From contig NZ_BSYI01000049.1 in NCBI RefSeq assembly GCF_030270585.1, forward strand, positions 1-40,665: 40,665 nucleotides of DNA, given 5' to 3'. The stretch is from Paralimibaculum aggregatum. Lineage in GTDB: Bacteria > Pseudomonadota > Alphaproteobacteria > Rhodobacterales > Rhodobacteraceae. Under the pieces are notes generated by a model that did not search any database, had not been told where the DNA came from, and saw nothing but the letters and a program-made list of their open reading frames with translations. Every line of letters begins with the position of its first letter. The stretch's first letter is position 1. Shown here piece by piece: positions 1 to 40,665 of this stretch. The position numbers and the translations under genes were made by a program.

Positions 1-1574
1 CTGAGGCGCGCAAACCGCCCGGGGCCCCAACCAGGGCCCCGGGAGAACCCGCATCCGGCGGGACATCGACACCGGACGATGCGCTGCCCGCGGTCGCGGC
101 AGCCGTTCCCGCAGTCGCGCCGCCTTTTCGCTGGGAAAGCGCGGGCAAGCCCGGAGAAGCGCATCCAAGGCATCCGGGCCGGACGCGACGCTGCTCCTTG
201 TCCACCTCCTGCCGCACGACTGGTAAGGTCCCCGCCACGGCGTCAGGACTGCCCTCCCACTGCGCCCTCCCCCTCGCATCCCCTCACGCGGGACGAACGG
301 CCTATACCACCAGGTGCCGGAGTAGCGCCCGGCATCACCGATCGCGCCGCCTCCGCGGGTCCCGTCATGGCGGAGACCCTGATCGTGGGGTGCGCGGCGG
401 CGAGCCCTGCCCTGCCACCCGGCCGCTGCTGGTCCCGGCCGTAACCCGGGCAAAGCCGCAGGGCGGGTGGAATTCTCGACGCCATCTGCCAGGACGGCAG
501 TCCTCGGCGCGGGCGAAGGCCGCGGCATTGGCATCGGCACAGATGGGGTACGAAAGGTATCCGCTCCGCAAGGCAGTGCGTCGCGCGAGGGGTCATGCGG
601 CTGCCCGCGCCGATATCGAGGTGGGCCCCCCTGCCCCGGTCTCGCGGAAGACCCCGGCGATGCGGTGCACGAGATCGCGCGTCGGCGTGGGGTTCGCCCG
701 GCCCACAGGGGTGTCGCGGACAGCGCGGATGCGGCCCGCCACCGACAGGCGATGGATGCCGCCGGGCGGCGTCCGGCAACGGTGGTCGCGTCGCGGTCGC
801 CGTTTGCACGTATCGAGCGGGGCGGGACATTGCCGGGATTGCCGCCGGTGCCCGGGTCGCCGCCGGGGAGATCGGCGAAGCCGCAGGCACAGGCGATGCC
901 GCGCCCGTCCTTGCTTGTGGTCTCGATGACTGTGCGGACGGCCCGGTCGATACCGCCGGTGTTGGCGATGCGCGGGTATCCGACCGTTGATGCCAGCCGG
1001 TGCCGGCGCCCGCGTCGCTTGCAGTTGGAATCTTGCCACGCTCGAAGGTGCCGAGGCCGTTGCAGGCTCTGCCCATGTCGCCTTCCGCCTTTGCGGCAAT
1101 CCCGTGGGCGATGCCCCCGATCGTCCCGCCATGGATGTCGAGCGCATCGGCGGTGTCGAGGTCGATGCCGCGGGCGCTGCCAGCCTCGGCGGCCCTTGGA
1201 GCAACGGTTGCGGGATTGGCGTGGTTGGCGCCGTCGCGGCCGAGGCTGGCTGCGAAGGGCGCCGCGGCGCTTTCGGTCGGCGGCGGGTCAGACGGCGCAG
1301 CTCTCTGCCGTCGTTGCCGCCAGCGGGTGTCCGCGCCCTTGAGAGATGCCCGGACGACGGGCCTGCCGCGGTGAGGTTGCGCGGGGAAGGGCGTTGCTCT
1401 CTGGCAAGTCCGGGCCAGGCCGACCTCGTGGCACCGCCGCCGCGCCGGTCCGGGAGGGTGTGCGGCAGACCGGCTCCGCCGCCGGGGCGGAGCCAGGCAT
1501 CTTGCGGCGAGGATGCGGGCCGGCACCGGCCGGGCCGGCGCAGCGCCCCTCGACGGCCGCCGAAGCGCCGGCGG
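1..1574. other. region without a supportable gene
   Basis: This 1.5-kb stretch holds several overlapping open frames on both strands, but none gives a protein I recognise or a convincing ribosome binding site. The translations are rich in Arg, Pro, Ala and Gly, as expected of chance frames in G+C-rich DNA. On the minus strand around 840-1000 there is a short peptide stretch (IANTGGIDRAVRTVIETTSK) that faintly recalls the N-terminal capping part of enolase-superfamily dehydratases, but it cannot be extended in frame. The region lies just downstream of the oxygenase operon on the minus strand, so it could be a heavily decayed operon member. That is inference only. Confidence 0.4.
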
Positions 1575-2090
1575 CTAGAAGAACACCGTCAGCGATCTCG
1601 GCAGGGTCGTGTGGTCGAGGATGACCTGCCGCCGGTGGATGCGCCAGCCGGCATCGGTGCGCCGGAAGGCATCCTGCCGCTCGCCGACATACTGGTGCTC
1701 GAGCCGCCCGAGCCGGGTCTGGTTGACCAGCAGGTTGCAGCGGGTCGCGAGCCCCTCCCCGGCCGGCTCGATCCGCAGGTTGGTGACGAAGTAGCGCAGC
1801 CGCGAGGGCGGCAGCTCGGCATGGGCGAGCGCCGACCTGAAGCGCTCGGCGCGCGCCGCGAGGAAGGTCCGGTCGTCGTCGTAGATCGCGAGATCGCCCT
1901 CGCCCCGGACCCCGAGCGCCCGGTCGTTGTGGGTCTCGCGGACCGGCATCCAGTAGTGGATGTCCTCGGTGAAGGTCGCCTCGATCCAGTCCTCGTAGCG
2001 GCCGGCCTCCAGCAGCTCCGCCTCGGCGAAGTAGAACTGCTCGATCTCGTAGTGCAGCAGGCGGGGGTCCTCGATCGTGTCCAGGGTCAT
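1575..2090 (-). CDS. ring-hydroxylating oxygenase, beta (small) subunit
   Basis: A 171-residue protein of the ring-hydroxylating oxygenase beta-subunit family (SnoaL/NTF2-like alpha+beta barrel). It has the family landmarks: an N-terminal helix (IEQFYFAEAELLEAGRYEDW), the IHYWMPVRET segment near residues 44-53, the FVTNLRI strand near 101-107, and a C-terminal RRQVILDHTTLP stretch. Its length is normal for the family. The subunit has no catalytic metal; in known enzymes it is structural in an alpha3beta3 hexamer. The ATG overlaps the stop of the alpha-subunit gene by 4 bp (ATGA), so the two are probably translationally coupled. It is the last recognisable gene of the operon. No ferredoxin or reductase gene follows in the 1.5 kb downstream. 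Confidence 0.9.
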   Translation of the reverse strand: MTLDTIEDPRLLHYEIEQFYFAEAELLEAGRYEDWIEATFTEDIHYWMPVRETHNDRALGVRGEGDLAIYDDDRTFLAARAERFRSALAHAELPPSRLRYFVTNLRIEPAGEGLATRCNLLVNQTRLGRLEHQYVGERQDAFRRTDAGWRIHRRQVILDHTTLPRSLTVFF

Positions 2091-3406
2091 TGCACGACCT
2101 CGGCGGCAGGCTCGGCCATCATCTCGGCCCAGCGGGTGTAGAAGTTCATCTGGTTGTTCTCGCTGAAATAGGGCGCAACGCGGCCCGGGTGCAGCGGATG
2201 CGGCTCGCCCGGCGCCTCGAGGCCCATCTGGTAGTTGAAGTCGAGCGTCTGGCCGATCACGCCGCGGGTCGCCTCGGTCACCTGCTCGAAGTTCTCCGCA
2301 TCGTCCTGCGCCGCGATGCCCGAGGCGGCCTGGGTGCGCGTGAAGTCGACCCGCACCATCTCCTTCACCGCCTCCGGCGCGTCGCGGTCGATGGCGCACC
2401 ACTGCCACATCTCGATCTCGTGCGGCGCCTTGGGATGGGCCTGGTAGAAACCCATCGGCCGCAGCGCGCTGAAGTTGTTGAAGGCAAGGTTCGGAAAGAT
2501 GTTTCCGAAGCCGAGGGCATAGATGTTCGCACGATCCTCGCCAAGGCGCTCGACCAGCCGCGCCCGGCATTTCTCGAGATAGGCGCGCACCTCCTCGGTG
2601 TATTCCCTGGCCTCGTTCATGTCGGCCTCGAAGCGCTCGTTCTCGAAGGCGATGCTGGTGAAGCAGTGCCCGTTGTCGGCGGTCACGGTGTGCAGCGCCG
2701 GCGCCGAGGTGTAGGTCACCGGGCTGATCTGCCGGATGTTCAGGCGGTAGACCGAACCGTGGGAATAGGGAAGGTGATAGCTGTCCCCGGCAAAGTTCTC
2801 CGCCATCAGCTTCCAGTTCGAGGTGGCGCGGTAGCGCTGGGTGCCCTTCAGGAAGGTGACGCCGCCGAGCGGGCGCTCCATGGTGATGTCGAGATAGTAT
2901 TTCGCGTTGCCGAGCCAGTCGTCGAGGCTCGGCGCGCCGGCGTCCCAGTTGGCGAAGACGAAGCCGCCATAGCTGGTGACCTTGGGCACCTCCAGCAGGC
3001 CCCATTTCTCGGTGTCGAGCCGCTTGCCGTAGGCCTCCTTCTGGTAGGGCACGCCGGCCAGCTTGCCATCGGTGGAATAGGACCAGCCGTGGAAGACGCA
3101 GACAAAGGTCTTGGTGTTGCCGAAATCGTTGCGGCAGACCTTCATGCCGCGGTGGCGGCAGGAGTTCAGGAACACCCGGACGGCGCCGGCCCGGTCGCGG
3201 ACCATGATCACCGGGTCCTCGCCCATGTAGTTGGTGATGTAGTCCCCGGGCTCCGGGATCTGGCTCTCGTGCCCGACGAACAGCCAGGAGCGTGCGTAGA
3301 TCCGCCGGATCTCCTCCCGGAAGATGTCCTCGTCGAAGAAGATCCGCCGGCTGACCAGCCTGTTGCTCGTGTCGACGAGCTGATGAAGCGCGGTTGCGCC
3401 GTCCAT
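2087..3406 (-). CDS. Rieske ring-hydroxylating oxygenase, alpha (large) subunit
   Basis: A 439-residue catalytic subunit of a Rieske non-haem iron oxygenase, cytoplasmic. The Rieske [2Fe-2S] motif is complete: C83-x-H85, then 17 residues, then C103-x2-H106. The mononuclear iron site is also visible in the ENFAGDSYHLPYSH segment: bridging D208 and ligands H211 and H216. A probable third ligand is D368 or D369 in AAQDDAEN. The length fits the benzoate/biphenyl-type group, and a beta subunit is encoded next to it, which favours a ring-hydroxylating dioxygenase over a CntA-type monooxygenase. The start at 3406 has a strong upstream GAGGGAGG. It lies 20 bp after the binding-protein gene, in the same operon. 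The substrate cannot be read from the sequence. Electron-transfer partners must be encoded elsewhere. Confidence 0.93.
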   Translation of the reverse strand: MDGATALHQLVDTSNRLVSRRIFFDEDIFREEIRRIYARSWLFVGHESQIPEPGDYITNYMGEDPVIMVRDRAGAVRVFLNSCRHRGMKVCRNDFGNTKTFVCVFHGWSYSTDGKLAGVPYQKEAYGKRLDTEKWGLLEVPKVTSYGGFVFANWDAGAPSLDDWLGNAKYYLDITMERPLGGVTFLKGTQRYRATSNWKLMAENFAGDSYHLPYSHGSVYRLNIRQISPVTYTSAPALHTVTADNGHCFTSIAFENERFEADMNEAREYTEEVRAYLEKCRARLVERLGEDRANIYALGFGNIFPNLAFNNFSALRPMGFYQAHPKAPHEIEMWQWCAIDRDAPEAVKEMVRVDFTRTQAASGIAAQDDAENFEQVTEATRGVIGQTLDFNYQMGLEAPGEPHPLHPGRVAPYFSENNQMNFYTRWAEMMAEPAAEVVQ

Positions 3407-3426
3407 TGTGTGCCTCCCTCTGGTTG

Positions 3427-5031
3427 TCAGTCGACGAGTTCGAGATCGGCCCAGGAGCCGTAGGGGCCCTCCGCGCCGACGGTGTGGCCGGTGACCTTGA
3501 CGTTGGCCAGCGTCACGAACTTCATCTCGAAGAGCTGCAGCACAGGCATGTCGCGATGCGCGATCGCCTGCATCTCGGCATAGAGCTCCTTGCGGACCGC
3601 CGGGTCGTTCTCGAACTGCGCCGCCTCGAGAACCTCGTCCATGCGCGGGTCGCTGTAGCCATGGGCATTGGCGAAGGGCACGCCCTTGCGGATGTTCTTG
3701 CTCCAGTAGAGCCGCTGCACGCCGATCGTCGGATCCGGCATCGCGTAATAGAAGTTGAGGTGCATGTCGAAGTCGTAGTCGGTGAAGACGCGGCGCAGCA
3801 GCGTCGGGATGTCCTGCGAGCGCAGCACGAGATCGACGCCGACGGCCTTCCAGGCCTGGCGCAGATACTCCGCCGTGCGCGGGATCGTCTCGGCATAGGG
3901 GCTGTAGTCGATCGAGAGCGAGAAGCGCATGCCGTCGTCGCCGCGCGGGAAGCCGGCCTCGTCGAGCAGCGCATTGGCCGCGCCCACATCGAAGCCGTAG
4001 CCATCCGAGGCCACGTGCAGATCGCCGTGCGTCGAGGGGACCGGGCTGTTCGCCACCTTGCCGTAGCCGTACCAGACCACGTCGACGATGAAGTCCTTGT
4101 TCACCGCCATCGCCAGCGCCCGGCGGACATCGCGGTTGCCGAGATACTCGCCGCGCTGGTTGAACTCGATCAGGAAGATCGGCGAGAGATACTCGTAGCC
4201 GCGGGTCTCGACCTCGAGGAAGCCGGTCTCGCGCAGCCGCTCGACATCGTTGAGCGGAACCGGGTTGAAGGTGGCGAGCTGGGCCTCGCCGGCTTCCATC
4301 GCCGCGGCACGCGAGCCGGCATCGTTGATGTAGCGGAACACCAGCTCGTCGAGATGGGGCTTGCCCTCGGCCCAGTAGTCGTCGTTGCGGGCATAGCGGG
4401 TGTAGTCGCCGCGCTGCCACTCGACGAACTTGTAGGGGCCGGTGCCGATCGGCGCGTCATTGGCCGGGTTCGCGGTGATGTCGGTGCCGGCATAGATGTG
4501 CTCGGGCAGCACCTGCGCGCCGTAGGAGGACAGCGATTTCATGATGGCCGGCGAGGGCTCGGACACCGTGATCACCACGGTGTGGTCGTCCGGCGCCGAG
4601 ACATCGGTCACCTTCGCGAAGATGGTGCGCCCGCGCGGGTTCAGCTCGCGCCAGACCTCGTTGAGCGAGAACACCACATCCGCCGCGGTGAAGGGCTCGC
4701 CGTCGTGCCAGCGCACGCCCTTCCGGAGATTGAAGGTGTAGGTCAGGCCGTCGTCCGAGAGCTCCCAGCTTTCGGCCAGCGACGGCTGCGGCGTCAGGTC
4801 GAAGTCGTAGGTGAGCAGGCCCTCGAGGACCTTCGTCGAGACCACGCCCGCGAATCCCGCGGGGTTGAAGGCCGAGGTGAGCGTCGGCGGTTCGCTCTGC
4901 ATGGCGACGACGACGGTGCCGCCCTCGGCGGCATCGGCCGCCGGGGGATGCGTGAGCGGAACCACGGCAAGCATCGCGGCGAGCGCGATCGAACCGAGGC
5001 GGTGTCGGTAGGCGTCCAGGGGTCGAAACAT
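3427..5031 (-). CDS. ABC transporter family-5 solute-binding protein (DppA/OppA type)
   Basis: A 534-residue periplasmic binding protein of the SBP_bac_5 family. Residues 1-34 form a signal peptide (charged start, hydrophobic IALAAMLAVVPL core, cleavage likely near ADA-A). Family landmarks follow: ESWELSDDGLTYTFNLRKGV, HDGEPFTAADVVFSL, and PIGTGPYKFVEW near residue 195. It probably binds the substrate delivered to the divergently encoded DppBCDF-like transporter, since that operon has no binding protein of its own. The gene is the first of an operon continuing 20 bp later into the Rieske oxygenase genes. This suggests the imported compound is the oxygenase substrate, or that both respond to it. 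The start at 5031 is preceded by GAGGACC. Despite the family name, many members bind non-peptide ligands. Confidence 0.92.
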   Translation of the reverse strand: MFRPLDAYRHRLGSIALAAMLAVVPLTHPPAADAAEGGTVVVAMQSEPPTLTSAFNPAGFAGVVSTKVLEGLLTYDFDLTPQPSLAESWELSDDGLTYTFNLRKGVRWHDGEPFTAADVVFSLNEVWRELNPRGRTIFAKVTDVSAPDDHTVVITVSEPSPAIMKSLSSYGAQVLPEHIYAGTDITANPANDAPIGTGPYKFVEWQRGDYTRYARNDDYWAEGKPHLDELVFRYINDAGSRAAAMEAGEAQLATFNPVPLNDVERLRETGFLEVETRGYEYLSPIFLIEFNQRGEYLGNRDVRRALAMAVNKDFIVDVVWYGYGKVANSPVPSTHGDLHVASDGYGFDVGAANALLDEAGFPRGDDGMRFSLSIDYSPYAETIPRTAEYLRQAWKAVGVDLVLRSQDIPTLLRRVFTDYDFDMHLNFYYAMPDPTIGVQRLYWSKNIRKGVPFANAHGYSDPRMDEVLEAAQFENDPAVRKELYAEMQAIAHRDMPVLQLFEMKFVTLANVKVTGHTVGAEGPYGSWADLELVD

Positions 5032-5140
5032 TGATGGTCCTCAACTTTACTGGCTTCGCTGTGATGAAGAGCTTGCGTTCCCTCCGTGTGATGTTGCAAG
5101 CTGAAATCGTCGCAGGAGGCCAAAATGTCATCAGAGTCAG

Positions 5141-5190
5141 CCAGAACAGTCGAGATCGCACAGTGATTGAACAGAATTGTAACTGTTGTG
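5141..5190. promoter_or_regulatory. candidate regulator-binding site in divergent promoter region
   Basis: The 235-bp gap between the divergent binding-protein and permease genes is clearly A+T-richer than its surroundings. It contains repeated AACAG/ACAGT elements at 5145-5150, 5160-5164 and 5170-5174, the last forming an inverted repeat with CTGTT at 5183-5187 (5-bp arms, 8-bp spacer). The site would suit the LysR-type regulator encoded at the end of the transporter operon, because such regulators commonly bind interrupted dyads in divergent promoters. The link is inference. No convincing -35/-10 pair was identified. Confidence 0.35.
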
Positions 5191-5275
5191 ATGTGAAAAT
5201 AGGCAGAATGAGGGCAAAACCCGGTGATTCGATGCCGACGGCGCTCCTCGGGCCCGGATCCGGGGGGTGCGCCGC

Positions 5276-6259
5276 GTGAGACGCTCCAGGATCCTCGCCT
5301 ATGCGGGCCGGCGGCTGCTGCAGGCCGTTCCGCTCATCCTCGCGGTCGCGGTGCTCAACTTCCTGCTGCTGCAGATCGCGCCCGGCGACGCCGCCGAGGT
5401 GCTGGCCGGCGAAGCCGGCACCGCGACCCCCGAATACATGGCGCGGCTGCGGGAGGAGTTCGGCCTCGACCAGCCGATGCATGTCCAGCTCTGGAACATG
5501 CTGCTGCGGCTCCTGCAGCTCGATCTCGGCCATTCCTTCCGGCACGGCGTCCCGGTGCTCGAGCTGATCCTCGACCGGCTGCCGGCGACGCTGCTGCTGA
5601 TGCTGACGACGCTCGGCGTCTCGGTGCTGTTCGGCGTGCTGCTCGGCACGCTGGCCGCCCGCGGTGCCAACGGGGTGGTCGATGCGATCATCTCGGTCGG
5701 CGCGATGATCGCCTATGCGACGCCGGTGTTCTGGATCGGCCTGATGATGATCGTGCTGTTCTCGGTGGAGCTGCGCTGGCTGCCCTCCGGCGGCATGACC
5801 ACGATCACCGGAGACCGCGAGGGGCTGGCGCTCGTCGCCGACATCGCCTGGCACATGATCCTGCCGGTCACCACGATGTCCTTCTTCTTCATCGCGATCT
5901 ACTGCCGGATCATGCGCGCCTCGGTGCTGAACGTGATGGAGGAGGACTATGTCACCACCGCCCGCGCCAAGGGGCTGTCGGAGCTGGCGATCCTGCCCCG
6001 CCACACCATGCGCAACGCGCTGCTGCCGATCGTCACGCTGGCCGGGCTGCACCTGTCGACGCTGCTCGGCGGCTCGGTGCTGATCGAGACCGTCTTCGCC
6101 TGGCCCGGGCTCGGCCGGCTCACCTTCGATGCGGTGTTCCAGCGCGATCTCAACCTGCTGCTCGGCATCCTCTTCGTCTGCTCGGTGCTCGTGGTGCTGA
6201 TGAACCTTCTCGTCGATCTGCTCTATTTCTGGATCGACCCGCGGATCGAGGTGGACTGA
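5276..6259 (+). CDS. ABC transporter permease, DppB/OppB type
   Basis: An inner-membrane permease of about 327 residues. It begins with the typical family opening (LAYAGRRLLQAVPLILAVAVL), has a periplasmic region containing FGLDQPMHVQLWN, and about six hydrophobic segments. The EAA loop that contacts the ATPase is TTARAKGLSELAILPRHTMR, followed by NALLPIVTLAG. It would pair with the next permease to form the channel. I chose GTG at 5276 because a G-rich stretch (5262-5267) lies 8 nt upstream; an in-frame GTG at 5267 is equally possible. Its stop overlaps the next start by one base (TGATG). First gene of a four-gene transporter operon that lacks its own binding protein; that is encoded divergently. 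Confidence 0.93.
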   Translation: MRRSRILAYAGRRLLQAVPLILAVAVLNFLLLQIAPGDAAEVLAGEAGTATPEYMARLREEFGLDQPMHVQLWNMLLRLLQLDLGHSFRHGVPVLELILDRLPATLLLMLTTLGVSVLFGVLLGTLAARGANGVVDAIISVGAMIAYATPVFWIGLMMIVLFSVELRWLPSGGMTTITGDREGLALVADIAWHMILPVTTMSFFFIAIYCRIMRASVLNVMEEDYVTTARAKGLSELAILPRHTMRNALLPIVTLAGLHLSTLLGGSVLIETVFAWPGLGRLTFDAVFQRDLNLLLGILFVCSVLVVLMNLLVDLLYFWIDPRIEVD

Positions 6260-7101
6260 TGGCCGAGGCCGATCCTTTCCTGAAGCGCTTCGGGCGCAAC
6301 CGGCCGGCCGCCATCGGCGCGGTGCTGCTGCTCGCGGTGACCGCCGGCGGGCTGCTCGCGCCGATGCTCTCGGCGCCCGATCCCTGGGCCATGGTGGCGC
6401 GGCCCTTCCTCTGGCCCGGCAGCGATCCGCGCTTCCCGCTCGGCACCGACATGCTGGGCAGGGACCTGCTGGCGGGGATCCTGCACGGCGCCCGCGTCTC
6501 GCTGCTGGTCGGGCTGATCGCGACCGCGGCGGCGGCCTTCGTCGGCATCTCGATCGGCGCGCTGGCGGGGTATTATGGCGGGCGCATCGACAACCTGCTG
6601 ATGCGGCTCACCGAGCTTTTCCAGATCGTCCCGCCCTTCATCCTCGCGGTGGTGCTGGTGGTGATCCTCGAGCCCTCTGTCGGCACCATCATCCTCGCCA
6701 TCGCGGCGATCTCCTGGCCCCAGCTCGCCCGGCTGACGCGGGCCGAGGTGCTCTCGATCCGCGAGCGCGAATATGTCGAGGCGGCGGTCTCGGTCGGCAT
6801 GAGCGACCGGCGCATCATCTTCCGCGAGATCCTGCCGAACGCTGCGCCGCCGCTGCTGGTCTCCACCTCGCTGGCGGTGGCCACCTCGATCCTGCTCGAG
6901 AGCAGCCTGTCCTTCCTCGGGCTCGGCGATCCCAACGTGATGAGCTGGGGCACCATGGTGGGCGCCGGGCGCGAGGTGCTGCGCAGCGCCTGGTATGTCT
7001 GCGCCGTGCCCGGGGTGGCGATCCTCGTCACCGTGCTGGCGATCAACCTTGTCGGCGAGGGCCTCAACGACGCGCTCGATCCGAAACGGAGGCGGCGATG
7101 A
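6259..7101 (+). CDS. ABC transporter permease, DppC/OppC type
   Basis: A 280-residue second inner-membrane permease of the peptide/nickel transporter class. The N-terminus (FLKRFGRNRPAAIGAVLLL) matches the OppC_N pattern, followed by PLGTDMLGRDLLAGILHGAR, a signature of this subfamily near residues 61-80. The EAA loop is EAAVSVGMSDRRIIFREILP. The end (GEGLNDALDPKRRRR) is the classical DppC C-terminus. Length and about six membrane segments are normal. It overlaps its upstream partner by 1 bp and the downstream ATPase by 4 bp, so the operon is tightly coupled. Confidence 0.94.
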   Translation: MAEADPFLKRFGRNRPAAIGAVLLLAVTAGGLLAPMLSAPDPWAMVARPFLWPGSDPRFPLGTDMLGRDLLAGILHGARVSLLVGLIATAAAAFVGISIGALAGYYGGRIDNLLMRLTELFQIVPPFILAVVLVVILEPSVGTIILAIAAISWPQLARLTRAEVLSIREREYVEAAVSVGMSDRRIIFREILPNAAPPLLVSTSLAVATSILLESSLSFLGLGDPNVMSWGTMVGAGREVLRSAWYVCAVPGVAILVTVLAINLVGEGLNDALDPKRRRR

Positions 7102-8135
7102 CCGGGGGCGATCCCATTCTCGACATCCGCGGGCTGGCGACCGAGTTCCACACCAGCCGCGGCCCGGTGCGGGCGGTCGACGGCATCGACCTCTCGGTCG
7201 GCCCCGGCGAGACCGTGGCGCTGGTCGGCGAATCCGGCTGCGGCAAGACCACGACGGCGTTCTCGGTGCTGCGGCTGATCCCGCGCCATCGCGGCCGGGT
7301 GGTGGCCGGCGAGATCCGCTTCGACAGGCTCGATCTCGCCACCCTCGACGAGCGCAGCCTGCGCAGGATCCGCGGCAACCGCATCGCGATGATCTTCCAG
7401 GACCCGGCCTCGGCGCTGAACCCGCTGATGACCGTCGGGGCGCAGATCGCCGAGGCGGTGCGGCTGCATCGCGGGCTCGGGCGGGCGGCGGCGCGGGCCG
7501 AGACCGAGGCGCTGCTGCGCGCGGTCCGGATCCCCGAGCCGCGGCGGCGCCTCGACGAGTTTCCGCACCAGCTCTCGGGCGGCATGCGCCAGCGGGTGAT
7601 GATCGCGCTCGCGCTCTCCTGCCGGCCCAGGCTGCTGATCGCCGACGAGCCGACCACCGCGCTCGACGTGACGGTGCAGGCGCAGATCCTCGCGCTGATC
7701 GAGGAGCTCAAGCAGGAGTTCGGGATGTCGGTGCTGCTGATCACCCACGACCTCGCGGTGGTGGCCGAGGTCGCCGACCGGGTGGCGGTGATGTATGCCG
7801 GCCGCAAGGTCGAGGAGGCGCCGGTCTCGCGGCTCTTCGCGGCGCCCCGGCATCCCTACACGCGGGCGCTGCTCGCCTCGATCCCCGATCCGGACGCCGA
7901 TACCGGCGGCGGCGCCGCGGCGCAGCCCCTGCCCGAGATCCCCGGACGGGTGCAGCCTGCCGGCAGCCGGATCGAGGGCTGCGCCTTTGCCGAGCGCTGC
8001 GCGATCGCGGCGGATATCTGCCGGCAGGCGGCGCCGCCCGAGGCGCTGAGCGGCGATGGCGCGGCGGTGTTCTGCCACCATGCCGCGCCGGAGGATGCGG
8101 GCCAGATAGCGGCCGCGGTGGAGGGACGGCTGTGA
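7098..8135 (+). CDS. ABC transporter ATPase, DppD/OppD type
   Basis: A 345-residue cytoplasmic ATPase energising the two permeases. It shows Walker A (GESGCGKTT, near residues 48-56), Q-loop (IFQDPASALNP), signature (LSGGMRQRV), Walker B (LLIADEPTTALD) and the H-loop (ITHDLA). The C-terminal oligopeptide/dipeptide extension carries the clustered cysteines typical of the class (GCAFAERCAIAADICRQ). In family members those cysteines can hold an Fe-S cluster. The start follows a GGAGG ribosome binding site 5 nt upstream and overlaps the permease stop (ATGA). Confidence 0.95.
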   Translation: MTGGDPILDIRGLATEFHTSRGPVRAVDGIDLSVGPGETVALVGESGCGKTTTAFSVLRLIPRHRGRVVAGEIRFDRLDLATLDERSLRRIRGNRIAMIFQDPASALNPLMTVGAQIAEAVRLHRGLGRAAARAETEALLRAVRIPEPRRRLDEFPHQLSGGMRQRVMIALALSCRPRLLIADEPTTALDVTVQAQILALIEELKQEFGMSVLLITHDLAVVAEVADRVAVMYAGRKVEEAPVSRLFAAPRHPYTRALLASIPDPDADTGGGAAAQPLPEIPGRVQPAGSRIEGCAFAERCAIAADICRQAAPPEALSGDGAAVFCHHAAPEDAGQIAAAVEGRL

Positions 8136-9070
8136 ATCTCGTCGAGGCAACCGGGCTTGTGAAGCATTTCCACACCGGCCATGGCGCGGTCCAGGCCATC
8201 GACGGCGTCGACATCGCGGTGCGCGAGGGGGAGACGCTGGGCATCGTCGGCGAATCCGGCTGCGGGAAATCCACCCTCGGCCGGCTCCTGACCGGGCTGC
8301 TGCCACCCGACCGCGGCTCGGTGCGGCTGCTCGGCGAGGAATGCGCCGGGCAGAGCCGGCGCGCGCTGCGCCGGATCAGGCCGCTGGTGCAGGTGGTGTT
8401 CCAGAACCCCTATTCCTCGCTGAACCCGCGGCGGACCGTGGGGCGCACCCTGCTCGAGCCGCTCGCGGTGCACCGGATCGGAACCCCGCGCGACCGGGCC
8501 GCGCGGGTCGCGGCGATGCTCGAACGGGTCGGGCTCTCGCCGGCGGCGGCGGCGCGCTATCCGCACGAGTTCTCCGGCGGCCAGCGCCAGCGGATCGCCA
8601 TCGCCCGGGCGATGATGCTCGAGCCGCGGCTGATCCTCTGCGACGAGGCGGTCTCGGCGCTCGACGTCTCGGTGCAGGCGCAGATCCTCAACCTGCTGGC
8701 CGAGATGAAGCGGGAGTTCGGCCTGTCCTACGTGTTCATCTCCCACGACCTCTCGGTGGTGCGCCACATCGCGGACCGGATCGCGGTGATGTATCTCGGT
8801 CGCATCGTCGAGGTGGCGGACCGGCAGCGGATCTGGAGCGAGCCGCGCCATCCCTACACCCGCGCGCTAATCGCCTCGGTGCCCCGGCCGCGCCCGGGGC
8901 GCCCGAAGCCGGCACCGGTCCTGCACGACGACCTGCCGAGCCCGATCGACCCGCCCTCGGGCTGCCGCTTCCGCACCCGCTGCCCGGTGGCGACCCCGTC
9001 CTGCGCCGGGCAGGCGCCGGTGCTCGAGAAGATGGGTGCGGACCACGCCTGTGCTTGCTTTCACGCGTAA
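8132..9070 (+). CDS. ABC transporter ATPase, DppF/OppF type
   Basis: A 312-residue second ATPase of the heterodimeric motor. Walker A is GESGCGKST, Q-loop VFQNPYSSLNPRRTV, signature FSGGQRQRIAIARA, Walker B LILCDEAVSALDVS, H-loop ISHDLSVV. The C-terminus has the CRFRTRCPVATPSC cysteine cluster shared with the partner ATPase. The most likely start is GTG at 8132, overlapping the stop of the preceding gene by 4 bp (GTGA), with GGAGGG just upstream. The gene ends 53 bp before the LysR regulator. Confidence 0.94.
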   Translation: MNLVEATGLVKHFHTGHGAVQAIDGVDIAVREGETLGIVGESGCGKSTLGRLLTGLLPPDRGSVRLLGEECAGQSRRALRRIRPLVQVVFQNPYSSLNPRRTVGRTLLEPLAVHRIGTPRDRAARVAAMLERVGLSPAAAARYPHEFSGGQRQRIAIARAMMLEPRLILCDEAVSALDVSVQAQILNLLAEMKREFGLSYVFISHDLSVVRHIADRIAVMYLGRIVEVADRQRIWSEPRHPYTRALIASVPRPRPGRPKPAPVLHDDLPSPIDPPSGCRFRTRCPVATPSCAGQAPVLEKMGADHACACFHA

Positions 9071-9123
9071 ACTGTCCGATCCGGTAGTGCCTACCCGACG
9101 GGCGGTTTTGCGAAGGAGCCTGC

Positions 9124-10026
9124 ATGAACGGTGATATCCGGCTCAAACATGCCGATCTGCGCATGCTCCGGCGTTTCATCACCGTGGTCGAGGCCGGCGG
9201 GATCACCGCGGCGAGCCAGCAGCTCGGAATCACCCAGTCGACCCTGAGCAGCCAGCTCGCCTCGCTGGAGCGGACGCTCGGCACGCGGCTCTGCCGGCGC
9301 GGGCGCGGCGGTTTCCGCCTGACCCGCGAGGGCGAGGTGATCTACCGCTCGGCAGAGCGGCTGCTCGGCGCGGTGGACGCCTTCGGCAACGACGTCGCGG
9401 CCCTGCGCGGGGAGCTGACCGGCGTGCTCCACATCGGCACGGTCGACAACATCGCCTCCAACCGCGACTGCCGCCTGCCCGATGCCATCGCCGAGTTCCG
9501 GCGCGTCGCGCCGAACGTCCAGATCTCGCTGCGGGTCTCGACGCCGGAAGAGCTCGAGACCGGCGTGCTCGAGGCGAAATACGGGCTGGCGCTCGTGCCG
9601 CTGCGCAAGGAAGGCCGGGCGCTGCTCTACGATCATCTCTTCGACGAGCCGCAGGCGCTCTATTGCGGCCGGCAGCACCCGCTGGCGGAGGAGGCCGGCG
9701 AGATCGAGCCGGCGATGCTGACGGAGTTCGCCTATGCCGGGCGGGGCTATTTCCAGGACCAGACGATCCCGCTGAAGCCCGCGACCGTGGCCTGGGACAT
9801 GGAGTCGATCCTCCTGCTCGTGCTCTCGGGCCATTTCATCGGCCACCTGCCCCGGCATTATGCGGAGACCTGGCTGAGCTCGGGCGAGATCTCCGAGGTC
9901 CGGGGCCCGGGGCTGCGCTATGCCTCCCCGTTCTACGCGGTCCGGCGCGGCGGCCATCACGCCGACCCGATGATCGACCGTTTCCGCCAGGCGCTCGTCG
10001 CGGTGCATGCCGCACCGATGGGCTGA
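9124..10026 (+). CDS. LysR-family transcriptional regulator
   Basis: A 300-residue DNA-binding regulator. The N-terminal winged helix-turn-helix lies at about residues 10-70 (FITVVEAGGITAASQQLG, then TQSTLSSQLASLERTLG), followed by the LysR substrate-binding domain to the end. The start has AAGGAG at the proper distance. It follows the transporter operon after only 53 bp in the same direction and may be co-transcribed. By position it is the likely regulator of the divergent binding-protein/oxygenase and transporter operons, with the imported compound or its product as co-inducer. The ligand is not predictable. Confidence 0.92.
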   Translation: MNGDIRLKHADLRMLRRFITVVEAGGITAASQQLGITQSTLSSQLASLERTLGTRLCRRGRGGFRLTREGEVIYRSAERLLGAVDAFGNDVAALRGELTGVLHIGTVDNIASNRDCRLPDAIAEFRRVAPNVQISLRVSTPEELETGVLEAKYGLALVPLRKEGRALLYDHLFDEPQALYCGRQHPLAEEAGEIEPAMLTEFAYAGRGYFQDQTIPLKPATVAWDMESILLLVLSGHFIGHLPRHYAETWLSSGEISEVRGPGLRYASPFYAVRRGGHHADPMIDRFRQALVAVHAAPMG

Positions 10027-10062
10027 TCCGGCCGGCGGCTCGGCGTCGCCCGCCCCCCGCGG

Positions 10063-11523
10063 TCAGCTGAACGATGGCTCCACCCCCGGCGGCACCGAGA
10101 AGCCGAGATCGCCGCGCGCGATGATCGGCTCCTTGCCGCCGTTCTCGACAATCTTCCGGGCCTGATGCGCGCGCGCCTCCCGGTCCACCGCCGCCGGGTC
10201 GCAGATCTTCAGCAACTCCTGCATCAGCGCCTCGCGGATCGCGGCGCAGCCCGGCTCCTCCGCCCGGTCGTTCACCTCGTCCGGGTCCTCCGCGAGATTG
10301 AACAGCTGGTCGGGATAGTCGATGTAGTGGACCAGCTTCCAGTCGCCCTTGCGGATCATGAAGGCGGCCTTTCGCGAGCCCATGCCGTGATACTCGGAGA
10401 ACGCCGCGCGATCGGCCTCGGCGCCGTCGATCAGGGCGCGCACGCTGGTTCCCGGCACGTCGTCCGGCACCGTCTCGCTGTCCCGCGCGCCGACGCCTTC
10501 CATGATGAAGGGATAGAGATCGAGGATGCTCGCCGGGGTCTTCACGACCGTGCCGGCGGGAATGCCGGGGCCGGCCACCATGAGCGGGACGCCGACCGAC
10601 TCCTCGTACATCAGCGACTTGCCCCAGGCGCCCCGCGCACCGAGGTTGTCGCCATGGTCGCTGGTATAGACGACATGCGTGTCGTCCTGCAGCCCGGCCT
10701 TGCCCAGCGCGTCGAGCACCAGCCCGACCTGCTCGTCCATGAAGGAGACCAGCCCGAAATACCCGGCCAGCGCCCGCTTCACCGCATCCGGCGTGTCGAA
10801 ATACTCGTCATAGGCGAAGATGCCACGATAGTCGTCGACATAGGGATGGATCGGCTTGTCGCGCAGGTGGTAGAGCTTCGGCTCCGGCAGGTCCTGGTTG
10901 TAGTAGTGGTAGAAGTGCTGCGACGGCGCGGTCAGCGGGAAATGCGGCGCCACCCAGGAGACGAACATCACCCAGGGCTTGCCGCGGTGTTTCGGCGCCT
11001 CCTCGTGCAGCCAGGTGATCGCGTCGGAGGTGATGTCGCGGTCATAGCGGGTGTACATCGACTCGCCCGGGCCGGCCATCTGCGCCATCTTGCGCGAGCC
11101 GCCGCGCTTGACCGTGTCCTCGTCGCGGATCAGCCCGAGCAGATCGCCCTTGGCCTCGACGATATGCATCGAGAGGCGCTCGTCGGCGAAGCCGTTGTCG
11201 TCCTCGGTCGAGCGGAAATGCAGCTTGCCGATCGAGACCGTCTGGTGCCCGCGCTCGCGCAGCAGCCGGTGCCAGCTCGGCAGCGAGCCGTCGAAGGCGG
11301 TCGCGTTGTCCCATGTCCCGATCTGGTGGATGTATTTCCCGGTGGCGAAGGCGGCGCGCGCCGGGACGCAGACCGGACAGGGGGTGTAGGCGGTGTCGAA
11401 GCGCGCACCCCGCGCCGCCAGCCTGTCGAGGTTCGGCGTCCTGACGATGTCGTGCCCGTAGCAGCCCGCCGCGCCGCGGGTGTGTTCGTCCGACATGAGG
11501 ATCAAGACGTTCTTCGGTTTCAT
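10063..11523 (-). CDS. sulfatase (arylsulfatase / choline-sulfatase-like)
   Basis: A 486-residue type I sulfatase of the alkaline-phosphatase superfamily; it would hydrolyse a sulfate ester. The formylglycine motif is intact: C52-V-P-A-R56 within CPVCVPARAAFATGKY, which needs oxidation of C52 by a formylglycine-generating enzyme encoded elsewhere. The N-terminal metal site is MSDEH (D12-E13), and the second metal site is the TSDHGDNLGARG segment near residues 290-300. No signal peptide is visible, so it is probably cytoplasmic and acts on an imported sulfate ester. Opening and length resemble choline-sulfatase-like enzymes, but the substrate is uncertain. It is convergent with the LysR gene (36-bp gap) and divergent from the GntR regulator, which is a plausible controller. 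Confidence 0.9.
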   Translation of the reverse strand: MKPKNVLILMSDEHTRGAAGCYGHDIVRTPNLDRLAARGARFDTAYTPCPVCVPARAAFATGKYIHQIGTWDNATAFDGSLPSWHRLLRERGHQTVSIGKLHFRSTEDDNGFADERLSMHIVEAKGDLLGLIRDEDTVKRGGSRKMAQMAGPGESMYTRYDRDITSDAITWLHEEAPKHRGKPWVMFVSWVAPHFPLTAPSQHFYHYYNQDLPEPKLYHLRDKPIHPYVDDYRGIFAYDEYFDTPDAVKRALAGYFGLVSFMDEQVGLVLDALGKAGLQDDTHVVYTSDHGDNLGARGAWGKSLMYEESVGVPLMVAGPGIPAGTVVKTPASILDLYPFIMEGVGARDSETVPDDVPGTSVRALIDGAEADRAAFSEYHGMGSRKAAFMIRKGDWKLVHYIDYPDQLFNLAEDPDEVNDRAEEPGCAAIREALMQELLKICDPAAVDREARAHQARKIVENGGKEPIIARGDLGFSVPPGVEPSFS

Positions 11524-11624
11524 TCGGTCATTCCCAATCGTTCGGTGCCGGATCGGCCGCTTGCCGCGGGGCAGCGCTTGTGGATGCTCGGTGCACGGGC
11601 CGACAGGGGAGTGGCCGCATGCTG

Positions 11625-11640
11625 ATTGCTATATAGTAAT
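11625..11640. promoter_or_regulatory. near-palindromic operator between sulfatase and GntR genes
   Basis: The 16-mer ATTGCTATATAGTAAT is a palindrome with one mismatched pair (ATT-x-CTATATAG-x-AAT). It sits in a sharply A+T-rich patch (11623-11665) in the 180-bp divergent gap, 64 bp before the GntR start and about 100 bp before the sulfatase start. A second, overlapping dyad (ATAG...CTAT) follows. GntR/UTRA regulators usually bind short A+T-rich palindromes near their own genes, so this is a good candidate autoregulatory site. Function is inferred. Confidence 0.5.
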
Positions 11641-11703
11641 TACGCTATGCAGTGATATCATCCCTGTCAAGCGATCCGCGTGATGCAACCTGGGAGGCCG
11701 GCG

Positions 11704-12519
11704 ATGGCGCGACGGGACAACGACTTGGAGCGGCTGGACCCGATCCGCGCGGCGCAGGTCGTCACGGTGCTGCGCGGGTATCTCGCGCGCGAGCTGGCAG
11801 ATGGCGACCGGACCGTGCCGAAATACCTGCAGCTGCAGAACGCCCTGGTCCGCGCCATCGAGACGGGCGTGATCGTCGAGGGCGACAAGCTGCCGAGCGA
11901 GGCCGAGATGACCGCGCTGTCGCCCTACAGCCTCGGCACGGTGCAGAAGGCGCTGCGGGCGCTCATGGAGGCGGGGCTGGTGCTGCGCAAGACCGGGGTC
12001 GGCACGGTCGTCCGCGGGCTGGAGCACAGCATGCGCAAGCCGCTGCATGCGCGGTTCTCGCGGCCGGGCGGGCCCTTCCTGCCGGTCTATCCGAAGATCC
12101 TCGGCCGCATGACCGTCGCGGAACGGGGCGCCTGGACCGAGGTGATCGGCGAGGATGCGACCGTGCTGCGCCTCGACCGCCGGATCATGATCGGCGAGGA
12201 ATTCGCCATCGTCACCCATTTCTACGTCGATGCCGGGCGGTATCCGTTCTTCAGGGACCGGCCGCTGGACGCGCTGCACAGCGAGAACTTCAAGAACCTG
12301 GTGCAGGCGGAAACCGACCGGCGGGTGACGCGCCTCGATCACCGGATCGCCTTTGCCGGCGCGCCGGAGGGGGCGGCACAGCACATCGGCGTGGCACCGG
12401 GGGCGATGATCCTGAACATCAAGTCCACCGCCTGGGATCAGACCGGCGAGGTGGTCTACTACCAGCGCTTCTACATCCCGCCGAACGAGCTGGATCTCAC
12501 CATCGAGTCGCTGTTCTGA
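11704..12519 (+). CDS. GntR-family regulator with UTRA domain
   Basis: A 271-residue regulator. The winged-helix domain is seen at about residues 35-105 (VPKYLQLQNALVRAIETGVI, LPSEAEMTALSPYSLGTVQK, ALRALMEAGLVLRKTGVGTV). The helix-turn-helix has SPYSLGTVQKAL in place of the usual SR-TVR-AL pattern. The rest is a UTRA ligand-binding domain ending YYQRFYIPPNELDLTIESLF. I placed the start at ATG 11704 because TGGGAGG lies just upstream; an in-frame GTG at 11680 lacks one. It is divergent from the sulfatase and upstream of the acyl-CoA ligase, so either may be its target. Confidence 0.88.
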   Translation: MARRDNDLERLDPIRAAQVVTVLRGYLARELADGDRTVPKYLQLQNALVRAIETGVIVEGDKLPSEAEMTALSPYSLGTVQKALRALMEAGLVLRKTGVGTVVRGLEHSMRKPLHARFSRPGGPFLPVYPKILGRMTVAERGAWTEVIGEDATVLRLDRRIMIGEEFAIVTHFYVDAGRYPFFRDRPLDALHSENFKNLVQAETDRRVTRLDHRIAFAGAPEGAAQHIGVAPGAMILNIKSTAWDQTGEVVYYQRFYIPPNELDLTIESLF

Positions 12520-12632
12520 TCGGCCGTGCCGGAGCGGTCTGCCGGGGCGTTCTTTCGGAGCGGGCCGCGGCGTGCAAAGGGAGATGGCCGGCCCGGCGGC
12601 GTGTGACTAGGCTGCCGCCGTCGTGATAGGGA

Positions 12633-12644
12633 GGATGCGCATCC
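12633..12644. promoter_or_regulatory. perfect 12-bp palindrome upstream of acyl-CoA ligase
   Basis: GGATGCGCATCC is a perfect palindrome in the 200-bp gap between the GntR gene and the acyl-CoA ligase gene. It may be an operator or part of the leader. In DNA this rich in G+C a 12-bp palindrome can also arise by chance. No other site was recognised in the gap. Confidence 0.2.
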
Positions 12645-12720
12645 GTGATGCCCGGCATTGCAGCGCCGCATGCACCGGGACGCGCGCGCTCCGAAGGCAG
12701 GATCTGTGAGGCTCGACAAG

Positions 12721-14352
12721 GTGGCAAACCCCTACAACACCGATCTCGATCGCAACCCGGCAAACCATCAGCCGCTGACGCCGCTGGGCTTTCTCGAGCG
12801 CGCGGCCAGTGTCTTTCCCGGCCACACGGCGATCGTGCACGGCCCGCTGAGGCGGGACTATGCGTCGTTCTACGCGCGCTCGCGCCAGCTTGCCTCGGCC
12901 CTGCAGCGGGCCGGCATGGGCCGCGGCGACACGGTCTCGGTGCTGCTGGCGAACACGCCCGCCATGCTGGAATGCCATTACGGCGTGCCGATGTGCGGGG
13001 CGGTGCTGCACTCGATCAACACCCGGCTGGATGCGGCGATCATCGCCTTCCAGCTCGATCATGCGATGTCGCGCCTAGTGATCGTCGACCGGGAGTTCAT
13101 GCCGCTGATGCAGGCGGCGCTGGCGCTGGCCACGGTGCGCCCGGCGCTGATCCAATATGACGATCCGGTGTTCGACGGACCGGAAACCGATGGTATCGCA
13201 GAGGATTACGAGGCGTTCCTCACAAGCGGCGACCCGGCCTTCGAATGGCTGATGCCGGAGGACGAATGGGATGCGATCTCGATCAACTACACCTCCGGCA
13301 CCACCGGAGACCCCAAGGGCGTCGTCTCCCACCACCGCGGCGCCTATCTGCTGGCGCAGGGCAATGCGCTGACCACCTCGATGGCCAAGCACGCGGTCTA
13401 TCTCTGGACCCTGCCGATGTTCCACTGCAACGGCTGGTGCTTTCCGTGGACCCTGTCGGCGATCGTCGGCACCCATGTGTGCCTGCGCCAGGTGCGGGCC
13501 GGGCCGATCTGGGCCGCGCTGGCCGACGAGGGCGTGACCCATCTCTGCGGCGCGCCCATCGTGATGCAGCTGATGATCTCGGCGCCGGAGGCGGTGAAGC
13601 GCGATCTCGGCCGCACCGTGCAGGTCTTCACCGCGGCCGCGCCGCCGCCCGAGACGCTGCTGGCCGGGATGCAGGCCGCCGGCTTCGAGGTCACGCATCT
13701 CTACGGGCTGACCGAGACCTACGGGCCCGCGGTGGTCAACGACTGGCACGCGGACTGGTCCGCCCTGCCCCCGGCCGAGCAGGCCAGGCTGAAATCCCGC
13801 CAGGGCGTGCGCTACCTGCCGCTGGAGCGGCTCGCGGTGCTCGATCCGGAGACGATGCGCCCGGTGCCGCGCGACGGCCGCAGCATGGGCGAGGTGATGT
13901 TCCGCGGCAACGTGGTGATGAAGGGCTATTTCCGGAACCCCGGGGCGACCCGTGCGGCCTTTGCCGGCGGCTGGTTCCATTCCGGCGATCTCGGCGTGGT
14001 GCATCCCGACGGCTACATCCAGCTCAAGGACCGCTCCAAGGACATCATCATCTCGGGCGGCGAGAACATCTCCTCGATCGAGGTCGAGGAGGCGCTCTAT
14101 CGCCATCCGGCGGTGGCGGTGGCGGCGGTCGTCGCCATGCCGCACGAGAAATGGGGCGAGACGCCCTGCGCCTTCGTCGAGCTCGCCGATGCGGCGCAGG
14201 CCGATGCCGAGACGCTCCGCGCCTGGTGCCGCGAGCAGCTCGCGCCCTACAAGGTGCCCGGCCGTTTCGTCTTCACCGCGATACCGCGCACCTCGACCGG
14301 CAAGATCCAGAAATTCGTCCTGCGCGAGCGCGCCCGGGAGATCGCCGACTGA
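12721..14352 (+). CDS. AMP-forming acyl-CoA ligase, DmdB-like
   Basis: A cytoplasmic acyl-CoA synthetase of about 543 residues that would convert a carboxylic acid, ATP and CoA to an acyl-CoA. Core motifs are all present: P-loop YTSGTTGDPKG, the YGLTETYG adenylate-binding motif, GWFHSGDLG, the hinge region KDIIISGGENISS, and the catalytic lysine motif RTSTGKIQK near the C-terminus. The opening (NPYNTDLDRNPANHQPLTPL) matches the medium-chain/methylmercaptopropionate-CoA ligase-like group. The exact acid is not predictable. I preferred GTG 12721 because homologues of this group begin at this point; in-frame alternatives are GTG 12706, ATG 12670 and TTG 12658. A stem-loop follows the stop. Confidence 0.9.
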   Translation: MANPYNTDLDRNPANHQPLTPLGFLERAASVFPGHTAIVHGPLRRDYASFYARSRQLASALQRAGMGRGDTVSVLLANTPAMLECHYGVPMCGAVLHSINTRLDAAIIAFQLDHAMSRLVIVDREFMPLMQAALALATVRPALIQYDDPVFDGPETDGIAEDYEAFLTSGDPAFEWLMPEDEWDAISINYTSGTTGDPKGVVSHHRGAYLLAQGNALTTSMAKHAVYLWTLPMFHCNGWCFPWTLSAIVGTHVCLRQVRAGPIWAALADEGVTHLCGAPIVMQLMISAPEAVKRDLGRTVQVFTAAAPPPETLLAGMQAAGFEVTHLYGLTETYGPAVVNDWHADWSALPPAEQARLKSRQGVRYLPLERLAVLDPETMRPVPRDGRSMGEVMFRGNVVMKGYFRNPGATRAAFAGGWFHSGDLGVVHPDGYIQLKDRSKDIIISGGENISSIEVEEALYRHPAVAVAAVVAMPHEKWGETPCAFVELADAAQADAETLRAWCREQLAPYKVPGRFVFTAIPRTSTGKIQKFVLRERAREIAD

Positions 14353-14370
14353 GCCCCGGCGCCCGCCGGT

Positions 14371-14388
14371 TCTCCGGTTCTCCGGAGA
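14371..14388 (+). terminator. stem-loop after acyl-CoA ligase gene
   Basis: TCTCCGG (14371-14377), loop TTCT, CCGGAGA (14382-14388) form a perfect 7-bp stem starting 18 bp after the ligase stop codon. There is no T-run, so intrinsic termination would be weak or unconventional. Confidence 0.35.
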
Positions 14389-15725
14389 GGTGAAGTACCG
14401 GAAGGCGCCCACGGCCCGCCAGCCCGGCGCCTCCGGATGCATCTCGTAGCCGCGCCGCTCCGCGGCATGGTGCCGGTCCACCTTGCGCCGGAACGGCCGG
14501 AAGATGATGCTGCTCCCATGCAGGACGCCCCCGCGCCGGGCCAAGATCTCGCGCCGGGCATCCCGGCCATCGGTCGCCGACGCCTCGTCCGGCACCAGCG
14601 CCCGAGCGGCCGCCCGCCCCGGTCGGTCTCCGGGAAGGGCGTTTCGTCCGGTCGCTCCCGAAGCTGCCGCCGAGGATCACCCTGCGCCCGACCGCGACCC
14701 CGGCCCGCCGGAGCCGGGCGCCGGCGGCATCCCTGGCGGTGCGCGGCCGGCCGCCGTCGATCGGGATCAGCGCGAACCCGTCCTCCCCCTGCCCGGCCTC
14801 GGCGAGCATGGAGAGGCCGCGCTCCGGGCCGTGCTCGGGCACCGGCAGCGCGGCACATCCCCGGTGCATGGGGCCCGTGTGGTGACTTGCGGCGGCTGGC
14901 CCGCTGTCGCCATTGCCGGGCTGTATGACGTGGCCGCTGCAAAGGACCAGCGGCATCGCCCGGCGCATGGCCCGGTCGGTGCAGGGCGCGGCGGTTGCGC
15001 TCTTGCGGGCGACGATGGATCGCGCCGTTTGCGTCTACCGGCGCGCGAGCCAGAGGCTGTCTAAGAGCCCGCGCAGGTTCGCCGGGCTCTCGCGGTCGGC
15101 ATGGATCTCCGCTGCGCCGATGGCGGTGATCGCGGCGGCGCCATCGGTGCCGGGATCGATCTGCTCCACCGTGTCGAGCAGCGCCGAGCCACCGGCCGCC
15201 GTTCTCGCGCCGCTCCACAACCGCGCGGTGGCCGGCCGCGAGTTCTGCCAGCTCGAGGGGGCCGGTGCCGGTCGGCGCATCGGCCGGGGTGCCACTGGCG
15301 CCGGCACCGCGATGCACGATCAGCGCCGGGCAGACGGACATGGCGGCGTCCGGCGTGGCCATGAGACGGCCATCGCGCTGCCCTCGGCGGCGCGGCCGCA
15401 CCGGCGGCGGATGGCTATCATCACCTCCGCCGGGCCAAAGGCGTCACCATCGATCCGGGCCGCGCCCTCGCGAAACGTCAGCGTGCAGGGATGCGTGTCG
15501 TCGGAGACCTCCCAGCGCCCGATCAGCCGCCCGGAGAAGGGTGGCGAGCTGCTCGCAGCGGATCGGCGTCCCGCAGATCGGGTGGGGGTCACTGAGCGTC
15601 ATGACCTGCCGGCCGCCATGCGGCGACGACTCCTGCTCGAGCGTGGGGCGCGGCAGGCTGAGCATCGCTTGGGCGGCGACAGCGGCGGCGCCCAAAGTGC
15701 TGACTAGGCGGGAGAAAACTGCGCC
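14385..15725 (-). pseudogene. decayed family-5 solute-binding protein (DppA/OppA type)
   Basis: No frame is open across this region, but minus-strand fragments in order spell a complete SBP_bac_5 protein. Near 15720-15650 there is a signal-peptide-like piece (RLVSTLGAAAVAAQAML). Near 15530-15440 is GRWEVSDDTHPCTLTFREGA, then IDGDAFGPAEVM. Near 15300-15240 is PTGTGPLELAELAAGHRAVV. Near 15190-15070 is LLDTVEQIDPGTDGAAAI. Near 14970-14760 are TDRAMRRAMPLVL and HHTGPMHRGCAALP. Near 14530-14440 is VLHGSSIIFRPFRRKVDRHH with GYEMHP, the classical end of the family. The pieces fall in three frames, with an in-frame TAG near 15034. So there are at least four disruptions and many substitutions: an old pseudogene. 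It lies downstream of the sulfotransferase in the same direction. Confidence 0.8.
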
Positions 15726-15970
15726 GGTCGAGGCTGCCGCTCCGGGCCTTCCCCGCCAGACACGAGGCGATCGGGTGGCCCGCAGACGGGCGCCCGGCCT
15801 AGTTTGTCTTGGGTCTGCTTCCATTGATAGGTTGCGTGCATAGCGCGGCGGGCCGTGGCGCCGGGCGCGCCGGGGCCGGCGATAGAGCGGAAGAAGCCTG
15901 TCGGCGGCAGCAGTGGACCTGCGCTTGACGCGGCGGATCTTCGCTGGCCTGCCCGGCTCCGGCTCCGGAG

Positions 15971-16858
<888 letters not shown>

Positions 16859-16925
16859 GGGATCTCCGGTGGATGCAGCCGCCCGGGCGGTGCGCGGGCT
16901 CATCCTGCACATGCCGCCGGCGCGG

Positions 16926-18917
16926 TCAAAACCGGATTGTCGCGCTGATGCGGAAGGCCCGGCCCGGCTCGTCGAGCGGCACCACGCCGTCAAACTCCTG
17001 GCCATAGGTGGCGCGGCTCGCATAGTCCTCGTCGAGAAGGTTGGTGACCTCGGCCCGCAGGGTCACGTTCGGGAATTGCGGCGGGGTATAGGCGGCGAAG
17101 GCGTTCACCACCTGATAGGCCGGCAGGGGGTTCGCGCGCTGCCCGGTATAGGGATCGTAGGTGCCGTCGTATTCCAGGTAGAACTCGGCATCCGCCCCGA
17201 TGGTCAGGCCGATATCGGCGAAGCCGTGATTGACCTCGAGCACCACGACCTGGCCGACCGGTGTGGTGAGATACTGGCCGAGGTCGCTGTCCGCGGGCCT
17301 GCCGTCGATCTCGGTCTCGATGTTGGCATAGCCGACGCGGACGAAGCCGGGCCCCCAGCTGTAGCCGGCGCCGAGCTCGATGCCCTGCGAGAGCACGTCG
17401 CGGTAGAGCGCCGGGCCGCCGCGGTATTCCTCGTCGCGGGCATCGTCGATCTCGGTGCGGAACAGCTTGGCCTTGACGAAGGCGCCCTCGAGCGCCGGCA
17501 CCAGCGGGCCGAAATCGTAGTGCAACCCGGCGAAGAGGTTGTTGGAGACCGCGGGCCTGAGATCCCCGTCCGGGTAGACCCAGGCCGGGTTGATCAGGAA
17601 GTTCTCGGCAAGCTCCACCCCGCCCCAGACCCGCGAGGCCCCGGCGCTGGCGGTGAGCCCGTCGAGGATCTCGTAGCTGCCGGAGAGGTTGCCGGAGACG
17701 CCGGCATTGCGGCTGACCGAGCCCTCGATCCCCTCGAAGCGCTGATAGTCGACCCGGCCGCCGAAGGAGATGTCGAGCCGGTCGAGCGGCGCGAGCCGGG
17801 CCTGGGCGAAGGCGCCGATGTTCCGCGCCGTCTCGGTGCCGCCCTCGTTGAACTCCGGCGCGGGCAGGTAGCGATAGTCGAGCTCGGCGCGGTCGGCATA
17901 GAAGTCGAGGCCCGCATCCAGCGTGCCGAACGCGAGGATCGACTGGTTGGCCAGCTTGCCGTTGAAGCTCCGGGTGCTGCCGAAGGAGCGCTGCTCGTCC
18001 TCCACGATGTCGAGATCGGTGGCGCTGTGGGCGACCACCAGCAAGGGGTTCCAGAGCCCCTCCGGGGTCGCATCCTCGAAGCTCAGCACGATGTTCTCGC
18101 GGTCGAGCGCATAGGGACGGGTCAGCGGCACCGGCCGGCCGCCGATGATCTGGCCGATATTGGCGCGGTAGGGCCGGGCCTCGTCGTCGTTGACCCGCTC
18201 GTAGGAGATCTCGACGCGGTAGCCCTCGTCGGACTGGTAGGCGAGCTTGCCGATGCCGCTCAGCAGGCTGGTGCCGGAGCCGATGATGGTCTGGCCGTCG
18301 CCGTCCTGCATCGCGTTGCCGCCGGCATGCTTGAAATAGGCCAGCCCCTCGAAACCCTCCGCCCGGCCGAAGAGAGAGACGCTGGTGGCGAACACGTCGC
18401 CATTGGTGCTGTACTCGCCCGAGAGATAGCCGCCGAAATCGTCGCCCGGCGCCAGCAGGTCGGCGGCGTCCTTCGTCTCGAACAGGATCGAGCCGGCCAG
18501 CGCCCCCGGCCCGGCATCCGCGGGCGCGACGCCGGGGTCGATGCGCACCGCCTTCAGCAGCTCCGGGTCGATCAGCGTGGTGGCGTTGTGGTGGAAGATC
18601 TTGTTGTTCTGCCGCGCGCCGTCGATGGTGACCGCGAGGTTGGTCTCCTCGATGCCGTTGACATAGAGCTTCTGCGAGGCCGGGATCGAGCTGCCGACGG
18701 TGATCGTCGGCTCGGTGCGGAAGAGGTCCTGCAGATCCACCGGGTCGAGCCGCAGCAGGTCCTCGTCGGTCAGCGTCACGCCGTCGCCGGCCAGCGATTC
18801 GATGACGATCGGGTTGAGCTCGAAGGTCTCGACCGATTGCGCCCGTGCCATTCCCTGCGCCATCGACACGGCACAGGCCAGCGCCGTCGGCGCCGCGATG
18901 CGCGACATTCCCTGCAT
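16926..18917 (-). CDS. TonB-dependent outer-membrane receptor
   Basis: A 663-residue outer-membrane receptor, probably for a ferric siderophore or haem. It has a signal peptide (residues 1-25, cleavage near ARA-QS) and a plug domain with TDEDLLRLDPVDLQDLFRTEP, KLYVNGIEETNLAVTIDG and the GPGALAGSILFETKDAADLL segment. A beta-barrel of alternating strands ends in RAFRISATIRF, with the terminal Phe used by the outer-membrane assembly machinery. The NNKIFHHNATTLIDPELLKAV segment recalls TbpA/HemR-like receptors. ATG 18917 was chosen because it has GGGGGGAACC upstream and begins the signal peptide. It is divergent from a complete Fe-siderophore-type ABC transporter, so the two probably form one iron-uptake route. 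Confidence 0.92.
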   Translation of the reverse strand: MQGMSRIAAPTALACAVSMAQGMARAQSVETFELNPIVIESLAGDGVTLTDEDLLRLDPVDLQDLFRTEPTITVGSSIPASQKLYVNGIEETNLAVTIDGARQNNKIFHHNATTLIDPELLKAVRIDPGVAPADAGPGALAGSILFETKDAADLLAPGDDFGGYLSGEYSTNGDVFATSVSLFGRAEGFEGLAYFKHAGGNAMQDGDGQTIIGSGTSLLSGIGKLAYQSDEGYRVEISYERVNDDEARPYRANIGQIIGGRPVPLTRPYALDRENIVLSFEDATPEGLWNPLLVVAHSATDLDIVEDEQRSFGSTRSFNGKLANQSILAFGTLDAGLDFYADRAELDYRYLPAPEFNEGGTETARNIGAFAQARLAPLDRLDISFGGRVDYQRFEGIEGSVSRNAGVSGNLSGSYEILDGLTASAGASRVWGGVELAENFLINPAWVYPDGDLRPAVSNNLFAGLHYDFGPLVPALEGAFVKAKLFRTEIDDARDEEYRGGPALYRDVLSQGIELGAGYSWGPGFVRVGYANIETEIDGRPADSDLGQYLTTPVGQVVVLEVNHGFADIGLTIGADAEFYLEYDGTYDPYTGQRANPLPAYQVVNAFAAYTPPQFPNVTLRAEVTNLLDEDYASRATYGQEFDGVVPLDEPGRAFRISATIRF

Positions 18918-19006
18918 GGTTCCCCCCAGGCTGAAACAGGCTGATCTGGGTGGCAGGCGGGGCGTGCCGCATGGCTTCCTGCGCCGGAACCGACCATATC
19001 CGACTG

Positions 19007-19088
19007 TTGCAGTCAAGAATGTTTCCCGCCCCCCTGGTGCGCCCGGAACGGTGCGGGATGAAGGGCGCATCGGATTAGTTGACTGCAA
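19007..19088. promoter_or_regulatory. paired inverted 10-mers between divergent iron-uptake genes
   Basis: TTGCAGTCAA (19007-19016) and its exact reverse complement TTGACTGCAA (19079-19088) lie 62 bp apart in the gap between the TonB-dependent receptor and the ABC transporter. Each copy points towards its own downstream gene. The first copy is part of a 13-bp dyad, GACTG-TTG-CAGTC (19002-19014). The second also contains TTGACT, a good -35 element, with TATCCC 17 bp later. This layout fits one regulator controlling both promoters. Iron repression (an IscR/Iron-Rhodo-box, RirA or Irr type system in this class) is an inference from the gene content, not from a motif match I can verify. Confidence 0.45.
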
Positions 19089-19180
19089 TGATCGGGAATT
19101 GTATCCCTCCGCCGGTCCTCAATGGCCGCGGGCGGCAAACCCCCGGCCCACAACGCAAATCCGGGAAAGCGGGAATCAGC

Positions 19181-20146
19181 ATGTCGGGATGTTCGATGGC
19201 ATCGGTCAATCTGATGGCGGGAGCGGCGCGGCGCCGGGCGGGCGGCGGGTGCGCCGTTCTCGGCCTCGCGCTCGCCGGATTGCTGCTGACGCCCGCCGCC
19301 GGAGCGGAGGTGACCGTCGCGACCGCCCGCGGGCCGGTGGCTGTCGAGACCGATCCGGCGCGCCCGGTCGCGCTCGACATCGCCGCCATCGACACGCTCG
19401 ACGCGCTCGGGGTGGATCTCGCCGGGGTGCCGGCGCAGCTCTACCTGGATCACCTCGCGCATCTTGGCGGCAGGGCCGAGCCGGTCGGCACGCTGTTCGA
19501 GCCGGACTACGAAGCCCTGGCCGCCCTCGCCCCGGAGCTGATCATCGCCGGGGGGCGTTCGGCGGGCGAGGTCGACGGGCTCGCGCGCCTCGCGCCGACC
19601 ATCGACATGACCATCTGGGGCGACGATCTGGTCGCGCAGTCCTTCGCGCGGCTGCGGGACTATGGCCGGATCTTCGGCCGGGAGGATGCCGCCGCCGAAC
19701 TCGCGGCGCGGCTCGAGGGCGCGATCGCCGCTGCCAGGGCGGCGGCCTCGGGCAGGGGCAACGCGCTGATCCTGCTGGTCAACGGCCCGAAGATCTCGGC
19801 CTATGGCCCGGGCTCCCGCTTCGGCTGGGTCCACACCGCGCTCGGCATCCCGCCCGCGGTCGAGGGGCTCGACACCGCCAATCACGGGCAGGCGGTCTCC
19901 TTCGAGTTCGTGCATGTCGCCGATCCGGACTGGCTGATCGTGATCGACCGCAGCGCCGCCATCGGCGAGCGCGGCGCCGGGGTCTCGCCGACGCTGGGCA
20001 ACGCGGTGATCGCCGAGACCGCTGCCTGGCGCAGCGGCCGGATCATCGAGCTCGATGCCGCCGGCGCCTATATCGCCGCCGGCGGCGTGCGCGCCATGAC
20101 CGGGATGTTCGACACCATTGCCGCCGGCTTCCTTGCCCACCGCTGA
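19181..20146 (+). CDS. iron-siderophore ABC transporter binding protein
   Basis: A periplasmic binding protein of the FepB/FatB class of about 321 residues. A signal peptide is visible (AVLGLALAGLLLTPAAGA, cleavage before EVTVATARGPV). The mature part has the class III binding-protein layout: IAAIDTLDALGVDLAGVP, then EPDYEALAALAPELIIAGGR, then a long helix, then a C-terminal lobe (WLIVIDRSAAIG). It resembles the catecholate/petrobactin-type FatB/YclQ group. The start is uncertain: ATG 19181 gives a sensible leader, and ATG 19214 would give a shorter one. First gene of a four-gene transporter operon. Confidence 0.9.
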   Translation: MSGCSMASVNLMAGAARRRAGGGCAVLGLALAGLLLTPAAGAEVTVATARGPVAVETDPARPVALDIAAIDTLDALGVDLAGVPAQLYLDHLAHLGGRAEPVGTLFEPDYEALAALAPELIIAGGRSAGEVDGLARLAPTIDMTIWGDDLVAQSFARLRDYGRIFGREDAAAELAARLEGAIAAARAAASGRGNALILLVNGPKISAYGPGSRFGWVHTALGIPPAVEGLDTANHGQAVSFEFVHVADPDWLIVIDRSAAIGERGAGVSPTLGNAVIAETAAWRSGRIIELDAAGAYIAAGGVRAMTGMFDTIAAGFLAHR

Positions 20147-21110
20147 GCCTCGGGCCGGGCGCCATGCCGCGCTGGCGCTGGCCGGGCTGGCGCTGCTGGC
20201 GGGGGCGAGCCTCTTCGTCGGGGCGGCCCCGCTCTCGGCTTCGGCGCTGCTGGCCGATGGCGAGGGCGCGCGGATGCTGATGCTGAGCCGCCTGCCCCGC
20301 ACCCTGGCCTGCCTGCTGACCGGCGCCGCGATGGCGATCGCCGGGCTCGTCATGCAGATGCTGGCGCGCAACCGCTTCGTCGAGCCCTCCACCGTCGGCT
20401 CGGCCCAGGGGGCGGCGCTCGGGCTGCTGGCGGTCACGCTGGTCTGGCCGGCGGCGGGGCTCGCGGCGAAGATGCTGGCGGCCAGCCTCGCGAGCCTTGC
20501 CGGCACCGCCGCCTTCCTCGCGATGGTGCGGCGCCTGCCGGTGACGCAGCCGCTGCTGGTGCCGCTGGCCGGGCTCGCCTGGGGCGCGATCCTCGGCGCC
20601 GCCGCCACCTTCATCGCCTGGGAGACCGACCTCATGCAGTTTCTCGAGATCTGGCTGAACGGCGAGTTCTCCGGCGTCGTCCAGGGCCGCTACGAGATCC
20701 TCTGGCTGACCGGGATCTTCGCCGCCGCCGCCTATCTGCTGGCCGACCGCTTCACCATCGCCGGGCTCGGGCGCGACGCGGCGGTCGGCCTCGGCCTGCG
20801 CTACGAGCGGGTGCTGCTGCTCGGCCTGCTGATCGTCGCCGCGGTGACGGCGCTGACGGTGGTGACCGTCGGCATGATCCCCTTCGTCGGGCTGGTGGTG
20901 CCCAATCTCGTGCGGATGGGCGCGGGCGACAACATCCGCGCCGCGCTGCCGCTGGTGGCGCTGGCCGGAGCCGGCGCGGTGCTGGCCGCCGATCTCGTCG
21001 GGCGGCTGGTGATCCATCCCTTCGAGGTGCCGGCGGCCACGGTGTTCGGGGTGATCGGCGCCGGGGTCTTCGTCTGGCTCATCGTCACGCGGCGCGGCCA
21101 TGGCGCATAG
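20133..21110 (+). CDS. iron-siderophore ABC transporter permease (FecCD type), first
   Basis: A FecCD-family inner-membrane permease of about 325 residues with eight to ten hydrophobic segments. Family landmarks include SRLPRTLACLLTGAAMAIAG, VMQMLARNRFVEPSTVGSAQ, and GMIPFVGLVVPNLVRM with the ATPase-contact region around GLGLRYERVLL. It pairs with the next permease (FatD/FatC or YclN/YclO-like arrangement). No ATG or GTG is available near the expected start: the frame offers only TTG 20118 or TTG 20133, both inside the end of the binding-protein gene. Translation is therefore probably coupled. TTG 20133 gives a 14-bp overlap. Confidence 0.9.
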   Translation: MPTAEPRAGRHAALALAGLALLAGASLFVGAAPLSASALLADGEGARMLMLSRLPRTLACLLTGAAMAIAGLVMQMLARNRFVEPSTVGSAQGAALGLLAVTLVWPAAGLAAKMLAASLASLAGTAAFLAMVRRLPVTQPLLVPLAGLAWGAILGAAATFIAWETDLMQFLEIWLNGEFSGVVQGRYEILWLTGIFAAAAYLLADRFTIAGLGRDAAVGLGLRYERVLLLGLLIVAAVTALTVVTVGMIPFVGLVVPNLVRMGAGDNIRAALPLVALAGAGAVLAADLVGRLVIHPFEVPAATVFGVIGAGVFVWLIVTRRGHGA

Positions 21111-22044
21111 GGGCCTCGCGATCCTCGCCGCGGCGCTCGCGCTCTCCTGCCTGGTCTACCTGGTGATCGGGGTGCGCGGGAACTGGGGCTTCGTGCTCGC
21201 GCTCCGGGCCGAGCGGCTGGCGGCGCTGCTGCTGGTCGCGGCCTCGGTGGCGGTGGCGACGCAGATCTTCCAGACCGTGAGCGGCAACCGGATCCTGACC
21301 CCGGCGATCGTCGGCTTCGACGCGCTCTACATCCTGATCCAGTCGGTGCTGGTGCTTGCCATCGGCGGGCTGGCGGCGGCGCAGCTCCCGGAGATCGGGC
21401 GCTTTCTCGGCGAGACGGCGATCCTCGCGCTGGCCGCGGTGGCCCTCTTCGCGGCGCTGCTGCGCGGCGCGGCGGGAGACGTGCAGCGCATGGTGCTGGC
21501 GGGGATCGTGCTCGGCGTCATGTTCCGCAGCCTGACCGCCTTCGTGCAGCGGCTGATCGATCCGAACGAGTTCGCCGCGGTGCAGATCGCCTCCTTCGCG
21601 CGCTTCAACCGGATCGAGGCGGGGCCGCTCTGGATCGCCATGGCGGTGGGTGCGGCGGCGCTGGCGGGGGCCTGGGCGATGCGCCACCGGCTCGACGTGA
21701 TGGCGCTCGGGCGCGACCATGCGATCAGCCTCGGGCTCGACCATCGGCGCATGCTGATGACGGCGCTGGTGCTGGTGGCGCTGCTCACCGCCACCGCGAC
21801 GGCGCTGGTCGGCCCCCTCGCCTTCTTCGGCCTGCTGGTGACGAGCCTCGCGCATCTCGTGCTGCGTGACCATCGCCATGCGGTGCTGATGCCCGGCGCG
21901 GCGCTGATCGCCGGCATCGTGCTGATCGCCGGACAGACCGTCTTCGAGCGCGCCCTCGGGCTCGCCGCCACGCTCGGCGTGGTGGTGGAGTTCCTCGGCG
22001 GGCTCGTCTTTCTTGCACTGCTGCTGGGGCGAGGCTGGCGATGA
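21100..22044 (+). CDS. iron-siderophore ABC transporter permease (FecCD type), second
   Basis: A 314-residue partner FecCD permease. It shows NRILTPAIVGFDALYILIQS, MALGRDHAISLGLDHRRMLM (ATPase-contact loop) and TALVGPLAFFGLLVTSLAHL, as in FatC/YclO-like proteins, with about nine hydrophobic segments. It starts at ATG 21100, overlapping the first permease by 11 bp, and its stop overlaps the ATPase start by 4 bp (ATGA). Confidence 0.92.
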   Translation: MAHRGLAILAAALALSCLVYLVIGVRGNWGFVLALRAERLAALLLVAASVAVATQIFQTVSGNRILTPAIVGFDALYILIQSVLVLAIGGLAAAQLPEIGRFLGETAILALAAVALFAALLRGAAGDVQRMVLAGIVLGVMFRSLTAFVQRLIDPNEFAAVQIASFARFNRIEAGPLWIAMAVGAAALAGAWAMRHRLDVMALGRDHAISLGLDHRRMLMTALVLVALLTATATALVGPLAFFGLLVTSLAHLVLRDHRHAVLMPGAALIAGIVLIAGQTVFERALGLAATLGVVVEFLGGLVFLALLLGRGWR

Positions 22045-22799
22045 TCGAGATCCGGAACCTGAGCCATGCGGAGGGTCGCACGCCGATCCTCCACGACATC
22101 ACGCTGAGCCTGCCGAAGGGCGGCGTCACCGCGATCCTCGGGCCGAACGGGGCGGGCAAGTCCACCCTGCTGTCGCTGATGGCGCGGCTGCGCCCGCTGC
22201 AGGCCGGCAGCATCGCCTATGACGGGATGGACATCGCCGCGACGCCGACCGAGCGCCTCGCCCGCAAGCTCGCGATCCTGCGCCAGGACAGCACGGTGGG
22301 CAGCCGGCTCACGGTGCGCGACCTCGTCGGCTTCGGGCGGTTTCCGCATCACCGCGGGCGGCCGGGGCCGGCGGACCGCGCGGCGGTGGAGGCGGCGCTC
22401 GGGCAGTTCGACCTCGCGCCCCTGGCGGGCCGCTTCACCGAGGAACTCTCCGGCGGGCAGCGCCAGCGCGCGCTGGTGGCGATGGCCTTCGTGCAGGCGA
22501 CCGACTACCTGCTGCTCGACGAGCCGCTGAGCGGCCTCGACATGTACTACGCGCGGATGCTGATGCGCCTGCTTCGCCGGCTCGCCGAAGAGCACGGGCG
22601 CACCGTGGTGGTGGTGCTGCACGAGATCAACTACGCCGCCGCCCATGCCGACCGGATCGTCGCGCTGAAGGACGGGCGGGTCGCGCTCGAGGGGCCGGCG
22701 GCGGAGGTCTTCGCCAGCGCGCGGCTCTCGCCGATATTCGGCATGGAGATCCCGGTGGAGCGCTGGCACGGGCGGCCGGTAGCCCTGCACTACACCTGA
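22041..22799 (+). CDS. iron-siderophore ABC transporter ATPase
   Basis: A 252-residue ATPase of the FepC/FecE class. Walker A is GPNGAGKST (near residues 35-43), Q-loop LRQDSTVGSRLTV, signature LSGGQRQRALVAMA, Walker B YLLLDEPLSGLD, H-loop VLHEINYAAAHAD. The RLTVRDLVGFGRFPHHRGR segment is typical of siderophore ATPases (VtcC/YclP-like). It completes the four-gene transporter and faces a convergent broken LysR gene 28 bp downstream. Confidence 0.94.
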   Translation: MIEIRNLSHAEGRTPILHDITLSLPKGGVTAILGPNGAGKSTLLSLMARLRPLQAGSIAYDGMDIAATPTERLARKLAILRQDSTVGSRLTVRDLVGFGRFPHHRGRPGPADRAAVEAALGQFDLAPLAGRFTEELSGGQRQRALVAMAFVQATDYLLLDEPLSGLDMYYARMLMRLLRRLAEEHGRTVVVVLHEINYAAAHADRIVALKDGRVALEGPAAEVFASARLSPIFGMEIPVERWHGRPVALHYT

Positions 22800-22827
22800 C
22801 CCGCCGGGCGCCGGCGATCTCTTGCAG

Positions 22828-23655
22828 TCAGCGCCCCGGGATCGCGACATCCGGGTTGCCGGCGGCCCGCGGCGGGATCGCGGGGTGACGGCCGTAGTCC
22901 CCGAGCGCCGCCGGCGAGAGGCGCCGCAGCCGGCCGTCATCGAGCCCGGGCTGCACCGGGCGGCCGTTGATTGCGACGCCCTGCCCGTCGATCACCGTCT
23001 GCACGCGGAGATCCGGGTCCGGGATCGTCAGCCGCGCGCCGCTCGCATGCTGCGGCAGGCCGACGCGCTCCAGCCATTCCTGCCAGGCGGTGCTGCCGTC
23101 GCGGTCGTCGAGCAGGATCGCGTTGCCGAGGCTGCGCTCGCGCCCGAGCCCGCCGATCCGCCCGGCGAGCGCCGGCGACGCCGCCGGCCAGGCCGGGCAG
23201 GCGAAGAGCGGGGTGACGGGCATGTCCCGCCTCTCGCCCCTGCCCCGGCGGATCGCGACATCGACCCGGTCCCGCTCCGGATCGAACCGCCCGATCATCG
23301 GCTGCGGGCGGAGCCGGATCGCCGGATGCGCCTCGCTGAAGCCCATCAGCCGCGGCGAGAGCCAGCGCGAGCCGACATAGGTCGAGAGCCCCGGCGTCAC
23401 CGAGCGCCGGCTCTCGCCGCGCGGCGCCAGGATCTGCCGGTCGAGCGCATCGACGGCACTGCGGGCGGCATGCAGCAGCTGGGCGCCCTTCTGGGCGGGC
23501 CGCACGCCGCGCGGAAGGCGGCGAAGGAGATCGAACCCGAGCGCCGCCGCGAGCGCCTTGATCCGGTGGCTGATCGCGCCCTTGGTCGGGTCAAGCCCCT
23601 GCGCCGCCGCCGTGATCCCGCCGAGCCGGGCGACCGCGATGACCTGCGGAGCCCC
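22828..23655 (-). pseudogene. LysR-family regulator (GcvA-like), 5' end broken
   Basis: In the minus frame ending at 22828 a clear GcvA-like helix-turn-helix is present: RLGGITAAAQGLDPTKGAIS, then HRIKALAAALGFDLLRRLPR, followed by a LysR effector domain (RLMGFSEAHPAIRL, DVAIRRG). The frame runs into an in-frame TGA near 23660, and no ATG, GTG or TTG lies upstream of the helix-turn-helix. The normal first 15-20 residues would need a frame change there. The first usable GTG (23505) removes the DNA-binding domain. The C-terminal part is also poorly conserved. I therefore call it a pseudogene, most likely with a small indel around 23650. It is divergent from the MttB-like pseudogene, which it may once have regulated. 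Confidence 0.7.
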
Positions 23656-23781
23656 TCACGGTGCCTGAAGCGCATGGGCCGTGTCCAATTCCGTTGAACG
23701 GATGGGTGGGAGCCTTTCCACGGTCGACCGCCCCGCCCCGCGGCAATGCTTGTCTGCAGAGGCAGGCCGGAAAGAGACCCC

Positions 23782-25326
23782 ATGATAGCGATACAGCCGT
23801 CCCGGACCATGCATCCGGCCCCCGCGGCGCCCCGGCGCCGGGGCGGGCGCAGGGCGCGGCGCGCCGGCGCGGCGGATCCGCTGCAGGACCGCGTCCGGCG
23901 CCTCCCGCAATATGCGCTGCTCGACGGGGCGGCGCTCGAGGCCACGGAGCGCCGGGCCCACCGGATTCTCGCCGAGATCGGCGCCGCGTTCCGCGGCGAC
24001 CGCGAGGCGCCGGCGCTGTTCCGCGCGGCGGGCGCGAGCCTGGCGGGCGAGCGGATGCGCTTCACGCCGGGCCATGCGCGCGCTCCGTGCCGGCGCGCCG
24101 GCGCAGGTCGTGCTGCACGGGCGCGAGCCGGCCGGCGACATCGTGCTCGGCGGCGATCATCTGGCGCTTATGCCGGACCATGGCTCGCCCTTCGTAACCG
24201 GTCTCGAGCGCGGCCGGCGCCATGCCGCCATCGAGGGTCTCCGCAACTTCGGGCGCATGACCCAGGCCACGCCCTGTCCGCACCACTCCGGCGGCACCGT
24301 CTGCGAGCCGGTGGCCCCACCGGTCGACAAGCACCATCTCGACATGGTCGCGGCGCATCTGACGCTCTCGGCCAAGCCCTGCACGGGCAGCGTCACGGCG
24401 CCGGAGCGGGCCGCCGGCAGCATCGCGATGGCGCGGCTGGTGCACGGCGCCGGGGCGCGGGCGGTGCTGCAGGCCAGCATCAACGTCAATGCGCCGCTGG
24501 TCCATGGCGAGGCGATGCCGGCGGCGCTCGGGGTCCATGCCGGCGCGGGCCAGTGCGTCGCGGTCACCCCGGCGGTGTTCGCCGGCGCCATGGGGCCGCT
24601 CGCGCCGGCCGCGGTGGCGGCGCAGACGCTGGCCGGGGGCATGGCCGGCATCGCGCTGGCGCGGCTCGTCCGCCCCGGCTGCCCCTGCGTGCTCGGCAGC
24701 TTCCACGCGACGATGAGCCTGCGCCCCGGCGGGCTCGCCTACGGCAGCCCGGAGGCCGATCTGGCGACGCTGGCACTCGGCCAGCTCGGCGTGCCGGTGC
24801 GCTCCGGCGGCGGGCCGATCACCGCCTCGAACGCGCCGGACGGCCAGGCCATGCAGGAGAGCACCGGCGCGATGTGCGCGGCGCTGCTCTCGGGCGCTGC
24901 TCTCGCGCGCGCACCTGGTCTGGCACGCCGCGGGCTGGCTCGAGGGCGGGCTGGCGGCATCCGGCGAGAGGTTCGTGATGGATCTCGACCATTGCTGCGC
25001 GGTGCTCCGGATGCTCGGCGGCATGGCGACGGATGCGGAGGCCGTCGGCCGCGACGCCTATGCGGAAGCCGGGACGGGCCTTCCTCGCCGCCGCGCCCAC
25101 GCTCCGCCATTTCCGCGACGCCAGCCACGAGCCCGCGCTGCCCGATCCCGGCCCCTGTGAGCGCCGGGTGGAGGACGGCGCGCCGCGGCTGGGCCAGCGG
25201 GCAACCGCGCGCCGGAAGGCGCTCCTCGCCGGGCACCGGCCCCCGCCGCTCGACGTGGCCGCCGCCGAGGCGCCCGCGGAGTTCGTCGCGCGCCGCAAGG
25301 CCGGGATGCCGGATGAATGGTACTGA
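23782..25326 (+). pseudogene. MttB-family (trimethylamine/glycine-betaine-type) methyltransferase, frameshifted
   Basis: Joined fragments give an almost full-length protein (about 510 residues) of the MttB/COG5598 corrinoid methyltransferase family. Frame 1 runs from ATG 23782 (YALLDGAALEATERRAHRIL) to about 24080. Frame 2 continues to about 24890 with GSPFVTGLERGRRHA, SINVNAPLVHGEAMPAALGV and CVLGSFHATMSLRPGGLAYG. Frame 3 then gives HLVWHAAGWLEGGLAASGE, to about 25070, and frame 1 finishes with FLAAAPTLRHFRDASHEPAL and ends MPDEWY. All three shifts are equivalent to a +1 insertion. The middle one is a perfect 13-bp tandem duplication. Family members act on methylamines or betaines with a corrinoid protein. 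Divergence outside the shifts is slight, so the inactivation looks recent, or some shifts could be sequencing errors. Confidence 0.85.
24880..24905 (+). repeat. 13-bp perfect tandem duplication causing a frameshift
   Basis: GGCGCTGCTCTCG occurs twice in direct succession (24880-24892, 24893-24905). Removing one copy restores the MttB-family reading frame exactly: the reading passes from CAALLS into RAHLVWHAAGWLEGG without a break. A 13-bp duplication shifts the frame by +1, so this is the direct cause of one of the three disruptions. Confidence 0.85.
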
Positions 25327-26410
25327 CCCCGAGGAGAGAGCTGACCGGGATGCCGGGCCGCCACTCGGCGCGCGCCGCACGCCACCGGGCTCCGCCCTCG
25401 AGGACTGGAACGGCATGGGCACCGCCTGGAGCAATGCCACCGACCCGCGCGCCGGGCACGACGCGGTGCGCGAGCGGGCCGGCATGTTCGACATCTCGCC
25501 ACTGGAGACGGTCTTCCTGCGCGGCCCGGACGCCGCCGCGGTGCTCGACCACCCGACCACGCGCGACACCGCCCGCATCACGCCGGGCCAGGCCGCCCAT
25601 CTCTGCGTGCTAACCGGGCGCGGCACCATCGCCGACGCATGGATGATCGTGCGCGGCTCGGGCGACACCATGGCGCCGCTCGGGGCCTCGGCCGAGGGCC
25701 GCGACGCGGAGCTCCGCTTCACCGGCGATCTGCACGACATCTCGGTGCAGGGGCCGAAGGCGCCGGAGATCCTCGATGCGGCCCGCGGCATCGAGTTCGC
25801 GGCGCTGGCCCAATTCCACCACGCGCCGGCAAGGCTCATCGACCTGCGCTGCCGGATCTCGCGCACCGGCGATTCCGGCGGGCGCGGCTACGAGATCTTC
25901 GCGGACCGCGCGCATGTGGCGGAGATCCAGGGCCGGCTGGCGGCGGCCGGGGCGATGCCCTGCGCCTTCACCGCGCTCGACAAGCTACGGATCGAGGCGG
26001 CGCTGCTGTCCTACGGCCATGACATGACCGACGAGCACACGCGCTGGGATGTCGGCCTCGGCGTCACGGTCACCCGCGGCAGGGCGGCGCGGCCGGTGAT
26101 CCGCAATGTCGGGCTCGGCATCGACCGCGATGACATGGCGGCCGGCGGCGAGACGCCGGCGCTGGACGGTGCCGCGGTCGGCTCGGTCGACAGCCCCTGC
26201 CACGCGCACCGGCTCGGCGGGTCGCTCGCGCTGGCCCATCTGCGGCCGGATATCGCCGATGGCACGGCGCTGCGCCGCGCGGGCGACGGGATCGGCACGA
26301 CGGCGCGGGTGATCGCCCTGCCGGAGCAGGACCCGGCCAGGGCGGCACCCATGCCGCGTGAGCGCGCCCCGGCTCAGCCGGCGCGGGCCGGCGCGGCCCG
26401 GGCGCCATAG
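25313..26410 (+). CDS. GcvT-like aminomethyltransferase-family protein
   Basis: A 365-residue protein of the GcvT/dimethylglycine-oxidase folate-binding family. Landmarks are RAGMFDISPLETVFLRGPDA (near residue 58), HPTTRDTARITPGQAAHLCV, DLHDISVQGPKAPEIL, SRTGDSGGRGYEIFADRA, and the C-terminal-domain DKLRIEAALLSYGHDM. The family's usual GE-x-GYE motif reads GGRGYE here. Homologues act on methylamines or glycine with tetrahydrofolate and are often encoded beside MttB-family genes, as here. The start is doubtful. ATG 25313 lies inside the end of the MttB-like pseudogene, while the good ribosome binding site (GAGGAGAG, 25331-25338) precedes an ATG at 25350 in another frame, so the 5' end may be frameshifted. 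It overlaps the convergent enolase gene by 37 bp. Confidence 0.62.
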   Translation: MNGTDPEERADRDAGPPLGARRTPPGSALEDWNGMGTAWSNATDPRAGHDAVRERAGMFDISPLETVFLRGPDAAAVLDHPTTRDTARITPGQAAHLCVLTGRGTIADAWMIVRGSGDTMAPLGASAEGRDAELRFTGDLHDISVQGPKAPEILDAARGIEFAALAQFHHAPARLIDLRCRISRTGDSGGRGYEIFADRAHVAEIQGRLAAAGAMPCAFTALDKLRIEAALLSYGHDMTDEHTRWDVGLGVTVTRGRAARPVIRNVGLGIDRDDMAAGGETPALDGAAVGSVDSPCHAHRLGGSLALAHLRPDIADGTALRRAGDGIGTTARVIALPEQDPARAAPMPRERAPAQPARAGAARAP

Positions 26411-27789
26411 CCGGGGCCGGCATGGAGGCCGGCGGTGTCGATCTCCCCGCCTTCGATGCGCAGCGTTAGGCGCCGCTCGTCGGCGCGGTAGAGACCGGGC
26501 TGGCGGGCGCGGATCGCGGCGATCGCCTCCGGGTCGAGCCCGGTCCGCCCGTCGCCATAGAAATGCCCGTTGCGCTCGGTGTGGCCGAGGCCGAGCACCG
26601 AGGCCAGCGCAAGGTCCTGCTCCACCGCGAGGCCGGGCGGCGAGCTGAGATCCTCGGCCGACATGAAGAAGGCCGCGCGCCCGGCATCGGCGTTCCAGGC
26701 CGCCACGCGCACGCGGTTGAGCAGCGCCCGGTAGACCCCCTTGCAGGACTTTGCCGAGACCCCGCGATAGCCCATCGCCCGCGCGCCGGGAAAGGCATCC
26801 GGGCAGTCGTCGGATTCGTCGATCTCCACCGCGAGCCCCGACAGGTCCGGCCCGAGCGGGGCGGAGAGCGCCGCCGCCCGCGCCACCGGCTGCTCGACGA
26901 AGGCGATGGCGGCGCGGAGCCGCGCCAGCGCCGGGTCCTCCGCCGCCCGCTGCCAGAATGCCGCGAAGGCCGGGCCGTCGGCGAACTGCTCGTTGCCGTC
27001 GAGGGTCACCGTCAGCCCCTCGATCCGGTCGATCACCGCGGCGATGGCGCGGAGCCGCTCGAGATCCGCCTCCGGCCGGCCGGAGAGCTTGAGCTTGAAC
27101 GCCTTCAGCCCCCAGGCCGCGATGGCCTCCTCGAGCGTCTCCGGCAGCCCGTCGTTCAGGCGGGCCGAAGGGGCGAGCTCGGCCGCGGTCAGCGGGTCGA
27201 TCTGGCCGACGGTGTGCCGCGCCAGCAGCCGGGGGGCCGGGGCGAGCCCGGCCAGCACCCGCGCGATCGCCCCGGCGGAGAGATCCGGCGCGGTCTCCGG
27301 CCCGAGGCCGATCAGGTTGGCCCGCACCACGGCGGCGAAGGGCCGGTTCACGGCGGCGCAGAGCGCGCCGATCACCGCCTTGTCGATCAGCGCCATGCCG
27401 AAGCCGGCGACCAGCCCGTTGAGCCCCTCGCGCGCCGCCTCGGCGCGCTGCGCCGCGTCATGGGCGGCATGGAGGCCGAAGGCGGTCATGTCCTCGCCGG
27501 TGCCGAGATAGCGCGCGCGGGTCAGCGCCAGCGCCCGGCGCAGCTGCGCGACATTCTCGGCATCCGTCAGCGCGGGCGACTTGTCGAACCATTTCGGCGC
27601 CATCAGCTCGGCCGCGGCGCCCTCCGCCTCGCGCCCGTCGGGCATGCGGATGCGGGCCGTGACGCGGGCCTCGACCGCCGCGCGCAGCGTCACCGCGCCA
27701 TAGCGGAACGGGATGCGCAGGCCCACCGGCCGCTCGTCGATCGCGATCCCGATCACGCGGAACCGCGGGGCGCTCTCTGGCGATGTCAT
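26374..27789 (-). CDS. enolase-superfamily enzyme (mandelate racemase/muconate cycloisomerase-like)
   Basis: A 471-residue member of the enolase superfamily, longer than the usual 360-400. The barrel residues are visible: KxK base motif at K232/K234 (AFKLKLSG), first metal ligand D264 with N266 (LDGNEQF), second E299 (FVEQP), third D324 or E325 (EIDESDD), and a second possible base at K347 or K350 (SAKSCKGVYR). Such enzymes abstract a proton alpha to a carboxylate, giving dehydration, racemisation or cycloisomerisation. The reaction here is unknown. It starts at ATG 27789 with GGGAG upstream. It is the last gene of the nine-gene operon, 59 bp after the transporter binding protein. A cytoplasmic catabolic role on the imported compound is inferred. 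Confidence 0.88.
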   Translation of the reverse strand: MTSPESAPRFRVIGIAIDERPVGLRIPFRYGAVTLRAAVEARVTARIRMPDGREAEGAAAELMAPKWFDKSPALTDAENVAQLRRALALTRARYLGTGEDMTAFGLHAAHDAAQRAEAAREGLNGLVAGFGMALIDKAVIGALCAAVNRPFAAVVRANLIGLGPETAPDLSAGAIARVLAGLAPAPRLLARHTVGQIDPLTAAELAPSARLNDGLPETLEEAIAAWGLKAFKLKLSGRPEADLERLRAIAAVIDRIEGLTVTLDGNEQFADGPAFAAFWQRAAEDPALARLRAAIAFVEQPVARAAALSAPLGPDLSGLAVEIDESDDCPDAFPGARAMGYRGVSAKSCKGVYRALLNRVRVAAWNADAGRAAFFMSAEDLSSPPGLAVEQDLALASVLGLGHTERNGHFYGDGRTGLDPEAIAAIRARQPGLYRADERRLTLRIEGGEIDTAGLHAGPGYGARAAPARAG

Positions 27790-27848
27790 GGAGGTCTCCC
27801 GGAATTCTGGCTGCGCGCGGCAGGCCGGGCCGCCGCGCGCGGGGCCGC

Positions 27849-28835
27849 TCAGTCGGCCGGCGGATAGGCGACGCTCTCGTCGATGAAGGCGTTGCTGAAG
27901 CGCGCCGTCACGTCGAAATCCGGCAGCCCGTAGGCCTCCTGCACCACGCCGTAGTCGGAGGCGATCCGGTCCATGTCCCAGGCGCCGACGGGCAGCGCCT
28001 GGCCGGTGCCGGGCATCACGCGGGCGGCGTATTCGAACTGCCGCTCGGCATCGGAGGTCTTCATCGAGACGGCGCTGGAGAGCGCCTCGGTGCAGGGCTC
28101 CGGCGTCTCGAGGCAGAAGGCGAAGGCGCGCTGGGTCACCTGCACCACGGCGCGCACCGCGTCCTGCTTCTCGGCCAGCACCCGGTCGGAGGCATAGTAG
28201 GCCAGGCTGTAGGTGTTCATCCCGTGGTCGCGCAGCAGCGCATAGCCGAGATCGTCGCCGAAGATGTCCTCGTAGATGAAGTGCACCGAGTAGAAATGCG
28301 TGGTCACGTCCACCGCGCCCGACTGCAGCGCCGCGACCTTGCCGGTGGGCTGCAGGTTGACCCATTCCACGGTGTCCGGGTCGATGCCGAGCGCCTTGGC
28401 GGCGGGCTGCCACATCTGCCGGGTGGCGTCGAAGGCCGGTGCGCCGATCTTCTTGCCGGCGAAGTCCTGCACGCCCGAGATGCCGGAGCTCTTCTTCCAG
28501 TAGAGCCCGGCGGCGTTGTCGTTATAGGCCACGAAGACCCCGGTGAAGGGCGCGCCCTTGGCGAGGAACTGCAGCGCCGTCGGGGTGTCGATGATCGCCA
28601 TGTCGGCCTGCCCGACCTCGAGCGCGGTGGCGGCGGCGCCGGAGCCGGTGCCCTGCCGGATCTCCAGCTCGACGCCAGCATCGGCATACCAGCCCTGGGC
28701 CTGCGCGTAGTAGACCGGGGCATGGTCGCCGCCGGCGGTCCAGTTGAGCTGCAGGCTGATCTCCTCGGCGGCGGCGGCGCCCCCGGCGGTCAGCAGCGCG
28801 GCCAGCGCCGCGGCGGTCCCTGTGATGCGTTTCAT
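27849..28835 (-). CDS. ABC transporter binding protein, NMT1/THI5-like (SsuA/ThiY class)
   Basis: A 328-residue periplasmic binding protein. It has a signal peptide (MKRITGTAAALAALLTAGGA, cleavage near AAA-EE) and the NMT1 opening LQLNWTAGGDHAPVYYAQAQ followed by GWYADAGVELEIRQGTGSG. Members bind pyrimidines, aliphatic sulfonates, nitrate or aromatic acids. The LNW-x-AGGDHAPVYYA pattern is closest to the hydroxymethylpyrimidine/riboflavin/N-heterocycle type, but the ligand is not certain. The start has GAGGGAGG upstream. It works with the ATPase and permease encoded just before it in the operon. Confidence 0.9.
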   Translation of the reverse strand: MKRITGTAAALAALLTAGGAAAAEEISLQLNWTAGGDHAPVYYAQAQGWYADAGVELEIRQGTGSGAAATALEVGQADMAIIDTPTALQFLAKGAPFTGVFVAYNDNAAGLYWKKSSGISGVQDFAGKKIGAPAFDATRQMWQPAAKALGIDPDTVEWVNLQPTGKVAALQSGAVDVTTHFYSVHFIYEDIFGDDLGYALLRDHGMNTYSLAYYASDRVLAEKQDAVRAVVQVTQRAFAFCLETPEPCTEALSSAVSMKTSDAERQFEYAARVMPGTGQALPVGAWDMDRIASDYGVVQEAYGLPDFDVTARFSNAFIDESVAYPPAD

Positions 28836-28881
28836 GGTTTTCCTCCCTCGTTATTCTTGGCGCCCGGGTCGGTGCACGCGG

Positions 28882-29646
28882 TCAGTGCATTCCGAGCAGG
28901 TGGTAGATCTCGCGGGTGTAGTTTCCGAACTTCTCCGTGGTCTTGACGTCCAGCGTGCGCGGCTCGGGCAGGTCGATCTCGAACTGCGCCGCCATCCGCG
29001 CCGGCCCTGCCGTCATCACCGCGACCTTGCTGCCGAGGAACACCGCCTCCTGGATGCCGTGGGTGACGAAGAGGATGGTCTTCGAGCTCTCGCGCCAGAT
29101 CCGCAGCAGCTCGAGGTTCATGCGCTCGCGGGTCAGCGCGTCGAGCGCGCCGAACGGCTCGTCCATCAGGATCAGCTTGGGGTCGTGCACCAGCGCCCGC
29201 GCGATCGAGGCGCGCTGCTGCATGCCGCCCGAGAGCTGCTGCGGATAGGCGTCGGCGAATTTCGAGAGCCCGACCATCTCGAGCAGGTCGCGCGCCCGCT
29301 CGCGGCTGGCCCGGCGCGGCAGGCCGAGGATCTCGGCCGGCAGCATCACGTTGTCGATGATCGTGCGCCATTTCAGCAGCAGCGCCTTCTGGAACACCAT
29401 CCCGACATCGCGGCCCGGGGTGAACGGGCTGTCCGGCGTGCCGATCTCCACGGTGCCGCCGCTCGCGGCCTGCAGCTCGGCGAGGATCGAGAGCACGGTG
29501 GACTTGCCGCAGCCCGAGGGCCCGACGATGGAGACCAGCTCGCCCTCCTCGACGTCGAGGGTGACGTCGCGCACCGCGAGGAACTCCTGCGCGCCGGCGT
29601 GATAGGTCTTGGTGACGCCGACGAGGCGGACGAATGGCCGGGTCAT
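28882..29646 (-). CDS. ABC transporter ATPase (SsuB/TauB/ThiZ class)
   Basis: A 254-residue ATPase of the nitrate/sulfonate/bicarbonate class. Walker A GPSGCGKST, Q-loop VFQKALLLKWRT, signature LSGGMQQRASIARA, Walker B LILMDEPFGALD, H-loop FVTHGIQEA. Its ATG overlaps the stop of the permease gene (ATGA), and the binding-protein gene follows after 46 bp. The C-terminal EIYHLLG is typical of the class. Confidence 0.94.
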   Translation of the reverse strand: MTRPFVRLVGVTKTYHAGAQEFLAVRDVTLDVEEGELVSIVGPSGCGKSTVLSILAELQAASGGTVEIGTPDSPFTPGRDVGMVFQKALLLKWRTIIDNVMLPAEILGLPRRASRERARDLLEMVGLSKFADAYPQQLSGGMQQRASIARALVHDPKLILMDEPFGALDALTRERMNLELLRIWRESSKTILFVTHGIQEAVFLGSKVAVMTAGPARMAAQFEIDLPEPRTLDVKTTEKFGNYTREIYHLLGMH

Positions 29647-30398
29647 TTGCCGATCCCCTTGCGCGTGACGACGAGGTATTCGAGCCCGAGCACGAGGCCG
29701 TAGAGCGCCACGCCGATCAGGGTGATGAAGGCCAGCGCCATCATCATCGCCGAGGTGTTGAGGGCGTTCTGCTGCGCCAGCAGGAAGTAGCCGAGCCCCT
29801 TCTGCGAGGCGATGAACTCGCCGACGATGGCCCCCGCCACCGCCAGCACCGCGGCCACCTTCATGCCCGAGAAGAGATAGGGCAGCGAGCCGGGCAGCTG
29901 GATCTTCAGGAAGATCTGCCAGCGGTTCGCCTTCAGCGACTTCACCAGGTTGATCAGGTCCGGCTCGACCTCGAGCAGCCCGCGATAGGTGGTCAGCAGG
30001 ATCGGGAAGAAGCAGATGGTGAAGGCGATCACCATGTTGGGCACGATGCCGAAGCCGAGCCAGACGATGAAGAGCGGCGCCATCGCCACCTTCGGCACCA
30101 TGTTGAGCACCACCAGCAGCGGCATCAGCGCCGCGTTCAGCGCCGGCAGCCAGCTGAACAGCACCGCGAGGCCCACCCCGATCACCACGGCGAGCACATA
30201 GCCGCCGAAGATCTCCTGCGTCGTCGCCCAGATATGCGTGCCCCAGTTGTAGGAGGGCTCCCAGATCTCGGCCAGCGCCGCCCCCGGCGAGGGCAGCAGA
30301 TAGGCCGGCAGGTCGGTCATCACCGTTGCCAGCCACCAGACGACGACAAAGCCCGAAAGCCCGGCCGTGGCCCAGAGATAGCGCGACAGCAGGGTCAT
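29643..30398 (-). CDS. ABC transporter permease (SsuC/TauC/ThiX class)
   Basis: A 251-residue inner-membrane permease with about six hydrophobic segments. It shows the family region YLLPSPGAALAEIWE near the N-terminus, the NMVPKVAMAPLFIVWLGFG stretch, and the EAA loop LLEVEPDLINLVKSLKANRW with LPGSLPYLFSGMKVA. It begins only 3 bp after the epimerase-like gene and overlaps the ATPase gene by 4 bp, tying the transporter to the enzymes of the operon. Confidence 0.93.
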   Translation of the reverse strand: MTLLSRYLWATAGLSGFVVVWWLATVMTDLPAYLLPSPGAALAEIWEPSYNWGTHIWATTQEIFGGYVLAVVIGVGLAVLFSWLPALNAALMPLLVVLNMVPKVAMAPLFIVWLGFGIVPNMVIAFTICFFPILLTTYRGLLEVEPDLINLVKSLKANRWQIFLKIQLPGSLPYLFSGMKVAAVLAVAGAIVGEFIASQKGLGYFLLAQQNALNTSAMMMALAFITLIGVALYGLVLGLEYLVVTRKGIGK

Positions 30399-30401
30399 GG
30401 C

Positions 30402-31448
30402 TCAGAAGCTCCCCGTGCGGACCTGGAACTTGGAGGGCTTGCCGTGGATCGGCTTGCCCTCCTTCACCCAGTCGGCCACCCAGCGGATCATCGCGTCCAT
30501 CGGCACCACCGGGTTGCCGTAGAGCCCGTTGGCCCGGTCGCAGTTGACCAGCAGGCAGTGGTCGGATTCCGCGCCCTCGAAAACCGGCTCGCGGCCCAGC
30601 GCCTCGCCGAAGCGGTTGGCGAGATAGCGCACCGAGACATGCTCCGGCCCGCCGATGTTGATCGGGCTCGCCGGCGTCTCGCAGTTGGCCAGCGTGCGGA
30701 GAAACTGGGCGTTGGCATCGCCTTGCCACATGATGTTCACGTGGCCGGTGGCGAGCGGGATCGGCGTGCCGTCCTTCACCCACTGCGCGATCTCCTGCAT
30801 CACGCCATAGCGCGGGTCGATCGCGTAGACGAAGCGCAGCAGCCGCCCCGGCGTGCCGTGCCTGCGCGAGAAGTACTGGAAGGTGCGCTCCCGCCCGACC
30901 ACCGAGTTGGCGTATTCGCCGGGGCGCGCCAGCGGCGGGCTCGCCTCGGTCACGCCGCCATGCAGCGGGTTCGACCACGGATAGACATGGATGGTGGAGA
31001 AGGCGACGATGCGGCTCTCGCGGAACGCCTCGGCGGTGATCTGCGGCGCCAGCGTGTTCATCGCCCAGAGGAAGTCCTCGCGGCCGCTGGCGTCGAATTT
31101 CAGCCCGGCCATGTAGATCACGTTGGGCAGCTTCGGCAGCGCGTTCACCGCCTCGCGGTCGAGCAGGTCGCAGCGGATGGTCTCGACGCCCCAGGCGTTG
31201 AGACGCTCCTCCACGCCCTCCTCGGAGAAGCGCGAGACGCCGATCACCCGCTTGTCCGGGGCGGCGCGCTTGGCCATCCGCGCCATGGTGACGCCGATCT
31301 TGCCGCCGACGCCGAGGATGATGATGTCGCCCTCCAGCCCGTTCAGGTCGCGCACGACGCCTTCGGTGGGCAGCGACATGAAGTCCTCGAGATGCGCGAC
31401 ATCGCGGAAGCTCTCGGGGAAGGTCTCGGGGGTGAGAAGCTCGGTCAT
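30402..31448 (-). CDS. NAD-dependent epimerase/dehydratase-family protein
   Basis: A 348-residue extended-SDR protein. The nucleotide-binding motif is GVGGKIG (residues 46-52), with D94 in RCDLLDRE and the AFSTIHVYP strand carrying S151. The catalytic YxxxK motif is altered: Y179-ANS-V183, with Val in place of Lys, followed by GRERTF. The substrate-domain INIGGPEHVSVRYLA segment is normal. Loss of the lysine argues for an atypical reaction or a different proton relay. The start at 31448 is favoured by AGGA 6 nt upstream; an ATG two codons earlier exists. The gene lies between the DapA-like gene (18-bp gap) and the permease gene. Substrate unknown. Confidence 0.85.
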   Translation of the reverse strand: MTELLTPETFPESFRDVAHLEDFMSLPTEGVVRDLNGLEGDIIILGVGGKIGVTMARMAKRAAPDKRVIGVSRFSEEGVEERLNAWGVETIRCDLLDREAVNALPKLPNVIYMAGLKFDASGREDFLWAMNTLAPQITAEAFRESRIVAFSTIHVYPWSNPLHGGVTEASPPLARPGEYANSVVGRERTFQYFSRRHGTPGRLLRFVYAIDPRYGVMQEIAQWVKDGTPIPLATGHVNIMWQGDANAQFLRTLANCETPASPINIGGPEHVSVRYLANRFGEALGREPVFEGAESDHCLLVNCDRANGLYGNPVVPMDAMIRWVADWVKEGKPIHGKPSKFQVRTGSF

Positions 31449-31466
31449 GGTCATTCCTGTGTTCGC

Positions 31467-32558
31467 TCAGGCCACCAGAGGCCGGGACTTGCCGGCATCG
31501 CTCAGCCAGCGGTCGAGATTGGCGCGGACGAAGGCGTCGTCGTTCATCTCGGGATATTGGCGATAGACGCGGTCGATCTCGGCGGCCTGGCCGGGGCTCA
31601 TCACCTCGGCCGGGTCGAGGCACCAGGTGCCGGCGAGCAGCCCCTGCCGGCGCAGCACCTCGAGGCAGCCGGGGATGCAGCCGCGCAGGTCGTTGATCGC
31701 GTCGTAGATCGCGAGGTTGCAGTCGGTGACGATGCTGTCCTGCGCCAGCAGGTCCTCGGGGATGTCCACGCCATCCGGCAGCGCGTGCACCCGGTCGAGC
31801 AGTTCCACCGCGGTCCTGGTCCAGACCGACCAGTGCCCGAGCAGGCCGCCGCGGATGCGCACGCGGGTCTCGCTGCGGCCGTCCTCGGAGCGGATCGCGA
31901 AGGGCTGCAGCAGGTCGAGCACGATGTGGTCGTCATTGCCGGTATAGAGGGTCACCCGGTCCGCCGCCCCGGCATCCTGCACGGCGCGGACGATCTCCAG
32001 CGTGCGGTAGCGGTCGAACGGCGCCATCTTGATCCCGGCGACGTTCTCGATCCCGGCGAAGGCGCGCCAGAAGCCGTAGGAGAGGTGGAAGCCCCCCACC
32101 GAGGGCAGCAGCGAGAAGCCGATCACCGGCATCACCGCGGCCACCGCGCGGCAATGCTCCAGCAGCTCCGCCTCCGAGGCGCCCTTCATCCGCGCGAGGT
32201 TGAGCAGCACGAAGTGATAGCCGAGCGCGCGCGCGGTTTCCGCCTCCGCCACCGCCTGCGCGGTGCGCCCGGTGACGCCGGCGACCAGCAGGCGCGGGTC
32301 CTCGGCCCAGTCGGCCACGGTCTCGGCGGCGAGCCGCAGCACCGGCTCGTAGAGCCCGGCCTCGCGGATCGCGAACTGCGTGGTGTGCACGCCGACCGCG
32401 ACGCCCCCCGCACCGGCATCGAGGTAGTAGCGCGTCACCGCGCGCTGGCGCACCGGGTCGAGACGGCGGCGCGCATCGAGCGCCAGCGGATGGGCGGGCA
32501 GCGCGGTGCCGCGGCGAAACCGGGCCAGCGCGGCGGCGGGAATGCTGTCGGGGGTCAT
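31467..32558 (-). CDS. dihydrodipicolinate synthase-family (DapA-like) aldolase
   Basis: A 363-residue class I aldolase-family TIM barrel, about 70 residues longer than DapA. The Schiff-base lysine is K177 in VAGIKMAPFDRY. The usual GTTGE substrate loop is replaced by GVHTTQF (residues 56-62), and the strand that normally carries the catalytic tyrosine reads VIGFSLLPSVGG, with no Tyr. It is therefore not lysine-biosynthetic and probably cleaves or condenses a 2-oxo acid in a catabolic route. The C-terminal extension (from about residue 290) has CNLAIYDAINDLRGCIPG. ATG 32558 overlaps the stop of the CoA-transferase gene by 4 bp. Confidence 0.86.
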   Translation of the reverse strand: MTPDSIPAAALARFRRGTALPAHPLALDARRRLDPVRQRAVTRYYLDAGAGGVAVGVHTTQFAIREAGLYEPVLRLAAETVADWAEDPRLLVAGVTGRTAQAVAEAETARALGYHFVLLNLARMKGASEAELLEHCRAVAAVMPVIGFSLLPSVGGFHLSYGFWRAFAGIENVAGIKMAPFDRYRTLEIVRAVQDAGAADRVTLYTGNDDHIVLDLLQPFAIRSEDGRSETRVRIRGGLLGHWSVWTRTAVELLDRVHALPDGVDIPEDLLAQDSIVTDCNLAIYDAINDLRGCIPGCLEVLRRQGLLAGTWCLDPAEVMSPGQAAEIDRVYRQYPEMNDDAFVRANLDRWLSDAGKSRPLVA

Positions 32559-34156
32559 GCGGTCACCTCGGCGGCCTTTGTGGCGGGGCACTGCCGGAAA
32601 TGCGCCGCATCCATCAGCGGCAGCGGGTCGGCGATGCGGACGGGGGCGAAATCCATCAGGTCGAGCACCTGGCTCTGCAGGTCGATCCCCGGCGCGATCT
32701 CGATCAGCTCGAGCCCGTCCGCCGCGGCGCGGAACACCGCGCGCTCGGTGACGATCAGCGCCTCCTGGCCGCGGATGCGCACGCCCTCGGCGACGCGGTA
32801 GGTGATCGAGGCGGCCGCGCGCACGAACTTGCGCACCTTGCCCTCGCGGGTGATCGCGAGGCGGCCGTCCGCCACCTCCGCCTGCAGCCCGCCGGTGGTG
32901 AAGGTGCCGGCGAAGATCAGCCGCCGCGCGTTCTGGGCAATGTCGATGAAGCCGCCCGCCCCCGGATTGGCCTTGCCGAACTTCGAGACGTTGACCACGC
33001 CGTCGGCGTCGTATTCCGCGAAGGAGAGCGCCGCGAAGGGGCAGAGCCCGCCGTCGATGGCGTCGAACTGCGTCACCCCGTCCATGATCGCGTCCGGGTT
33101 GATGTTGGCGGAGAACTGCCAGCCCGGCATCACCACCCCGCCATAGGCGCCGTGCTCGGTGGTGCCGGGATAGTCGGCCAGCCGCCCGTCATCGAAGAGC
33201 CCCTGCTCGGCCATCACCAGCGGCACGTCGGTGGCCGCGCCGAAGCCGAAGATCGAGAGCTCGTGCGGCCGCACCTCCGGCACGATGCGGTTGGCGATGA
33301 TCCGGTCCGCCGAGAAGGGCGGCGGCGACAGCGTCGCGATGTCGATCCGCGGCCCCGAGAAATAGGCCGGCTCATAGCGCACGCCGGTGGTCATCATCAT
33401 CTCGGGATCGACCACCACCTGGTCGACATAGACCCCCGGCAGGCGGACATCGCTGGCCTTGCGGGCGCCGGCCTCCACGACCCGGCGGACCTGCGCGATG
33501 ACCCGCCCGCCGCTGGCCTTGACGGCGAGCGCCAGCGCGGTGTTGGCGGTGGTGAGCGGCTCGTCCTCCCAGGAGAGGTTGCCGTGCTCGTCGGCGCTGG
33601 CGGCGCGCAGGATCGCCACGTCGAGCGGCCAGGTGGGGTAGTAGAGCAGCTCCTCGCCGTCGATCTCGATCACCCGCACGAGGTCCTCGGTGGTGCGCTC
33701 GGTGAAGCGCCCGCCGCCATGGCGCGGATCGGCATAGGTGCCGAGGCCGACCCGGGTGATGTAGCCCGGGCTCTTGCGGGCGACCTCGCGCAGCCACTGC
33801 ATGCTGGCGCCGATCGGCCAGGAATAGGCCTCGATGCGGTTCTCGCGGATCAGCCGCATCAGCTCCGGCCGCCGGCCGGTGGCGGGATCCACCGGGTTGA
33901 TGAAGCTGCCCGCGACGATGCGCTTCATCAGCCCCTCGCGGGCGACATGGTCCATGCCCTTGATGCCCATGGCATCGCCCGTGCCGCAGGGGAAATAGAA
34001 GGTGAGCCCGCGCGGCGCGCCGGTCTCGGCAAAGCGCCGCCCGAGGGCGCCGAGCACGGCATCCGGCGTGACCCAGCCGATCACCCCGGCGCTGGCCACC
34101 GCGGCGCCGTCCGGGATCGCGGCGACGGCCGCGTCTGCGCTGACGATCTTGCTCAT
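32555..34156 (-). CDS. acyl-CoA:acetate/3-ketoacid CoA-transferase-family protein
   Basis: A 533-residue fused (alpha plus beta) family I CoA-transferase, of normal length for the YdiF/propionate CoA-transferase group. The N-terminal half opens with the glycine-rich AVASAGVIGWVTPDAVLGAL, and the C-terminal half has FGFGAATDVPLVMAEQGLFD. The probable catalytic glutamate is E334 in TTEHGAYGGVVMPG, the position that forms the glutamyl-CoA intermediate in family members. It would move CoA between an acyl-CoA donor and a pathway acid. The start overlaps the stop of the enoyl-CoA hydratase-like gene (ATGA), and its own stop overlaps the aldolase start. Confidence 0.9.
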   Translation of the reverse strand: MSKIVSADAAVAAIPDGAAVASAGVIGWVTPDAVLGALGRRFAETGAPRGLTFYFPCGTGDAMGIKGMDHVAREGLMKRIVAGSFINPVDPATGRRPELMRLIRENRIEAYSWPIGASMQWLREVARKSPGYITRVGLGTYADPRHGGGRFTERTTEDLVRVIEIDGEELLYYPTWPLDVAILRAASADEHGNLSWEDEPLTTANTALALAVKASGGRVIAQVRRVVEAGARKASDVRLPGVYVDQVVVDPEMMMTTGVRYEPAYFSGPRIDIATLSPPPFSADRIIANRIVPEVRPHELSIFGFGAATDVPLVMAEQGLFDDGRLADYPGTTEHGAYGGVVMPGWQFSANINPDAIMDGVTQFDAIDGGLCPFAALSFAEYDADGVVNVSKFGKANPGAGGFIDIAQNARRLIFAGTFTTGGLQAEVADGRLAITREGKVRKFVRAAASITYRVAEGVRIRGQEALIVTERAVFRAAADGLELIEIAPGIDLQSQVLDLMDFAPVRIADPLPLMDAAHFRQCPATKAAEVTA

Positions 34157-34905
34157 GCCGGCACCGTGAAGCGGGCCAGCGTCGCCTTGGCCTCGGCGCT
34201 CTCGCAATCGGCGGCGAAGAGGCGGTTGGCCTCGGCGTCCTGGCGCTCGGCATCGGCGGCGATGGCGGCGGAGAAGAACCGCTTGGTCGAGCGCACGGCA
34301 TCGGCCGGCAGCGCGGCGATCCGGGCGGCCCAGTCCGAGGCCATGGCCAGCGCGCCGCCATCCTCGGCCAGCCCGTCGGCGACGCCGAGGCGCACCGCCT
34401 CCGCCCCGTCCATCTCGAGGAAGCCCCAGGTGATCTGCTGCGCCTTCACCGGGCCGACGCGGGCGAGCAGCGTCTGCAGCCCCCAGGGCGGGATCCAGCC
34501 GTTCGGCACCTCCGGCAGCCCCCATTTCGCGCCGCGCGCGGTCACCACCGCATCGCAGGCGGTGGCGAGGATGAAGCCGCCGCCGAGGGCATAACCCTCC
34601 ACCGCCGCGATCACCGGCACCGGCAGATGCGCGATGCGCCGGGCCATGGCGGCGGTCTCGGCCTCGTGGTGGCACATCTCCGGGATCGAGAGCCCGCCGA
34701 GCTCCTTGAGGTCGCTGCCCGAGCAGAAGGCCGGCGGCGCGCCGGCAAGCACCACCGCGCGGCAGCCCGGGTCCGCCGCCAGCGTCTCGAGCGCCGCGCC
34801 GAGCCCGGCCACGCTCTCCATCCCGAGCGCGTTGCGCCGCCGGGGCTTGTTCATGGTCACGACGGCAAAGCCCTCGTGCCGGTCTGTCTGGATCTGTTCC
34901 GTCAT
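34153..34905 (-). CDS. enoyl-CoA hydratase/isomerase-family protein
   Basis: A 250-residue crotonase-fold protein. Oxyanion-hole regions are present (FCSGSDLKEL near 60-69 and EGYALGGGFILA near 103-114), and the second catalytic glutamate is kept at E132 (KWGLPEV). The first catalytic glutamate of hydratases, at the position after GGGC, is replaced (GGGFI, I112). Simple hydration is therefore doubtful; isomerase, hydrolase or decarboxylase activity on a CoA ester is possible. It starts at ATG 34905 with AAAGGACC upstream, 11 bp after the FAD-oxidoreductase gene. Its stop overlaps the CoA-transferase start. Confidence 0.9.
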   Translation of the reverse strand: MTEQIQTDRHEGFAVVTMNKPRRRNALGMESVAGLGAALETLAADPGCRAVVLAGAPPAFCSGSDLKELGGLSIPEMCHHEAETAAMARRIAHLPVPVIAAVEGYALGGGFILATACDAVVTARGAKWGLPEVPNGWIPPWGLQTLLARVGPVKAQQITWGFLEMDGAEAVRLGVADGLAEDGGALAMASDWAARIAALPADAVRSTKRFFSAAIAADAERQDAEANRLFAADCESAEAKATLARFTVPA

Positions 34906-34916
34906 CCCTGGTCCTT

Positions 34917-36254
34917 TCAGTCGAGCCGCGCGCCGTCGCGGTTGAGGATGCCGCGCAGGTCGCGGCCGTCGATGGCGCGCGGCGCCAGTCCCTCGCGCAC
35001 CGCAAGGCGCGCGGCATGGCCGATGGCGTGGCCGTAGCCGAAGCACTGCGCGGTGACGCGCGCCGAGGCGACCGCCTCGTGCTCGGCCGAGAGGCAGCGC
35101 CCGGCGGCGAGGATCCCCTCCCCCCGCTCCGGCACGAAGCAGCCATAGGGCACCTCGTAGACATCGTTCAGCAGCCACTCGACGCGGGGCTTCTCGCCGG
35201 CATGCAGCTCGATCGGCCAGGGCGAGCGCACGATGCCGTCGGCGAACTTGGTGCCGGCCACCACGTCGCGGTTGCCGAGCCGCGCGGTGCCGGAGATCTG
35301 CCGCGTCTGGCGCACGCCGACCTGCACCGCCATGTCGTTGACGAAGGCGTTCTCGCAGCCGGCGAGGCGCGCGCGGAAGAAGCGCGCATAGTCGCGGGCC
35401 TGCCGGCGCCCCTGCGTCTCGGCCTCGGCGAAATCGCGCCAGTGGAGCGGGTTGAGCTCGCGCCCGTCGGCGCCGACGATGCGGGTGCAGTTGCAGAGCA
35501 GCTCGCCCGGGCGCGTGGTGGGAAAGAGCCAGATCTTGGCCCGCGGCAGGGTGAAGGTGCCGGCCCGGTTGGCCGCGGCGATCATCTCCGAGACCTCGGC
35601 CGGCATGATCGTGTCGTCGCCATAGGCGGCGCGGAAGGCCGGCACGTCGACCCCCATCAGCCGGAAGATCATGGTCGGGTTCTGCACCCGGCCGTTGTCG
35701 CCGACGAAGCTCGGCAGCCCGGCCATCGCCACCAGATCGGCATCGCCGGAGGCATCCACCGTGAGCGGCGCCAGCACCCTAAGCGGCCCCTGCTTGGTCC
35801 AGAGCTCGACGCCCTCGATGCGCTCGCCCTCCGCCAGCACCCGGGTGGCGACGGCGTGGTAGATCACCGTGACCCCGGCCTCGGCGAGCAGGTCGTCGGC
35901 GGTCTCGCGCCAGACGATCGGGTCGTGCACGCGGGTGAAGGTCTTGCCGTAGCGCACCGGATCGGCCAGCCCGCCGCGCGCCTCGAGCGCCCGGACGAAC
36001 GCCTCGGCAAAGCCGAACACCGCCTGCACCGGGCCGTTGCCGGGGTTGTCGGAAGCCTCGTAGAGCCCGCAGACGGTGCCGGAATGGCCGGCCACCGCGC
36101 CGCCGCCGCAGAAGCCGTGGCGCTCGATCAGCACCACCTCGAGCCCGCCGCGCGCCGCGGTGACCGCCGTGGCCACGCCCGCGGCGCCGCCGCCCACCAC
36201 CACCAGATCCGCGCGCAGCTGCTCCGTGCTGCGCATGTCCTGCGCGGCTGCCAT
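34917..36254 (-). CDS. FAD-dependent oxidoreductase (FAD_oxidored family)
   Basis: A 445-residue flavoprotein. The dinucleotide-binding motif is VVVGGGAAGVATAVTAARGG (residues 17-36), followed by VVLIERHGFCGGGAVAGHSG, a pattern of the FAD-dependent oxidoreductase family PF12831. The second FAD contact is LTVDASGDADLVAMAG, and the C-terminal FAD region is EGILAAGRCLSAEHEAVASA. It would oxidise or reduce the pathway substrate in the cytoplasm; the substrate is unknown. ATG 36254 is chosen because GGGGAGG lies 6 nt before it; an in-frame ATG at 36260 abuts that site. It is the first gene of the nine-gene operon and diverges from the GntR/FCD regulator gene. Confidence 0.9.
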   Translation of the reverse strand: MAAAQDMRSTEQLRADLVVVGGGAAGVATAVTAARGGLEVVLIERHGFCGGGAVAGHSGTVCGLYEASDNPGNGPVQAVFGFAEAFVRALEARGGLADPVRYGKTFTRVHDPIVWRETADDLLAEAGVTVIYHAVATRVLAEGERIEGVELWTKQGPLRVLAPLTVDASGDADLVAMAGLPSFVGDNGRVQNPTMIFRLMGVDVPAFRAAYGDDTIMPAEVSEMIAAANRAGTFTLPRAKIWLFPTTRPGELLCNCTRIVGADGRELNPLHWRDFAEAETQGRRQARDYARFFRARLAGCENAFVNDMAVQVGVRQTRQISGTARLGNRDVVAGTKFADGIVRSPWPIELHAGEKPRVEWLLNDVYEVPYGCFVPERGEGILAAGRCLSAEHEAVASARVTAQCFGYGHAIGHAARLAVREGLAPRAIDGRDLRGILNRDGARLD

Positions 36255-36275
36255 CGCCATCCTCCCCGTGTTCTC

Positions 36276-36313
36276 CATCTGACATATCAGATGTTTTATA
36301 GATGTGTATCTAT
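36276..36313. promoter_or_regulatory. two perfect inverted repeats in the FAD-oxidoreductase/GntR divergent promoter
   Basis: In the 111-bp, A+T-rich gap there are two perfect dyads only 4 bp apart. The first is CATCTGA-CATA-TCAGATG (36276-36293, 7-bp arms). The second is ATAGAT-GTGT-ATCTAT (36298-36313, 6-bp arms). Two dyads about 20 bp apart centre to centre, that is about two helical turns, suggest co-operative binding of a dimeric regulator. The adjacent GntR/FCD protein is the obvious candidate, because such regulators typically control a divergent catabolic operon and themselves. Confidence 0.65.
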
Positions 36314-36365
36314 TGCCGAACAGGCTGTCAATCGCTAGTCTCCGGCCGACAGGGAAAGGACCGGG

Positions 36366-37043
36366 ATGAACGAGCAGAGCGAAACCGCGGCGCCGATCTC
36401 CACCGCCGAGCAGGCCTATGCCGAGATCCAGCGGCTGATCGTGATCGGCACGCTGCCGGCCTATGAGCTGCTGTCGGAGAACGATCTGGCGCGGCGCATC
36501 GGCTGCGGCCGCACGCCGGTGCGCGAGGCGCTGCAGCGGCTGAAGTTCGAGGGCTTCGTGGATATCCTGCCGCGGCGCGGGATCATGGTGACGCCGGTCG
36601 ACATCACCCGCCAGCTCGAGCTGCTGGAGACCCGCCGCCCGCTCGAGGAGCTGATGGTCTCGCTGGCGGCGGTGCGGGCCGACGAGCGCCAGCGCGCCGA
36701 GATGCTGCGCCTGGCCGACGAGCTCGAACGCGCCATCGCCGCGCGCGACCGCGGCCGCTATCTCGAGATCAACCGCGAGATCCACCGCATCGAGGCGGAG
36801 GCGGCGCGGAACCGCTATCTCACGCAGCACATCCATCTGCTGCATGGGCTCTCGCGGCGGTTCTGGTACTCCTTCATCACCGAGACTGAGAGCTTCTCGG
36901 AGGCGGCGGTGCACCATGCCCGCACCCTGCGCGCCATCGCGGCGGGCGAGCCGGAGACCGCGCGGCAGGAATGCGTCGCGCTGCTCGATCTGCTCGAGCA
37001 GGTCTCCCAGAAGGCGATCCGGGAGCGTCTGAGGGGCGGCTGA
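36366..37043 (+). CDS. GntR-family regulator with FCD domain
   Basis: A 225-residue regulator. The winged helix lies at about residues 12-80 (AEQAYAEIQRLIVIGTLPAY, LSENDLARRIGCGRTPVREA, LQRLKFEGFVDILPRRGIMV). It is followed by an all-helical FCD ligand domain with EINREIHRIEAEAARNRYL and AAVHHARTLRAIAAGEPETA; the conserved Asp/His residues of the metal site correspond to this region. The start at 36366 has AAAGGACCGGG upstream. It is divergent from the nine-gene catabolic operon and very probably represses it until a pathway acid binds. Confidence 0.93.
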   Translation: MNEQSETAAPISTAEQAYAEIQRLIVIGTLPAYELLSENDLARRIGCGRTPVREALQRLKFEGFVDILPRRGIMVTPVDITRQLELLETRRPLEELMVSLAAVRADERQRAEMLRLADELERAIAARDRGRYLEINREIHRIEAEAARNRYLTQHIHLLHGLSRRFWYSFITETESFSEAAVHHARTLRAIAAGEPETARQECVALLDLLEQVSQKAIRERLRGG

Positions 37044-37048
37044 GGCGG

Positions 37049-37066
37049 GCGCCGGCCGGCCGGCGC
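37049..37066. terminator. 18-bp perfect palindrome between convergent genes
   Basis: GCGCCGGCCGGCCGGCGC is its own reverse complement and lies in the 36-bp gap between the GntR/FCD gene and the convergent small-protein gene. As RNA it would form a strong hairpin in either direction, so it may be a bidirectional terminator, although no T-run follows. Confidence 0.35.
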
Positions 37067-37079
37067 GGCGCCCTCCCGG

Positions 37080-37373
37080 CTAGTTTCTGAGCTCGAGGAT
37101 CACCTCGCCCTCGGCAATGTTCGGCGCCGCGATGTTGAGATTGGCGGCGTTCTCGCTGATCCACTTGTGCGCGAGGCGCGAGGACCAGTCGGTCCCGTGC
37201 TTGTCTTCGCAGGCGGTCACCGAGGCGCCGCCGCTGGCGGTGCGCACCAGCGTGTAGGACCGGAAATCCGGCACGCCGCGCATGATCTCCTCGATCTCCG
37301 GGCGGCGGGTCTCGAGCATCTCGAAGAGCTCCCGCGCGCCCTCCCCCGAATAGAGCCTGATCACGACATGCAT
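37080..37373 (-). CDS. small conserved protein, Dabb/ABM-like fold (putative)
   Basis: A 97-residue soluble protein (MHVVIRLYSGEGARELFEML at the start, EGEVILELRN at the end). The alternating strand-helix pattern (VVIRLYS; a long ELFEMLETRRPEIEEIMRG helix; FRSYTLVRTASGGASVTACE) resembles small proteins of the dimeric alpha-beta barrel/antibiotic-monooxygenase type that are common in alphaproteobacteria. No catalytic residues can be assigned. The start at 37373 is supported by GGGAGG 5 nt upstream. Monocistronic by position. Confidence 0.8.
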   Translation of the reverse strand: MHVVIRLYSGEGARELFEMLETRRPEIEEIMRGVPDFRSYTLVRTASGGASVTACEDKHGTDWSSRLAHKWISENAANLNIAAPNIAEGEVILELRN

Positions 37374-37563
37374 CTGCGCCTCCCGCGTCTCCGGCGCCGC
37401 GCCGGGCGGGCGGCGGCGCCCGTTGTGAATGCGGGCGAGTTTAGCACGTCTGCGGGAAATCCACCGGGGCTCCGTCGCCCGGTCTTGTCGCGGCGCCCGG
37501 GCGCTTCTACCTGAAGGCGCCAGGGCGGGGCGCCGCGGAGGCGCGCGAAGGGGGAGCCGGCGC

Positions 37564-38556
37564 TTGGATAGCTGGGCATTGCTGCTGGGGGGCTTCGTGC
37601 TCCTGATCGTCGGGGGCGAGCTGCTGGTCCGCGGCGCGGTGCAGGTGGCGACGCGCTTCGGCGTCTCGCCGCTGGTGATCGGGCTGACGCTGGTCGGCTT
37701 CGGCACCTCGATGCCCGAGCTGGTGACTTCGGTACAGGCGGCGCTGGCCGATGCGCCGGGCATCGCCTATGGCAACGTCGTCGGCTCCAACATCGCCAAC
37801 ATCCTGCTGATCGTCGGCATCGCGGCAATGATCAGCCCGATCGCGGTGACCTCGGCGGCGCTGCGGCGCGACGGCATGGCGATGCTGGCGGTGGCGGCGG
37901 GCTTCGCGGCGCTCGCGGCGCTGATGCCGATGGGCCGGGCGCTCGGCGCCGGCTTCCTGCTGCTGCTGGCGCTCTACGTGCTGCTCGCCTTCCGCCAGGA
38001 GCGCGCCGCCGCCGGGGGCGAGGACCATGGCGCCGCCTTCGACAAGGGGCTGGCGCTGCAGGGGGCCGACCCGGCGCTGGCCCCGGCGCCCGCCCCTGCC
38101 CCGGCGCATCCAGGCCTGCTGCCGGCGGTGCTGACCGCGCTCGGCGGGCTGGCGCTGGTGCTGCTCGGCGGCCGCCTGCTGGTGGACGGCGCGGTGACGC
38201 TGGCGCGCGGGCTCGGCATCTCGGAGACGGTGATCGGGCTCACCGTGGTCGCGGTCGGCACCTCGATGCCGGAGCTGGTGACCTCGGTGGTGGCCGGCCT
38301 CCGGCGCCAGGGCGATGTCGCCTTCGGCAACATCGTCGGCTCCAACATCTACAACATCCTCGGCATCGCGGGCACCACGGCGCTGATCGCACCGGGCGCG
38401 GTGCCGGCCGAGATCCTGCGCTTCGACAACCTGGTGATGGTGGGCGTGACGGTGGTGCTGGTGCTCTTCGCCTGGACCGGGCTGCGCATCGCGCGCTGGG
38501 AGGGGGCGGTGCTGCTGGCCGGCTACGGGCTCTATCTCGCGCTGCTCTGGCCCTGA
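37564..38556 (+). CDS. CaCA-family calcium/sodium antiporter (YrbG-like)
   Basis: A 330-residue inner-membrane cation exchanger with two homologous halves. Each half carries the alpha-repeat signature: VGFGTSMPELVTSVQAAL with GNVVGSNIANILLIVG in the first, and VAVGTSMPELVTSVVAGLRR with GNIVGSNIYNILGIAG in the second. About ten membrane segments are visible. The halves are joined by a short loop rich in Ala and Pro (ALAPAPAPAPAHPG). The likely start is TTG 37564 with GGGGGAG 7 nt upstream; no ATG or GTG fits. It probably exports Ca2+ in exchange for Na+ or H+. It stands alone. Confidence 0.9.
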   Translation: MDSWALLLGGFVLLIVGGELLVRGAVQVATRFGVSPLVIGLTLVGFGTSMPELVTSVQAALADAPGIAYGNVVGSNIANILLIVGIAAMISPIAVTSAALRRDGMAMLAVAAGFAALAALMPMGRALGAGFLLLLALYVLLAFRQERAAAGGEDHGAAFDKGLALQGADPALAPAPAPAPAHPGLLPAVLTALGGLALVLLGGRLLVDGAVTLARGLGISETVIGLTVVAVGTSMPELVTSVVAGLRRQGDVAFGNIVGSNIYNILGIAGTTALIAPGAVPAEILRFDNLVMVGVTVVLVLFAWTGLRIARWEGAVLLAGYGLYLALLWP

Positions 38557-38565
38557 TGGTCGGCA

Positions 38566-38586
38566 CCCCCGGCCTGCAACCGGGGG
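38566..38586 (+). terminator. stem-loop after the CaCA antiporter gene
   Basis: CCCCCGG (38566-38572), a 7-nt loop, and CCGGGGG (38580-38586) form a perfect 7-bp G+C stem starting 9 bp after the stop codon. No clear T-run follows. Confidence 0.45.
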
Positions 38587-39056
38587 GCGATATCTGCCAC
38601 GGGTGGCCCGTTTGATTCTGCAGGCATGAAGAAAGCGGGCGAAGCGCGCGAAACCAGTGATCTGTCCAGGGGGAAATGCAGGACCTGCACTCTAATCAAC
38701 TCCAGATTGTGCGATCAAGATCAATACAGCCGTTGTTGGCCGGGTTGCCCCGAAATGCTGGGCAAGGTTGCATGTAGTCACTTCGAAATTTTCGGAACTC
38801 GTCGTATTCTTACCAAGGGTGAACGAACCCGCGTCTTGCGGTCTCATTCTGTGGGTTCAGGCGCTTGTTCTGCGCCTGCGCCGCCGTGATTGGGTGAGTA
38901 TTTCGATTGGCGTGAAAGCTTTCCGAACCAGCCCGGACGGGTGACCGTCCCGGCCATGCTCCTCCGATCCCCGACCTGCAAGGCGCCGTCCCGTTTTTGC
39001 GGAAGTGCGGCCTGTCATGCGCATCCGGCCGGCCGGTCTGGAGTGAGGGTCAGTCA
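38587..39056. other. A+T-richer gap with a short cysteine-rich open frame
   Basis: This 470-bp interval is visibly less G+C-rich than the rest of the window. It contains one plus-strand frame (38626-38889, 87 codons) whose product has a cysteine cluster, CRTCTLINSRLC, and later CWPGC and AC. The cluster faintly resembles the N-terminal iron-sulfur region of FNR/CRP-type regulators, but there is no cNMP-binding domain, no helix-turn-helix and only a weak ribosome binding site. It could be a decayed gene end, a leader region for the surface protein, or chance. I do not call it a gene. Confidence 0.3.
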
Positions 39057-40665
39057 ATGACGAAAGTGGTCATTCAGGCGGAGGACATGGACTCCGTCGG
39101 TTTCGTGACGAAGAGCGGCGACAGGGCCTCCGGCGGCGAACTGGTGCGGCTCACCGGCGCCAGCGGCACGCTTTCCACCGGGTTCGGCGGGCCGGACGGG
39201 GCCTACGAGGTCAAGTTCCGCATCCAGGACGAGGCCGACGGCCAGAGCACCGTGCGCCTGCTGATCGATGGCGTGCTCGCCGGCGAGATCCTGCTCGACA
39301 AGGACAACCGCGGCAGCGGCTCCGACAACGGGAAGTTCACCAGCTTCTTCCTCGACGACGTGGCGATCCCGGCCGGTGCCGAGGTCACGCTGGAGGCCGA
39401 GCGCGACGGCGGCGAGATGGTCCGTGTCGACCGGCTGATCCTGACCCGCACCGGCGACATGCCGCCCCCGCCCCCGCCCCCGCCCCCCGCTCCGGACCCA
39501 GATCCCGAGCCGGAGCCCGAGACCGCCGGCGACGGTGCCGCCGCCCTGCCCGCGGTCTCGGAGATGTCGAAATACCTGCTGATCGGCACCACCAGCAATT
39601 CGATCGCCAAGGCGGTCAACGTCCAGAACGGCGATCTCGGTGCCAACATCGTCATGCTCTCCACCGAGATCGACGACAATGTCGATTTCGACCTCGACGA
39701 CGTGTTCCTGCACAATGCCGGCGGCCAATGGGTCGATGCCGACAACGACTGGAACGGCGTCTCCGACTACCTGCCCGGCGCCGCCCCCGTGGTCGAGGGC
39801 GTGAGCTGGACCGGCGACGTCGCGCTGACCAGCCCCGATGCCAAGTTCGACATGAGCAATGTCGAGCTCTACGGCCAGGTCGGCGTGGTCTCCGACAGCG
39901 GCAACCCGGCGAGCAGCGTCTCCAACTCGGAGTTCTTCGCCGACGGGCTCGGCGACGGCTACGACACCACCGGCGACGGCTCCAGCCTCACCGCCGCCGG
40001 CGTCACCGCCAATGCCGATGCCGAGATGGCGGCGCTGCGCGCCGAGCTCGACGCCTATGAGGACTGGGTGACCGAGCTGTCGCCGGAGGCGGTGCTGCGG
40101 CCCGGCAGCGGCCTGCCCGGCTCCGACGGCATCGAGGATGTCGATATCTTCACGATCAATGTCGACCAGCACGACACCGACGGCGACGGCATCGCGGTGA
40201 TCGACATCGACATGGACGACAACGACTTCAAGCTGACCAACTCCAACATCATCATCGACGGCGACGGCTCGACCTTCGCGATCTTCCGCATCCTCGGCGA
40301 CAGCAACCTGGTGCTCAACCAGTCCACCATCGTGCTCGGCGACGGCGGCATCGCGGATGGCGATCTCGGCGCGATCTTCGTCAAGGCGGCGGAGTTCGCC
40401 GATGGCCAGGGCGGCTACAATGCCGGCGAGAGCAATTCCGGCGACACCGTCTTCAGCTTCAACGACACCGTGCTCAACGGCGTCGGCTTCTACGATCTGA
40501 TCGTCTATGACGAGACCATCGGCAACGCCGATTTCGACAACGGCACAACCGAGCTCAAGATCAACAACGGCCAGGGTTGCGCGCAGTTCATCAGCCCGAA
40601 GATCAACTTCAACAACGTGCGCTTCGATCTCTGCGCGCCGCCGGAGCCCGATCTGTTGGGTGCTT
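39057..40665 (+). CDS. large acidic, probably secreted surface protein (3' end outside window)
   Basis: An open frame of 536 codons that reaches the window edge without a stop. Residues 1-132 look like a beta-sandwich carbohydrate-binding module (VVIQAEDMD, AYEVKFRIQDEADGQSTVRL, VTLEAERDGGEMVRVDRLIL). Residues 136-155 are a poly-proline then Pro-Asp/Glu linker (nine Pro, then DPDPEPEPE). The rest is rich in Asp, Asn and Gly, with a segment resembling choice-of-anchor A-type modules (FTINVDQHDTDGDGIAVIDI, DFKLTNSNIIIDGDG, LVLNQSTIVLGDGGI). There is no N-terminal signal peptide. Together with the acidic composition, this suggests type I secretion with a C-terminal signal beyond the window. GAGTGAGGG precedes the ATG. 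A role in adhesion or matrix binding is inferred. Confidence 0.82.
   Translation, partial: MTKVVIQAEDMDSVGFVTKSGDRASGGELVRLTGASGTLSTGFGGPDGAYEVKFRIQDEADGQSTVRLLIDGVLAGEILLDKDNRGSGSDNGKFTSFFLDDVAIPAGAEVTLEAERDGGEMVRVDRLILTRTGDMPPPPPPPPPAPDPDPEPEPETAGDGAAALPAVSEMSKYLLIGTTSNSIAKAVNVQNGDLGANIVMLSTEIDDNVDFDLDDVFLHNAGGQWVDADNDWNGVSDYLPGAAPVVEGVSWTGDVALTSPDAKFDMSNVELYGQVGVVSDSGNPASSVSNSEFFADGLGDGYDTTGDGSSLTAAGVTANADAEMAALRAELDAYEDWVTELSPEAVLRPGSGLPGSDGIEDVDIFTINVDQHDTDGDGIAVIDIDMDDNDFKLTNSNIIIDGDGSTFAIFRILGDSNLVLNQSTIVLGDGGIADGDLGAIFVKAAEFADGQGGYNAGESNSGDTVFSFNDTVLNGVGFYDLIVYDETIGNADFDNGTTELKINNGQGCAQFISPKINFNNVRFDLCAPPEPDLLGA

Follow-up and report, generated by a model that had tools for sequence, protein, structure and literature searches.

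The window analysed here, a stretch of 40,665 nucleotides from Paralimibaculum aggregatum, carries on its minus strand a run of nine genes spanning positions 36260-26374, in which neighbours are 3-59 bp apart or overlap by 4 bp, and a GntR/FCD regulator gene diverges from its 5' end (Table 1). The FAD oxidoreductase gene is followed after 11 bp by the crotonase gene, through a 4-bp ATGA overlap by the CoA-transferase gene, through another 4-bp overlap by the DapA-like gene, and after 12 bp by the epimerase-like (SDR) gene; the permease gene lies 3 bp further on, the ATPase gene overlaps it by 4 bp, and the genes for the NMT1-type binding protein and the enolase-like protein follow at 46 and 59 bp. 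Order, spacing and the divergent regulator are all as described in an earlier, sequence-only reading of this DNA, and Pfam matches back eight of the nine operon genes and the regulator.

Table 1. Features of the operon and its regulatory region, by position in the window
Feature	Positions	Strand	Evidence
GntR/FCD regulator, divergent	36366..37043	+	Pfam GntR 9.9e-15, FCD 1.5e-20
Putative operator, palindromic, CATCTGATATGTCAGATG, core CTGAYATRTCAG at 36279-36290	36276..36293		Conservation and uniqueness
FAD-dependent oxidoreductase, start 36260 or 36254	34917..36260	-	Pfam FAD_oxidored PF12831 4.6e-114 over 1-416/416; alignment
Crotonase-fold protein, E132 (second Glu) kept, Ile112 replaces first	34153..34905	-	Pfam ECH_1 3.4e-43; alignment
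Class I CoA-transferase, YdiF/FadX type, Glu334	32555..34156	-	phmmer to YdiF 2ahu 1.5e-101; motif TTEHGAYGG
DapA-like class I aldolase-fold enzyme, Schiff-base Lys177, Ser149	31467..32558	-	Pfam DHDPS 1.2e-7; profile to NAL/DHDPS structures
Extended-SDR oxidoreductase, TerB-like, Tyr181 kept, Val185	30402..31454	-	Pfam Epimerase 5.4e-9; profile and Foldseek top match TerB
ABC permease	29643..30398	-	Pfam BPD_transp_1 3.7e-27
ABC ATPase, taurine/nitrate-type family	28882..29646	-	Pfam ABC_tran 4e-31; NCBIfam taurine ABC ATPase 1.3e-59, below cut-off
NMT1/THI5-type substrate-binding protein	27849..28835	-	Pfam NMT1 5.7e-43; PDB 4nmy 1.8e-14
Enolase-superfamily protein, MLE-like residue set, optional	26374..27789	-	Alignment; predicted model matches MR/MLE structures

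The genome has 23 FCD matches, of which the regulator is one, and a GntR match adjoins the FAD gene at loci L033-L037 and L039 as well. Between the regulator and the operon lies the palindrome CTGAYATRTCAG. The 5.5-Mb assembly has no second exact copy of it, and at ≤1 mismatch 0.08 occurrences are expected in the window. At all seven loci of the window's layout with a readable promoter it stands 19-42 bp before the aligned FAD start (≤2 mismatches; exact in five of the seven), and on a Vibrio plasmid the same palindrome heads a FAD gene that has genes for a BCCT carrier and an MR/MLE protein beside it. A promoter/terminator scan labels it terminator-like on the + strand, but because of its conservation it is read here as a putative operator for the GntR/FCD regulator. 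No sigma-70 site was detected under the rule of the scanning tool; TTGACA is present upstream of the palindrome.

The search for conserved synteny proposed with the sequence-only reading showed that Phaeobacter, Martelella, Devosia and MAGs of Rhodobacteraceae share the order GntR-FAD-crotonase-CoA-transferase-DapA-epimerase-permease-ATPase-SBP, each gene being 50-90% identical, which goes beyond a chance grouping; the view that import and catabolism form one unit with its own regulator is supported. The nine genes are, however, not a single constant set. The enolase gene lies within the operon at three of the eight loci of this layout (the window, L034 and L038), has a homologue (42%) outside the operon in L037, and gave no match at E ≤ 1e-20 for L033, L035, L036 and L039, whose genomes include three MAGs that may be incomplete; it also does not track the module as one clade. 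The core comprises eight genes. Composition gives no sign of recent transfer, since GC is 0.715 in the operon and 0.706 in the rest of the window, with GC3 of 0.94-0.96 all along the operon; the distribution is patchy all the same, the DapA-like protein being present in none of four congeners, in four of 61 genomes and in 35 of the 385 genomes sampled from the class to which the window belongs (its own genome counted in the last two). A plasmid DNA search with the whole operon returned no record covering 80% of it.

Trees were built from 80 DapA-like loci, the window and plasmid loci, the SDR tree only with matches covering 80% of the query; L126 and some of the plasmid matches lie outside them. 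Residues were counted over the 90 (DapA-like) and 66 (SDR) tree rows, and the smaller alignments held 22, 26 and 23 chosen rows; L046 was left out of alignment A3, the ends of L109 (A3) and L034 (A4, enolase-like) were trimmed before a stop codon that the match range had overrun, and the DapA row of L034 is a fragment of 300 columns. L038 was counted as module-bearing through a CoA-transferase fragment at a contig end, and L073 as "other", with 34% crotonase and 41% CoA-transferase matches 7-8 kb from the DapA-like gene and the FAD match absent.

The DapA-like proteins adjoining the FAD oxidoreductase, crotonase and CoA-transferase genes form one clade of 18 rows in Pseudomonadota and Actinomycetota (support 100/99), and their SDR partners likewise form one clade of 17 rows (support 100/100). 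The other 65 loci, widespread DapA-SDR-GNAT-TetR-ABC arrangements of Alpha- and Betaproteobacteria with a DapA-like protein homologous to that of the window, carry the SDR in 51, the binding protein in 38 and the enolase in 21 cases, but differ from the window in Tyr149/Gln151 and Cys185 and in the FAD gene, for which no match was obtained at E ≤ 1e-10 in any of them, at least 9 kb being visible on both sides in 33. Beyond the trees, 33 of 33 further DapA-like proteins from the samples of 385 and 61 genomes were of the Tyr type (the 29 of the 34 non-window class matches that had a locus assigned, plus four from the 61-genome sample, two of which share one genome; some may duplicate records among the 80 tree loci). 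Of six new actinobacterial loci five are of the Tyr type and lack the module, whereas the sixth, an Ala type, has it; L126 is a Tyr type without the module. The coupling is one-way: within the stretches examined, Methylobacterium nodulans (L113, with a branched-chain-type transporter) and Rhodococcus koreensis (L120, beside genes for MFS and IlvD proteins) have FAD-crotonase-CoA-transferase but lack the DapA-SDR pair, and L114-L116 and L142-L148 show only the FAD gene. The pair itself was found in Pseudomonadota, Actinomycetota, Bacillota and Planctomycetota, and bears only generic annotation in the plasmid records examined.

Three enzymes with changed catalytic motifs had been claimed but not named; they are the crotonase, the SDR and, probably, the DapA-like protein, the catalytic-motif residues of the CoA-transferase (Glu334) and of the enolase-like protein (acid/base and metal residues) being intact. 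The DapA-like protein shares with DapA/NAL class I aldolases (dihydrodipicolinate synthase, N-acetylneuraminate lyase) the fold family and the Schiff-base lysine, Lys177 on strand 6 (26/26 chosen rows, 90/90 tree rows), but is about 50-60 residues longer and has conserved motifs of its own (H[TS]TQF, TGNDDH, GHWSVW, E[VI]LR[RK]QGL). The DapA/NAL tyrosine 28 residues before the lysine is absent from the window's protein, where position 149 is Ser; this position is Ala or Ser in all 18 members of its clade versus Tyr in 71 of the 72 other DapA-like proteins, and position 151 is Leu in 18/18 versus Gln in 72/72. The tyrosine lost at 149 is probably the catalytic one of the DapA/NAL family, which we take to be Tyr133 in E. 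coli DapA. The match of Tyr133 to position 149 rests on the alignment and on the 28-residue spacing to the lysine, checked on the genome's own DapA; HMMER instead places Phe148 opposite Tyr133, and if Phe148 were the true counterpart, the tyrosine would be absent from the whole DapA-like family.

The SDR fold of the partner is indicated by Pfam, by a predicted model (pLDDT 89.8) with its Foldseek matches, and by the glycine-rich nucleotide motif GVGGKIG. Of the YxxxK motif only the tyrosine is kept: Tyr181 is present in 66/66 rows and position 185 is never Lys, being Val in 17/17 rows of the module clade versus Cys in 49/49 others. The best match in both sequence profile and Foldseek is TerB, an NADP-dependent oxidoreductase of terfestatin biosynthesis (PDB 6d2v, 6nd7), to which the SDR is about 21% identical and which has YPVGK where the SDR family has YANSV or YANSC. 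Because the residues, the crotonase's included, are fixed across clades, the changed motifs are read as subfamily traits, and decay is rejected as their source. Since a DapA-fold tyrosine, probably the catalytic one, is lost and the SDR lysine position altered, the pair is likely to have a chemistry unlike that of either textbook family or of its sister clade, near which no FAD gene was found.

Enoyl-CoA hydratase has two catalytic glutamates. The second is kept in 11/11 crotonase rows, whereas the first is Ile in 8/8 rows with a class I CoA-transferase, the window's included, and Glu in the three others (L117, L129, L144). Crotonases of the two phyla, which differ at this position and show 29-37% identity to the window's, may perform different steps. 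The CoA-transferase matches the class I enzymes YdiF (PDB 2ahu) and Staphylococcus FadX over its full length, although its FadX equivalog score is 293.8 against a cut-off of 750; Glu334 aligns with Glu333 of YdiF chain 2ahu, presumably the catalytic glutamate, and TTEHG(A/S)YGG is found in the window, six loci of its layout and L113. In the first, Pseudomonadota-type group of operons this enzyme is of class I and in the second, actinobacterial group of class III, for which reason thioester formation is probably conserved although the CoA-activating enzyme swaps; beside a related FAD gene (L144) the same slot holds a PaaK-like CoA ligase. This interchange lends weight to the earlier proposal that the substrate is funnelled through acyl-CoA intermediates.

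Pfam does not match the enolase-like protein itself, but its predicted model resembles mandelate racemase/muconate cycloisomerase structures and a relative matches MR_MLE_C. Residues K232, K234, D264, E299, D324 and K347, kept in 23/23 rows, provide the KxK, three acidic metal ligands and opposite lysine that we take to mark the muconate-lactonising-like subgroup. Foldseek matches, generic at 16-17% identity, include 3,6-anhydrogalactonate cycloisomerases and 4h2h, presumably the hydroxyproline-betaine epimerase HpbD.

As to the substrate, the small organic acid or heterocycle proposed earlier has the NMT1-type transporter alone behind it. Relatives of the core pair adjoin carbohydrate ABC transporters, Gfo/Idh/MocA and xylose-isomerase-like proteins, LacI/ROK regulators or TctABC carriers, and because of these neighbours a carbohydrate-like or polyhydroxylated acid is favoured over a heterocycle. 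The hint comes from relatives, a MocA or sugar-isomerase gene being absent from operons of the window's layout (type A). The PDB matches of the binding protein (THI5-type, taurine and pyrimidine-precursor binders and one unnamed binder) would fit a heterocycle or a sulfonate as well.

The sequences themselves show the operon layout, the palindrome, the coupling at clade level, the residue switches and the exchange of CoA-activating enzymes. From these, with somewhat less than even confidence, we infer that the operon encodes one inducible pathway, in which repression, the sequence of steps, the kind of substrate and all reactions are proposals. The GntR/FCD protein would repress it from the palindrome just 5' of the first gene, and the NMT1-type ABC importer would take up a carboxylic acid, most likely carbohydrate-like or polyhydroxylated. 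Where present, the enolase-superfamily enzyme would remove an alpha-proton, leading to dehydration, epimerisation or ring opening. The DapA-fold enzyme, through a Schiff base at Lys177, and the SDR would then form one unit that handles the 2-oxo compound so produced, the SDR tuning its redox state and the DapA-fold enzyme cleaving or dehydrating it. The FAD enzyme would oxidise the released acid, the CoA-transferase would convert it to its CoA thioester, and the crotonase would rearrange or hydrolyse this thioester. The route would end in central acyl-CoA metabolism.

Alternatively, the NMT1 system could import an aromatic, cyclic or heterocyclic acid, to be oxidised by the FAD enzyme, activated with CoA, opened by the crotonase and processed by a DapA-type hydratase-aldolase. 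The THI5-type and pyrimidine-precursor binders among the matches of the binding protein, the PaaK-like ligase serving the CoA step in L144, the best NCBIfam match of the crotonase (oxepin-CoA hydrolase, alternative type, far below cut-off) and the crystallisation of TerB with polyporic acid (title of 6nd7), which we take to be a benzoquinone, would all suit such a route. It is nevertheless unlikely given the carbohydrate-type neighbours of the core-pair relatives, and the ring-hydroxylating dioxygenase seen in the scanned part of the window genes lies 22 kb off. Two unrelated adjoining units, GntR-FAD-crotonase-CoA-transferase and DapA-SDR-ABC, acting on different substrates, would explain the FAD module standing alone in M. 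nodulans and R. koreensis and the many DapA-SDR-ABC loci without FAD; they appear rather improbable, as the coupling of the DapA-SDR subclade to the FAD module spans two phyla, both core enzymes show matching residue switches, and the window's genes from FAD to ATPase are packed with 4-bp overlaps or gaps of ≤12 bp throughout.

A variant of the oxidative uronate pathway, with the SDR as uronate dehydrogenase, the enolase-like protein as lactone cycloisomerase and the DapA-like protein as keto-deoxyglucarate dehydratase/decarboxylase, is quite improbable. Udh, Gci and KdgD presumably have the same three folds, NCBIfam at E ≤ 0.001 matches the DapA-like protein to 5-dehydro-4-deoxyglucarate dehydratase alone (E 4.7e-4), and 3,6-anhydrogalactonate cycloisomerases are among the enolase-like fold matches. 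Against this, the SDR has no specific sequence affinity to the pathway: in the PDB its profile meets, at E ≤ 0.01, one GalE and two TerB entries but no uronate dehydrogenase, and Val occupies its lysine position. Four of the eight operon-bearing genomes (three of the four being MAGs) yielded no enolase gene, and the additional FAD, CoA-transferase and crotonase enzymes have no role in the Agrobacterium pathway, which runs via the Udh, Gci and KdgD steps (PMC6353982). Quaternary-amine (betaine) catabolism, with methyl groups accepted by the MttB and GCV_T domains directly downstream on the + strand, recalls the Vibrio plasmid locus and the 4h2h match but is very improbable, as the MttB frame appears broken, tblastn of the MttB and GCV_T pieces (E ≤ 1e-5) gave no match in the 17 other module loci, and the enolase-like fold matches are generic.

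The single inducible pathway remains the best of these readings. In agreement with the sequence-only reading, no described pathway was matched in the parts of the literature covered, some queries being narrow, and the finding of the same altered pair in two distant groups, each time accompanied by helper enzymes of like kinds, suggests an undescribed degradation pathway. A more specific version is distinctly doubtful: the Tyr-less DapA-fold enzyme and the Lys-less SDR would form a two-enzyme unit for an undescribed reaction on a 2-oxo polyhydroxylated acid, whose product would pass obligately to FAD oxidation and CoA activation in a pathway common to Pseudomonadota and Actinomycetota with non-homologous CoA-activating enzymes.

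The two groups of the pair are split by a clean active-site switch that matches the presence or absence of the CoA-linked module nearby, which makes the function of the pair testable by comparing two related enzymes. The signature F[AS]LL versus FY[LM]Q may let annotators separate the two groups of DapA-like proteins.

All nine minus-strand genes that the sequence-only reading had assigned to one catabolic operon, as well as the divergent GntR/FCD gene, were found where they had been placed, with the spacing and families claimed. The FAD oxidoreductase matched the Pfam profile FAD_oxidored end to end, and the CoA-transferase is of the full-length YdiF type with its glutamate kept. Pfam matches were weak for the DapA-like protein (1.2e-7) and for the epimerase-like protein, an extended SDR (5.4e-9). 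The Pfam search gave no match for the enolase-like protein itself, of which the structural model (mean pLDDT 88.9) resembles mandelate racemase and muconate cycloisomerase structures. The operon with its own regulator is a real catabolic unit made of known enzyme families, and no operon of such kind was found in the papers searched.

Features of the window and of a second FAD cluster in the same genome
Feature	Position	Strand	Remark
Nine-gene operon	36260-26374	-	FAD gene to enolase gene
FAD oxidoreductase gene	34917-36260	-	
NMT1-type binding-protein gene	27849-28835	-	
GntR/FCD regulator gene	36366-37043	+	divergent
Palindrome CATCTGATATGTCAGATG	36276-36293		between regulator and operon
MttB/GCV_T reading frame	23746-26410	+	overlaps 3' end of enolase gene by 37 bp, opposite strand
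Ring-hydroxylating dioxygenase, alpha and beta subunits	1575-4420	-	
Second FAD cluster (L148)	contig C4, 80000-99000		FAD oxidoreductase 51% identical

Outside the operon, an MttB (trimethylamine-methyltransferase) domain is spread over two reading frames, and its match covers the 500-position profile only up to 379; a GCV_T domain comes next in the same frame. From its sequence it looks like a broken gene. Among the genes lying between the dioxygenase and 23 kb are those for a sulfatase, an AMP-binding ligase, and a sulfotransferase.

In a search for conserved synteny, the DapA-like protein was used as the query against one genome per species (84,980 species), giving at least 561 related stretches, of which the best 80 were retained. 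Among these best 80, the order GntR|FAD-crotonase-CoA-transferase-DapA-SDR-permease-ATPase-SBP (SBP, the NMT1-type binding protein), named type A, recurs in full, regulator and eight genes, in five other loci, L034 (Phaeobacter, where the enolase gene is also present), L035, L036, L037, and L039. Two type A loci are incomplete, L033 ending within the SBP gene and L038 starting within the CoA-transferase gene. A total of ten actinobacterial loci (L040-L042, L045, L047, L088, L104, L105, and plasmids L117 and L129) carry the DapA-SDR pair with a class III CoA-transferase, crotonase, and FAD gene, and all except L088 a LacI regulator. The remaining 65 of the best 80 loci contain the DapA-like gene (65/65), the SDR gene (51), an NMT1 binding-protein match (38), and an enolase match (21), together with recurrent GNAT, TetR, TctABC, MocA, DUF993, xylose-isomerase-like, MetE-like, and PhyH genes. 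No FAD match at E <= 1e-10 was detected in these 65 loci, for 33 of which at least 9 kb was visible on both sides. A MocA-DUF993-xylose-isomerase-like trio recurs beside enolase or DapA-like genes in L118, L046, L055, L058, L059, L066, L069, L077, L079, L087, L090, and L092; no mention of DUF993 was found in the papers searched.

In the careful tree of 90 DapA-like proteins, the 18 rows bearing the module (FAD, crotonase, and CoA-transferase genes near the pair) form one clade (100/99) that includes two phyla, and in the SDR tree the 17 module rows lie on one side of a branch of length 0.66 (100/100). Quick trees were consistent with the careful ones, one extra change being counted in one of them, in which L038 was unlabelled. 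The enolase proteins form no single module clade (two changes, quick tree). Six of the ten genomes searched (those of L033, L035, L036, L039, L040, and L060) gave no enolase match at E <= 1e-20, and the L037 genome has a 42% homologue elsewhere. The finding that stands is the coupling of the pair subfamilies to the FAD/CoA module across two phyla; it is one-way, L113 and L120 having the FAD-crotonase-CoA-transferase set but no DapA-SDR pair in the stretches covered.

The same rows are separated by single residues. Lys177 is found in 90/90 DapA-like proteins. At position 149, the module rows have Ala or Ser (18/18) and the others Tyr (71 of 72, with one Phe); position 151 is Leu (18/18) versus Gln (72/72), and positions 120, 189, and 285 likewise split the two groups. 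The 28 residues from position 149 to Lys177 equal the distance from the YN-motif Tyr to Lys in the genome's own DapA (L152). Position 149 is only probably the counterpart of that Tyr, because the HMMER alignment put Phe148 there. In the SDR family, Tyr181, Ser153, Thr154, and Lys119 are invariant (66/66), and the lysine position is Val in 17/17 module rows versus Cys in 49/49 others; 21 more positions separate the groups by the rule of the script. TerB, the NADP-dependent oxidoreductase of terfestatin biosynthesis and the nearest solved structure, retains the lysine, unlike this family. The second glutamate of the crotonase is kept in 11/11 rows, and the first is replaced by Ile in the eight rows beside a class I CoA-transferase and is Glu in L117, L129, and L144. 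The DapA-like protein and the SDR belong, as judged from aligned residues, to subfamilies with changed active-site residues.

Further loci were examined as checks. DapA-like proteins from other genomes were all of the Tyr type (33/33), in loci that span no more than roughly 4 kb. In the same 385 genomes of the class, seven have the FAD gene at E <= 1e-90, and in the three with both genes besides the window genome (G289, G292, and G370) the DapA-like and FAD genes are on different contigs. For four of these 33 proteins the surroundings were searched as well: there was no FAD match in the 16-19 kb around three of them (L149-L151), and the fourth (L141) was covered over 4 kb only. For Leifsonia, 396 genomes of the phylum and 398 of the family were scanned, giving six new loci beyond those already in the set: one is of the Ala type and carries genes for a CoA-transferase, a crotonase, the FAD enzyme, LacI, and an enolase, and five are of the Tyr type with no FAD gene.

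The acid-activating enzymes beside FAD genes differ: the window and related loci have a class I CoA-transferase, Actinomycetota one of class III, and L144 a PaaK-like ligase. We read this as a thioester formation that would be conserved while the enzyme is exchanged. Elsewhere, the partners of the FAD gene are often of predicted acid-dehydratase families, since IlvD (L114, L115, and L120) or an MR/MLE protein (L116 and L148) was found beside it. The second cluster, L148, also contains a GntR gene and two large reading frames, by eye hydantoinase-like and a TctA-type carrier. The very small assemblies of L142 and L146 (1.3 and 1.5 Mb) contain close FAD relatives (63% and 55%), the former with a TRAP-type carrier (by eye) and a PhyH gene, the latter with a TctA-type carrier and an AtuA-like gene; neither stretch has a DapA-like gene.

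The palindrome core CTGAYATRTCAG has one exact site in the whole assembly, and the reversed control none; at one mismatch, the chance expectation for the window was 0.08 sites. Within 300 bp upstream and at no more than two mismatches, the core was found in 11 of 28 FAD-gene loci. It is exact in the window, L033, L034, L035, and L039 as well as on the Vibrio plasmid L116, differs at one position in L036, and has two mismatches in L037 and in L143-L145. Under the same limits it was absent from the other 17 (L113-L115, L142, L146-L148, and ten actinobacterial loci). We infer that the palindrome is a putative repressor site of the GntR/FCD protein.

As to the substrate, PDB matches of the SBP include an unnamed binder (4nmy), THI5-type proteins, taurine and pyrimidine-precursor binders, and a putative exported protein. 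Relatives of the pair are accompanied by genes for carbohydrate ABC transporters, Gfo/Idh/MocA and sugar-phosphate-isomerase proteins, acetylxylan esterase, DUF2264, and LacI or ROK regulators, and on one plasmid the enolase gene occurs together with a 5-deoxy-glucuronate isomerase gene. Because of these carbohydrate-type neighbours of the pair relatives and the enolase, we favour a carbohydrate-like or polyhydroxylated acid as the compound that the operon would degrade.
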